A DNA stretch of 64,000 bases. Source: Trichoderma breve (Eukaryota > Ascomycota > Sordariomycetes > Hypocreales > Hypocreaceae). Under the pieces are notes generated by a model. That model was not told the DNA's origin. It searched no databases and worked only from the letters and a program-made list of their open reading frames with translations. The DNA lies in the NCBI RefSeq assembly GCF_028502605.1, contig NC_079236.1, positions 2,542,001 to 2,606,000 of the forward strand. The letters are read 5' to 3'. How positions within the stretch are numbered: the stretch's first letter is position 1; the number at the start of each line of letters is the position of its first letter. The position numbers were made by a program, and so were the translations under genes. This document shows, piece after piece, positions 1 through 64,000 of the stretch.

Positions 1-44
1 GTAAACATGACCAAAACTGGCTCCTTATTAGCAAACAATCCTCT

Positions 45-68
45 CCCCCCCCCCCCCCCCCCCCCCCC
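45..68. repeat. 24-bp poly-C homopolymer
   Basis: An uninterrupted run of 24 C lies directly next to the stop codon of the minus-strand transporter gene, so that gene's transcript would read TAA followed at once by 24 G. Such a run is rare in an otherwise mixed-composition window. It may be a real G-rich 3' UTR element or a length error from sequencing or assembly. Confidence 0.9.
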
Positions 69-1670
69 TTATGGCAGAGCATCGTTCTGGAAGGCATCAA
101 TCTTGTAGCTGGCAAACTTCCTTGCTGGAACGTTGCGGGCAAACAAAATGTCCAGCTCTTCATATGTCCGGTCCTTGGACTCTGGCAACCGGAAATAAGC
201 CCAAACAAAGGTGACGAATGCAGTGCCGCCCCAGACGAAGCCAGTGTAGCCCTTGAGGTTCCACTGCGTCGGGTTCATGAAATATGGCTGCAAGACACCG
301 GCGACGATACCAGTGACAGCGTACGCATTACGAGCTAGACAGACCGTCTTTTGACGAAGGCGCGTCGAGCCAAGTTCTGCCGGAAGAGCCCAACCGAGCT
401 GACCGGCTGATAGCTGGAAGACAAAGGTCCACACCAATGTCAAGATGGCCTGGGCCAAGCCGACGTGGTGGTTGCTTGTTTTAGCGTTGAGGCCGCCAAT
501 GATGATGAGGATAGCCGACATGACGCCCATGCCAACAACATATGTCGTACGACGTCCGAAGTAAGGCATAATGAGGACCCAAGACACGATGGTGCCAAAC
601 AGAGCCATGCCGTTTCCACCGACACCGAGGTGATAGGTCTGTTCTGTGGTGAGACCAACCTGCTGGAAAAAGTAGGTTGAGTTGTAGGCAAAGTTGATAC
701 CGGAAAGGACCTGACCGGCAAACACCATGCAGGCAATCTCAGTTCGGCGAAGCTCAAAGCCCTTAAAGCAATCCCAGTACGATGTGCCGACAGAAAGCTG
801 TTCTTCTAGGTTATTGGTGTAGATAATCAAGTTGAGACTCTCCTGTAGCTCTTCCTCGGAGGGATTTGATCGGAGCTTTCGCAACGACTCCTTGGCCTCT
901 TCGTGGCGGCCCTGACGAACGAGATGCCAAGGGGTATCAGGTGCAAACCAGATAATGGGGAACAAGATCACGGGCCAAACCCACTGGACGGCAAAAGGAA
1001 TCCGATAAGACCACTCAGTCGTATTGTTGACGAGGCCAGCGAAGATACCGGCCGAGATAAGCTGACCAATGATAAAGCACATGTTGGTCCAGCTGGTCAA
1101 GTACACACGCAAAGTCATTGGTAGGACTTCGGAAGCATATGCCGGCGCGGTTGTGGCAAAGATGCCCCACGGCAGGCCACACAGCAACTCGCCGACAAGC
1201 AGGACTTTTGTGTTTGGCGCAAAGAAGACAATGAAGACGAAAGCGCTCATGGTAGCCAAGGAGCCCAGAATAACTTTAACGTGACCGAATCTGAGAACGA
1301 GATAGCCATTGAGAAGAGTACCGAAGAAGGAGCCGACGTTGGAAGCATTGCCTAAACCAGCCTGCCAGGGGGCTGAGAGCTGATAATTGTTGGTTGCCTC
1401 GTTAAAGTGGCCGTATTTCTTAGCGAATTCGGGGTAGGCGTAGAAGTTGCTCAAGAGGTTTGTATCATAACCCTCCATAATGACACAGGCAGACACAACT
1501 AGGCACCAGAAGATGGCCTTGGGATAGAGGCGCAGAGCCTTGAGAGGATGCAGGTTGTGCTCGGCCTCGGCACCCTGCTTGGCCTTGTCAGCAACCTCAT
1601 TGATGGCGAGCTTCTCATTGGGCTCAATGGGAAGATCTTCCGCGTGGGCCACGGCCAGTGATTTCTCCAT
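69..1670 (-). CDS. MFS sugar transporter, maltose/alpha-glucoside permease type
   Basis: Predicted proton-coupled sugar importer of the plasma membrane, about 533 residues, intronless. The protein has the 12-helix major facilitator layout. It carries the sugar-porter signature LPESKDRTYEELD near the C-terminus and the SEVLPMTLRVYLTSWTNMC stretch, which is typical of fungal MAL-type alpha-glucoside permeases. I start it at the ATG at 1670 (MEKSLAVAHAEDLP); an in-frame ATG 60 bp upstream adds 20 residues that do not look like the family N-terminus. The stop codon abuts a 24-bp homopolymer. It diverges from the Mpv17-like gene. The exact sugar cannot be told from sequence; maltose, other alpha-glucosides or raffinose-type oligosaccharides are possible, and an alpha-galactosidase gene lies about 2.8 kb away. 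Confidence 0.9.
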   Translation of the reverse strand: MEKSLAVAHAEDLPIEPNEKLAINEVADKAKQGAEAEHNLHPLKALRLYPKAIFWCLVVSACVIMEGYDTNLLSNFYAYPEFAKKYGHFNEATNNYQLSAPWQAGLGNASNVGSFFGTLLNGYLVLRFGHVKVILGSLATMSAFVFIVFFAPNTKVLLVGELLCGLPWGIFATTAPAYASEVLPMTLRVYLTSWTNMCFIIGQLISAGIFAGLVNNTTEWSYRIPFAVQWVWPVILFPIIWFAPDTPWHLVRQGRHEEAKESLRKLRSNPSEEELQESLNLIIYTNNLEEQLSVGTSYWDCFKGFELRRTEIACMVFAGQVLSGINFAYNSTYFFQQVGLTTEQTYHLGVGGNGMALFGTIVSWVLIMPYFGRRTTYVVGMGVMSAILIIIGGLNAKTSNHHVGLAQAILTLVWTFVFQLSAGQLGWALPAELGSTRLRQKTVCLARNAYAVTGIVAGVLQPYFMNPTQWNLKGYTGFVWGGTAFVTFVWAYFRLPESKDRTYEELDILFARNVPARKFASYKIDAFQNDALP

Positions 1671-2661
1671 GGCTCCTCTTGATGGTGGAGATTTGAAGAT
1701 CAAGAGAACAGCCTCCAACAGAGATGGCAAAAGAGGGAGGAGAAGGGGGTGTTATCAAGTGAAGAATTGTCCGTAAGAGAGACTCGAGACAAATCCGTGC
1801 TTGTCTTGACTCCTGTCTCACTCTTCCTGGCTCTCGGTCAACTTCCTTTGAAAAATGACACCCCAACGAGCCTATTTTATAGTTATTCCAGCTTCTTCTC
1901 TTTCCCCTCCATCCAGCCCAATAACGACTAGACGCCTTCAAAGAGTCCCTATCATGCTGTTGACAAACTCTTGGCCTCGTCGAAATAGCTTGCAAGGGTG
2001 GACTCGGCTCATCTTCTTCACCCCGCAATTGGCTATTCCCTACAAGGGTAGACTTAGCCTTACAAGCCTCCCCGGACTTTGTGTTTTTGGCGGCGGTATT
2101 GAGGCGCTGTGGTTTTACAGGCAAAAGTATCAATGCCCGATAATTTCCCCTTTTGGGTAATGTGAAAACGGGCGCGGGGCTGGAAGCAAGGAAGAGGCAA
2201 ATACTTTGGCGACATTTGCAGGTTGACAGGGGTATTTGCAGAGGGGGACTGAGATGAGAATGATGAAGAAAGCATCTCGCCCTGGCTTCAGGTCGCCTGA
2301 CGCTCCCAGATGTCTCGTGTCATCATGCGACGTTTGTCTTCTGTGGGCTCCACGAGCCAAAATTTGGCTATTGATGGTCTGCTTCGGATGTGTCGCCGAA
2401 CCTCGACTGGATTGGGTATGATGGCAGCGAGCCTGGAGAGACATCACCCCCCTCTCTCTAGGAGCTGTAGAATGGCGACATAGGATAGCTCCGGGCTCAG
2501 TAATTTCTCGGGGTATCTCGCGGACATGTAGGCGATGGTGTTCGTTCCCCGGGAGTGACCCCTTTTGGAATCGTACTTAACAATTCGACTGCAGTAGTTG
2601 CTCTCGTTAAACTGATGATCCTTTTGCATAGGCATCGAGAGAAATCCAGACTGTTGGTGCG
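1671..2661. other. Divergent intergenic region, no gene seen
   Basis: About 1 kb between the minus-strand transporter and the plus-strand Mpv17-like gene, so it should hold both promoters. Several overlapping ORFs up to 169 codons are open on both strands, but none shows a recognisable family or fungal splice structure. I see no tRNA. Confidence 0.6.
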
Positions 2662-3378
2662 ATGGACTCCAAAGTCACGGCCGCAACCGTTCAGGCGACG
2701 GTGCTAAATGCCCTGTCCGGGGTCTTTGCCCAAGGCATTCTGGCATATCGCAGGGGGGTTAGTAAACAGCCCCGTGGTCTGAATGATTCGCCGTTGGTTG
2801 ATATGCTGACACGAAACTGCGCTTGCATGCAGACTTTCGATGGGGTTGATCTCTCTTCCATCTTGCGCTTCATAGTGTACACGGTGCTCACAACACCTCC
2901 TAACTATAGGTGGCAGGAGTTCCTAGAGCAGACGTTTCCAACCACGACAGAGGAAAAAGAAGACAAGTCTGTCAAAGACAAGCAAGTCCAAGATGCTGTG
3001 ACAGGAACTGGCGGTAAGCTGAACATTGCCAACACGGCGGCCAAGTTCATCCTGGATCAAGCCCTTGGAGCACCAGTCAACACGCTCATGTTCATCTGCC
3101 TCATGGGCCACATGAACCTTCAAAGCTTTAACAACATCCTGAGCAGTGTCATCAGTGTGAGTAACTGAAGCTATCTCTTCGCCAGCTGTTGATAGAACCC
3201 TGAAGAGGCTGACCCAGAGTTGTAGGATTTCTGGCCCATGTTGTTCGCAGGCTATCGAGTGTGGCCGATCGTCTGTTTATTGAACTTGGTTGTCGTACCG
3301 TTTGACTACCGGCAGCTTGTTGGCAGCATTGCTGGCCTTGGATGGGGAGTATTCCTCAGCCTCAACCAGATAAAGTAG
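2662..3378 (+). CDS. Mpv17/PMP22-family membrane protein
   Basis: Two exons, 2662-3156 and 3226-3378, joined across a 69-bp GTGAGT...TAG intron, encode 238 residues. The family occupies the mitochondrial inner membrane or the peroxisomal membrane (Mpv17, Sym1, PMP22), where members form small-solute channels or support membrane homeostasis. Diagnostic features are the N-terminal Q.....LS...AQ segment, the central LDQALGAPVNTLMFI motif, and a second exon reading DFWPMLFAGYRVWPIV, then NLVVVPFDYRQLVGSIAGLGWGVFLSLNQ, which is the classic Mpv17 C-terminal block. A charged insert (EEKEDKSVKDKQ) lies between helices, as in several fungal members. Without the intron the frame stops at 3168 and loses the signature, so the splice is well supported. 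Confidence 0.88.
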
Positions 3379-4456
3379 AGGATGACCGAAGGGAGGAGAG
3401 CAGATGAGACGAGACGGAAGAACGACTTAGAAGGTATGGGAAGGAGAATCAGAGAGAAGGAGACAGAGCTCGCTACACTGAGCTCTAGCCATGGCAGCAA
3501 AGGTGCCTCGTCAACAGATTTGTGCCCCTCGAAAGGAGGTAACCTTGGGATTTTGCAATTAACAGCTGACTCCTCGGGTAGACGAACAAGAGAGAATAGT
3601 TCGTCTTGTCTCGTTGTTACTTGATATCCTAAACGGAGTCGACGTTTGCAAAGCCATACCTTCACGGAAGGATAACCGTCATCGGGTGACCCAGCACTTT
3701 AGCCGGCAAACCGTCTTCTTCGACCTTTTCCGTCGCCCAACTCTTTTCCGTCTTGGACCTCTCCACCTTTTCCGCCTCCTCGTTCTAGATAGCTTCAATT
3801 GTCCCCGTAGTTCAAAATACTAGAACTGGTATTTCCGTCGGCTGGAAGTTGCGCTTCGTCCTCAATACGGAGTTCGGCCAAGCTTTTTTCGAATGTAGTT
3901 TCTTCGCCAAGTTCCGTTTTATACCCCAGACGGGGTTGTAAATCCCCCGCGATCGCAACACAGGGGTAAAGCATCTCCGCATCGAACCCCAGAAGATCCC
4001 CATACTTTGCATTAGATCGGTGTAACCCCCAAGTACGTAACTGTCGTAGTGTGTCTGGTCATTTCTGCTGACAGAGCCAAGGAACAAAATAGGTAACGGC
4101 ATTATTACAATACCGAGTATTGCATCTCTCGTCTTCGGTAAGCCTTGGCAGAGAGCGCCAGAAGCCGAGCAATCCTCCGCCGCAAATGGCGGGGAGTATA
4201 CCGCCGGGTTGCCTAATTGTCCCGGTCAAGAGGTATCCGGAAGAATTCATCAATGACGAGAGAATAACAATGGATAGTATGTAGGCAAAATTGATATAAA
4301 ATGGCCGTGTAGAAGCTTGATTGAGTGCCATTGACCCAACTGCAACCCTTCACTTCCAGAGCTGCAAGCTAGTCGATCCGAAGTGTCTCTGCTTGACGTC
4401 CTAGGAGTTCCTTGTGCCTTCTTTTTCTTATACTCAGTTTCGGGATAAGATCAGCC
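3379..4456. other. Intergenic region, no gene seen
   Basis: About 1.1 kb between two plus-strand genes. It should contain the 3' end of the Mpv17-like gene and the alpha-galactosidase promoter. Short ORFs (up to 119 codons) lack family features. A weak upstream ATG at 4412 is in frame with the alpha-galactosidase but would place a non-signal extension ahead of a good signal peptide. Confidence 0.5.
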
Positions 4457-5945
4457 ATGACAGGTCGTTTGCTTTCGGCGCTCGTGCTCGGCTTGGGTGT
4501 GACAGGTACTGTTGCAGCTCCCAATGCCAAACGGACGTCTAGCCATGGTCATCAGTTGAAGATCATCTCCTACAAGGAGACACCCAATGGCTTCCGCAGC
4601 TCCGCCCGCGGATGGAACTCATTCGGCATCCAGGCAAACCCTCTGACTCTCCCCAGCTTCAAGTTTGACCAGGAGCATGTCATTGAGCAGTGCGACCACC
4701 TTGTTGGCCTCCCTGGATATGACACCTGCAGCTTGGACTCGGGTTGGTCTGTTGGAGATCACGGCGATGAATACGGCCGTATCCTCTACGACAACACCAC
4801 CTTCAACATCCCCGCCTTGGCAGACCATCTTCACAGCAAAGGCCTGAAGTTGGGTGTGTACATTGTACCCGGTGCCTTCTTGGAAGATGTGAACAAGACC
4901 ATCATTCACACAAACACTAAGATTGGTGATGTTTGCCACGGTAACGAAGGCCTTATCCGATGCATCTTCGACTACACACGGCATGAGACACAGCTGTGGC
5001 ACAACTCCTGTGCTGATCAGTTTGCTAAGTGGTAAGTTTCAAAGTGGTTACTCTCGTGCCAATAAGATATTTGCTCACAACGGCATTAGGAAAGTCGATT
5101 TCGTCAAACTGGACTTTGTCACCCCTGGATCGCCCGACAATGGTCAGATGCTCCCTCCTGATGGAAGTGGCTCCGTCATTGCATGGCACAAGGCCATTCA
5201 GCAGTCCGGCCGCAAGATGCGCCTGGACATCTCCTGGAAGCTTGACCGGACTCAGAAGTTCTTTAACATCTGGAACTCCAATGCCGACTCCATGAGAACC
5301 GACCAGGATCTCAACAACAGCCAGCAACCTACCTTTGTGTCATGGGAGGTAGTTCAGCGAGCCTTTGACAACTATCGTCAATGGATCATTGCTGGTCTGG
5401 AGTTCTTTGACCACCTGAACATCTATCCCGATATGGATAACCTTCTTGTCGGTAACAACGCCACCATCACCGGAATCACGGACGCACAGCGACAGACGGT
5501 CATGACACACTACATCGGAGCGGGCGCCAACCTCATTATCGGCTCTGACCTCACCCATCTCGACAAATTTGGCCGGAATTTGCTCACCAACAAGGCGGCT
5601 CACAACGTTGCCGACTTCACTGCACAGTACCCCATGCAGCCCCGCAACCCCGGCACGGGAGGACAGGATGCCAAGCAGCTGCAGGCCTGGATCGCAGGCC
5701 CTGCGCCAAACGGAAAGGCCGTTGTTGTCCTCGCCAACTACGGACCCGATCTCGGCCAGGGTGGATTCAACGGCACCAGCACCGGTGACGAGTGGGTTTC
5801 GGCTTCATGGGAGGACCTGGGCATCAAGGGAACCTATAGCGTCCACGATGTCTGGAACAACAAGAACCTGGGCAAGCAGAAGAGCGGCGTCAAGGCGAAG
5901 CTGGGACCTGGCGAGAGCGTCCTGTTGACTCTGACTCGGGCATAG
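4457..5945 (+). CDS. Secreted alpha-galactosidase-like glycoside hydrolase, family GH27
   Basis: Exons 4457-5031 and 5090-5945, with a 58-bp GTAAGT...TAG intron, give 476 residues. It should release terminal alpha-linked galactose (or a related sugar) outside the cell. The N-terminus MTGRLLSALVLGLGVTGTVAA is a signal peptide, which favours this start over the in-frame ATG at 4412. Family features are RGWNSFG near residue 45, GLPGYDTCSLDSGW, the nucleophile strand VDFVKLDFV with Asp at about residue 200, and the RTDQDLN segment near 261-267 where the acid/base Asp is expected. A beta-sandwich C-terminal domain follows. The joining codon TGG spans the intron. Several N-x-S/T sites suit a secreted protein. 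GH27 is clear; strict alpha-galactosidase specificity is inferred. Confidence 0.9.
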
Positions 5946-6910
5946 AGGTCGATGATTTTCGGTTCATTAGGTGAACAAAAGCCTGATTGAACATGTATTC
6001 GCAAATTAGATAGCTAGAGAAATAAAAAAGACATGTTAATGCAGTACCTCTGAAACGTCATCTGCATCCCGTAAGCTGTGCTGTCAACATCTGCATCTCA
6101 GAAACCGCCCCCACGGCATGTCTAACCAGGTGCTGCAGGGTAGCCCAACATGCGTGGCACTGTCAAGGATTTGATCTGCAGCATGTCTCACACCCGCATT
6201 TGCAGATAGAGAGAGACATGCATGTCGATAGTCCAGCCAGTGGTAATAATAGGAGAGCTCCAAGCGATATCCTCTTTCAGGCCTCAACACTTGCATTAGG
6301 GAAGCTTGTTAGTCTCGGAGAGCCACTGGGACTAGCCCACGAGGGCCATGACACGCATTGATGAATCCCGGTGCTGATGAAGACGAAACACATGGCCGGA
6401 CATGACATGATGAGGGAAAAGCGCCGGACATTCATGCATATCTTGGGCATGATTCAACGTTGTGAGTGCCTTAGTCGTACATACCCCGTACCCTGTAGTA
6501 CCTTAGATGAAGCAAACAATGAAATGGACGAATCAGCTCACAGAATATCAGACGGAACACGGAGAAAATAATGATACGCCATCTATCTGTGACATCTTCG
6601 TCACCAGCCACAGCATCCAGCCCAACAAAACGCCACACTAGCGGAACCACGTGTGGCTGTCACGGTACCCCACCATGCCACTTTCGGCTTGATCAGAAGA
6701 GCGTAAGGTGGTCATAACTCGCCATATAGTAGCTCCATGCTAATGACATTTGACTTTCGTCCTTCATACCGCTCCTATTAAGCTTCTTTACACTTCCTCA
6801 ACCGTTTCTCCATCCAATTCCCGTCTTTTGAGAACCCAATTGCCTCTCGTGTCTCCCCAGCGAGAGCTCATGCCGCTTCGGATTGCTCAGCTTCCAGTGT
6901 AGCAGCAGCC
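5946..6910. other. Intergenic region upstream of SEY1
   Basis: About 965 bp between two plus-strand genes. I found no gene, tRNA or notable repeat. It presumably holds the alpha-galactosidase 3' UTR and the SEY1 promoter and leader. Confidence 0.5.
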
Positions 6911-9700
6911 ATGAACGGCCACTTTTCCGCCGTCGGTGACCAGCCGGCGAACGGCAATTATGACCATGGTTGTCAGGTCATAGATGAAGAGAAGGAGTTC
7001 AAGTATGTGCCGGAAAGCTCCTGTTGTGGTGATTCGAGCCAAGGTGGAAGCTAATGCGAAATCCCTCGCCGTCATAGCCGCAACCTCAACGACTACCTCC
7101 AGACCATGCACGTTGCCGAGGCAGGCTTCAACTACCACCTCATCTCTGTGTTTGGATCTCAGTCTACAGGAAAGTCGACCCTCCTGAACCACCTCTTCGG
7201 CACTACATTCTCTGTCATGTCCGAGACGGAACGCCGTCAAACGACCAAGGGTATCTGGCTGTCCAAGAACAAGCGCGAGACAAGTGCCGGAACCCCGATG
7301 GCAGATAACATTCTCGTTATGGATGTCGAGGGTACCGACGGCCGAGAGCGTGGAGAGGACCAGGATTTCGAGCGAAAGAGCGCCCTGTTTGCCCTCGCTA
7401 CTAGTGAGGTTCTCCTGATCAACATCTGGGAACACCAGGTTGGCTTGTACCAGGGAGCCAACATGGGCCTGCTCAAGACGGTGTTTGAAGTCAACTTACA
7501 GTTGTTTTTGAAAGACAAAAAGTAAAGAACCTCGCCCCACTGGTTTACAGGCCACGAGCATTCCAAGACATGCGCCAATTGAAGCTCACGTGCTAACAGT
7601 CTACCGCAGCTCGACCCCCCGATCTCTCCTATTCTTCGTCATCCGAGACCACATTGGAGTGACACCGTTGTCGGCGCTTCAAAACACATTGATTCAAGAT
7701 CTTACGAAGATCTGGTCATCCATTTCCAAGCCAGAGGGTCTGGAGCAGTCCCGTATTGAAGACTACTTTGACTTTGGCTTTGCAGCTCTACCCCACAAGA
7801 TTCTACAAGGAGAAAAGTTTGAGAGTGAAGTCGCGCAACTGGGAGCGAGATTCACCACGGGACACCGAGTAGGAAAGGCTGACGACGGCGTTGCGGAGAC
7901 CGAGGGCGGTATTCTCCTGCCCGAGTATCACAGGAGAATTCCCGCAGATGGACTGTCGGTGTACACAGAGGGCATCTGGGATCAAATCGTGAACAACAAG
8001 GACCTCGACCTGCCAACGCAGCAAGAGCTTCTAGCTCAGTTCCGATGTGACGAGATATCTCGAGAAGTCCTGGTTGCCTTTGACCTGCTTCTGACCCCAC
8101 TTGAGGAGCAGCAGGCCCAAGCCTCTAAGCTCGGCAAGGCTATTGTGCTTCCCGATCTGGGTACCACAGCTAGCCAGGCCCGTGAAAAATGCTTCAGAGC
8201 TTTTGAAGTGCAGGCTAGCCGATACCACAAGGGCGTCTACAGCCGAAAGAAGCAGGAGCTGGAGAGCAAGGTCGACGGTCGACTCAAGGCCCTGTACCAG
8301 GGACAACTCGCAGCAGCTCACAAAGCCGGAGTCGCGGCCTTTAGCGAAGCCGTTTCAAACAAGGTAAAGGCCGGGCAAAAGGCCGGTGGAGCTTATGAAT
8401 TTGCCGAAATCGTCTCCAACGAGAAGAAGAAGACTACGGAAATCTTCAAGGCAGAGGTAGACAGCCTTGCGATTGAGGGCGTCGAGTGGACCAACTTTGT
8501 GTCTCAGAACCAGCTCTTCGAGGCTGAACTCGATGAGGTTAGCAGCAAGCTGCGCAAGGACGAAATCCGCCGGCTAGCCACGCGGGTGGAGCGTTGGGTC
8601 AAGTCACGGTTGGGCGATGCCGTCGGCCTAGAGTTCAATAAGCTAGGATCCGGCAGAGGAGGCTCGGGAGCGCCCGAGGAAGGCCAAAAGCCGGCGACGG
8701 AAAAGGACCTCTGGGACCGAATCTGGAAAGTCTTTACCGGAATAGTCAGCGAAGCCGAGACCCGGTTTGCTGACCGAGCCAAGAGCTTCGATGCCAGCGA
8801 TTCTGAAGTCGAAGTTGGCCTGTGGCGCCTCCGACGTAAGAGCTGGACGGCTCTCAGAGAGAAGATTGAGGAGGAGGTCATGGAGGGCAACATCCTCTTG
8901 AAGCTTAGGGAAAACTTCGAGGACAAGTTCCGATATGACGATGCTGGTGTGCCGCGCATCTGGAGGCCAACGGACGACATCGAGGGTATCTATACAAAGG
9001 CGCGGGAGTCTACGCTCACATTAATACCCCTTCTTTCCAAGTTCAAGCTGCTGGCTAATAACGCATCTCCGGATCTGATTGGATTCATTGGCGTGCAGCC
9101 CGCCGGAGTTGAAGCTGGCGACGAGGAGGATCTCGCTCCCATCGGCGGCGTCGATGAAGAAGAGGGCAAGAGCCTTGAGGAGGAGATGACGGTGCTGAGT
9201 GAGAATAAGCGACAAGACCTAGTCGTGCGCTTCAAGAAGACAGCCGATGGCGTCTATGTTGAGGCCAAGCGAAGCGCCATTGGCGGCATGACCCAAGTGC
9301 CGTGGTACTTTTATGTGCTGCTTCTCGTTCTCGGCTGGAACGAAATCTGGATGGGTAAGGAATATCCTTGGAAGAGACTTTTAGATTTTCCGGCTTTGAC
9401 TAACTTTTCATTCCAGTTCTGCGCAATCCGCTCATGTTCATCCTTCTCATCTTGCTTGGTGGAGGAACTTATACTGCGTGGTACCTCAACCTCCTGGGCC
9501 CCATGATGCAAATGGGCAATGCCGCTGTCAACCAGGGCATGGATATTGCTAAGCAGCAGCTGCGCGAGTTCGTCAACAATTCAGACACTGCACGACAGGC
9601 GCTGGCCATGCCCGCGAGGCAAGACAGCGACATCAGCATGGACACGCTGGATAGCCGTGGAAAGAAGAAGACTGAGTCTGAAAGCCTGGAGGACATTTAG
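6911..9700 (+). CDS. SEY1: SEY1, dynamin-like GTPase of ER membrane fusion
   Basis: Four exons, 6911-7002, 7078-7521, 7610-9354 and 9417-9700, give 854 residues, the usual Sey1 length. Sey1 (atlastin/RHD3 group) sits in the ER membrane and fuses tubules by GTP hydrolysis, keeping the reticular network. The P-loop GSQSTGKS lies at about 57-64, followed by switch-like QTTKGIWLS, the [14 protein letters not shown]3 region and FVIRDHIG (G4). A long helical middle domain follows. A hydrophobic hairpin ([11 protein letters not shown] and [19 protein letters not shown]) encoded across the last intron anchors the protein, leaving both ends cytosolic. Introns are GTATGT...TAG, GTAAAG...CAG and GTAAGG...CAG. 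Each restores the family frame and spans otherwise fatal stops. It converges on the RNase H2 gene. Confidence 0.95.
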
Positions 9701-10053
9701 ATGTGAAACAGAAAAATAAACGGAACCCGGAGGCAACATATGAGAAGAGTAAAAGCGCCCTTTGTATAAATTCTCGAGACATTGTCGGACATTGGCGGAC
9801 ACAAGAGCGTATAGCATTGATGAGCGAACAGGATACGAATAATGTCTACACAAGATAAAATAAAGCTGATTTATCCAATTCAATACTAAAATTTAACTAC
9901 CAAACGCCGATGCCCTGCCCATTGATTCCCTTTCATGATATATCTGCAACGCCGATCCGTATGCGCACCCTGGTTGAAGACTATGATTTGAAAAGTATAG
10001 TCGAAGTTGAGAAAAATCTGTCCATGCCCTGTTTTTGTCTCCTTTGATATTCT
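9701..10053. other. Convergent 3' intergenic region
   Basis: About 350 bp between the 3' ends of SEY1 (+) and the RNase H2 gene (-). An AATAAA-type hexamer lies just after the SEY1 stop (near 9714). No gene is seen. Confidence 0.5.
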
Positions 10054-11112
10054 CTAGAACGCTTCTTGACCTGCTGGGGTTCCAAACCATGACGCTAGCT
10101 CATTCCCTTGTTTTTCTTCACCCCCAGACATAAAAAAGTCGGTCAACTTGCTCGTCTCACCGTCATCGTCGGCAGGCCATTCGATTTTGACGCCGTTACC
10201 CTTGCTCTCGAGCATGTCCTTGGCGGTGCCCCAGCTAAAACGACATTCAGAGCCCCATCCAAAGAGAGGATGCATATTGTTCCTCAGCCACCCTACTGTC
10301 TTGGAATCGGATGGATATCCAGAGCCCCATTCCATGGGAGAGTCTTCAGATGGAGCCTCCTCACCGTTGGTGGCGGCAGTGGCGACCTGACGGGCGTAGA
10401 AGAGCGTTTCGAGAGCAGCGTCACGGGTGACTTTTGCGCAGACGGAGGCGGCACTGACGCAGGCGTAGAGACTATCGGCCTTTTTGGCAACGGTGACCTT
10501 GGCGGTTGGGAACACTCGTTGGAGTTTGGCCTGGTAGGTGGCTGGGGGGCCGATGGTATCGACGTATATCTCCTTGATGTTGACGCCCTTTGCGTAGACG
10601 GCGCGGATGAGATCCATGGTTGCGTCCATGGCCTGGGCGTTGAGGTTGTACGAGACGGGCTTCATCATGTTGGCACCAATGTCTCGTGCGGAAAGCGCCG
10701 TCGTAGCCCAGCCACACGACTCGTGAAGATCCGATCCGGGGGTGCACAGCGTCTCCATCAGCTGTGAGCGCACTGCTGCGGAGAGCACCTTGGAGTCGTC
10801 GAAGTGGTGCGTCTCTCTGAGCAGCGGATCTGAGATGTCGGTCGGGAGGAAGAAGATGCCGTAGACCATGGGGCCGAGGACAGGTCCGCGACCGGCTTCA
10901 TCGACGCCGAGGACGCAGGGCGGGGCCGTGGAGGGATCGGAGGGATCGGTCGGGAGGAGAGCGGGCGGGATGGATGAGTAGTGGGAGAAGGTGGCGCCGG
11001 AGATGAGGGTATCGCGGTGGGAGGAGACTGAAGGAGGGACGAAAGTGCCGGAGGAGGGCATCGTGGACGAGGCGGGGGCGGTGGAATCGGGGACGGGGGT
11101 GTCTTCTTCCAT
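10054..11112 (-). CDS. RNH201: Ribonuclease H2 catalytic subunit A
   Basis: Single exon, 352 residues. RNase H2A cuts the RNA strand of RNA:DNA hybrids and starts removal of single ribonucleotides from nuclear DNA, acting with subunits B and C. The active-site block GVDEAGRGPVLGPM starts near residue 69, with the catalytic Asp at about 71 and the adjacent Glu. IYVDTIGPP supplies a further acidic residue, and GSGYPSDSKT matches the family's SGYPSD.KT motif. CRFSWGTAK matches the conserved end of the catalytic fold. An N-terminal Ser/Pro-rich extension of about 65 residues and a C-terminal TSKLTDFF that loosely resembles a PCNA-interaction box are fungal extras; the latter is only a suggestion. 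It diverges from CENP-C. Confidence 0.94.
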   Translation of the reverse strand: MEEDTPVPDSTAPASSTMPSSGTFVPPSVSSHRDTLISGATFSHYSSIPPALLPTDPSDPSTAPPCVLGVDEAGRGPVLGPMVYGIFFLPTDISDPLLRETHHFDDSKVLSAAVRSQLMETLCTPGSDLHESCGWATTALSARDIGANMMKPVSYNLNAQAMDATMDLIRAVYAKGVNIKEIYVDTIGPPATYQAKLQRVFPTAKVTVAKKADSLYACVSAASVCAKVTRDAALETLFYARQVATAATNGEEAPSEDSPMEWGSGYPSDSKTVGWLRNNMHPLFGWGSECRFSWGTAKDMLESKGNGVKIEWPADDDGETSKLTDFFMSGGEEKQGNELASWFGTPAGQEAF

Positions 11113-11845
11113 GGCTGCGGTTGGTGGTTCGATGAGGCGGGTTTATATGGAGGGAGATGATTGATGTATGGTGTTGAAGAGCTTCTCAACGATGGGGAGC
11201 AATTGGTTGTAGATATCGAATTATAATATGAAAAGTAATCCCCAGCGTATATCAGAGGATGATGACGGTGTTATTGCAACCGCCAATGCCTTATACGAGA
11301 TGCTGTTCTGGTATAATTGGCATCAAGAGTGTGTTGTAGATGGACGATTGATAAAAAAGATCCATCCTTATCCAGCCCCTCGACGCGTCTTTCACTTTGA
11401 CGCGTTGCTAGCGCTAGTTGCTCCATCCTTACAGCGCATAGCTCAGTAAAGCTCGCCGCTGGAGCTCAGCAACACGTGCTGGGAGCTGTCCGAAAAACGG
11501 GCCCGGCTAGCGCTCTTTGCAGCACTCATGAGCTGTTCCATCACTGCCAACCCCCGCCTAAAATGCTAAAATGCCATTACTGGTCTCATACTGGTCCGTC
11601 TCTTCTGCGCGCAGCTCTTCAATTCAACACGTCAACATCCACTAAAATCGCGTCGCCCAAATCTCGACTCGGGCCAGCGCAAACTCGAAGCTCGGCGTCG
11701 CCTGCGGATTGAGGCAGCGGAAACCGAATATTTTTTTTTTTTGGACCAAGCGGCCGCTGGGAGGTTTTTTTTTTTGTTTCTTCGTCCGTGGATTTTTCGC
11801 ACCCTTGACCGAATCCCGACCGGCCTCTTTTTTTTTTTACCCATC
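11113..11845. promoter_or_regulatory. Divergent promoter region with three poly-T tracts
   Basis: About 730 bp between the RNase H2A start (-) and the CENP-C start (+). Three T runs of roughly 11-13 bases lie near 11,730-11,743, 11,766-11,776 and 11,828-11,839, all within 120 bp of the CENP-C ATG. Poly(dA:dT) tracts keep yeast promoters nucleosome-poor; the same role here is inferred. Confidence 0.55.
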
Positions 11846-14084
11846 ATGCCTCGAGGCGGAGGGCGGAGAGGCGACTCTTCAGCTGAGCCGGAAGCTCTCC
11901 ATGAGCTCGGAGTTCGAGGCCGGTACGTTTTGGCGCTTGGACGAGAGACGAATCTTGTAGGGCCTGTGACGGCGGCAGCGCTGATGTGGTGCAAATAGGA
12001 AAACCGGCGCTTTCTTGAAAGACACGGGCGAGCGCGATGAGCATGGCATGCAGCCTCTGGATGCCATTTTCTCGTCGCCCGCAGTCACTCGCGGGGACGA
12101 ATCCGGAAGCGAGGACATGGAGATATCATCAAGTGAGCTTTGTCGCATTGTTGGTTCGCTGGGTTTCATGGGCGAATGACAATTCTCAATTCCAAGAAAA
12201 GCATGGCTGACACCCTCTTTTGCGAAATCTAGGTGCTGGACCAGGGCCAAGAACAGTCCTCAAGAACCGGCGCAGCATCGAGTACTTTGTCCCCCATCCT
12301 TGAGCTCGAAACGAACCCAAACTTACCTGTAACAGAATTGCAAACGAACGATCATCCTCTCCCACGCGCAATCCTAGCGCCGAAAAGGCAGCCCGAAGGC
12401 TTAACTTTGCCAGCAAGGCCGGAAACAAAGCAGCGAAGACGAATGGGAAACAAAAGGCGACGGCGCTGAATGGATTTTCACGGCACGGAGACGATTCGGA
12501 ATCGGAGGAGCTGGACGATGTCATGGGCGCGACCGGAAACAGGGCGACGATTGATGCTGAGGAATCTATACTGATGGTCGATTCGATACCAAACGATTCA
12601 CCGAGGCCCACCAAAAAAGCTGCACAGAGACAATATGGCGATTCATCGCCGCAGAAGAAGCGCGGAAAGCAGACCAAGGCGCCAGCGCAGGCAAAGCCTA
12701 AAGCAGCTCCTCGAGCTCCCGTAAGAGAGCCTTCAGAAGAGCTAGATGCTGAAGAACCAGAAGAGGAGCCCGAAGAAGAAGAGTTGGGGCAGGAGGAAGA
12801 GGAAGAAGAGGAGGAGGAGTTGCCGAGTGTCAAGCAAAAGGGGCGGTCAAACAAGGAATCGAAACGCCGCGTGGAAGCACCATCATCATCCCAGACATCG
12901 AAGAAGCGAGGACCGCCGCGAAAGTCTCTCCGTGAAGATACGCCAGAAGAAGCACAAGAGCAGTCAGAGGAAGAGCCGCAGGAGGAGGATGAAGATGAAG
13001 AGGAGCTTGTGCCCCGGAAGAAGCAGAAAACTACCGGACCCTCAAAAGCCCAGCCGAAAGCAAAGCCTTCGAATAAGGGGAAAGCTCCTGCTCGCGGTGG
13101 AATTGTTGTACCGGTAGCAGCGAGCAAGGCAAAGGCCAAACCCAAGACCAAAGCTGAATCCCAACCCAAGACTAAGGGCCGGCCTGGGAGGAAGCCCAGG
13201 GACGCGGATGCCGAGGATGGGGATGTGGGAGAGACGTCGTTTGCGGCTCTGCAGCGTGGTCCACCTATGCCAAAATCTCGTGGTTTGGTATCCATGCGCA
13301 AGGACTTGGACAGCATAACGCAGACGAGGTCCGGGCGACATTCTTACCGGCCTATCCAGTATTGGAGAGGCGAGCAGGTGGTCCGGGAGGATGAGGAGCA
13401 AGCTGATATGTTTGCAAAGGATCGATTCGTCATGCCAAGCATCAAGGAAGTTGTGCGTGTGCCTGAGGAGGAGGTGTCCAGCAGAGTGGCTCCATCACGA
13501 GGCAAAGGGCGGCCCAAACCGAAGAAGGCCGTGGTGGAAGAAGACTATGAGGCATGGGAGATCAACCCAGGCACTGTCGAGGGCGAAATCGTGATATGGG
13601 AGACGGAGCATGAAGAACACCCTCCAGCAGACGACGAGCCCGTCCAGGTAACGGACGAGCGCATCGCCCTATCGGCCAAGGCGGTGCAGACATCGGAGAT
13701 TCGCGATGCGACGTTCCGGTTCGCAAAGACGCTGACGATGCCGTTTATGGGTGCCGGTGTGGTTGATCTGCCTCCTGGTGGCGAGAAACGGCCCAAGAAT
13801 TCACGGAAGATGCACATGGTCTTTTTCGTGCACACGGGAAAAGTCATGGTGACGATCAACGAGGCACAGTTTCGCATATCCGCGGGCGGTATGTGGTTTG
13901 TGCCGAGAGGTAAGCATTTTCAATCCTTTTCATAGTCAAAAGGCATGTTCTAATATTGATGTAAACAGGCAACTATTACAGCATCACAAACGACTACGAC
14001 AATCCCAGTCGAGTCTTCTTCTGCCAGGCCTGCGAGATATCACCCACGCAATATGAAGCTTCGCAGATGAGCATCGCAGCATAA
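11846..14084 (+). CDS. CENP-C/Mif2 inner kinetochore protein
   Basis: Five exons, 11846-11922, 11999-12132, 12233-12281, 12336-13909 and 13969-14084, give 649 residues. CENP-C binds CENP-A nucleosomes and recruits outer kinetochore proteins. The spliced N-terminus reads ELGVRGRKTGAFLKDTGERD then EHGMQPLDAIFSSP, the Mif2 N-terminal signature, and is assembled only when intron 1 is removed. The middle is a low-complexity Lys/Glu-rich region. The CENP-C motif TRSGRHSYRPIQYW falls near residues 417-430, and the Mif2 cupin dimerisation fold (HMVFFVHTGKVMVTINE, GGMWFVPRGNYYSI) ends the protein across the last intron. Intron 3 (12282-12335, 54 bp, GTACTT...CAG) is the least certain splice. The overlapping 376-codon antisense ORF is a low-complexity shadow. 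Confidence 0.93.
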
Positions 14085-14840
14085 TGAGATAAAAAGAAAA
14101 GAGAAAGACATAAGCGAGTTGAATTACCGATTTCATGGCCATGACGATTCCACCATCCACCCACCTACCCTCCCTCTTCAATACGACTTGACCACCCCCC
14201 TCTTTTTTCCATCGACAGCGTATTTCTCCCATTCATTTTTTCTCGTTGGCGCAGCAAGCTTTTTCTTGTCGTACTTTTCTCTCTTCTTTCATTCGATTAT
14301 AACGAAGCACACACACAAAAAGGGAGGTGGGGAGGAAAGAGAAATGTCAAATGTTCATTTTGTTCATCTTCAGAAGGCGCAAGGGCGGGCTGATTGTTCG
14401 GATGGGTTTGGTAGGGAGGGGAGTATTTGTGGATTTTTTCTTGTTTCTTGTTCTTGTTTTTCTTTAATCTGGTTTACAAAGCTTTCGAGGCGTGAAATGA
14501 GATGCATTCTATTTTCTGTCTCTCCATTTGTTTGTATGGAATTCATTGATGTTTGTATTACGTGACTTGTCGTTGTTATGAGATACGGTATGTTCACCTA
14601 TATCTGTATGCGTAGTATTGATTGATGCTTATGAGGCGGAGGAAAGGGAAATCAGAATGCCAATTATGGGCTTTAAGATCACGAGTAGCCAATGCAACAA
14701 GCTCATTAACTGTGGTGAAAGCAGAATTGATGGCTTATTTCCTATTCATACAATCCATCCATACATACATAAGACACGCTCATAACATCTCTCTCATCAT
14801 ACATGTATGATACAACCAGACAACTAGACTACATCCCACA
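14085..14840. other. Convergent 3' intergenic region
   Basis: About 755 bp between the 3' ends of CENP-C (+) and YME2 (-), T-rich on the plus strand. The longest ORF here (14119-14565, 148 codons) has no recognisable features and begins just past the CENP-C stop, so it is probably 3' UTR. No RNA gene is seen. Confidence 0.5.
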
Positions 14841-17567
14841 TCAAAACTCCTCATTCATAATCTTCTTCAAGCCGCCCATCTCCCTCTCCAGCTGCGCAAT
14901 CTTCCTCTGCCCAGCATCCAGCTTACCCAGCAGATACATGACTCTACCCGCCGACTCCCCAGTATGCCGCGGCAGGCCACCCAGCAGCTGCAGCTCCTTC
15001 TCCACCGTATCAATGTTCTTTGCTTCGACTTTGGCCATTTCGGTGAGAACCGCCAGGTCCATCTTTGCGCGAAGCACGCGGTCCTTGACGAGGACGCTGA
15101 ACGCTGCCTGGTGGAGGGGCTTGCCGGCTATAATCGTCTGAGGTCGTCCCTGGTGCGTCGTGACGGTGATGAGCTCTGCACCGGCGAGGCTCTCAATGGC
15201 GGCCTCTCCATTTGCTGCGTAGGATGAGAGGGATGAGGCGAAGGTAGGCGAGAGAAGAACCTGGTGATAGCGCAGAGTTGGATTCTCAGAGAGAGCCTTG
15301 ATCAAGTGCCATGCCTGCTCGGTAGACCATCTCCTGTCCGCGTCAGCTGTCCTTCCGAGAAGATACATTTTAACAATATCAGTGGCATCCTCGGTGACAA
15401 TCTCTTCAACAGCCTCCTGAGGCGTTTGTCCCGCCCTGAGTCGGCGGGCCAGGAACTCGAGATCTGTCAAGCGGCCTCCCAGGACCTTGATGCCAGCGTC
15501 CAATCCCGCCAAGCTAGGTCGCTGAGACGGTTTCTTGTTCTCCTCGCCTAGCTCTTCCTCCTCTTGTGCCTCACGCTTCAAATCTTCTTCCACACGCGTG
15601 ATGACAAAGTTCTTTGCCACGTCAGCATCTAGGTCACCTAGGGATAGAGTGCGGAAGACTCTGTCTGGCATGGCTTTGGTAAGGGACTTTGAGTAGGCAG
15701 AGTCGCTGGTGAGGAACACTACGTGAGCAATGTTGTTCTGGACAACTGTTGCTGCCCACTCTGCAATCATATCGTACACAATGCTAGAGTCTTCATTCTT
15801 GTGAAGGAAGTTGTCAACGACAATGATTGGGCGCTGCTCTGGGTGAGCCTCCAAGTAGGCATCCTCGGAAATATTGGCATCCTTGTCTGTTTTGTGTCGT
15901 TCCGAAAGGGCGACATGCTTGAGAGCGGTGGCGGTGGTATGCAAGATCTTGTTCAACTGCGATTCCAGCGTCTCCGAGAATCCAGATTTGACGCCTGTCG
16001 TGCCCTGAACTGCGAGATCAATCATGCTGCTGATGCTGTTTGCCCATGAGAACACAGGCCGATATCCAACTGCCGTGGCTAGCTTCTTGATGGTGCCAGC
16101 TTCGCCATTGGCTTCCGTAATCGGTTTACAATCAATGAGAACGACATTTTTGCGCCCGCTCAGAGTTTGGCTCATAACCATCTCGGCTTTCCCAGAGCCT
16201 CTTGGGCCAGTGACGACAATAAAGGTATCTGAGCTGCCATCAAGCCAGCTCTGTAGCTGTTCGATGAGATCCTTGCGATGCTTCCATATCGTACCAAGAC
16301 CTTCGATATGCGCTTCATTCTTGTGGAAAGAGAAGCTTCCGGCCTGTGACTTGAACCACTTGTAAATTCTCCAGTCCGTGTAGCGAAGAGAGTGCTGCAC
16401 GTGCACTTTGATGAAAAACATTCGAATAGGGTCAAAGATCATGACGGAGACACCGGCGATGAGCGCGGCCACGATAGGAATGACAATTCGGGGGTGAGTC
16501 GTGAGCCAATTCCATATGCTGTGGGCCTTTTCTCGTTTCACGTAGGATAATCGCAGTTTGGTTCCATTCTTGCCTCCTCCTTGAGCTTCGCTGAGAACGA
16601 AACCGTGCAGGCAGTTCCGCGCCATGATGGTATCGCGCAGGGTAGGAAAGCCAATCTGAGCATACCGCGGCGTAATCTTTGAATCAGCCGGCTGAGGAAT
16701 GATGTCCGCAATCTTTCCGTAACGGCGGAACAGGCTGTAAAGAACCTCCTCGGGGAGCTCCTCGGGAGCAGCGCCAGGTTCGGGAGGGACAAATTCCACC
16801 ATGAGCAGAGGCGATGGATATCGATGCAGATCCTCAAGCCAGGGAACTCCTCGAACGAGACGGGCTCGAATTCGACGGAAGGGATTGAACCACGGCTTAA
16901 TTGGCTCTTCTCTTAGCTTTTTCAACAGCTTGGCTAGCCAACAGTCAGTAAGTCAAGGTAGAGATATTTATGGCGTTTCAGTTACCTTCAATCTCTGTAA
17001 CATTCAGACTAGCATCATACTCAAACTTGACAAACGCTCCGCCATCTTTGAGCCGTGGTAAAATCTCCGTTACTTTGATGGGCAAGTTTTCTGGTATCGC
17101 TCTCTTCACCAATTGAATTGGATCCATGATACCCAAAGAGGAGCTATTGAAGCGCTTCATGAGGTCCGTCAGCTGCTGATCTGTTTCTGCCTGGCGACTC
17201 AACAGCGGAGTGAGCTTAAGAGGGAACAAATCTGTTTAAAAGAGGTCAAGTCAATAGGGTATCAGTCACAAGAGTCAATGAGCATTTCCTTACTGTCGAA
17301 AAAGAGAATCGACTCGTTGGATTTGACATCGAATCGCCCACTCTCTTGCTCCTCAGATGGAGACGAATCCTGCTTCTTCTCAGCAGCATCACCCTCACTC
17401 AAAGGCATCGCCGTTGTCGTCTCCCAAATCCTCTGCCCAGCTCGCCATCTCATCAGCCCATAATCAGTCCGTCTTGTCGCAACATGAGCCGCCGCAGGCC
17501 ATGATCGTAGCGCCCGCGCGCTGCTGGATCGCGCCGCCAGCAAGGCAAGGCTTCGCGAGGGAATCAT
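14841..17567 (-). CDS. YME2: Mitochondrial escape protein 2 (YME2/PRP13)
   Basis: Exons on the minus strand are 17567-17294, 17231-16986 and 16933-14841, giving 870 residues. Yme2 is a mitochondrial inner-membrane protein that affects mitochondrial DNA maintenance and escape in yeast. The Arg/Ser-rich N-terminus (MIPSRSLALLAARSSSARAL) looks like a matrix presequence. SNESILFFDNLFPLKLTPLL, formed by splicing, is a family hallmark. An RRM-like region (about 215-290) is followed by a transmembrane helix (about 324-342) and a NTPase-like region with GPRGSGK near 416-422 and IIVVDNFLHK as a Walker-B-like strand. An ATG 27 bp upstream (17594) is an alternative start. Introns are 62 bp and 52 bp. 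It diverges from the Emi1-like gene. Confidence 0.92.
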
Positions 17568-18046
17568 GACAGCTCTTTGCCACAGAAACTGCACATTTCG
17601 CTATTCGCAAGAGTTGATGTGAAGAGAGAAACCAAAACGTTCTGTTTATTGAGCTCTCATATAGTGCAGTATAGCATGACGAGCTAGTTGTAGGGCCAAT
17701 GAGGTCATAGGAATCCATCGCAACCCAGCTGCTTGCCAGACTAGGAAAAGCCAAGACTTCGGGAAAGCTGTTTTCCCGGCCGAAAATGCGATTGTCGATT
17801 GACCTTGATGACCTGGAAAAAAGATGCTTCAACTTGACGGCCAAGAAAGAAAAGAACGGCGGGCAGGCTAATTCTGTTACTCAACCAACTCCAACTAAAT
17901 TCAATCCCGAATCAACGGCTTTCACTCTTTTACAAAAGAGCGTAAAAGTAGCCAACCTGTCACTCAATCTCAAACCCGCAGCCTGAGCGCATTGATATCG
18001 ATCCATTTGCATACAAATACATCGCATTTCTACGAATATCTTTAAA
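17568..18046. other. Divergent promoter region of YME2 and the Emi1-like gene
   Basis: About 450-480 bp shared upstream region. Both genes have mitochondrial links, so co-regulation is possible, but I recognise no specific site. No gene is seen. Confidence 0.45.
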
Positions 18047-18775
18047 ATGGGCTGGCTCTGGTCATCATCGTCCCCCAAACTACCAACTGATCAATCTCCT
18101 TCCTCCGCTTCTCCTCAACCTTCACAATCAACTCCTCCACCTCCTTCATCAACATCCAGTTCTTCTCAAGCTCCCAACGAGCCCGTCGACCCCGAAATCC
18201 AAAAACTCCTCGACCTCTTCAACAAGTCCGACAACACAACACCCAAACCCTCCTCTTCAACCTCATCATCATCACAATCCCCCTCCGTCATCACATCATG
18301 GCTCTCCTCAAAACTCTCCACCGCCCCCGAAGCCCCCCCCGTTCCCCATCTCGACCCTGTCACCGAATCCCTCCTCCCAACCGACATGTCCTGCCGCCAG
18401 GCCTTCGACCTCGCCTGGTCCTGCAACTCCCTCGGCGGCCAGTGGAACGCCGTCTACCGCCACGGCGAGATGCGCTCCTGCAGCCACCTCTGGGACGACT
18501 TCTGGTTCTGCATGCGCACAAAGTCCTACTCCGGAACCCTCAAGGAGAAGGCCGTCCGCGAGCACTACCGCCGCAAGGAGTACGAAAAGTACTATGCGCC
18601 TGGGAGCCGCAGCAGCGAGGACGTCTGGCAGGCGAGGGAGCAAAAGGTTGCGCCGGGGACTGCCTTTGCTGAGGCTGTTGAGATTGCCAAAGTTGATGAC
18701 AATGAGTGGAGGAAGTTGGAGGAGGAGAGGAGGAGGAAGATACGGCAGGATTTGGGATATGACAAGAAAGAATGA
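18047..18775 (+). CDS. Emi1-like DUF3128 protein with twin CX9C motif
   Basis: Single exon, 242 residues. The first ~115 residues are Ser/Pro-rich and probably disordered. The conserved part starts near residue 107 with DMSCRQAFDLAWSC and continues with MRSCSHLWDDFWFCM. Each contains Cys-x9-Cys, the twin CX9C helix-hairpin of mitochondrial intermembrane-space proteins oxidised by the Mia40 pathway. The family is DUF3128, named for yeast Emi1 (early meiotic induction). A charged C-terminal helix (EEERRRKIRQDLGYDKKE) ends it. The CX9C spacing is read directly. Location in the intermembrane space and a role in respiration or sporulation are inferred from the family. Confidence 0.88.
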   Translation: MGWLWSSSSPKLPTDQSPSSASPQPSQSTPPPPSSTSSSSQAPNEPVDPEIQKLLDLFNKSDNTTPKPSSSTSSSSQSPSVITSWLSSKLSTAPEAPPVPHLDPVTESLLPTDMSCRQAFDLAWSCNSLGGQWNAVYRHGEMRSCSHLWDDFWFCMRTKSYSGTLKEKAVREHYRRKEYEKYYAPGSRSSEDVWQAREQKVAPGTAFAEAVEIAKVDDNEWRKLEEERRRKIRQDLGYDKKE

Positions 18776-19359
18776 GGAGCAGAATTTGATGATGGCCTCT
18801 AGAGAGAGAGACACTACCTTGTATATTATTATTGCTACTACCACTACACCGATATAGCCTAGATATCCAGACTTTCTTCTCTTGTGTAATTCATTGTGAG
18901 AGGATATGCAGAACAGCTGCTTTTTGCATCGAGGAAAACTTCATCACAGCCGTCCACTCTCACACAGGAGATGCACCTGATTTAAGAAAAGTGTTCTACT
19001 ACATCAATCGTACAAATATCGTTGCATTCAACAGCATCTCAACATTCACTTCAATATCAGGCGAACACATTCACATATTCATAGGCAATGAAAACGAGTA
19101 ATTTGGTTCTAAACCATTTGAATTTTTTTTAATTCCCTTAAAACTCATTAAAATACAACCAGGGCCAGCGTTCCCGCCCAGCTTTTTACCCTTCATGTCC
19201 GTGATATGCTAGTTACGATAAAAGCAAAAACTCAAAGAAAGAATCTAATCATGGCATCATCCCTTGATCCCCTAGAGTAGGCCTCCACACATCGTAGACG
19301 GAATACCAATCTGGAAGCTCAAGTCTGATGTTGGGGTATCAAAACAGCTTTTTGTGAAT
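18776..19359. other. Convergent 3' intergenic region
   Basis: About 580 bp between the 3' ends of the Emi1-like gene (+) and HSP70 (-). No gene is seen; it is probably both 3' UTRs. Confidence 0.5.
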
Positions 19360-21384
19360 TTAGTCGACCTCCTCGACGGTGGGGCCGTCATCGCCACCAG
19401 CGTGGGGAGCGCCGCCAGCGCCAGGGAAGCCGCCGGGGCCGCCGGGCATGCCACCGGGCATGCCACCCTCACCACCAGCTCCGTAGAACTTCATCATGAT
19501 GGGGTTGGCGACACCCTCGAGCTCCTTCTGGTGCTCCTCGTACTCCTCACGAGTGGCCTGCTGGTTCTCATCGAGCCACTGGACGATCTTGTCGATCTCG
19601 GTCTTGAGGGTCTCCTTGTCGCCGGCCTCAATCTTCTCGTCGACCTTGGGGTCGTTGAGAGTGTTGCGGAGAGAGTAGGCGTAAGACTCAAGGCCGTTCT
19701 TGGCAGAGACACGGCGGCCCTCAGCCTCGTCCTCCTCCTTGTACTTCTCGGCGTCAGACAGCATGCGCTCAATCTCTTCCTTGGACAGGCGGCCCTTGTC
19801 GTTGGTGATGACAATCTTGTTGGACTTGCCAGTGCCCTTCTCAACGGCGGAGACGTTCATGATACCGTTGGCATCGACGTCGAAGGTGACCTCAATCTGG
19901 GGAACACCACGAGGGGCGGGGGGAATGCCAGTGAGCTCGAACTTGCCGAGCAGGTTGTTGTCCTTGGTGCGCTGGCGCTCACCCTCGTAGACCTGGATGA
20001 GCACACCAGGCTGGTTGTCAGAGAAGGTGGAGAAGACCTCGGACTTCTTGGTGGGGATGGTGGTGTTGCGGGGGATGAGCTTGGTCATCATGCCACCAGC
20101 AGTCTCGATACCCAGAGACAGGGGAGCGACATCGAGAAGCAGGATCTCGTTGGTGGACTTGGAAGAGGTGTCACCAGACAGAATGGCGGCCTGGACGGCA
20201 GCACCGTAGGCAACGGCCTCGTCGGGGTTGATGGACTTGTTGGGCTCCTTGCCGTTGAAGTAGTCGGTGATGAGCTTCTGGATACGGGGGATACGGGTGG
20301 AGCCACCGACGAGGACGATCTCGTGGACCTGGGACTTGTCGATCTTGGCATCGGCAAGGACACGGTCAACGGGCTGGATGGTGGATCGGAAGAGATCCTG
20401 GCACAGCTCCTCGAAACGGGCACGAGTGATGGAGGTGTAGTAGTCGATACCCTCGAAGAGAGAGTCGATCTCAATGGAGGTCTGAGCAGACGAAGACAGA
20501 GTTCGCTTAGCACGCTCGCAAGCAGTGCGGAGACGGCGAAGAGCACGAGCGTTGGTGGACAGATCCTGGTCAGAAGTTAGTACATGCAGGTTCTGGGGGG
20601 ATTCAGATGTGTCTGTAGGGGAATTACTAACCTTCTTGTTCTTGCGCTTAAATTCGTTAACAAAGTGGTTGACAAGGCGGTTGTCGAAATCTTCACCACC
20701 CAAGTGAGTGTCACCGGCAGTGGACTTGACCTCGAAGATACCCTCCTCAATGGTCAGGAGGGAGACATCGAAGGTACCACCACCGAGATCGAAGATGAGG
20801 ACGTTGCGCTCACCCTCGACCTTCTTGTCAAGGCCGTAGGCGATGGCAGCAGCGGTGGGCTCGTTGATGATACGCAGGACATTGAGACCGGCAATGAGAC
20901 CGGCGTCCTTGGTAGCCTGACGCTGGCTGTCGTTGAAGTAGGCGGGGACAGTGATGACGGCGTTGTTGACGGTGGTTCCGAGGTAGGACTCGGCGGTCTC
21001 ACGCATCTTGGTCAGGATCATGGAGGAGATCTCCTCGGGGGTGAAGGTCTTCTTCTCGCCCTTGAACTCGACCTCGACGACGGGCTTGGAGCCCTTGTCG
21101 ACGATCTTGAAGGGGAAGTGCTTCATGTCAGCCTGGACCTCGGAGTCGGCAAACTTGCGTCCGATCAATCGCTTGGCGTCGAAGACGGTGTTCTGGGGGT
21201 TCATGGCGACCTGGTTCTTGGCCGCATCACCGATCAGACGCTCGGTGTCGGTGAAGGCAACGAACGAAGGGGTCGTTCGGTTACCCTGGTCGTTGGCGAT
21301 GATATCACATCGGTCCTCACGGAAGATACCGACGCAAGAGTACGTAGTACCCAGGTCGATACCGACGGCTGGTCCCATAGACAT
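19360..21384 (-). CDS. Cytosolic HSP70 chaperone (SSA type)
   Basis: Exons 21384-20632 and 20565-19360 give 652 residues. This ATP-driven chaperone folds new and stress-denatured proteins in the cytosol and nucleus. Seen are the N-terminal [40 protein letters not shown], the substrate-binding region, a Gly/Met/Pro-rich linker and the cytosolic C-terminal GPTVEEVD, which binds TPR co-chaperones. A 66-bp stretch (20566-20631) begins GTTAGT, contains TACTAAC and ends CAG. Removing it joins KRKNKK to [20 protein letters not shown], the uninterrupted family sequence. That intron is a multiple of three and has no stop, so the unspliced frame also stays open. An ATG at 21378 is an alternative start. 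Long antisense ORFs opposite the gene are codon-bias shadows. Confidence 0.96.
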
Positions 21385-23423
21385 TGTGAATGATTGTGTG
21401 TGTGTGCTCTCGAAAAAAAGTAATTGGAAATGGAATTAGTGAAGAGAAGAAAAGGAGAAGATGTGAAGATTGAAGTGTTTGAGAGAGTATGTTCGGGAAA
21501 AAGAAAACGGCGTTGCTGGCGGGCTGCAGAGAGCATCTAAATAAAGGACGGTGGGAGGGTTTCGATGCGGTTCTACACTATTCCAAGGGTGCCCACACCG
21601 GCATCTTGCAGGGGCTCCCAGAAGCCTCTGGTAGGCACTGCAAACGCCTAGACCATGCGCGCGCCTGCTGGAAAAGCCCCCTTGCGTTTTTTTGATCAGT
21701 GCCCGATCGTCTTTTCCCTGCTTGCCCCTTGCATTTTGTTTTTGTTTTTTTGTTTCTTTTCGTGGAAGCTTCCAATTGCCCATGTACCCTCAGGTACTCG
21801 TAGCTCAGATTTGCTGCTTTTTCCCCCTCCCCTCTTTCCCCCCCTCCTTTGATGTCATCTCCCCTCCAGCTCCCAGCACAGAAGAAAAAAAATCCATCGC
21901 GGGGCAGTGGCGGGGTCCCTGGTACCTCTGATTCTCCAACTCCTGCCGCAGCCGTGCTGGTAGCGGGTACACAGCTGCCCCACCATAAGGCACTAGAAGG
22001 TGCTGGACAGCTCTATCGTATCGCAAGGTACTGCCTGGTACCACATTAATCCTGTGCAGCCTTTGGAATTGGATTGATTGTTGCTGCCTTAGCCAGAGCA
22101 GAGCCTTACGATCCATACAACCCTAGCAGCACCTGAGCAGCCGCTTGGGTACATGTAGGTAGCCTAGCAACGCCCAAGCAAAGAGAGCACCAGATAATGC
22201 AGTTGAGTCAGGTACTGTAGGTAACACTGAGCTGGACAAGGCCTCCCAGCTGCATTGCAAGATAAACCCCTCCTTGTCCTTTCGTGCCTGTTTCGTCTGA
22301 TGCTAAGCAAAAATCCGATCGATGGACACAACTGCCAGCTCTACACAGAGAAGCATGCAAGTACCTTTGTATCCTCCATCGTCATCTTGACGCATCCATC
22401 CCGCAGCAGAAAACAATGGAAGACAAATGGAACAGACAGACACAAAGCAGCTGGAGCTGTCCTCGCTTATCGTTACCCTAAACTGGCATTTGCCATTCCA
22501 TGATTGACTTTTCTTTGGCGCTGACTACTAGCTATCCCATCAGCCCATCCCATTCAGCCTCACTCACACTGAAACAATGAATCAACAGGGCATCGATCGT
22601 CCCACTACATACCCAACGCGGCAAAAGAAAGACGTAGAAAGAAAAGACGGAAAATGAAGAGCCAGTGGCAAGGCAGCTTGGGCGGCGAGGCAAAACAAGC
22701 GGATCCTTGTCCAACCAACGAAAACCCATCGAAAACAAAAGCCGCCTAATCCCAATTTGCGGCACGCAAAAAAGGCCACACACCATCACACTTGGAACAA
22801 GACAGAGAAGAAGGAAAAAGTTTTTAGCTCCACATCTTTGTCCCAATCCAATTCGTCGAATGGATGCATCGTTGGAAGCTTGCGCTGCTCGTCGCCGTAA
22901 GCTCGTTTGGCTCCAAATCGTTCGATGAGATAGCTTGATAGGCAAATAGGGTAAATACATACTGCTGCTATTGCTGTACGAGTAATGCAATAGTAAAGGC
23001 TGATTCCATCGCGTCGTCCTTTGTATCTCAGAAGCCGGATAGGCTCCATCAGCTTCGTAGTACTCCAGAGCTTTCAGCCACGCCTCGGATGTCCGGGCAA
23101 GCTTCGAAGTCTGTTTCTTTGTCATCATCAGCTTTTTTGTATGCACAGCAGTTCCCATCGATATGTACAGCATCAAGACACGTTATTTAGACCAATATAC
23201 AGGCGCCGTTACTTGTCAAAAACTTGTGATAAATTCACAACATCGGCTATCCTAGATACAAAGCCATCGACAATAACATAATCCCAATGCACTGCGTAAC
23301 ACCAAGCAGCGCTATGTGTGACAACCCAAACCGACAAAGACTCCACGGCAAACAATGCATTTCACACCGCAAACAGTAATAACACATAGATATAGCAAGA
23401 AGCATGTTCCAAGTAACCTTAAC
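21385..23423. other. HSP70 upstream region, no gene seen
   Basis: About 2 kb between HSP70 (-) and the 3' end of the carnitine acetyltransferase (-). It must hold the HSP70 promoter and the acetyltransferase 3' UTR. The ORF at 22532-23176 (-, 214 codons) has patchy composition and no family or splice features, so I do not call it a gene. Confidence 0.5.
21764..21773. promoter_or_regulatory. Candidate heat-shock element upstream of HSP70
   Basis: The palindrome GGAAGCTTCC contains GAA-n2-TTC, two inverted units of the heat-shock factor site, about 380 bp upstream of the HSP70 start. A full element normally has three or more units and no third unit in register is seen. CCCCT stress-response-like motifs also occur nearby (around 21,679 and 21,725). 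Confidence 0.4.
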
Positions 23424-26139
23424 TTATTCCGTGACTAGACGCAGCTTTTTGCCAACGTCTCGCCTCTTTGCATGCCCTGCTGCTCGCTCCGACGCCTTGT
23501 GTTCCTCCTCCATGGTGTTTCCGCGAGCTTTGAGGGCCTGGAAAAGCATTCCAGCATCGAAGAAGCCATCTATTGGTTTCAGTTAGTATTCATCCACGTA
23601 AATAGCAAGAGATAAATAGTATAAACTTACATCCTCCTAATTCGTCGTCATCGCTTGTGAAGCTGGTTTCTGTTGGCGATCCAGGAACCAAACTTAGGCG
23701 TCTGCCTCCCGACTTGACCGCGTCCGGGCCGGTGATCAATCTGCCTCGAGACTTGAGTCGGTTGGATGGCTTCGGTCGAGCTAGCTCTGCTTCGCGTGCC
23801 TTGCTTCCCTTTGTGCTGACCACCTTGCCGTTTGTGATGCGCAGGATGCGTCGGACTTCCAACAGGTAGCTCTCTAGCGTATCCACAAATCTCTTGGTCT
23901 GTCGGTGCTTGCTCGACACGCAGATGGAAATGCTGTCGTCCTTGATAATGTAGCCGATACCAAATCCATCTCCTGACGTCGGTCCAAATCCAAAGTGGCG
24001 AAGAGAAGGGTTGCCGCAGTTTGAAGTTGAGAGAATCGTCGTGTTCAGCTTGTCCCATCCAGAATCGGCAAAGATGAGAGGGAGAGGGTGGTGATCCCGC
24101 GATCTGGAGTTTGTGCTGTCACCGCGCTCCCTGGTCGACCTGACTTCGACGCCGTCAAGCGACAAGTTGGAGCTCCTTGGGCTTGCCGTCGGTGAAGATG
24201 TCGTTGGGCTTGATGCTCCAGGGCTGCTCATGCCGCTGTCGATCAAATCGTCAACATATTTTTGCCACACGCTAAAGAGCGCATAGAGATGTCTGTCGCA
24301 TCCCTGCGCTTTCGAACACTCCCTGGTGTTGTTAACATGCTTCTGGCACGCACGCTTGAGAGCCTCCATCTTCTGTTCGACCGGGTTATCGCCCCAGAAC
24401 GTCTGGACGAAATCAACAGATTCCTTTGTTACGGGTCTGATGGCCTCTGTGCGGCCGTGAAGGAAGGTCTTGGTCATGGCAGGCTCATAAGTGCACTCAA
24501 CCCTTCCATACAGACCGTAATACGCCGCCTGAAATGCCATTTGGACAAAGGCATCGGGCGAAAATCCCATCGATGTAATAAAGTGCTTGCCATAGGTAGA
24601 GAAATCGAGGCACTGGAATTCGTTTTGTTCAATCAAATCTGCCAGCCTGGTTTCGGCGAACCGCACCGCGATGCTCAGCTCGGGGATCATGTCCCATCCG
24701 AGCTTTCGAGGGGTGGTGTTGACATCTCCGAAACTATCAATCTCTCGCTTGGACGGGTCAGGGCTGGTAGACGTCCAGAGGGTTGGCGCCTGTCCGTTAA
24801 TGGTACGCGCGAAGCGAAGAATGGTGTCGGTATAGACGTCACTAGCAAACCGCAGCACTGTGTGGCCATCCACGCCAGTATGCTCGAAGTTGATTCCCGC
24901 ACTGCCGTTCTTACAGACAATGATCTGAAGCTTGTCGTACCAGCGGTTGGTGCAGGTACCGATCTGTACTCCGTTCTTGACCTCGCTGGTTCCGCAGAGC
25001 ATGTTCTGGCAAAGATCCGCAACGTTGGTCGGCTCGATATAATCAAGGCACAAGACGAAGAGGGCTGAATCGACAATATTAAGCGAGTCGGCATTGTTGG
25101 AACCTGGCTCACGGGTCAAGATATCTCGTAAGCCAGACCACACCTTGCGGTTCTCTGTGCTGAGTACGCCAAGGGCGTTCTTTGCCGCATCCTGGATGGG
25201 GGTCTGGGTAGCATCGTCGACAATCGTTTGGAGGTTGAGCTCAATATCTTTCTCAGTCATGATGACATCTGAGTTGTCGTCGAGAACGTCAAACCAATAG
25301 ATCTGGCCATGACACATAACAACGATGTGCTTTGATTCAGGGTCTTGTTCAATCTGGCATCCAGCTTCCGTGGGGACTCTGGCCGTTCCAAAGAGGCGTG
25401 AAAATTGATACATGCACAAAGGAGTTCCCTTGATCTTATCCGGCGGCAGCTCTTCTTTTCTCACTGCCCGGATGAACTCCAGAGAAGACACGACGAGGGA
25501 AGCAGCACGAGTCACCTGGTTGTTTCTCGCTGGGGTTGGGTCATCTGCGAGGAGGAAGAAAGGGTTGAGGTTGAGTACTACGGGGTTGTCAAAGTTGAGA
25601 TACGAGTCGTACCCTTTTCACCAATGTTAGCTTTGGTATTACACCAGATTAATAGCCAAGGCGGACGTACAAAACTGTTCGATGTAACTCGTCTTGCCCT
25701 GTGCATATCTCTTTAACTTTTCCTGCAGATCAGGACCTTCTTCTCTGAGAAACTCGCTGACGGCATGCTTTGTCTCGGCATGCTCTCTGGGGGACTGGAG
25801 TGGTTTCAGGGCTTCTAGGTATTTGCGAGCAGAGTTCTCGAGCTCAGGGATGGGTAGCTTCGGTAGCTTATCCTGGGCGCCGAAAGTAATGCCCCCCTCC
25901 ATCATGGATTCGTGGTATGTCGCCTTGGGGACTCTGGTATATGCAGCAGACAGCTGAGGAGGCTGCCGTTGAGCTGGCGTGGGGGTCGGCGTCTGAGACT
26001 GAGACCGAGCTGCTTCGGACTCCTTTGATGAGTCGGGAAGATCTGGGAGGCTGCGAGGAGTGTTGTAGGAGTAGTTGGGCTCAGCAAGCCGTTCGGCTAT
26101 GGACTGGGGAGGATGAAAGACACGGACTGAGGCCGTCAT
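23424..26139 (-). CDS. Carnitine O-acetyltransferase (cytosolic FacC/Yat type)
   Basis: Exons on the minus strand are 26139-25671, 25613-23631 and 23569-23424, giving 865 residues. The enzyme moves acetyl groups between CoA and carnitine, allowing acetyl transport between compartments during growth on acetate or fatty acids. Family marks are YIEQFWYDSYL formed across intron 1, the catalytic His in INFEHTGVDGHT, the LSTSNCG segment of the carnitine site and GYIIKDDSISICVSSK. The spliced C-terminus reads DELGGYGFFDAGMLFQALKARG. No N-terminal presequence and no C-terminal peroxisomal SKL or AKL are present, which fits the cytosolic group rather than the mitochondrial/peroxisomal AcuJ/Cat2 type. 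A Ser-rich insert (about GASSPTTSSPTASPRSS) interrupts the catalytic domain. Introns are 57 bp and 61 bp. Confidence 0.92.
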
Positions 26140-29100
26140 GGCGTCAGCAGGTTAAGAGCACTTAGAAGTATAGAGGGGAAATGCTGGTGCTAATGGAGAG
26201 TCCGCGAAGGGCGGTGCGGAAGAAATAATGGCAGTCGTCGTGGCAATAAGCGGGCATTACATTTGATGTGCCACGTAAATGAGGATCAGTCTCATATAAG
26301 GGCAAGTGACTAGGGAGGAGGCAACGGAAGAACCGGGAAATAGGATTTAGTAGCAAAGAGGACTGTGTCAGGGCCAAGCGCAACTAGGAGGAGAGATATA
26401 TATGTACACTCGTCTGGCCGTAGACGACTTCAACGGCCGGATACGGACCAGAATCCGGGGGACGGGGAAAGGGTGGAGTCCCCACAGCCAGCCGACGTCT
26501 TCTTGGGGAGTGTAAGATGTGTAATGTGTAATGGCAGCTCCAGGTGTCTGGCTGTGGGTCATCTGTGTACGAGTAAATCGCCGTGAAAGGCGTATCGTAT
26601 CACAGGAGGTTGAGTGAATAAAGCTAAGGTAGGCTTTGCCGGGGTTGGAGGGGAACGTGGAAGAGCTCCTCCGCATGCCCGGCCGCGATAGTGAGACGTC
26701 AAACGACGTTGAAAGGGTACCTTGCCCTGCCAAGTATCTACAACCTTGCAGACACCTGTCTTGCTGTACGCTTGTACATACTCTTGCTGGTCTAGTGTCG
26801 AGCTAAGAGGAAATAAAAGAAGAAAAAGAGAATAATGCCCGACGATCTGCTGGACAAACAAGGGCATAGTGATGAAATCTCTTGACTTACCTCAGTCGTT
26901 GCTTTGGTACGCAGGTGATTCACTCAACTCACAGGTTGTGACGGCTGATCCGGGAGCATGTGCCTATCCGCGACTGGTACATGTACTCGTACACGCCCTC
27001 TCTTTCATATGAGGCCCAAGAAGACGGCCACAAGGTGATACCCGGGGGTGAGAGGCGAGCGTCCAAGTGGGGGGAGTTCGTCTGGAGTGCAGCAAGATGG
27101 CAAAAAGCTACATGTACATGAACGGCATGTGCTCAACGGCCCAAGGTGAGAGCGGCAATGGCAACGTGTGCTCGGCTGCAGGCTGCGGGACAAGAGAGAG
27201 GAAAAGAACGTGCCTCGATCTGGCGTCACGTCAAGTGGATCAAATCCCGGGTTGGAGTGGTGGCTTCGGACGAGGGGATGTTCGGGCTGAGGGTTTCAGA
27301 AGAGGGATTTGATTTGTGTTGCGCTGTGAGAAACCGGAGCGGCGACGCTAGCAAAAGCAGCTGCAAATGATCTCAGTCGCCGGGTGAGAATCCACTGTCT
27401 GATATGAGCGTCAACTGGCGTCCTCGTGATTGCGATCTGGGCTGGGCGAGTTGCCTGGGGTCTGGGACATTATTCACGATGATGTTGTTGCGTGGCAAAA
27501 ACCGATCGAACCTAGACCCAGAGCAAGAAAAAAGCCTAGACGACGATGGGATTCCGCATGGGGTTCTGCCTCGAACTGCTGAGTCAGTTGGTCTCTTTTG
27601 GCGAGGGCAGGAGGGCTCTATCCAGGTCACAAGGCCACATATTCATTTCATGGAAAGCAACATAGTTGTACTGTAATCCTTCAGCTGTAAGTGACGGGCC
27701 GTGGACAGAAGCAGTAATTTCATTTCCAGTTGCAGTGCAACGACGTCACGAGCTAGCGACCCCATGGCGCCCCTCAAAGTGGCTAAACTGTCCCAATTAT
27801 CTGATGGATCAGCAAAGTTGCTTGCGTCCTCTATGGTTGATTTGATGGCCAAGCAACCACCCATTTTTTTCTTCTCTTCGCTCCCGCGTGGGGACGTTGC
27901 AACCTCGCCATAACCTTAGTATCTGGTACCTGCGATGTAACCTGGCCAGACAACAAAGTTGGCGGTATCCGGTACCTACGCGGAACTTTTCAGACCAGCC
28001 ACAGTGCCTTAGTACCTCTGCCTGTATATGAAGCACATCGCCATACAACTGAAGGCATCAAATACACATACTTAAAATATTACATACAAGTCTGTTGAAC
28101 TTTGTCCCGGAAAAGCCGAACGCCGAACAGCTGAAGTGGGTTTGGCCGTCTCTCGAAATGCGCCGCATCGGCTAGGGAATAAGAAGCTCTCGAGTCCAGT
28201 CTCCGGGCAAGAGGATCAAAAAGATAAGGTAAGACACCCGAGTCCAATCACATGCTCGCATGTCTTTAATAATTGCCCCCGACCTTCGACTTCACCCCAT
28301 ATCGGCCCTGGAAATGATACGAGTACAACATCGCCTGGTAAAATACTAAAAGAGCCGAGTATTCCTTTGTTGTCACCTCCCCTATCTTTCATTCGTATTC
28401 CATACCCATCTACCAACGTCAGCAGTACTTCATATGTCGCCGGGCATTTATGCTGCTGTCGAGTACTCGCTTGGTACCAGCGACTCGGTTGTCGACGGCC
28501 CGCCCGCCTCGGGCCAACGGACCAAAGCTGGACCAAATCTTTGTTAGCACCGGATGCTATACTACCACGCTGACGCTCCCTCTTTCTAGAGCAATATATG
28601 TATAATAAATGAATTCCGTCATTCAGCGAATGGTTCACCTAATCTATTTCTCATGTACCCCGTACCTGTCGCCTGTTCCCTCCCCCCATCTAAGTACCCC
28701 CACAGAGTCGTTCGAGTGGCTTTCACATGTCAGCATCTCTCTGTGTGCAAAATACAGTAAGTGGTATTTCGCGCAGCAATCTAGACTGCATGAATGGAAT
28801 CTCAAAGAAGTATGAAGCTGGAATATCATGCCCAACGCCCAACTCGAAACTTTTGCTGCTCTAACTGAACATCCGGAATCTCCGCAGCATATGACATAAG
28901 TCCCTTACCCAGTTACGCACAAGGTGGTATCTATATTGGAAGATATGCTCGACATCTCAGCAGCACTCTCTGAACGGATGTTTATTTTCGGCTTTCTCAG
29001 TCTCTAATAGCCTCAAGAGCGAACCGATATTGGCATGGCACGGAATAATGAGTAGCATATTCCGTACGTAGGAGTGGGCCGGCATATCTCCGTGATGCCA

Positions 29101-29520
29101 GGCAAAACACACTACATGATACCAAGATACCCAGCAACGCCGGATCTCCAGGAGATTTGAAATATCGAAATTGCCATTAATATCCGACCGTGTTCGCTGA
29201 ATTGGAATAATGGCAGCTATAAGCTTACAAGGTGTAGGTTTGTGTGTAGCTCCGTTGCCCGGCTTATGATCCACGCCGACGCATATTGCGGACCACACAC
29301 AAGCAAGGGTGTTGAGTGCCGTACGGCCGGATCTCCATAATTCGATACTGCGTCTCCCTTTCCTCCTTTTCGAGAGCAGCTGCGGAGTACTATGGCCTTC
29401 TAGTCATTTGTACCTGCATCTCTACTACATGGTTAATTAACAATACGGCTAGAATGCCTGCCGTTACATCCAGGGAGGGATCGAACAAGACATGTAGAGC
29501 TGAAGTAAAGGAGTCTCATT

Positions 29521-29580
29521 GCTCATCTCGGTGTTTCGTTGCTCACCTCGGTGTTTAGTTTCTCACCTCGGTGTTTCGTT
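29521..29580. repeat. Tandem repeat, three 20-bp units
   Basis: Three consecutive 20-bp units based on GCTCACCTCGGTGTTTCGTT differ at only a few positions, with partial units at the edges. The core CTCGGTGTTTCG recurs at 31,117-31,140. The array lies in gene-free DNA. Confidence 0.9.
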
Positions 29581-31116
29581 GCTATGTTGATTAGTCCTAA
29601 CCTCCTTGGAGTATCACATGGTTTCATCTATATCTTATATTGCGCCTTGAGCGCTCCTCCGAGCCATTTGTCAAAGTTCCACGGTTTGTATCCAGTATAT
29701 GAAACTGATATCCCCTTCTAGGATTTACATATATTTTAGCGTTAGAATATTTATTGAGATATGATCATGTGGAATTTTTCTTTGAGTTCATCTCCTATCT
29801 CGCAGATTTGAAAGGGACATGCGGGTAAGGTACATACATGTATGCTTCTTAACGTCAATACTCAAGAGTTGCAATTCCACTGCTGCATATTTTGCCTTGA
29901 GTTGCAAAACTTGCTTTGTAGTGGGGAGTTACAGTGAAAGTGTTTGCTTGCAAATGCTCAGTCCTTAACCCCACATTGACTATAACTCTGCATAATGAAT
30001 TCGCGTTTCTTCTCGACGATTTGTGCTGCTAATTCATCTCCGTAAGAATAGATACAATTTAAACAACTTCAAAGTGTATACTTGCTTCTCATGTCTCACT
30101 TATCGGCAATATTCGGATCTGGTCACTATACCTGCCCTGCATTTCCAGTCACCACCACCTGCTCCATCCCTAGCCAGCCATTTTTAACATCACGACCAAG
30201 TATACTAGATAGGTAGTGAGATTGGTTGATGATAACGATACTTGACTCAAGCATCTGGAGCAGCTTCCACGACGAACGGAGTTCCACGAGTCGCCATCTT
30301 AAAAGTTGGCCATTCGAACGTACATACTGCCTTTTGATACCTGTTGCGAAAGCCGCAGGACCTTTTGACAACAGCTTGAGCCCTACAAATCTCCACGTTT
30401 CGCACGTCGGTACAGTAGCTTAGATATGTAGGTAGTTCTATCTAGTTCAAGTTCTACATCATGCTGGATTAATGCTCCCTCATCTTGCGCTTTCAGAATG
30501 TTGAGTTGTCACGTGGATCTGTGTGGCCACCTTCCTTGGCCAAGCCTACTTCTTATTTGCTTCTGTTTGCCGCCAGCTTTTCTCTCTTTCATAGCAGTAC
30601 ACAGAGAGTTTTCCACCTTCTCAGCTTGGTCAGCTTTGTCACAGAAAAGCAAGCTCCCTGTGAGACTTTTTTGCATGACTGCTTCGTCAATTCAATGAGC
30701 CCGACGCAATCGTTGCTGATGCATATTTCCGCGAGATAAGTGGAACTCCAACATCGAGAACTCCAAGACGAACTTCTTCCCATTCATCGGCCTTTATCAC
30801 TAAGTTTGGCACAATAGGCAGCCATGGCTCCTAAACTGAAACTTCAATTTTGTTCTCCGATTAGGACGCGTTGGCTCGGTGCAATGGTTCCATCCACACT
30901 GAGCCTTCCACGACAGAAAAGCTGACTCCCTCACCCTGAATGCGAACAGGCGCCTTCAAACACGAAAACTCAAGATTTTCGTTTGCAATCCTCAAGAAGC
31001 CTATGCTACAATTGACAAGGACGTAGGCTTCGTCATGAGAGCAGTTGTATTTAAGCAGTCTGGTTTATTACTTGCTTTAGTCCCGGATAGAGTCCCGCTC
31101 ATCTTCCATCATGCCT

Positions 31117-31140
31117 CTCGGTGTTTCGCTCGGTGTTTCG
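31117..31140. repeat. Two head-to-tail copies of CTCGGTGTTTCG
   Basis: Two identical 12-bp copies (31117-31128 and 31129-31140) of the same core found in the 20-bp array 1.5 kb to the left. Sharing between two separate arrays points to a dispersed short repeat family rather than chance. Confidence 0.85.
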
Positions 31141-32104
31141 TTTACGGTATGTTCCATTCTCGTATATGAACCAGAATAGTTGATGAAACAATGCTATAAG
31201 ATGCTTCACCACACCCGCGCAATATCATCGACCAGAACCTTGCGCAATACAACATAACCAACATGAGCTCTTTGCTTTGAGGGCCACTGGCTCTACCGCC
31301 TTGGAGGGAACAACGGATGGGACGGGGAAAATTATCGGCGCTGTCGACAGCCTTTATCATGGACAGCAGAGCCAGAGACGACGGACGCTCTTCCGCGTCA
31401 GGTAATCGTCCGAACCGAACTCTCTTAAGGCGCTCGCGCAAAGCAGGGTATCCTCTTTCAACTCAACCTCATCTTTGATTGCCGGCTTTTCCATAGGTTC
31501 TGATTGTCGCACTTTTTCAGGCTTTTCAAAGATGTTGTTTCGAAGGATAATGGCCAGACACCGTGCTCGTGGGCTGAGGCAAACAGCGTTCGCCAACATA
31601 TGCACCTGGAGTTTCTCTACCATCTTGTGGGGGCGCACTCGCATCATGCAACACAACGTGACTGTACTTCTCATAATGACGGAGATGTGAAGCGACATAA
31701 ATTCTTGATGTCTGTCTATTAGCATCGCCTACTTATTAAGATCGGTTACAGACCCTGCATGTGCACAGGCCGGGGAAGTGAGCACGGTCCAGCCGCGACA
31801 GTCTTCCGAGGACCCGGCCCCTGAAGGATACGAGAGACGATTATTGATAGATGGACCCAACTGCATTGAAAGAAATAGGCGATCGCATTGATCACAAAAT
31901 CGTCTATCGTGACAAATCAAGACTTACAGAGAATGCCAAATAGCACATGCAACTCATGGTCTCCTTCTGGTAGCGTCGCAGCCGCAGATCCATGGCCCGG
32001 TTGACTCAAGCTACATGTAATTGACAAACAAAAGAATTTTGATCTCAGTCTATGGGTTTGAATACATGGATAATATAATACACGGCAAATAATCTCTAAG
32101 CCTC

Positions 32105-33906
32105 TTACAGATCAATCTCCTTCAGCCGAATGAAGCACTGCGTCGGCTCCCTCGCAAACTTCTGCACGGCGTCGTAGCCGCCCAGCTTCTCAGGGATGGG
32201 CAACAACTCAAAGTTCCAGACAATCAACGCAAAGTGAATCTTGAGCACTTGCAGAGCCAGCTTCCTGCCGAAGCATCCCCTAAGTCCCAACCCGAACGCC
32301 AGCGACGGGCCAGCCATCGTGTTGAACACTTCGGCACCGGTATCCGGATCCTTCTCGAGCCAGCGTTCGGGAACAAACTTAGCAATATCATCGTCCGACC
32401 AGGAACGCGACAGCGCTGATTTGGCAGTCTGGCGAGCCCCAGGGCTGCGTGCCTCGTCCGTAAGCTTCATGTTGGGTTCGAGGTAGCCGGGGCCATTAGC
32501 CATGAGGAAGACATTGGTACCCTTGGGAATAGTGCGGCCGAGGACGGTGGTATCCTGCTGAGCCTGGCGAACAACGAAGGCGATAGTGTTTGAGTGGCGA
32601 AGAATCTCCTCCACAGTGGCATCCAGGTAAGGGACCTGTGCGTTGCTAAGCTCCGCGTAAGTCAGGTCGCGCTTCTCCTGGACAGCAGCTGGGAAGGCCG
32701 AGCGGAGCTCGTCACGGAGACGGCTCTGCGCGGCAGGGTTGTCAGTCAGCATCTTGACGCCCCAAGCGATGGTAGTAGCAGATGTATCGTGACCAGCTGT
32801 CATGAAACCAAAGAACTCGTCGGCAATGGCACCTTTGCGGTAGTCGGGCTTGCGGCCTTCTTTGATCGCAACATCGCGTTCGCGAAGGAGGACAGAGTGA
32901 AGCGCGCTCTTGGGCTTGATGCTGGGGTCTTTCTCAATCAATTGGACGGATTCTTCAACCTTGTCCTCAATATACTTGTCCTTGATGGCCTTGGCTTTGA
33001 TCATGTAGGGGAACTTGCGGATGACCCACGAAGTCAGCACCGGGGCAGGAGAGAGCTGAGTGTCAGTGACCGAGTTGGCCAAGGTGAGCACAGCAGAGAA
33101 GATCTCGGGAGTGTAGCCTTCGGGGAAAGTGACGGGCTCATCGATATCATCGGGGAACACAGGCTCAAAGCTGTCCAACGCCTTGATGCGCTGGATAGTG
33201 TTGGTCTCGCTCTCAAGAAGGCCAAAGGAAGAAGCAAAGATGGAGTCCAACGTAGCAAAGGTGACATCGTGATGAGCCGAAAAGGGGCGGCCCTTGGCCA
33301 TGTTGCATTTGATCTTCCACAACTTCATCAGGGTGCTTGCAGCCATGTACACCTCAGGCGCGCTGATCTCCCGGATGAAAGTCGGGGCCATCAAGTGGTT
33401 GATCAAGTTCCGATTGTTCTTGAATCGAGGGTCGCTCGAGATGAATTGGATATGTTGCTCTGGCAAAATACCATTGATAAGTTCACCAAAGAATTCGCTA
33501 CGGTCGAACTCTTTGATTCTCCGAAGCAGGATATCTTGGCTTTCGAAAGGGTCTGTCACCACCACCCATGGTAATCCACCAGGCTTGATGAAAGCTTGGA
33601 CAATAGGACTTTGGAGACGAGTGGTAAGAGACGTTAACCAGCACTATTATCATTCAAAATCACATGTTAGCAATCTGCATCTGCCAGCTGATGTTGTGAG
33701 TAGTGGCAGTGTCTTACAAAAATGCGTTGTGTACGCATCACATAGCCCATCATCTCTGGCACATCACCAAACAACTTTGCTGCCGCATCTTTGTTGTACG
33801 GGATATCAGGGATTGGCTTTGGCAGGATCCTTCGGTATGCCGTATACAGAACGACACAGACGATCGCCACGACATAAACTCCTCCTGAGGAGGTAATCAC
33901 CGCCAT
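32105..33906 (-). CDS. Cytochrome P450 monooxygenase 1 of the terpene cluster
   Basis: Exons 33906-33718 and 33643-32105 with a 74-bp GTAAGA...TAG intron give 575 residues. It is an ER-anchored, NADPH-reductase-dependent oxygenase. An N-terminal hydrophobic anchor (VYVVAIVCVVLYTAY) and a short Pro-rich hinge (LPKPIPDIP) precede the catalytic domain. The I-helix is AGHDTSATTIAW, the K-helix EEILR, and the haem loop FGLGLRGCFGRKLA with the Cys ligand. The splice gives RIFCWLTSLTTRLQSPIVQ, matching P450 N-terminal regions in which the substrate channel begins. It is divergent from a seven-helix membrane protein and 3 kb from a second P450 and a terpene cyclase, so oxidation of a terpene is a reasonable inference. 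A 326-codon antisense ORF is a shadow. Confidence 0.92.
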
Positions 33907-35196
33907 TGTGTTTGCCAAAGTGTTGCTTTACTGGATTCATACAAGTCTGAGTTTAACAATCACGAACGAAAAAGCAAATAGGATTCAGCTTCCTGTTGAA
34001 AAACTACCGCACCAGCAGCCTATAACTTCAGTTTGGAATCCTAACCCCTCTTGTGAGTGACTATATGAGTAGTCGTATGCGAAGCATCCAAGGGACCCTG
34101 GCTCGCCCCTGCATACGACATGAACAAATTTCTTTTGCGGCCTAGAATCAGCTTGCCCAGAACTCTGAAACAAATCCACCGTATTAGAAGACCGGTAGAA
34201 GCACTTTTGAAGAATCCTAGGTTACACCAACAACAAACGTTGGAACGTTGCTGGGGGCCTGGCCGCTCCTCCAGTCGGTTCCCCACCTCTCCGCTCGACA
34301 GGCAAAGATTTGGCTGCACAAATCATACGTCGTCCCAATTAAGGCCTGTCCAATGATGTGTCTAGCGTTCTACCCACTGGACAACTGATGGCCGTCGCTC
34401 TAAACCTTGCCGATGTTGTGGGTAATTCCTTATAAAATGGCTTGGTCATTCATTCGGTTCCACGGCCGGGAGTACGCGGTTTGCCTCATGTCCATTGGTG
34501 CAAACTTGGTACTGCTGAGAGGCAGGGCAAGGATGATGAAGACAAACGGCATGAACCTTGGCCCACAAAATGTAATCTGTCAACCAGGTAAGATACGGAG
34601 AATGTACTCCGTAGGCTATAATACCCCAGATACAGTTAGTGATCGTCTATCAGTTTCCCGTCCCGTTATTTAGTCAGACGGATGCACCCGGGGATACCCA
34701 CGCAGCTTATTCCTAGTTGCCTGGTAATTGTCTTCTCCGTTGGACTTTGCACGCTGACCTTGAGCCCTTGTAATACGGATGGACTCTTTTGCCGGAACCC
34801 TGGCGCCCTCCAACGGCCCGGAGGTAAAAGTAGTACCAGTTTTCCGTGCAGAGAGCTCGCATCACCAGGGGCTACAACTATATACGGAGTAGGTTGATGA
34901 ACCGCGGCACAGGGGAGCCCTGCCCCGGGTGATCCCACACTATGTTAGAGCCGGCATAAACCTGGTAACTCGTAGAGTCTGTCTGCACTCCTAGCCATAG
35001 TCGCTTGCCTGGGCAAGCCACTTCATTTGCAAGAAAAGTCTTTACTAGAAAACTTTTATAAGCCGTATTTTTCTAAAAAGTCCGCTGACCCGACTCTAGT
35101 GAGTTGCTCTTTTCACAAAGTCGAGCACGAGTTCTAGACCGGTTGCATATCTTCAGTTTACTTGGCGTCTGTGCGAAGCAGCGGCAACAATTCAAA
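33907..35196. other. Divergent intergenic region in the terpene cluster
   Basis: About 1.3 kb between P450-1 (-) and the rhodopsin-like gene (+). No gene is seen. It includes GC-rich CCGGGG/CCCGGG-type words near 34,686, 34,817 and 34,923 that resemble the core of the inverted repeat in the other divergent promoter of the cluster, and several TACGGAG/CTCCGTA words. Confidence 0.4.
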
Positions 35197-36356
35197 ATGC
35201 CGAACTCTATGGCTCCGGCCATGAATGTGACAATGATAGTTTGCAGTGCACTATCGTTGATCTTCATGAGCCTGCGATTCTTCAGCAAACACCTTGTGTC
35301 GACGAAACTCGGCGTTGATGACGCGGTGCTTCTCTTCTCCTGGGTAAGGTTGCGCCATGTCTTGTCTCTCGGAAACTACCCGACTAACTTTTCCATGTCC
35401 TTTCTAGTTGCTTTTTGTGACATTCATTGTCTTGTCGATTTATGCTACAAAGTTCGGGCTCGGGAAGCACTATGAAGACGCAGATTTAACAAAGCTACCG
35501 CGTCTACTATACCTATTACCGATTGGCCAATTCTTTGCCGTCATCTCGGTTGCCGTGTCCAAGTCCTCCTTCATCTTGACACTACTGAAGCTAGTGACCG
35601 TGACCTGGCAAAAGGCCGCGTTGTGGTTCATGCTTGTGACCATCAATGGGTCCATGTTCAGCATTGCCGTCGTCCAGTTCTTTCAATGCTCGGTTCCACC
35701 TACTCCAGGATGCGTCCAGAACGATGCTGTCATTGGGTTGGGATCGTACGCAGCAGGGTACTCGGCCACCATGGATTTAGTCCTTACGGCATTCCCAGCC
35801 ATTGTTATCTGGAACCTGCAGATGAAGAGTAGTGACAAGTTTGGTATCATTGCCTCTATGAGCTTGGGTATAGTGTAAGTCGCCTCACACCTTGAATATG
35901 TCATTGACTTCGGACTTTGGAGTATTTGCTAACTTTAAAACTTGCAGAGCCGGCGTGGTGGGTATCTATAAGACTTCCACAATTGGCCTTGTTGCCCGTA
36001 ACGCAGACTTTACCTACGGAACGGCCTTCCCCCTGATCTGGCTTTCTGCCGAGGTCAGTGCAACTGTCATCGCCGCCTCCATTCCCTTCTTCAGGCCGCT
36101 GGTCCGCATGATTAAGGGTACAGAGGCGAAGGACTCTTCCTACGCCTTGTCCAAAGTCAGCCGGCCTGGCACAAACCCTCTCAACAGAACCCACGAACAA
36201 CTAGAAGACGATAATAGAAGCGACCAGTATATCTTGAAGCCGGGCTCAAACAATATCTTGCGCGAGACAACTTACACCGTACAGCACAGCTACGAGGGCG
36301 AAGATAAAGCTAGCTATACTGACCACTCTCAGCGAGGACACGGTAATGCTTACTAG
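35197..36356 (+). CDS. Rhodopsin-domain (SAT4-like) integral membrane protein
   Basis: Exons 35197-35343, 35408-35874 and 35948-36356 give 340 residues. It belongs to the large fungal seven-helix family often called integral membrane protein, SAT4-like or fungal rhodopsin domain. Members are common next to biosynthetic clusters and in the PTH11 GPCR-like group, with mostly unknown function. Seen are LGVDDAVLLFSW after helix 1, SKSSFILTLLKL, a WxxML..NGSMFSIAVVQFFQC helix, PGCVQNDAV in the loop, SATMDLVLTAFPAIVIWNLQM and the closing helix LSAEVSATVIAASIPFFRPL. The cytosolic tail of about 75 residues is polar. Both introns end in AG after short pyrimidine runs and restore the family frame. A sensor or transport-associated role in the cluster is only inferred. 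Confidence 0.85.
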
Positions 36357-36654
36357 TGTGTGATCCTGTGACAGTCAAAGTGGTGTATGAATTTTGAGTA
36401 TTACTTAAGAAGGAAATAGAATTAATTAATGGCTACAGTGCCTTTCGTCTATACAAGTTGCCAATTTCCACAAGTGATGCCGTTTCTAAAAACTAGACTC
36501 AAACTTCCTAGCGCCCGAATGATAACTCAGATTCGCTTGTTCCCGTTTTCCTGATTTTCCCGCCTCCTCGAGTTCTAGAACCACTTAGTGTTCGAATGAG
36601 CGAGATTTCCCCTGATTGCTCTGCCACACTCATAACTCCATCGCAACAAGGAAT

Positions 36655-38417
36655 CTAATCCTCCTCAGGGGAAGACATGTGACCAGATGCCAATGTGAGT
36701 TGGCACATGAGCGGCTTTTTCTCCCAAAGGACATAGGCATTTTGCTCATCCCAGTCCGAGGCGCCCTCCACACCGTCGCAAATTTCTATATTAAACTTGA
36801 ACAAGAGGCGAGCAAGGATGAGTTGCGTCTCCCGCATGGCCATGTTCTGACCCAAGCAGTCCCGAGGTCCGAAGGCAAAGGGGCGCCAGCACTCACGGTT
36901 GTCGCCGCTATAGACAGGGTCGTTGAGCCAGCGCTCAGGGACGAAGCTGTCAGGATCCCGGAAGTTATCGGGGTTACGGTAGGTAGCATAGTGGTGGACG
37001 GAGACACGAGTTCCACCGGGGACGGGGCCTCCAGGCATATTCATCCCTGATGCGTGGCTCGGCACCACTCTTGGAACTCCGACTGGCACCGGGGGATATA
37101 ACCGGAGTGCTTCCTTGATACCTTCCAAAAGGGTTAAGTACATGCATATGAATTCAATTGGATTTGTGAAGTGGCTACCGTGTCAGGTACTTACATGCGT
37201 TCAGATATACGAGTTCCGCGGCACTCTGGAAACTGATTTCCTCCTGAGACCGAAACTTTGCGCGTATCTCTCTCAGGAGTAAACCCAGCTTTTCTTCGTT
37301 TTTGAGCAGGTAATATGTCACACCGGAAAGTGTGGTGCCTATGAAATCAGAAATTAAATCCCTATACTTCTACAGCAACGGGTAATTGAAAAGTTCGGGG
37401 AAATACCAATTGTTTCACTGCCTGCTAACATGAAGACATCGCCGTGGCAGTGCATTTCCTCTAGAGTCAGTTGTTTGTCTAAATCTGCGTCAAGAACCAA
37501 GCTCCAGATATCTGCTTCGTCTGACCCTTTCTGGAGTCTCCTATCGACACGATCGGCAGAATGCTTGAAGTGGTTATACTTCATCTGCTTGATGGATTGT
37601 GGTTCCAATACGTTGAAAGCGAAATCCAGGATCCCGTAATATTGAATTATTTGTGCAATAGGAATGACCTTGATAGAGTCAAACACCGCTTCAACCCACT
37701 TTGAGTATCGGTTGCTTTGGAGGAGGCCGAGCGGTTCTCCAAAAGTGAGGTGCCCCATGATGTCGAACGCTGTGAATTGGTACAACTCAACCATGTTTAC
37801 ACTCTCACCATGGGCGGAAGTTTCATTCAATGAGGAAAGCAACTGATCGATATTCTTCTGGAAGATTGGCTCCTGTCGCTTCAGGGCTCGCTCCGAAAAC
37901 GCTGGTGCAAAAACCTGCCTGAAGCGACGGTGATCCTCATGTGCTGGTGCGCTGTTGATGCCATAGACACCTGGTGCGTTTTTGTTAACCCTGCTCAAGA
38001 TATCTTTCGCCTATTTGGAGCCTCACCATTATACGGCGCCACAAACCACTCTCTCGCCTTTGGGAATTCTCGGCCACCCCTTTCATGGCCATGGATTGCC
38101 CTCCAGGCGGCACCGCTGCCGTCCATGTAGCTCAATTCGTTTGGCCCATAGCGGACGACCGGGCCGTACTTGGAGTGGAGTTTTTGCATCCATTGCACCT
38201 GTCGTCCGGAGATAGCAGAGATCCAAAATGGAATACAACTCAAGGAGGTGTACCATGGACCCGGGAATCTTGACAAAGGGTGCAACGTCACTGAGTAGAT
38301 AGCAGACACGACCCAGTACAAAACACCGGAGAACGTGATGGCAATCAAGACATGGCTCGCTGAGACAGTGCCAAGTGCCGGGCTACTGTAAAGAGAAGAC
38401 AAGTCTAGCAAGGCCAT
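36655..38417 (-). CDS. Cytochrome P450 monooxygenase 2 (isotrichodermin C-15 hydroxylase-like)
   Basis: Exons on the minus strand are 38417-38027, 37970-37407, 37338-37195 and 37121-36655, giving 521 residues. The N-terminal membrane anchor (VLIAITFSGVLYWVVSAIYSV) is followed by HPLSRFPGPWYTSLS, a typical fungal P450 hinge. The I-helix AGSETIGTTLSG and the K-helix segment NACIKEALRLYPPVPVGVPR are each completed by splicing. PERW and the haem loop FAFGPRDCLGQNMA are intact. Overall pattern fits the CYP65-like group that includes trichothecene C-15 hydroxylases. The true substrate is unknown; adjacency to a terpene cyclase suggests a terpene. All three junctions restore the family frame. It is divergent from the cyclase, sharing a 719-bp promoter region. 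Confidence 0.92.
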
Positions 38418-39136
38418 GGTAGTGATAAGTATACTCGTATTGGCCTCAACTATACTCTACTGTGTACAGAATGGAATTCTAGAAAACTGTCTTGCAGGAC
38501 GACATTAATACTACTCTGCTACCGGCAGAATGGGATTCCATCATTCGCTTGTGGCAGCCAGCAGAAGGATGGTCGGGGCCATTTACTGCGACGTCCGCAC
38601 CCGGTAATTACAATTGCCGCGAATACCTTGCAGGGATCGCTATTTTCTGACAGGTACGGCGTAATACGGGGAGACGTTAAGCCCCCCCCCTATGTATGTA
38701 ACCTGCACTTGAGGGCGGGACACGAGATGTGGATAGACAAAAGAGATAGGGGAACGTTATCCGTATGTATGTCAGAATCCTTAAGAAATTTAGGGGGGCG
38801 GCACATGTAAGGTCAAGCGCGCAGAATGGACTCGGCCCAACAACCTGGTTTAAAAGCCGGAAGTGAGCCGTTACCTGTCAGACCGGCTAACTGCCCAAAC
38901 CGGGGTACCAATCCCGGCATCTGGGATGGCGTCTGGAGTCCGATTGCAGGGGTCTGAATTCGATGCCGGGTAGGAATACGCTGAAAGAAATGGATGGTTT
39001 ATAGGGTCTTGGTAGAAACAAAGTTACCTGTGCCTGACACTCAGATGAATATAAATATAAGTGTCTAGAACAACGAAAAGAAAAAAAACACAACTACAAC
39101 TTTTATCAACAACTTGCCACATTTCCACCAAGCACA
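38418..39136. promoter_or_regulatory. Bidirectional promoter between P450-2 and terpene cyclase
   Basis: A shared 719-bp upstream region. A TATA-like ATATAAATATAA lies at about 39,049-39,060, roughly 80 bp before the cyclase ATG. An inverted repeat CCGGG(8)CCCGG sits at 38,900-38,917, a layout compatible with a zinc-cluster regulator, though the binding protein is unknown. A C9-10 run lies near 38,682. Confidence 0.5.
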
Positions 39137-40482
39137 ATGCCAAACTCTCAACTACCGGAGACAACTTGTCAGAAGATCAGACTCCCAGCGCTTGAAGCGG
39201 GATGGAGATGGCCTAGACTTGTGAGCTCCTACTTGGAAGAAGTCGAAGAGGAGTGTTTGAAATGGTCGGCGAGTTTTACCGCCTTTGATCACGAAACACA
39301 ATGTCTTATTCATGAGAAAGGAAAACTCAGTTTGTCTCCCAATTCTGCGCCCTGACTGTCAATTGTGCTGTTCGAGCTAACCAAAGGAACCTGTGAAGAT
39401 CTCCTTGCGGGCATGTGCTATGCAAGAATGACGAAAGGTGAGACATGTCCTATTCTAAGTCTCCATTATTCGAATGATACTTACATGTTTCAAAACAGAG
39501 CAAATCAGGTCTGGATGCGAGCTTATGCACCTTTTCTTCATGTTCGACGAATACTCCGACAAGGCATCTCCCGAAGAAGTTCTTTATCAGGCCCAGGTCA
39601 TGATTGATACTCTCAAAAGTCCTGAGACGCCTCGACCGAAGGGGGAATGGATCGGAGGTGAAATAATACGACAGTAAGTGGCAAAGTCATATAGCTGCAG
39701 CGATCCCATGCTTAGAGCTTACTTATCAATTTAGATTCTTGCTTCACCTTCCTAGTACTGCTACCGAGACATTTCGGGCTAGATTCGGTGCGACTTGGAT
39801 ACAATATGTTCACTCTGTTGTCCAACAGGCTCAATTCAGATCAGAGTCACGTATCCTGGATTTGGAAGACTTTCTTGCTGTCAGACGCCATACCTCTGGC
39901 GCACCATCCACGATTGCCTTTTACGAAATGAACAGTGACATTCCGGATGATATCCGAGAACATCCTGTCATTCGTGAACTGGAAGTCTTGGCGGTGGACC
40001 TCATCGTTATTGCCAATGTGGGTACATGTAACCTTTCCAGATGATGAACACGCGTATGCGACGGTGTGTACCAGGGCTCTTACTGATTACGCATGTAGGA
40101 CATCCTATCATACAACAAGGAGCAGGCCATAGGAGACGACGAGCACAACATCGTTACCATCCTCATGAGCCAGTACAACCTTGATGTCCAACAAGGCATC
40201 GATATGGCAGGAGACCTGGCCGATGAGAAGATGGACAGGTTCTACTACCTGTACCCGCAAGTCCCACGATACGTAGGGCCTGTAGATTTGGAAGTCCAGA
40301 CCCTTGTGGATGGCATGGCTCAGTGCGTTAGTGGTGTATTCCATTGGAGCTATGAGAGTCAACGATATTTTGGGAAACGCGGGATGGAAATCAAGAGAAC
40401 CCGACAACTACGACTCTTGCCCAAGGTGAAGACGAATGACTTCGCAGGTACTGTACCTGTGAATGACGTCTTGATATTGTAA
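39137..40482 (+). CDS. Class I terpene cyclase (sesquiterpene synthase-like)
   Basis: Five exons, 39137-39329, 39387-39437, 39499-39673, 39735-40017 and 40099-40482, give 361 residues, the usual size of fungal single-domain terpene cyclases. The enzyme ionises a prenyl diphosphate (probably farnesyl diphosphate) and cyclises it. The aspartate-rich metal motif is FDEYSD, with Asp near residue 98. The NSE metal motif NDILSYNKE (about 234-242) is built exactly across the last intron. An RY pair (SQRYFG, about 324-325) lies near the C-terminus, as in many fungal cyclases. Intron 1 (39330-39386, GTTTGT donor) is the weakest junction; the others have good GT-AG signals. The product cannot be predicted. 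It pairs divergently with P450-2. Confidence 0.9.
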
Positions 40483-42020
40483 ATTAAGGGGGTATCATGT
40501 AATATAATAACCGAAGAATGGAGGACAGAGAGGCAATGTACAATACGAAAAGAAGATGGGATAGAAGATCAGGTAGAGACGTCCGCAGGGAGAACAAGGG
40601 TTGGAAAAGATTAGACATAGAGACCAAGGGATAGACAGGGGAAAGATAGGAGTTCATAGACAAGCAGCTAAGTAATAAGTGTACAAAACATTACCAATTG
40701 TATGTTTCAGTCTCTACAAGGAGGCTTATCCAGGCGGAAATAGAACGGCTTGGGTGAGTTTGAGCGCAGGGTTTGAGTCTATTAGCTAGGGGTGCTGACC
40801 TCATCATACATACCATGTAAATGAACTCCAATGACTGACAACCTGTGTGCCTCGACATTGGGCATCAATATTCAGGTTATGGAGATAATCCTCCAGCATC
40901 TGTTTTGCCAGGGACACCGTCGTAAACTTTGGATTTTCAAGTTGAATTGCCGTGTAAATAGAAAACGCATGAATTTGGACCTCACTATTTGTAACTAACA
41001 AGTTTCTGATCTATGAATCCACCTACAAAGAAGATGAACAGTTCTCATCGCCAAGCTGCCAATGTACTCCAGGGTGAGCTAGGAACATGAAAGTTACATA
41101 TATGTATACATGCCAGCGTACTAGAACGACTCGGGACAGAAGGTAGTACAGTCCCAGTTTGTATGTGCTTGATGAGGACGGCAATTGGCCTTAAATTGAC
41201 AGAGTTGACTAGCTGCAAAGGAGAGATAGAAAATACCGATGGATATAACGACTGGCAATAATAACTTGTAGGTGCATACACCGGTTCGTCAACTTATCTA
41301 TGCGAAAGACAACCCTTTATGTAGGACTACATACGTACAGGTATTTATTTACTGAAGTAGTATATATCCAACTCCTTGAGTACACGTATGTGCTACTATT
41401 ACTATTCTTTTCTATTATTTATCTATACTCTGATTATACTCAGCAGCGCCAGATATTATCATTACGTGTAGCTTTGAGCATGAGATGCGGGATGCTGAAT
41501 AGCAACTGGGCGTTCTGAATGGGCAGTCCCCCGCATGTGTCTGATCGCAGAGCCTCATTCATACCTAACCGCATATACCCCACGCATGCCTTGCGAACAA
41601 AACAATCTAGAATCCAATAGAGCTATGCCACGTAAATGACCTTTTGTCAAAAATCAAATATGCAGACATGTAGTATTGTCAGATCATTATGACGAGCTAC
41701 AAACCAATAGCAATTGACATAAGTCTGGGACTATTGCAGTTGCATTTTAATTGGGTTGCATCTTGACAGCTGAAGCGGCACAATTTCAGCCGCAGTCAAG
41801 TTGAATTCACCAATAGCAGTGAAGCCCCTCCTGCAAGACGGCTCATAGCTTATTCAACTTGACAGGCCATATTTCGAAATGCCCAATATATCTGTGTGTA
41901 ACCTGACGGGTGTATCTCTGTTGAACTCTATATAAACTGGCAAGTTTCCAGGAATAACCTGGTTGACTTTACATCTCTATCCTCATCAACTTACATATAT
42001 CAGCTTGAACCACTTCAACC
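40483..42020. other. Intergenic region between terpene cluster and NLR-like island
   Basis: About 1.5 kb, AT-rich in parts. A 65-codon ORF (40804-41001, -) is the only protein-like frame and has no recognised domain. A TATATAAA box at about 41,929 lies roughly 90 bp before the ATG of the next gene. An imperfect hairpin (CTTGAC...GCGGC / GCCGC...GTCAAG) occurs near 41,765-41,803. Confidence 0.45.
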
Positions 42021-43773
42021 ATGTCAGCCAATCCACCCCCCAACAGATCCTACAGCCGCGATTCATACACGATTGCATGGATCAGCGCGCTGCCCCATGA
42101 ACAAACGGCAGCAATTGGCATGCTTGATAATCAGCATGCGCGGCCTCATGATTTCATTCAGCCTCCAAATGACAGCAATTCCTATTCCTGGGGCGACATT
42201 AACTCCTTTAACATAGTTATTGCTTCGCTTCCTGCTGGGGAATATGGAACTGCTTCCGCTGCTGGTACCGCCGTCACTACCTTATTGTCCTTCCCTCAAG
42301 TTCGATTTGGGCTCATGGTTGGTATCGGAGCCGGCGTCCCTAGACCAGGCAGAGACGTTCGTCTTGGTGATATTGTTGTGAGCCGTCCAGAGGGAACCAG
42401 CGGCGGCGTGGTTCAATATGACTTTGGCAAGGCCCTTCAGGGAGGAGAATTCCGACGTACCGGATTTCTAAATAGTCCTCCTAGGGTTCTTCGCAGTGCG
42501 GTCACTAACTTGCAAGCACGCCATGGTCTCCAAGAACCCCAAGTCCCCCAATACCTTGAACAAATGGTCAACAGGTTTCCCCGTCTTGGTCAACCAAACA
42601 ATGGTGGTCCGAGTTATACCTTCCAGGGACTTATGAATGACAGACTCTTCAACGCTACATACCCCCACGAGGGGGGCGACGATTGTTCAAATTGTGATCC
42701 AACACAACTGCAAAGACGTGTCAAGAGGGACTCAACTAACCCTGTGATTCATTATGGAGTTATTGCATCGGGAAATATGCTCATCAGAGATCCAAAAGTA
42801 CGCGCGGAAATGGTCCAACGGACAGGGGAAGACTGCATCTGTTTTGAGATGGAAGCAGCTGGATTAATGAACCAGTTCCCTTGCCTGGTTATCCGTGGCA
42901 TATGCGATTATGCAGACTCGCATAAAAACGATCAATGGCAGCGGTATGCGGCAGCAACAGCGGCAGCCTATACCAAAGAACTCATTGGGCTTCTTCCGGC
43001 CCAAGCTGTTGCGGAGACGGATACGGCCGCTGGTGTTGTGAACCCCGGACAAAATCCCACTCCCACTCCCACTCCCGTCCCAACTATCAACCCCAGTCCT
43101 GGACAGACCACTCCTGCACAGACCCCTAATCCCGGTCAGACACCAAGCAACGGCGATATTCGGCAATTGCGTGATGATGTTGCAGGGTTGTCTAGGCAAA
43201 TGAATACCGTCATCCAGATGCTCCAGTCCTCCCCGCCTGGTAATTCAGGTAGTGGATCCGGTGGTGCAGGCTCTTCTGGAGGAGCCTCTGGGGGAGCTTC
43301 TGGAGGAAATGCTCCTGGAGAAGTTACTTCTGGAGGACCGGGGGGCACGGTAAGTTTATGCATTCATTGATAGTGGCCGCTTGACTGATGTGTTATAATA
43401 GCATATTTCCGGAAATAGATGGTACGGTTTTGCTTTGGCAGAACAAGTGGAAGCGGCTCAAAGAAGAAATCCTGACAGGTTTAGAGACGACCTCGTCAAG
43501 GCCATTACGTTTATTGGCGATACCGTTTTTAACTGGAGAGCGGATCAGAACAGTCAGGTGGCTCAGTTTTTCTCGACTCATAGTATCCGGCTGCGTTTTT
43601 CTGCGGATGAGCCGGGGACTACGGATGATCCTCTTAAGGGGCTTCCAATAAGCTCTCCGAGGCGGCTTGAGTTTGTTTGTCGGAGCTACAGGTTTTTCGG
43701 TGGTATGAATGAGCATTTTTGCAGGGTGTTTACCCTTTGGCGTATTGCTGTTGAGTTTATGGGGATGGAGTAG
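42021..43773 (+). CDS. PNP_UDP-domain protein with unrecognised C-terminal domain
   Basis: Exons 42021-43349 and 43402-43773 give 566 residues. Residues about 15-320 form a nucleoside-phosphorylase-like (PNP_UDP) domain of the kind found at the N-terminus of fungal NLR/STAND proteins: YTIAWISALPHEQTAA, LMVGIGAGVP, RLGDIVVSRP, a CSNCD knuckle before VIHYGVIASGN, CFEMEAAGLMNQFPCLVIRG and CDYADSHKNDQWQ. A Pro/Thr-rich linker with short repeats, a possible coiled coil (RQLRDDVAGLSRQMNTVIQML) and a Gly/Ser-rich linker follow. The final ~120 residues (from NRWYGFALAEQVEAAQRR) form a folded-looking domain I cannot assign. There is no NB-ARC, NACHT, ankyrin, TPR or WD region. Enzymatic nucleosidase activity is plausible since the EMEA and D-x-x-D-S-H-K motifs are intact. 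Confidence 0.82.
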
Positions 43774-44533
43774 CGAAGAGGTACAATTCCTCATCGGAGC
43801 ATTTGTAGCATTACTACTGAGGAGAAGTATATACACAAATTGAATCGTCAAACAGATTGCCTGAAATGCATGAGCATTGCCAAGCTATTAAACAGATTGT
43901 TGTAAACAGCCCAATGCAGACTTACCGCCACCTTTCAATCTTGGGCGATGGCTTCTCCAACAGGGGGGCCGCGAGAACATGGAGCCAAAGTATTCATGTG
44001 TGCTACGCTCACATATAACCACCAACTGTCAACACACAGAATGGATGAGAAGCTCGATAGCACTGGCTCCAAAGTAGAAACTTTCTTCGTGCAAGGCGGT
44101 CGAATGAAATAAGACGAATAACAGGATGACAAGAAATGGGTGAGCCAGCTCTACAATATACTGCAGATCAGAAATAATGAAAACGCCTTAAAACGAACAT
44201 ATGTGCTTCCTAAAGTTATATCAACAGAATACTGATGAGAAATGAGCATTTAAAAGCTATTTCAAGGGGCAATTGGGGAAGAAATGTCGGCATATTCAAG
44301 AACAAGTCAGGAAATCATTTCCTCAAGCTACTGCGGCCAAGTCTAGCTTGAAATAAAGCTTCAAAAGTACTTAGGAGTAGATTTAAGGCGTAAAATTGTC
44401 TCGAAGTTTCTATATAAATCGAGGAGATGAACTTCCTCGACATTAAAAGCCTGAGCTAGCCTTGTCTCAGTCACTAAATCGGACTCTCAATCTATCATGG
44501 GGTTCGTCAAAAAGCTCCCGCAAATAAATCAAG
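43774..44533. other. Convergent intergenic region, no gene seen
   Basis: About 760 bp, AT-rich, between the 3' ends of the PNP-domain gene (+) and the small secreted protein gene (-). Only short ORFs lie here, without features. Confidence 0.45.
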
Positions 44534-44939
44534 TCATGGCAGCATAAATTTATTAGGACAGGAAAGTCTCCAGCCCCGAGGAGTTCCATAGAGCTCATAA
44601 CACGACGAATCGCCTGGGGGAATGATTAAGGGACACCAGTCTCCGTGCTCAATCCAAATCAGAACTGATAGATGAAATTTTAGAACATTTCTTCTCCACT
44701 CAAAAACGTAGAATGGATTTTTGGCTTGGAAACTTACGGTCACACTCAAGAGAATAAGACTTGACGGATGCAAAATTAGAAGAGACCGTGTGGTACGTGA
44801 TTAGGTCGGGAATAATCACCCCCTCCCTTCCCTCACTACACTGCGTATCCGTGAATGTATCAAATGAGCCGAGATTTTGGCTATAGATGCCAGTAGCACA
44901 AGCAATTGAAAGGAAGGCTGCGGCAGAAAAGGTGCGCAT
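44534..44939 (-). CDS. Small secreted cysteine-rich protein
   Basis: Two exons, 44939-44738 and 44664-44534, with a 73-bp GTAAGT...CAG intron, give 110 residues. MRTFSAAAFLSIACATGIYS is a good signal peptide. The mature part of about 90 residues has five Cys (after TDTQ, SLE, GDW, GDSS and WRLS), giving an effector-like or antimicrobial-like small protein. The reading frame ends on both sides of the intron only fit when it is removed, and the second exon continues the Cys-rich pattern. I do not recognise the family. Candidate roles, by analogy only, are interaction with a host, a plant or a competing microbe. An in-frame upstream ATG at 45035 would put a non-signal extension ahead of the signal peptide. 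Confidence 0.62.
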
Positions 44940-46670
44940 TTTGGCGGTTAATCTGTGTTTTATTCTTGACTGGTAAAGGTAAATAGTCAATAAGTTAGGT
45001 TGTCTGAATAGCTTATTCGTGGTAGCTTGAAACAAAATGTGCAGGAAGCTTCACCCTCTATTTATAGTTTTCAGCTTCCCATATACAACACCAATGGATA
45101 GAGTTGGTCTACCGGTAGTAGTAATATAAATATTTTCACAGTTACTGCTGATCATATTGTCCGACGTATGACGATGTTCTTAGACCTATGGGTAACCGTA
45201 CTTACCATCTCAAGACAAGTTGTCACACGCATCTTAGAGTCACACAGTTCGTCGAGCAGTTTCCATTGGCTTTCGGTGGTATCTTAGTAAAGAATCCACG
45301 GCTAATAGCATAGATTGGATTAGAAGATGTTATATGAGTAACCAGATATGTAAAATGTAAGCCTACGTAATCCAGCTATCCGTCCTCTTGATCTAGGAGC
45401 AATAGAGAGTCTATGATGTGGATGAAGGAATTACATAACACGGTGGGTTTTGTTTGACGCTGTCGTCTTATTCTCGAAACAATACGTTCTCCGTATTAAG
45501 AGAACGGCCTTGGGCCATGCAAAGAATAGAAGGCATTGGACTCGTGCAAGCGGAGGTAAGAAAGGGCCAGACCGCAAAATAAATACGTGTATACAGTCAG
45601 TAATATAAGCACCTCACTAACTCGTAGAACACCTATTCAGCCAGCAACTAAACTTTATTATGTAAGTATATTAGCAGTAAACAGAAAAACGTAGATATAG
45701 TAGCAGTTACTAGAAAAACGTAGATATGGTAGCAGGTATTAGATAGATATAAATAAAATAGCATTTACTGGAGAAATATAGATATAATAGGGAAATGTAG
45801 ATATAGCAGCAGTTATTACCTGGAAATATAAATTTAGCAGTTATTCCTTTTATAGGCGTGTAGTATAACTTGTGGGTGTTTGAAATCTTCCCAGTCTCGG
45901 TTTTTCTGTCCTCCGCTTGTCGCAAAATAGTTGAATGGAGCTTCTAATTTTTCCTTTACTGGTCGTATGTGATGGGGTATTCAGCATATCCGCTCTATAA
46001 TAATAAGACCTAGGGAAACATCAATGGAAGTAACGAAATAAAAGCAATAAGAAACCCCCGACCTTTTCGCCTAGATAGGATTATGGCTATCCACAGCCAG
46101 GGTCGTAAATAGTATAACAGCTTCAAAATAGAAACGGCAACTGATGTTCGCTAGTGGAAGCTAGAAGAATCTAGGAGTAGTCAACTCACTTGGGACGCTT
46201 CTGCTTCATCCACATAGCTCGCCTCAATGATAAAACAGATTGTTACCAACATGCCTTCTGGCATAGCGAGATTATAAAACCAACTTGGACGAACATTTCA
46301 CTTGAACACAGGCTTTCTTCAAAAGAATAGAATGGATGGGAAACAAAGTCATAGCATAGATCAAGGTTCTCTACTCTGTAACATCTGGGAGGAGTTTTGT
46401 TTCAGCCATGGAAGTCAGCGAGAGTCAGTAAAAAATATAGTATCATTATCATGGGTCGGGCTTATATCGTATTAGCGAAGTCCCATCTCACATGCATATG
46501 CATGCGTGGAGATTTACTGTCCGTGGACCAATCAAGGCCCCTAATACTCCGTGCCGCATTTTGAACTCCTCAACAGTTCACTCTCGCTGAATTGTATCAT
46601 TCGCCTGCTTGTCTTCCTTTACTGCTGAAACTACTGCATTTATTGTGCTCTTCGTGAATTTGTTAAGGCC
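44940..46670. other. AT-rich intergenic region with minisatellite
   Basis: About 1.7 kb of AT-rich DNA upstream of both the small secreted protein gene (-) and the NACHT-WD40 gene (+). No gene is seen. It contains the 29-bp repeat array listed separately. Confidence 0.5.
45673..45849. repeat. Degenerate 29-bp tandem repeat (minisatellite)
   Basis: Units beginning AGCAGT.A or AGCA.TTA and ending ATAT.GT or ATA.AAT recur every 29 bp at 45673, 45702, 45731 and 45760. A shortened 19-bp unit follows at 45789, then a 28-bp unit at 45808 and a partial unit at 45836. The first two units differ at only four positions; later ones are more diverged. This indicates old tandem expansion. Confidence 0.85.
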
Positions 46671-49600
46671 ATGGGATTGTCAAAAATTTTCAGGAGTCGC
46701 AGTCGTCGTCGGAATGATGATACTCTCAGTTCCGCAAGCGACGCCCAGCCAGAGCAGACAACACTGCTGCCTAGCAAAACAGAGTCTCTAGACGCCGGCA
46801 CTCTCTCTGACCCATCACTTATCATCCATCAACAGACTTTGCGCCCAAAGACAACTTCATCCACAGGACCACAGATCACTGTGACATCTGCCGAAGGCCC
46901 TGCTGGAATTCTTCCCAGCCGACAAATACTCCCATCAGACGCGTCCTCTACCCCCACGATTCTATCCCCCGCATCCTCTGGGCTGTCGGTTACGAGACCA
47001 TCGTTATGGGATCGCGCTTACGATTCTCTCCGAAAAGCGGATGAGCGGTTGGTAGATCGATATGAGCAGCTACTCTCGAAAGAACTGAACTATAGTAATA
47101 GTACGTCTATTCAACAGCCGTGTTTGGTTCATATCAGCTTACATGTGCAACATGTGCCGGAAATGGTATATCGCAGAATACGTCAATTCTGGATGAGGAT
47201 CTGAATAACACAACGAGTATGATCTCTACCGACTCCAATGAACGCCAGAAACAATTGGAGGATATTACGAAACGCGGATTGCAACGCGCAGACGAAAAGC
47301 AGACAAGGTATATGCTGTTCGGTCGCCAATTCATTCTCAAGGACCAAGTCGCGGAAGCTGCAAAATTCGTCCAAAATATCAAGACCCTTATTGATGAGTC
47401 TGTGAAAGCATCACCTGAGGCGTCCCTTGCATGGGCTGGCGTCTGTATCCTCCTACCCGTCCTGACAAGCTCAAGTGCTGCAGAAGAGGCGAGTCGAGAT
47501 GGTTTTATATACGTTACTTCTCGTATACGTTACTACATGGAATTCGAACATCTCCTATGGCCAGACTCTTTACATGCCTCAAATATGAAAGATAATTTCG
47601 AGACTCAAATTATTGATCTTTACCAGCACATACTCGAATTCCAGATCAAGAATGTTTTGCGCTTCTATCGAAACTGGCTTGCCAACGTGGGGCGTGATAT
47701 CTCTGGGTCTGATGACTGGAAAGAAATGCTTACGGTAATTAAAGATTTAGAACTCACTATGATAAGGGACTGGAGCAACTTAAATACTGTGGCATCACGG
47801 AAAGCCCTAGAAGCTATTGATGAAGCTACGCAACAGAGTTGTACCGATATACAATCGCTTTTGTCAATCGCGAGACAACACATTCAAGTCTCTACAGAGC
47901 ATCTCGACATTTCATCTAAGCATCTCAAGATACACGAGCGCACAAAGTATGTTAAAGAGTTAATAATACTCAATATGTACTAACCACAAATCAGTCAATT
48001 ACTCGAAGACCACCCAATAGATCTTCCTACCGTCAGCCAAGCACGATATGACAGTGCTGATGTTCAAGATAGCCCAAAATGCGAAAGTGGTACTAGAGTA
48101 AATATCCAAGAAACAATCATTCAATGGGCAAACAAGGATTCTGCCGAAACTCTGTTCTGGCTCTCAGGCCCTGCAGGTACTGGTAAATCTACGATTGCGC
48201 GAACCATTGCAGACGTCCTGAATAGTGAAGATCGACTGGTTGCTGGATATTTCTTCAAAAGGGGACAGCAAGGCCGCAACGGCACCGCTCGCTTATTTTC
48301 CACTATTGCAATGCAGATGATCGAAAAGATACCTTCTATGAGAGAATACCTCCGAAGATCTCTCTCTGGCTTGGACAAGGACGCAATAGAGGGGATGGCC
48401 CTTGAATTTCAGTTCAAAAAGCTAATTCTAAGCCCTCTCGCAGACCTTCCTCCTGATAACATGCCCCGCCTAGCTAGCGTTATCATCCTCGATGCCTTAG
48501 ATGAGTGCGAGAATGAAGATCACTTATCGAGGATTATCACGCTATTTCTCCAGCTTCAGACCTTGCGTACAATACGCTTGCGCGTGCTGCTCACAAGCAG
48601 ATCATCTCCTGAGATCCGAGATGCCTTCATGGACCTTCAGAAGGACAGGGACTTTTGCAACATTGAGCTCCTCGATGGGAGATTCTCCGCTGAAACTAAG
48701 TCAGACATCCAAACCTTCTTGGAGAATAATTTCGCAGACATCAGAAAGAAACGCAGAGTTCAGCAAAACCCTTGGCCCACGCAAGAAGAACTAGACCGCC
48801 TAGTGGAATTAGCTACGACTCCTGAACCCTTGTTCATTTATGCCGCCACTCTCTGTCGATTTGTTCATGGTGAACGGCGCCCCAAGAATCCGAAAGAGCA
48901 GTTACGGATATGGCTCAAACAGTGTGATGATCGTCAGTCGCAGCTTCATCAGATTTACGAACCCATTCTTAATCAGGTCTTTTCTGGTCTAGAGCCAGCA
49001 GAATTTGACAGCCGGTTGGAATTCCTTGGGTCTCTTGTCCTTCTAGTGGATCCGATGCCGGCTGCATCACTCGCTGCTCTTCTCCAGATGGATATAGATG
49101 ACGTTGTCTGGTGGCTCCCGGAGTTACACGCAGTGTTGAATATCCCTGCTGAGGACCATATTCCCGTGCGGCTACTACATAAATCGTTCAGCGACTTCAT
49201 TCTCAGCACGGAACGGCCTGGAAATAGCATATATTCTATAGACACTGCAAGCACTCACACCACGCTAGCCACAAAGTGTCTTGGTCATATGAATGCAACG
49301 CTTAAACGGGATATTTGCAATATTAAACAGCTAGGCAAGCGCAGAAAGGACATTGATCAGCATATCGTGGATAGACATATCACTCCCGACCTTAAGTATG
49401 CCTGCCTTTATTGGATATATCACCTACAACACGGTGAACAGCGAATGAATAGTGAAATACCCACGTTAATATATAAACACTTGCTTCACTGGGCAGAAGT
49501 CCTTGCAATCCTGGGAAGGTTATCCGACGCAGCCATGGCCATTAGGAGGCTTCTAGAGATATTTCAGGTAAGCGGGCCTCTTAGTGTATCATTGCCGAGC

Positions 49601-51982
49601 TAACTCTCGCAGCGTTTGCCCGATGTACCTGCAGAGCTTGTTCTTTTCACAACAGATGCAAGCAGATTCATCTCTAGTTTCGGGTCAATCATCGATCGAG
49701 CACCTCTACAAATCTATGCTGCCTCCTTGATGTTTTCTCCGACATCGAGTAAGGTGCGGCAAAACTTCTGGAATGAATGCCTCGTGGATATTGACAGTAT
49801 CCAAGGGGTGAAGTCTGATTGGGATGTACAATGGCAGACTCTCGAAGGCCATAGCGAAGACGTCACAGCATTTGCTTTCTCGCCTGACAGCCAGACCTGG
49901 GCAGCCGCATCAGAAGACGGCATGATCCGGCTCTGGGACGTAGCAACGGGAACACACAGACAGACTCTTATAGGTCACAGCAAAAGAGTCACAGAAATAT
50001 TCTTTTCGCCCGATGGCAGGTTAATAACTACGGCGTCAAACGATCATACAATCCGGCTCTGGGATGCAACAACTGGCTCTCTCCAACAAACACTTGTGGG
50101 CGAAGGCAGTCTTTTTACAGAAGTCAAGATGGAAGACGATGAACTACCTCGGATCGATGCAGTTGTCTTTTCGCCTGATGGGCATCTAGCAGCGTCAATA
50201 TTAACAAATAATACAATCCGGATCTGGGATACCAGAACTGGCGCCTATCAGCAAACACTTAAAGACTATAATGGCCTAGTTACAGCAGTCAAATTTTCAT
50301 CTAACAACCGACTCATTGCATTATTGTTAAATGACGATTCAGTCCAACTCTGGGATATTGAAGGTATATGTCTGCAAACAATTAAATATAATATCCATTC
50401 GAGCAATGCTGTTGTTTTTTCCCCTAATAGCCAGTTAATAACATCGTCAGTAGACGATGGTACATTCTACCTCTGGGAGGTAGTAACGGGCAGTTATGAC
50501 AAGGTGCTTAAAGACCACGATGCTTGGGCTAGCACGGCTTCTTTCTCACCAAACGGCGAGCTAGTAGCATATGTAACAGACGGTGGCACTGTCCGGCTCT
50601 GGAATGTCACAAAGGGCACACATCAACAAGAATTAAAGCTCCCTCAAGAAATGACAACGCACGTTGTCTTCTCGCCCAACGGTCAGCTAGTTGCGGCGAC
50701 AGGCCATGATATAATCTGTGTCTGGGACACAGTAACAGGAGTATGCCATCAGACTCTGAAGGGGCATAGTGCCACTATCACTGGTATCATTTTCTCGCCT
50801 AACAATCTTCTAATGGCATCCATATCTCATGATGAAACAGTCCGACTTTGGGATATAACAAGGAGTACCCGCCAGCAGGCACTTGAGGGCCACAAAGACT
50901 GGATTACAGCTGTTAGCATCTCACCGAATGCCCAAATAATAGCGTCAGCATCTGTCGATGGTACATTACAGCTCTGGGATGCAACAACTGGGGCATTTCG
51001 ACAGACATTAGATGGCCATGGCGATATAGTTAGTGAGGTTATCTTTTCGTATGATAGCCGGCAGCTGGTCTCACTATCTATAGATCAGATTCGAATATGG
51101 GATGCAGTAACAGGTGTGCATCAACATGCGCTTCAGGGCCATAGTGAGTCAATGTGGACAATGGTTGTCTCACCTCATGACAAGCTAGCTACGCGGGGGT
51201 TTGGCGATGATAATACAATCCAGCTCTGGGATATAGTAACGGGTACTCACCAGCTGGCACTTGAGGGCCATAGCAAGCCAATTACGGAAGCCGTCTTCTC
51301 ACCTGATGGCCGGCTGCTGGCGTCAGCATCAAATGATGAAACAGTTCGAGTCTGGGATACATTGACTGGCACGCACCAACAACTCCTTAAAAGCAACGGC
51401 ACTTTTGTGCTAAGTATTGCTTTCTCGCCTAAAAGCCAACTAGCTGCCTTGGGATTTCGTAATAGCACAGTTCAGCTTTGGGACCTAGCGACAGGCACAC
51501 ATCAGCAGACTTTTGAGGGCTACACTGAGTCCATTATAGCGATTGCCTTCTCCCCTGATGGTCAAGTAATAGCCTCGGCATTGGATGATGGAACAGTCTG
51601 TTTCTGTGATACAACAACGGGCAAAATTCGGCAAACCCTTAAGACTGGTGAAGTTCGCAGCTTGCGATACGACCCAGCTTCTAAAATGCGCTTGTATACA
51701 GATGTCGGAACCTTGGTCATGAATCGAACTTCTATGGAAGAGATAGCAGATATTCAGGGGTTAACACCAAATCTGGTCTTTAATGGTCTTAGTTTCAGTC
51801 CAGATAAGGAATGGATAAGGATCGGCTTCGAGGATCATGTATGGCTTCCTTCAGATTATCGGCAATCGGCATTTGGAATCAACACATCGATCATTAGAGG
51901 TTGGATGGTTTTTATTGGTTGTCAATCGAGAGAAATTCTACGATTAAGAATTAGGCAACCTGAACAAGCGCCAACTTGTTGA
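46671..51982 (+). CDS. NACHT-WD40 (NWD) STAND protein, NLR-like
   Basis: A large protein of about 1,720 residues of the HET-E/NWD type. Tentative exons are 46671-47126, 47177-47946, 47995-49567 and 49613-51982; the last two junctions are clean (TACTAAC branch point, GTAAGC...CAG), the first is uncertain. Residues about 105-400 match the N-terminal helical region of fungal NWD proteins (SLWDRAYDSLRKADERLVDRYEQLL, GLQRADEKQTRYMLFGRQF, YQHILEFQIKNVLRFYRNWL). The NACHT domain has Walker A GPAGTGKST (about 467-475) and Walker B VIILDALDEC (about 571-580). From about residue 1,010 I count 14 WD40 repeats, enough for two seven-blade propellers, with individually diverged blades. Such proteins act as ligand-triggered switches in fungal non-self recognition and cell death; that role is inferred here. 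Confidence 0.88.
47101..47217 (+). other. Unresolved exon 1-exon 2 junction of the NWD gene
   Basis: The strong-looking donor GTACGT at 47101 is in phase 1, but the best acceptors (AG at 47176 and 47197) open the correct downstream frame only in phase 0. The one phase-matching option I find is GTTCAT at 47127 with TCGCAG at 47176, a 50-bp intron with a weak donor. A frameshift mutation or a missed mini-exon is the alternative. Confidence 0.6.
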
Positions 51983-53309
51983 CTAATTCTTTCATAGAGA
52001 CTAGCTAGAAAGACGTCCTCTATGCAGCCTCGCTCCAAACATCTGAGAAGAGCACATATACACCTTATGTCGTAAATAGCAAAACTTGAGACTGAATAAA
52101 GAATTGCTTTAATTTTTGATCAAGGATATTTAGTAGAAGACTTTACATCGGTTCTTGTGCAGACCTGAGATTAGGTTCTCTTAATGTTTGGCTTAGATAG
52201 TAATCGTGTGTATAAAACAGCGTGTCTGCATATGTTTAAAAGGAAGACAGTGACATCTAAACTCAAGAAAACTCCTTGACGGGACCCCGAATTCTCCACT
52301 GCCAATGGTCGGATGTGCCTGATATCGCGATGTGACCAATCCATGATGCTTCCGTGAGATCATGTCAAATATGATACAAGCTCTTCACCTTATTCTCTCC
52401 CTGCTTGAACCTGTTACCTAGCAGTAACCACTAAACATTGCGTGTTAATGTTGTACACAGTTCTTGTTGCCGTGGTTCCCAGTAACTTGGAATGCAATTG
52501 ATGTGCTTCCACATGTTCCATATGACGTTGCCAGCTTACATGCATAATCTAATTGGCCAATTCTTCCCAAGTCTTCCTGCATCGACGCCTCATTGTGGAG
52601 ATATCTACCTATAAATGGACCATCTACTCCAAAGGAGGTTGTCACTGATAGAAGCCACGAACTATTTTTTTTCCTGCCGCGTGACGCTGTACAATAAAAA
52701 GTGTCCAGCACATCACCGAAGAGCTGCATGATGCGCTGCCATTTCCGGCCATCCGAGCCGCTATCGGCTATCACCCAACAATTCGATTTGACAGCATAAT
52801 GAGGCTGATAGATTAATGCTGTTATTCCTCTTGGTCCACGTATTCGCTCCAAGAGGCTGCATGCGTGGTGCGCTCTGATATGTCGTCCAGACATTGGGTA
52901 GCCAGGCATAATATTGGCATAATATTGGCATTTGGGATAATGGCAGCTGGAAGTTTGTTGTTCAACCCGTAAATAATGTAGCGCCAAAAACGGTGCCAAC
53001 GTGGTGATGTTGTCAAACCTGGATTTGCGTCTGAATGGCGCCTAGTTTGTGTGTTTCTGAGGGGGGATGGTGTCGGGTGCTGGATCTAGTAGTGGGATAA
53101 TGAGTGTGCGGCTCTGTTGGCTGCCGATAGCTTCATGTAAACATGTAAATATCCGCATCTTCTCTCTCAGGCCCTTGAGCCGTCTTTTCTAGGAATACTT
53201 ATAGAGTAAGAGTTGTCCTCTATTCGGAACTCGATTTTACTTTGAGTCAGAATTATATGTCATCATTTAAAACAATCCCCATCGCCATTGAGCGCAGACA
53301 TCCGTCATT
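51983..53309. other. Intergenic region with an unassigned 184-codon ORF
   Basis: About 1.3 kb between the NWD gene and the second PNP-domain gene, both plus-strand. It must hold the promoter of the latter. The minus-strand ORF at 52445-52999 is listed separately. A short direct repeat (CATAATATTGG twice) lies near 52,908-52,929. Confidence 0.45.
52445..52999 (-). CDS. Hypothetical protein, 184 codons
   Basis: An uninterrupted frame of 184 codons with several Cys residues in its C-terminal half (NCWVIADSG, TFYCTA, DYACKLATSYGTCGS, KNCVQH). It has no signal peptide at the first Met, no recognisable domain and no obvious splice-linked partner. The length and Cys spacing are slightly unusual for random sequence in this AT-rich area, but it could be non-coding or one exon of a gene whose first exon I failed to find. 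Confidence 0.25.
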   Translation of the reverse strand: MAPFLALHYLRVEQQTSSCHYPKCQYYANIMPGYPMSGRHIRAHHACSLLERIRGPRGITALIYQPHYAVKSNCWVIADSGSDGRKWQRIMQLFGDVLDTFYCTASRGRKKNSSWLLSVTTSFGVDGPFIGRYLHNEASMQEDLGRIGQLDYACKLATSYGTCGSTSIAFQVTGNHGNKNCVQH

Positions 53310-55927
53310 ATGGAGGACTTCCGTCTACGACACACTCACAATGATTACACTATCGGATGGGTTTGTGCGTTACCAAACGAACAGACCGCTGCGATTCTCA
53401 TGCTTGATGACAGGCATGAGGACCTCCCCAACCCAACAGGTGACCACAATACATATATGCTCGGAAGCATTGGTAAACACAATGTTGTTATTGCTGGTCT
53501 GCCCTTAGGTAGGGTTGGCAATAACACTGCGGCAACAGTTGCAACTAGAATGGTGTCCAGCTTTCCAAATATCCGAGTCGGGTTAATGGTAGGGGTAGGC
53601 GGAGGTATCCCTCACAAAACTCGGCTTGGAGATGTGGTTATTAGCTGCCCTAATGGTACGGAGCCTGGCGTTGTCCAGTGGGACATGGGCAAGACAGAGG
53701 CCGGCCAGTTCGTACGAACGGGATCTCTGGCTCCTCCGCCAACAGCTTTACTTACAGCATTGACAAGATTTAAAGCTGATCACATCACAACACGAAAAAA
53801 CATGCTCAAGTATTTAAAGAAGCTGGAAAAAGATCCCGATGTACCTGAAAGCTACAAAAAATCGGACTCTCTCCAAGACCTCCTGTTTCATCCAAGCTAC
53901 GGCCATGTAGAAGCAGATGAGTCTTGTCTGAGTGATGAAGATGAGGACGATTGTCGCCGGTGCGATAAGAGCAAGTTGGTTCGGAGAAGCAAAAGAGAGA
54001 GCGGCTTGATACACTGCGGCTTGATTGCATCAGGCAACCAAGTTATCAAAGACGCTAATCTCCGAGACTCGCTGTCCAAGCAATTTAAGAACGAAATCCT
54101 TTGTATCGAGATGGAAGCAGCAGGACTGATGAATGACTTCCCTTGCGTTGTTATTCGAGGGATTGCTGATTATTCAGACTCGCATAAGAACGAGAAATGG
54201 CAAGACTACGCCGCTGCAACGGCTGCAGCATGTGCAAAGGCATTACTCATGGTGGTGGCTACGAGCGAGGTGGATAAGCTTCAGCGAGTACAACGTAAGT
54301 TTACTCTTTATTACAATAAGGCAGTTCTCAGCTAATAATCTCTAACAAGTCACAATCTCGCCTACACTTATACAAAGTGCGATGCACTATTGGCCGTTTT
54401 GGAAAAATGAGAAGAAGGATACCGCCGATCCAAGAGGTATGTGCAGCGATCTACTTATGCCCCCATTTCATAGATCTTTAACTAACATGCATAGTAGTGA
54501 CAGCTTTTGAAGATTCCAATCTTGAAACTGATCCTCGGCGCCCGCCGCTTGAAATGGCCCAACTAGATGACACAAGCCGTAATGCGAAGTCGGGGGAAAC
54601 AACTCCCGAAGAAGAGAAACCCCCAAAAATGGTTGCCATTGAAGCGCCAAAACGAGCAAGCTCTTATGATACTTCTCCGACGCATCAAACGCTTGAATCG
54701 TGGTTACAAGGAGCCCCGCCGTTTCTAGCAGCGAAGTTTCGACAGGGGAGTATCGATGATGCAATGAGAGACATCCGCATGGGCCTCGGCCAATCGCCGG
54801 TTCCCCGAGAAGATGAAAATCGAACTGAGATGTTATCACCTGAGCGAACATATAGTATGCCCTCCCAAGCCTCCATGCCGTTTCCAGAAGAGTCCAAGGG
54901 CATTACGTCCGAAAGGAATGACAAACCCGGTAACATAAGACGCCATTCAAACCCTGTTCCATCTGCCAAAACTCCCTCGGATTGCTCGCCAGAGCTTAGA
55001 GTCCGTGGGCATGAGCAGAGCCAAACGAACAATGATGACAATGCTCGATCAAAGCCCCAAAGCCCATCGAGATCGATTAAATATCGTTTTGGAACTCCAT
55101 CGCCTGTCCGGAGAGAGCAAGAAAGACTTGTTTCCGAGCAGAATCACGGGCAATTTAACAATGCGCCAGCCTCTTCAGGCTTGTACATATCAACGAAACG
55201 CCCAAACAGCGGATACGACGCCAATGGAAGGGCTATAGAGTACCCGTTGTCGCCTCCTCAATCACCGCAGTCTACAAACCTAAGTAGCTACATGAGAAGA
55301 GACAGCGGGTCGCTAAATGATGACGAGGAAATCCCATCAGGATATGATTCATTTAGTGAAAACAATGACATCCTTCGGGAAAATCTCCCTTTCGTCGAAG
55401 AGCCAGACCAGATCAACTCTAACGAAGGACAAGGCGGCGCTCCTCTCAGCCAAAGCCTTCAGCGTTCTTCTATTGCTGCTGAGAAAACACCAGCACATGG
55501 TTCACGTACCGGGAGTAACGATATAGCCCCAAGATACAGGAGCACATACTCTCGCCATCCAGGGGCAAGCGTAGCCAGCCCCGGCGAATTACGGCGCAGT
55601 GCCACTCCTATTCCAAGTCCACCGCCTCCTTATTTGGACAGGAAGAACTCAACATCACGTCAACCCATTAGAAATAGCCATCGTGGCCCAGGATACAGCC
55701 GACCTCCAGGACCAAATACGCCCAACCCCAGTGACAGACAACGCAGCGCCACTCCTACTCCCTCTCAAAGCAGACGGCCTCCTCTCATGACTATGGACAA
55801 CAACAGCGTACCAGCATTGGGGACTAAGACTTCCCAGACTCGCTCCCAGATCAAATCGAAGACGCCAAATAAAGTTCAGTCAAATGCCACTCCTTCCAGA
55901 TTACCACGACTGCGTCCAGCGGCATGA
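53310..55927 (+). CDS. PNP_UDP-domain protein with long low-complexity tail
   Basis: Exons 53310-54294, 54350-54436 and 54495-55927 give 834 residues. Residues about 12-320 are a PNP_UDP domain of the fungal NLR type: YTIGWVCALPNEQTAA, LMVGVGGGIP, RLGDVVISCP, CRRCD then LIHCGLIASGN, CIEMEAAGLMNDFPCVVIRG and ADYSDSHKNEKWQ. It is clearly related to the domain at 42,021, with the same motif order. After a short helix-like exon (SAMHYWPFWKNEKKD) comes about 475 residues rich in Ser, Pro, Arg and Asn, with repeated RRSATPIPSPPPP / RQRSATPTPSQSR-like segments, probably disordered. One small block (TLESWLQGAPPFLAAKFRQG) looks structured. No nucleotide-binding or repeat sensor domain is present. Introns are 55 and 58 bp with good signals. 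Confidence 0.82.
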
Positions 55928-57531
55928 TTCCCTATCTCCAGATACAACCACACTCATTTTTGCATTAGCCCAAAGGCAGGATTATTCACGAAAATATATT
56001 AACACTCAACACTATACTATCATTAGTTATACTTTTCCTTTCCTTTCATTTGTATTACACAATCTTTACCTAATGTCATGCAATAGACAAAAGCTTTCCT
56101 TTGTTACATTTTCATTAGACCTCTCAATTGAATGATAGATACATTTTTTTTTTAATAAATAAACCGTATATTCAGCAGCAGCACGCAGTCAATGCTTACA
56201 AGAGATACTTGCCTGGCCTACACCTTTGTATCGATAATTTGGCGCCGCCAGTGAGGATGCGTTGAACTATATAAATAAATGCCAGTCAAAATGTTAAGAG
56301 AAAAAATGACCTTAGACACAAGGAGGCATACTTCAATAAGTGGGCAGGTATCGTTGCCACAGATGCAAAGTAGCTACATGTACTTTTGGAGAAACGGTAC
56401 TTGCACCAAAGTCAGATTTTGTTAATACCACGCACGCCTATCACTTAAAGTTTCATAGTGTAAACCGGCAGTGTTTTTTGCAACCTGCATGCCACTGTTG
56501 GAGTCGATCTCGAGATTGACTGAAGCACACAGCTCTTCAACTACTAGAGCAAAGGATGTATTCGTGAATGTTTCAACGTCAGCATCACTACTATCTCCAC
56601 TTCCCAGGCTCGAGACTTTGGCCATGAAAGCCTCTATAGATGAACAAACGAGTCAATTTTTGCTTGACTGTCAAAATGTAATGATGCGAGTCTAAATTTG
56701 GAGACTCGGAATTAGTAAAATGAAGGTCATCAAAGTCAAAATAAGAGCTGGACGGGATCTCGAATTTTCCACTGCTTACCTATAGTCGAATATACTTGGT
56801 GATGTCAACAATGAGAAGTACATATATATGATACCTAACTAGAAATAAATCAACACGAGCCGCTAATACGCTCTAAACAGCTATTACCTATGCCTAAGTA
56901 TATATAATATCTTCCACGATTGTTTAGACACGTTATATTTGATCCCGAAAGTATATTTCTATGGTCATGATATCCAGCAAAATGCTGGGTTATGCTACAA
57001 GCGGATCTATTTTCTACGGGTCACTGTACTGGCATTATGCGACCGTACCAATTTATAAATAAAAAGGCAAGAGAAGGAAGGGGAAGTGAAGGAGGCAGAG
57101 AAGAAGCGGCTGAAGAAGAGAAAATATAAAGAAACAAAAGAGGAGAAAAATGGGAAATTAAGATGCAAAGATTTGAAAGACGAAATGGGTTCATGTATTA
57201 CAATTGCTTAATGCTGAATCTTGATCCTTGCACTAGTTGATGCAATATAGAGCTTCGTTCAAGTAATATTACCATAACATGTAATATTACCATAAGAGAG
57301 AGCTATTAGATGTTGAAAGAAATTTATTGATTTGGCTATTAGCTAATCCACTCAGGGACATCGTATACCATCAGAAGTATGCTTCTCCTAGCCCATTCAT
57401 TCTTCCAACCATAAAATGTTTGATGCAAAATTCGAACTCTTTCGCAAACCCTCCTTCACACTGTGGAATATTTCAAGCGACGCATGCCATTAGCTGTTCT
57501 CGATAGAAGCGTCCCACACCCACCAAAAAGG
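55928..57531. other. AT-rich intergenic region
   Basis: About 1.6 kb between the PNP-domain gene (+) and the 3' end of the zinc-finger gene (-). The minus-strand frame ending at 56,422 (67 codons from 56625) reads like protein and is preceded by a possible splice acceptor (CTATAG at about 56,638), so it may be the last exon of a small or decayed gene. I cannot find its other exons. Confidence 0.4.
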
Positions 57532-58990
57532 CTACTCTAAACGATGGACACGTCTAACTCTATATTAACATTTCAAATCTAGTTCACAGAATATGGCTTC
57601 ATACCTTAAGTGGCGTTTGAGATCATAGCTTCTCCTAAATTTCTTGGGACAGCAGTGACAAGCATGCTTTTTGGGAGAGTGACAACTACCGGTAAAATAT
57701 TAGTATTTGGGGGTCAATTCATGCAATACAAGCGAATACCTTAAGTGGCGCGTGAGTAAATCGCTCCTTTTAAATGTCTCAGAACAAATCTTGCAAACGT
57801 AAGGCCTTTCGGAAGAGTGAGCGGTCCTGGTAACATATTAGTAACTAGGTAGTACTTCAAAGTAACTCTCAGAAGAAAATTGAATACCGTAAATGACGTT
57901 TAAAAGAACGTTTTGCTCCGAAACCAGCTGGGCAAATATGGCATTGTATAGGCTTAGCGGTACTATTATCGATATATGAGCCTTGAAGACCTTGATCAAT
58001 TTGAAAGCGGGTGACCTACTCTAACATCCGGTTGACTGCACCACCCAATATAGGCGTCACTTCAAAACTAGACGAGAGTACCACACTTTCAGACGCAGCG
58101 GGATATTCTTCGTCTTTAATAACGTCATTAAACTGAAGAATATCACTGATCTTTAGGCATCTCGGACTATCTAAGTAGTCATTATCGCGCACATCTACCG
58201 ATAGATCATTCCCAGTGGACTCTTCCAACTTATTGGGCGTGGAAGCGATTACACCCTCAGCATCTAGACTAGCAATAAAATCATCCCATATAACAGAGAA
58301 TTGACTCGGACTTTCACAATTTGTAATGGTAAGCTAAATTCTTCTAAAAAAAAAAAAAAAACATTGTGTGGACAAAGGGTATCTCCTCAGAGAATTGCGT
58401 CGACCTTAAAAAGCGGGTAGCCGCCGAGCAAGGAGGAGATCATCGCCTTATTCTAAGGCGAGAGCTATATAGTTGAGCCTGTCATCATACAGACACGCTC
58501 GCTGACCTACCTGATTGCCCCTCTTGTTTTCTGCTCTTCTTACCTGTATAAAAGCGCGTTATTTCTCCAGCTCATTCGTACTCCGTACGACAGTCGCCTG
58601 CGACTGGACGCAATTCTTTGGTGCTTATAGTTCTTGTGGGCTGCGAGGTTGCTCACAGCCCGGGGCAATTAGCTCGAGACTCTTGAATACTAGCGATTCT
58701 CGGCTATCTCCTTTAATGTTATTTTCTAACAGATGGTAGCGCATAGATTTATTTGACGTTATTCGGTACACCATATTCCTTGGAGATTACCATGAAGCAA
58801 GTGCAGGCTTTATGTAAACTTACGATATATTCTGTTCGCTGTCATCATATGATGGATCAAGAATACTCATAAAATCCATGGTTGACTCTTCATTGGAAGA
58901 AACCGCGGGTGGATTGTCCAATGGGCTGTTGAACTCCAACTCTCCATCATCAGCAGAGTGTAGGCTGTGCTGTGGCTGCAAGGAAGCCAT
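57532..58990 (-). CDS. C2H2 zinc-finger protein with one finger per exon
   Basis: Confident exons on the minus strand are 57962-57888 (finger 1), 57826-57740 (finger 2), 57685-57605 (finger 3) and 57559-57532 (tail and stop), preceded by an acidic exon ending at 58020. Fingers read CHICPAGFGAKRSFKRH, CKICSETFKRSDLLTRH and CHCCPKKFRRSYDLKRH, with HSSERPY between 1 and 2. Introns of 57, 61, 54 and 45 bp are all phase 2, and the three after the fingers lie at the same point, just after RHL. The acidic exon (58020 to about 58333) contains LDSPRCLKISDILQF. A likely first exon is 58990-58824 (MASLQPQHSLHSADDGEL, rich in Asp/Glu/Ser). I could not join it in frame to the acidic exon, so a middle exon is probably missing. 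It is a putative transcription factor with unknown targets. Confidence 0.7.
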
Positions 58991-59934
58991 TCCAAAAATT
59001 ATTCTCGATGAAACAATACGGAAGGAAAAGTCAGCAATGATAGGGTTTTCTGTGAAATCTCGTGAATGAAGAGAGAGAGAGAGCGTGATGTAGGAGTTGT
59101 GAGTCGGAGGATTCTTGGGGGGCTTTATACGCAGAATTCGGCCACCCTCCTCCACTCTTGGGACACAAAAACTGCGCCAGCGCCAGCACCACCTCATCCT
59201 CATCCTCATCTTCCTCCTCCATTTGGTCGTCATCACTTCCCCGCCAGGTAGCAGCTATTGGCCAAATAAAGCACCGATTCGCATAGATGTCCAATCATGC
59301 CGCTTTAATGATTCAACGCTTCCAGAGGCCTCCTTCAGCCTTTGGACCACCACCGCAAAAATCACCACCGCAAAAATCACCACCGCAAAAATCACCACCG
59401 CAAAAATCACCACCAACAATCTCCGCCATCCACGCCGCCAGAAGCAATAAGGTCTATCGTATGTCTATTATCTCCCCTTTGTCTATTTTATTGCAACAGG
59501 TATAAACATTATTTGGCACATTATAGGCTTTGTGCAAACTTTATAAATTTTAGGAAACAGACCTCCGTGATTATTTAACCACTAGATCTTAGTCGTATCC
59601 ATAATATCAGAGAATGAACCAAAGAAAGAACTTACCGGGACCACGGAATATCTATTACTATCTATGGTGGTATTAGTTTCGGTGGTGACTCCGTCCGGTT
59701 CATATGAAAAAAGAATAAAAAAAAGAGAAAAAAAGGAAACCAGAGAAAGGCTTGTATCTAGGGTCTAAAATTGACAGTATAATGTTTAAGATTCTCATGA
59801 AGGTTAGCTATTCTATGTACGTGATTGAACATGGACGCTTGGTCAATTCAAGCCACTAATACTATATACGCAGTGCAGGCTAAATGGCCACTCAGCAAGA
59901 ATACATTGCATCAATCCAGGACCGAGATGGAATC
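58991..59934. other. Intergenic region upstream of the zinc-finger gene
   Basis: About 940 bp between the presumed start of the zinc-finger gene (-) and the 3' end of the glycoside hydrolase (-). It contains a 15-bp tandem repeat. ORFs across the repeat (PPQKS or AKITT repeats, depending on frame) are products of the repeat and are not called as genes. Confidence 0.5.
59348..59407. repeat. Tandem repeat, four identical 15-bp units
   Basis: Four identical head-to-tail copies of CACCACCGCAAAAAT, followed by a partial unit. Perfect identity points to recent expansion or ongoing slippage. It lies about 360 bp upstream of the presumed zinc-finger gene start. Confidence 0.95.
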
Positions 59935-62397
59935 TCAACTAGCGGGCACAGCCGCAAGCAAGCTCCATAGATGGTCGTTGGTCCCGTTGTCCTGGAACTG
60001 GACGACGTTGGCGCTATTAGCCGTGGACTCGCCATCAACTCCAACCACCAGCCCGCTATTCTTATTCTTTATCAAATATAGCCCGTCACTGTTTGACTGC
60101 ACTCGCCAAAGCTGGTTGTCTGTTCCATCTTCTTGCAACTGCTGAAGACGCGCACTGTTGGACGTTGACTGGCCTTCGACGGCCAGCAGGAGCCCGCTGT
60201 TGAGGTTCTGGATCTTGTACCAGCCTCCAGGCGCCTTGACAAACTGCCACAAATGATCCCGGGTGCCGTTGTCTTCATATTGCTGAATGTAGGCGCCCCT
60301 GGTCTTGGACGCGTTCTGGACGCCCATGAGCTTGCCGCTGTTCAGATTATTGATCTGAAAGACAGCTGCAGTCCACACCTCGAACTCGGAGAGACCCCAA
60401 CCTGATCCGCCGCCCGGGTTGGGGGCCACGACACGAAGTTGCGAGGTGGTGATTGTCGGGAAGGTGATCTGAGTCAGTGTGTTTGACACCGAGGAGGCTG
60501 TGCTCCGCTGCTGGCCGGGGACTGTGACCCAGGTGCTACCAGAGAGATACTGGAGATCATAGCTCGAGGGCAGCTTCACGCCGCCGCCGTCGGTGTAGAA
60601 ATACAGCCGGACGTTAGAAACTGCCTGCGACCTTCGGAGATCCACGCCGAAATAGTCCTGAGCGTTGGGGCTCTGGTATGAAGTCCAGCGGCTGTTCTGG
60701 GGCACGGCATTGCGAAACACGATGCCGTCGACGGCCCTCCAGACATCGTCGTACTGCGAGGTGTAGGATGCGAATGGTGTTGACCCTGATGAGAACTTCT
60801 GGGTGTTGGCGGCGATGTTGACCTGAGAGTTGATGGTTTGGATAACTGCACTGCCGACGTTGACAGTGAGCAAGCCGATAGTAGAACGAGTGCCAGCGAG
60901 GGTGCCGTCAACAAAAACCCTTAAACCAGAACCCTGGTTGTAACGCGAACCAGACTTGTCCCAGATGACTGTTACTTGATGTCCGTGGTACTCAACATTC
61001 TCCAGCGCAAAGTAGTCCCATGAGGACGGCACGAGAGGATCGACAGTCAGAGTATCATTGGATTGTCCGCGTAGGCCAAGGAGTCCGGCGATGACATTGT
61101 CAATGAAAGTGGAATGATTGTAGTCTTCACTATGGTTATAAGTGTCGTACATCCACTGGTTGGCGTCGGGATCATGAGCTTCGGCCACGTAAGGGATGCC
61201 ATTCTTATATTGGGTTGCGGCGTAACCAACAAGAAGGTTATAGTAATCGGTCGATGTAATGTATGACTGCGCGGGATAATCATGGAGCACATTTTCCACA
61301 GCGGTGAGGACTTGCGCGGTGGCATATGGCCATGATGGACCATCCCATTGAAGGCAGTTTGCGCCTTGATACATATACCATTGGCTTCGTCGTTCCGTAG
61401 TGGTAGGTCCGTACGTAGCCGCAAAGCCCTGAGAATCCTTCAGCTGGGAGAAGGCGGCGATGCCAGACGCTTGTGGCATGTCGAACATCCACGGAAAGTA
61501 ACCCATAATCTCACGAGTGGTGAGCAGTGCTCCCGAGGGGTTGTTGTCCCGTTGCCGGTGCATGAAGAACTGACGCGAGCTGTCCCAGAGAGTATTCTGC
61601 ATTGCCGTCTGCAGAGCGCTGGCTCGGCTTGTATACTCAGAAGCCAAGGCCGTATCTCCCTTCAAAGTGGCCAAAGATGCGATAGCACGAGCGTCTCCAT
61701 ACTGATATCCGTTAATGGTAGGCCTATAGCCAGCACCACCGTGGTAAGGATCGCTGGTCTGATAGGATGCTGCTGTGCATTCGCTGGCATCCCAGACAGG
61801 GACTTGCCAGTAAAGCCCGAGGCTCTGGTTGAAGTGATTGTCCCAACCTCTGTATTGTTTGACAAGATTATCTAACTGACCGATGGCGAAATCCCGATCC
61901 CCAGTTACAAGATAATGGCGCCACACGGCGGTGGCTACCCAGAAGCTGTATTCGTGGGCCCAATCAGAGGTGTCGAGATTGTAAGTATCAGTTTGCGGTT
62001 TAGGGAACGTGCCAGGGCCAGCCAACCAGTAATTAATATTATCTTTAACGTATCTCTGATCCCGAAGCCATCGACCCTCGATGATGTGATGTCCTGCAGC
62101 GGCTACGACGCCTCCGTACGGCGCACCATAAGAGACTGGCGTTAGAAACTCGCTGAGCATGTAGCCATACTGGACACCGGTGTAGGTGAGATGCTCCTTG
62201 TAAGTCTGCCAACGGTAGTAGTAGACGGCTTGTATCTGTGAGTTGGGAACATCAAGGAATGGGATGTTCTGCTCGAACCAGTTGGGGTCTTCAAATCCGG
62301 AAAGCAACTGGCTATGATTCAAGAAATTGGTGGCTACGGAACGTCCCGAGAGGACAATGGCAGCAACACCAAAGACGGAAATGCTAAGGGTCTTCAT
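59935..62397 (-). CDS. Secreted multimodular glycoside hydrolase with F5/8-type-C and ricin-B modules
   Basis: Single exon of 820 residues. MKTLSISVFGVAAIVLSGRSVA is a signal peptide. Residues about 25-520 resemble an (alpha/alpha)6-barrel glycosidase of the trehalase/GH63/MGH1-like superfamily (EGRWLRDQRYVKDNINYWL, DTSDWAHEYSFWVATAVWRHYL, YQGANCLQWDGPSWPYATAQVL, EDYNHSTFIDNVIAGLLGL). Residues about 545-680 look like a discoidin/F5-8-C carbohydrate-binding module (WRAVDGIVF, YDLQYLSGSTWVTVPGQ, QLRVVAPNPGGGSGWGLSEFEVW). Residues about 685-815 hold three ricin-B beta-trefoil repeats (LNSGKLMGV, LNSGLLLAVEG, KNSGLVVGVDG, each ending in a DHLW or NQLW motif). The substrate is unknown; a plant or fungal cell-wall polysaccharide is likely. 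Lack of introns and the bacterial-style module set leave horizontal transfer possible. Confidence 0.85.
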   Translation of the reverse strand: MKTLSISVFGVAAIVLSGRSVATNFLNHSQLLSGFEDPNWFEQNIPFLDVPNSQIQAVYYYRWQTYKEHLTYTGVQYGYMLSEFLTPVSYGAPYGGVVAAAGHHIIEGRWLRDQRYVKDNINYWLAGPGTFPKPQTDTYNLDTSDWAHEYSFWVATAVWRHYLVTGDRDFAIGQLDNLVKQYRGWDNHFNQSLGLYWQVPVWDASECTAASYQTSDPYHGGAGYRPTINGYQYGDARAIASLATLKGDTALASEYTSRASALQTAMQNTLWDSSRQFFMHRQRDNNPSGALLTTREIMGYFPWMFDMPQASGIAAFSQLKDSQGFAATYGPTTTERRSQWYMYQGANCLQWDGPSWPYATAQVLTAVENVLHDYPAQSYITSTDYYNLLVGYAATQYKNGIPYVAEAHDPDANQWMYDTYNHSEDYNHSTFIDNVIAGLLGLRGQSNDTLTVDPLVPSSWDYFALENVEYHGHQVTVIWDKSGSRYNQGSGLRVFVDGTLAGTRSTIGLLTVNVGSAVIQTINSQVNIAANTQKFSSGSTPFASYTSQYDDVWRAVDGIVFRNAVPQNSRWTSYQSPNAQDYFGVDLRRSQAVSNVRLYFYTDGGGVKLPSSYDLQYLSGSTWVTVPGQQRSTASSVSNTLTQITFPTITTSQLRVVAPNPGGGSGWGLSEFEVWTAAVFQINNLNSGKLMGVQNASKTRGAYIQQYEDNGTRDHLWQFVKAPGGWYKIQNLNSGLLLAVEGQSTSNSARLQQLQEDGTDNQLWRVQSNSDGLYLIKNKNSGLVVGVDGESTANSANVVQFQDNGTNDHLWSLLAAVPAS

Positions 62398-63877
62398 CCT
62401 ACTGTAGTTCAGCTGACGATTGCCTCAATACTGAGGACTTTTACCCGGAGGCCACTATCTTGAAACGGATGATGTCTTTTAAACTGACAGCTTTGAGTGT
62501 TCCGATGAGGGCACGAACTGGAGCCTATGTCTACAAAAGAATATACCATGGGAGCAATTAATAGAAGGCCATTATATAGAGAAAAAGAAAGCCGCGTTCC
62601 AAAGAACGAGCTGTGTGCCGAAACATCACTTTGCCTTCACGAAGTGTCAAGTATGCCGTTCTGTGTCCTTCCTAAATCTGCTAAAGAAAGTGCAAATGTT
62701 GGCTTGAAGAATGACCCCATGTTACATCGTGAGCGACTAGGCGATGAATCCTTCAATATAACATGACTATATTGCCGAAAAGCTCTCCGTCTACTAATCT
62801 ATTTTGATATGGCAGCCCCTCTTAGATGCGCCTTCATTTGGCTATATCACCACATCAAAAGAGTGGGCGGACTCTGAGGGACAACGGTTTGTGTATCTAT
62901 GCGAGTGTCTTTCTCGGCAAGTTTCTCCTGCCCGATGTTAATATAAGCCCAAAATGATATCTTATTGAGGCCCTTGAGCCTAGTGTATTCAACAAAAAAG
63001 GAAGCGCATAGATTGTCAAGCAGGCGTATACAACATAAACTAGGCGTATAAGGTGGAGAGCAAGCGTGTTTTAGCTATACACAGTCCTTGAAAGCTAATC
63101 CACTCGAGTTACCATTAGGATCGATCCTTTTCATCGCTATTGGTCCACATTCACTTTGCTTCATCTGGAGCACATGACAAATTGCGGTTTCGAGACTTCA
63201 TAGCGGACGGGCGCATAAGTTGGACCAAGCCCAAAGAAGAACCTAGAACTCTTATGATCTATTTAGCGCGAAATATATATAGCCTTAAAAGGGCAGTATT
63301 GTTACTCAAAAGACATCAGGCGACCAAGAGCGCTGGAATCGCGGATCGACGCTCTATTAGACCAAGATCGGGTGACTCGTTTGGGCGATTCCGGAGAGCG
63401 TCAGCTTTTCACTTACATGGATGCTACCTCCACAGTTTCTAGCCTCAGCTAGGCAACCCTCAAACGAAGGCGATTGGACCGCTTCAGGCGTCTTAGCTGC
63501 AGCATAGATGGGACTAACCCAGGGACTCTAACGGCAGTTGTGTGATAGCTGTCTCTTCTCATGGACATCACGTACAAACAAGAACTCCCAAAAGGTGAAC
63601 TGCGATGTATGCTTTGAAGATGGATTGAACAGCCTTGTTTCATAGCATCTGACTTTGACAGCTGCTAAACTAAATACTCACGTATGCTCAGGTGGACACA
63701 GCTCATGCCTGTCAGCGAAAAAGTCATGGATATGTACATATATCAGGTGATGAGTGGAATGTGCCCTTGAGAGAGTCACTGCCGCATGCTACGTGCTCTT
63801 CTTACTAGGCACGAGAAAAGAAACACATTGCGATGTGGCGGCGCTGTGACGTTGCAATGGACTAGGGTTTCATTCAA
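62398..63877. other. Intergenic region, no gene seen
   Basis: About 1.5 kb upstream of the glycoside hydrolase (-). The longest frame, 63140-63442 (+, 100 codons), has no recognisable feature. No RNA gene is seen. Confidence 0.45.
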
Positions 63878-64000
63878 CTATGGTTCCTGCATAGATGATT
63901 CCATGTCCATTCTCCCCGCATCCGCAACAATCTCGAATACCGGCATCATCGGTCGTATCGCCTCGGCAATTGGAGGAGCTGAATTCGGCCCGCGCCTCTC
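63878..64000 (-). CDS. Possible 3' end of a gene cut by the window edge
   Basis: A minus-strand frame is open from the window edge to a TAG at 63878-63880 and encodes 40 residues (including NSAPPIAEAIRPMMPVFEIV and ending MESSMQEP). The composition turns GC-richer here than in the flank, as in coding DNA. The plus strand is also open from an ATG at 63903 to the edge (MSILPASATISNTGIIG), so direction is not settled. Confidence 0.3.
   Translation of the reverse strand, partial: ERRGPNSAPPIAEAIRPMMPVFEIVADAGRMDMESSMQEP

Follow-up and report, generated by a model that had tools for sequence, protein, structure and literature searches.

Does a NACHT-WD40 protein (NWD) of Trichoderma breve work together with the two PNP proteins, PNP1 and PNP2, that flank it without a nucleotide-binding (NB) domain of their own? 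We analyzed the window, a stretch of 64,000 nucleotides from contig C5 of T. breve, by profile searches and gene prediction. As a result, PNP1, NWD, and PNP2 appeared as three intact-looking genes, all on the plus strand with NWD in the middle, and matches to PF01048, PF17100, PF24883, and PF00400 confirmed the description in an earlier note on this DNA of two NB-less PNP proteins around a co-oriented NACHT-WD40 protein. In genome searches, neither the PNP1-NWD interval nor the DNA just 3′ of PNP2 gave an NB match. The small secreted-protein gene placed in between by the same note does exist as an ORF between PNP1 and NWD (44700-45035, ATG at 44939), with a start that looks by eye like a signal peptide, but it lies on the opposite, minus strand and matched no Pfam family at an E-value of 0.01; it is probably unrelated to the three genes. 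Two P450 genes and a terpene synthase gene adjoin PNP1 on the upstream side. The C-terminal exons of the synthase (39739-40482, plus strand) lie just 5′ of PNP1; segment 39739-40044 matched PF19086 (E 1.6e-18), and segment 40165-40482 matched no Pfam family.

We then investigated the PNP proteins. PNP1 (42021-43773, plus strand, 566 aa; exons 42021-43349 and 43402-43773) comprises a PNP domain (residues about 1-328), a Pro/Thr-rich linker, a short coiled-coil-like stretch, a Gly-rich stretch, and a C-terminal part of about 120 aa. Its second exon was also found in relatives, and full-length relatives in three species are 84-94% identical, C-terminus included. PNP2 (53310-55927, plus strand, 834 aa; exons 53310-54294, 54350-54436, and 54495-55927) is bigger than its PNP ORF, as introns 54295-54349 and 54437-54494 connect a proline-rich ORF ending at 55927, a two-intron model backed by full-length proteins of T. 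breve, T. simmonsii, and T. harzianum. The PNP domain (about 1-322) is followed by a long proline-rich tail, probably disordered, which contains one more conserved helix-like motif (LESWLxxAP, about 417-460). T. simmonsii and T. harzianum retain full-length PNP2 (84-86%), whose relatives in T. evansii, T. asperelloides, and T. austrokoningii are at about 50% and have a tail of like kind; models P0124, P0125, and P0134 (T. sp. SZMC 28011, T. camerunense, and T. virens) show a frame change and early end in the tail. In both proteins PF01048 (PNP_UDP_1) was the sole Pfam family above its curated cut-off (E 6.6e-07 for PNP1 and 2.2e-10 for PNP2), and the Pfam profiles detected no NB domain. A six-frame genome search matched each tail to its own gene only, and thus no NLR N-terminus of the genome shares the tail of PNP1 or PNP2.

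Alignments and a motif scan showed that PNP1 and PNP2 both retain MEAA and the D of DY[AS]D, residues that align with those of bacterial MTA/SAH nucleosidases, the Glu of MEA and the Asp of D..D presumably being the catalytic residues. The alignment of PNP1 with nucleosidases of solved structure was weak (best E 0.011). Furthermore, PADLOC anti-phage effector profiles outscored PF01048 on both PNP domains (60-67 versus 29-41 bits), with the PN-superfamily effector profile matching PNP1 at E 2.1e-17 and PNP2 at E 7.1e-18, and PDC-M60C matching PNP2 at E 2.5e-19. By profile match, both thus resemble PNP-superfamily anti-phage effectors (PDLC00759 and PDC-M60C, E 2.5e-19 to 6.1e-17), which differ in being bacterial. 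Judged by sequence, PNP1 and PNP2 are predicted nucleosidase-type proteins, of a kind that is mostly NB-fused in the T. breve genome.

NWD (46671-51982, plus strand, about 1722 aa) consists of exons 46671-47126, 47177-47946, 47995-49567, and 49613-51982. The donor of the first intron is weak and exon 1 differs among the models of relatives, so that the extreme N-terminus is unsettled; the N-terminus is probably disordered. The protein matched PF17100 (NACHT_N; E 3.1e-67, residues 111-350), PF24883 (NACHT; E 5.8e-29, about 448-611), and PF00400 (WD40) in 13 stretches by profile, with 14 repeats counted at about 1003-1625, and it contains GPAGTGKST and VIILDALDE, which we take to be the Walker motifs. 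The WD40 part is less conserved than the NACHT_N and NACHT parts in all 12 relatives compared, the values in 10 Trichoderma relatives being 75-94% for WD40, 90-98% for NACHT, and 87-98% for NACHT_N. The N-terminus matched three other places in the genome only, overlapping or near NACHT_N matches. Unlike NWD, the 20 further NACHT_N loci of the T. breve genome, as we grouped them, have no PNP locus within 14 kb (nearest, 14.8 kb). In PF17100, PF24883, and WD40, NWD resembles the fungal Goodbye-like NACHT-WD40 NLRs, the cited section of PMC9815663 classing NACHT_N as Goodbye-like. NWD is, as its domains predict, a complete tripartite NLR with its own N-terminal domain, and not a naked switch.

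Comparison with relatives revealed PNP1-NWD or PNP2-NWD adjacency, with order and orientation alike, in four other Trichoderma assemblies, the linked genes including Triagg1_4658/4659 of T. aggressivum and THAR02_10328/10329 of T. harzianum. In T. lentiforme and T. harzianum CBS 226.95 one gene model covers PNP1 and NWD, and the latter strain keeps the terpene synthase-PNP1-NWD order, as P0232 holds residues of both synthase exons and continues into PNP1 and NWD. Conserved neighbourhood, which had been set beforehand as a test of the proposed system, is thus seen outside T. breve. In T. velutinum and T. cf. simile, PNP1 and NWD seem not to be linked, and PNP2 relatives occur in species for which the matches listed (a capped set clustered at 90%) include no NWD orthologue. 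Between such close relatives, linkage demonstrates common descent of the region rather than a joint function. The PNP genes also proved not to be truncations of NWD, truncated neighbouring NLRs being what the earlier note had named as fatal to its idea: NWD has no PNP domain, and the tails of PNP1 and PNP2 are their own and conserved.

In the T. breve genome, 41 of the 70 merged PNP loci are followed on their own strand, within 2.5 kb, by an NB domain; linkage of PNP and NB is thus the usual case here. The free-standing PNPs were defined as the 25 loci of 300 bp or more that lack NB directly downstream, some of which belong to other fusions. Eleven of them have an NB gene no more than 10 kb away, compared with a uniform expectation of 1.9 and with 7/87 P450 genes as control (p 0.0001); without the window genes, the comparison was 9/23 versus 7/87 (p 0.0008). 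HET genes come close to the solo PNPs in this respect (21/103, p 0.017 versus 11/25), and without the window genes the PNPs are not clearly higher (9/23 versus 21/103, p 0.055). On a tree of the genome's PNPs, PNP2 falls inside a clade of 11 with 99/99 support, nine of which are NB-fused. The nearest NB gene is 38 kb from C2:4304, the solo sister of PNP2, and C4:2542, the solo sister of PNP1, is 29 kb from any NB gene; C2:4304 carries, by eye, a disordered tail and ankyrin-like repeats. A broken PNP1-like copy at C3:2376086 (pieces 63-85% identical, internal stops) lies 6.4 kb from an NB gene. Detachment or fusion that happened repeatedly would fit the 16 switches between fused and solo labels on the tree. 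The fused fungal PNP_UDP-NACHT-repeat NLRs, as covered in the cited section of PMC4986451 (2014), have a homologous PNP domain, and PNP2 nests among the fused genes of its own genome; unlike them, PNP1 and PNP2 possess neither an NB domain nor sensor repeats.

A multi-component PNP/NLR arrangement had been thought new, but split PNP_UDP effector/NACHT(-WD40) NLR gene pairs linked by the amyloid motif PUASM were published in 2022, so that PNP effectors encoded on their own next to a NACHT-WD40 NLR are already on record (PMC9815663, section cited). Our locus resembles these pairs in having an NB-less PNP_UDP gene beside a NACHT-WD40 NLR gene in a Pezizomycotina genome; it differs from the pairs of that section in the small minus-strand ORF separating PNP1 and NWD, the lack of PUASM, the NACHT_N of NWD, and the two PNP genes flanking one NLR. 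Scanning for PUASM as FxGxGxQxxGxGxF (7 fixed positions, shuffled sequences as control) gave at best 3/7 positions in the PNP1 tail and 2/7 in the PNP2 tail, neither above the shuffle mean, and 2/7 in NWD 1-180, where shuffles averaged 2.0; across all six frames of the window, the count stayed below 6/7. Two further patterns, one G-x-Q-x-G-like and one G.[VI][VIL].G[ND], were not found either, these being simple patterns rather than the profiles of the other PNP-linked amyloid motifs, HRAM-like NLR12 and PF01048_015. The nwd2/het-S cluster of Podospora, as given in the cited section of a review (PMC10197012), likewise has an NLR with a separate effector gene adjoining, but with a HeLo effector and amyloid templating in place of nucleosidase-type proteins without a PUASM motif. 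Our literature search found amyloid-linked PNP/NLR pairs and no amyloid-free split case.

How, then, are these genes to be read? A dedicated multi-component system, with NWD as sensor and switch and PNP1 and/or PNP2 as separate nucleosidase effectors whose tails would make a non-amyloid contact for recruitment, can be entertained tentatively. Linkage in close relatives, the excess of solo PNPs close to NB genes over the P450 control, the published PNP effector genes adjoining NACHT-WD40 NLR genes (PMC9815663, section cited), the catalytic motifs kept in both NB-less PNPs, and the position of the broken PNP1-like copy argue for it, whereas the PUASM pattern is absent from all three proteins, the PNP tails are common to no other gene of the genome, NLRs included, the N-terminus of NWD recurs only at or near NACHT_N matches, NWD brings an N-terminal domain itself, the intact sister PNPs have no NB gene nearby, and PNP1 and NWD appear unlinked in two species. 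The split NLR-like system of the earlier note is partly supported: linkage elsewhere and PNPs that are not NWD truncations speak for it, and the published precedent, the missing PUASM, the NWD N-terminal domain, the distance of the intact sisters from NB genes, and the PNP2 relatives in species with no NWD orthologue listed speak against it. A further reading, in which a single NLR has an output domain and governs two more enzymatic outputs besides, with PNP1 and PNP2 as its dedicated detached effectors coupled through lineage-specific tails without amyloid templating, is rather doubtful; the coupling elements would then be the coiled-coil-like stretch and C-terminal part of PNP1 and the LESWLxxAP motif of PNP2.

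It is highly improbable that PNP1 and PNP2 are what decay has left of fused PNP-NLRs: PNP2 does nest among fused proteins and its tail is frame-changed and early-ended in three models, but full-length PNP2 is kept in two species with a similar tail in three more, PNP1 is kept at high identity to its C-terminus, and the genome searches gave no NB match in the PNP1-NWD interval or directly 3′ of PNP2. We also consider it very unlikely that they serve housekeeping nucleoside metabolism or the neighbouring terpene cluster, unrelated to immunity; the terpene synthase and two P450 genes upstream and the breadth of PF01048, a general phosphorylase superfamily, would fit, but NB-fused PNPs are among their nearest kin in the genome, the anti-phage profiles score higher than PF01048, and 70 PNP loci, we infer, exceed metabolic need.

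On balance, we favour, with some confidence, a gene neighbourhood of immune type whose three proteins function separately, since NWD has all three NLR parts with WD40 less conserved than NACHT_N and NACHT, the catalytic motifs are retained, PNP2 nests in a clade made up mostly of NB-fused PNPs, the solo sisters lie far from NB genes, the PNP tails are unique in the genome, and HET genes are similarly near NB genes. Counted against this reading were the solo PNPs lying close to NB genes more often than P450 genes (and, with the window genes counted, more often than HET genes), the 6.4 kb at C3:2376086, and the adjacency in four other assemblies. Published precedents likewise speak against it, since by those cases PNP and NLR genes side by side are likely to function as pairs. 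Co-location most likely reflects general clustering of NLR, PNP, and HET genes, kept by shared descent, and a dedicated PNP-NWD partnership is possible. For the three separate proteins, we infer every activity and activation step as follows: the WD40 repeats of NWD would sense a ligand, the NACHT domain would switch and then oligomerise, and the output would be carried by the helical Goodbye-like NACHT_N domain. PNP1 and PNP2 carry other modules instead of a switch (in PNP1 the coiled-coil-like stretch and the C-terminal part, in PNP2 the disordered tail), and would probably cleave a purine nucleoside or nucleotide once their tails gather copies or partners.

The comparison with P450 and HET genes provides a baseline for weighing such gene neighbourhoods. 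If the three proteins do not cooperate, the switch-less PNP proteins are still conserved Trichoderma genes, from a class of 25 loci compared with 41 that have NB downstream. If they do, the locus would represent an amyloid-free way of separating a fungal NLR from its enzymatic effector.

The NACHT_N-NACHT-WD40 gene NWD (46671-51982, +) lies between two PNP_UDP genes that lack a nucleotide-binding (NB) domain, PNP1 (42021-43773, +) and PNP2 (53310-55927, +). NWD has four exons and encodes about 1722 residues comprising NACHT_N, an NPHP3_N-type NACHT and 14 WD40 repeats. Splicing out intron 3 (49568-49612) joins the NACHT and WD40 ORFs, which a stop otherwise separates. Intron 1 has a weak donor, and the start sites differ among the models of related species; both halves of NACHT_N were found at the DNA level by a profile search of the genome. 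In PNP1 (two exons, 566 residues), the PNP domain is followed by a Pro/Thr-rich linker, a short stretch resembling a coiled coil, a Gly-rich stretch and a C-terminal part about 120 residues long. PNP2 (three exons, 834 residues) carries a long proline-rich tail behind its PNP domain, and its three exon frames are matched exactly by the proteins of relatives. The T. breve PNP2 protein P0121 is the same as our model in the three parts compared, but is 18 residues shorter, as if one additional intron had been called. In three relatives' models (P0124 from T. sp. SZMC 28011, P0125 from T. camerunense and P0134 from T. virens), the tail (54495-55927) shows a frame change and an early end, so it may be polymorphic or dispensable, or these models may be wrong. 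The small secreted-protein-like ORF that the earlier note placed among these genes is present, but lies on the minus strand.

Full-length relatives of PNP1 were found in T. cf. simile (94%), T. aggressivum (87%) and T. velutinum (84%), with a partial match in T. chlorosporum (79% over 72%), and those of PNP2 in T. harzianum (86%) and T. simmonsii (84%); T. evansii, T. asperelloides and T. austrokoningii have PNP2 relatives at 48-50% with a tail of the same kind. NWD has at least ten Trichoderma relatives (69-97%), followed by score by Colletotrichum (49%), among the best 120 of 131 matches, clustered at 90%. These same matches include no NWD orthologue for T. evansii, T. asperelloides, T. austrokoningii, T. 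viride and T. virens; this hints at its absence from these five species but does not prove it.

The linkage recurs in pairs. Adjacent tags join PNP1 and NWD in T. aggressivum (Triagg1_4658 and Triagg1_4659, both on a 787086-base contig) and PNP2 and NWD in T. harzianum (THAR02_10328 and THAR02_10329, both on a 20425-base contig). Single models span PNP1 into NWD in T. lentiforme (CFAM422_011483) and run from a terpene synthase through PNP1 to NWD in T. harzianum CBS 226.95 (M431DRAFT_19801), and in T. camerunense the contigs carrying NWD and PNP2 have the same length (928044). The linkage seen elsewhere is that of PNP1-NWD or PNP2-NWD, and none of these five linked relatives' records unites all three. 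Judged in the same way, PNP1 and NWD appear unlinked in two species, T. velutinum (contigs 1360598 versus 737571) and T. cf. simile (tags 009138 versus 001042); in each of the two, a contig break could account for the result. Since the linked species are closely related, the shared gene order mainly reflects shared descent.

We then considered PNP-NB proximity across the whole T. breve genome (38.5 Mb, 9 contigs). At 41 of the 70 merged PNP loci, the next 2.5 kb downstream contain an NB domain in the same orientation; the spacing is 130-336 bp in 36 of these 41, and we read such loci as fused genes. Among the other PNP loci, 25 are at least 300 bp long and are taken as solo, and 11 of these 25 have an NB gene no more than 10 kb away. 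Random positions would give 1.9 (maximum of 7 over 2000 draws), and the controls gave 7 of 87 P450 loci (p 0.0001) and 21 of 103 HET loci (p 0.017); a second NB locus 3-10 kb away occurs for only 6 of 152 NB loci. Leaving out the window PNPs gave 9 of 23 (p 0.0008 versus P450, 0.055 versus HET), and at 20 kb the solo PNPs stand at 13 of 25 versus 36 of 103 for HET (p 0.09). The proximity is therefore real, yet near the level of HET, an incompatibility-type family. Among 21 NACHT_N loci, by our own grouping, the one of NWD alone has a PNP locus closer than 14 kb, and the next-nearest such spacing is 14.8 kb. Elsewhere, at G000:C8:641502-644163, a solo PNP on the minus strand and an NB gene on the plus strand diverge with 1.1 kb between them; these two may be likelier than the window genes to form a co-regulated PNP/NLR pair.

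A tree of own-genome PNP domains (60 rows) shows 16 switches between the fused and solo labels, of which well-supported branches force at least 13; shuffled labels give a mean of about 17.5, so the labels do not cluster significantly. PNP2 groups with a solo sister, C2:4304 (support 100/100), inside a 99/99 clade whose other members are nine fused PNPs, while the sister of PNP1 is the solo C4:2542 (98/92); for both sisters, the nearest NB gene is at least 29 kb away. By eye, C2:4304 has a disordered tail and ankyrin-like repeats, and on L027, the extracted DNA piece carrying PNP2's PNP-ankyrin-like sister, the start of a P-loop ATPase-like ORF (4570-4941) was seen about 1.4 kb downstream on the same strand. 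Tails of the PNP2 type, aligned behind the PNP domain, have a helix-like motif in common, whose shared similarity is too weak for a genome search. Counting against the picture of sisters far from NB genes is a broken PNP1-like copy outside the tree (C3:2376086-2376463; pieces 63-85% identical to PNP1, internal stops), which has an NB gene 6.4 kb away. On C2, short fragments similar to PNP1 (53% and 76%) are more than 220 kb from any NB gene.

Both PNP domains align with MTA/SAH nucleosidases (PNP2, E 2.3e-07; PNP1, weaker, E 0.011), retain the MEA and D..D motifs, and score 60-67 bits with PADLOC anti-phage PNP effector profiles versus 29 and 41 with PF01048. The WD40 part of NWD is less conserved than NACHT_N and NACHT in 12 of 12 relative comparisons, a pattern that would fit a sensor. 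NACHT_N is classed in passages of PMC9815663 as Goodbye-like, kin to MLKL/HeLo bundles; such domains are pore-forming according to a list in PMC12258605, while PMC9815663 takes no position on their function. Some 34 kb downstream from NWD is a second NACHT_N-NACHT gene (G000:C5:2623464-2624842), inside the 40 kb NLR cluster distance used in PMC12258605. Just upstream of PNP1, two P450 genes, a fungal rhodopsin-like gene and a terpene synthase (32105-40482) probably form a terpene biosynthetic cluster, and an 820-aa MGH1-like glycoside hydrolase with ricin-type lectin and F5/8-type domains is encoded at 59935-62397 (-).

The split PNP/STAND arrangement had been proposed as new, a claim that falls because passages of PMC9815663 already report PNP_UDP effector genes adjoining NACHT or NACHT-WD40 NLR genes, joined by the amyloid motif PUASM, besides an HRAM-like and a rarer motif. 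The window locus likewise has an NB-less PNP gene adjoining an NLR gene, but PUASM is absent and NWD has its own N-terminal domain, and we therefore do not class it as a PUASM system. The locus is real and conserved in part among close relatives, and is best read as a complete NLR within an immune-gene neighbourhood, plus two switch-less PNP genes, whose products may work in partnership with NWD through a contact other than PUASM.
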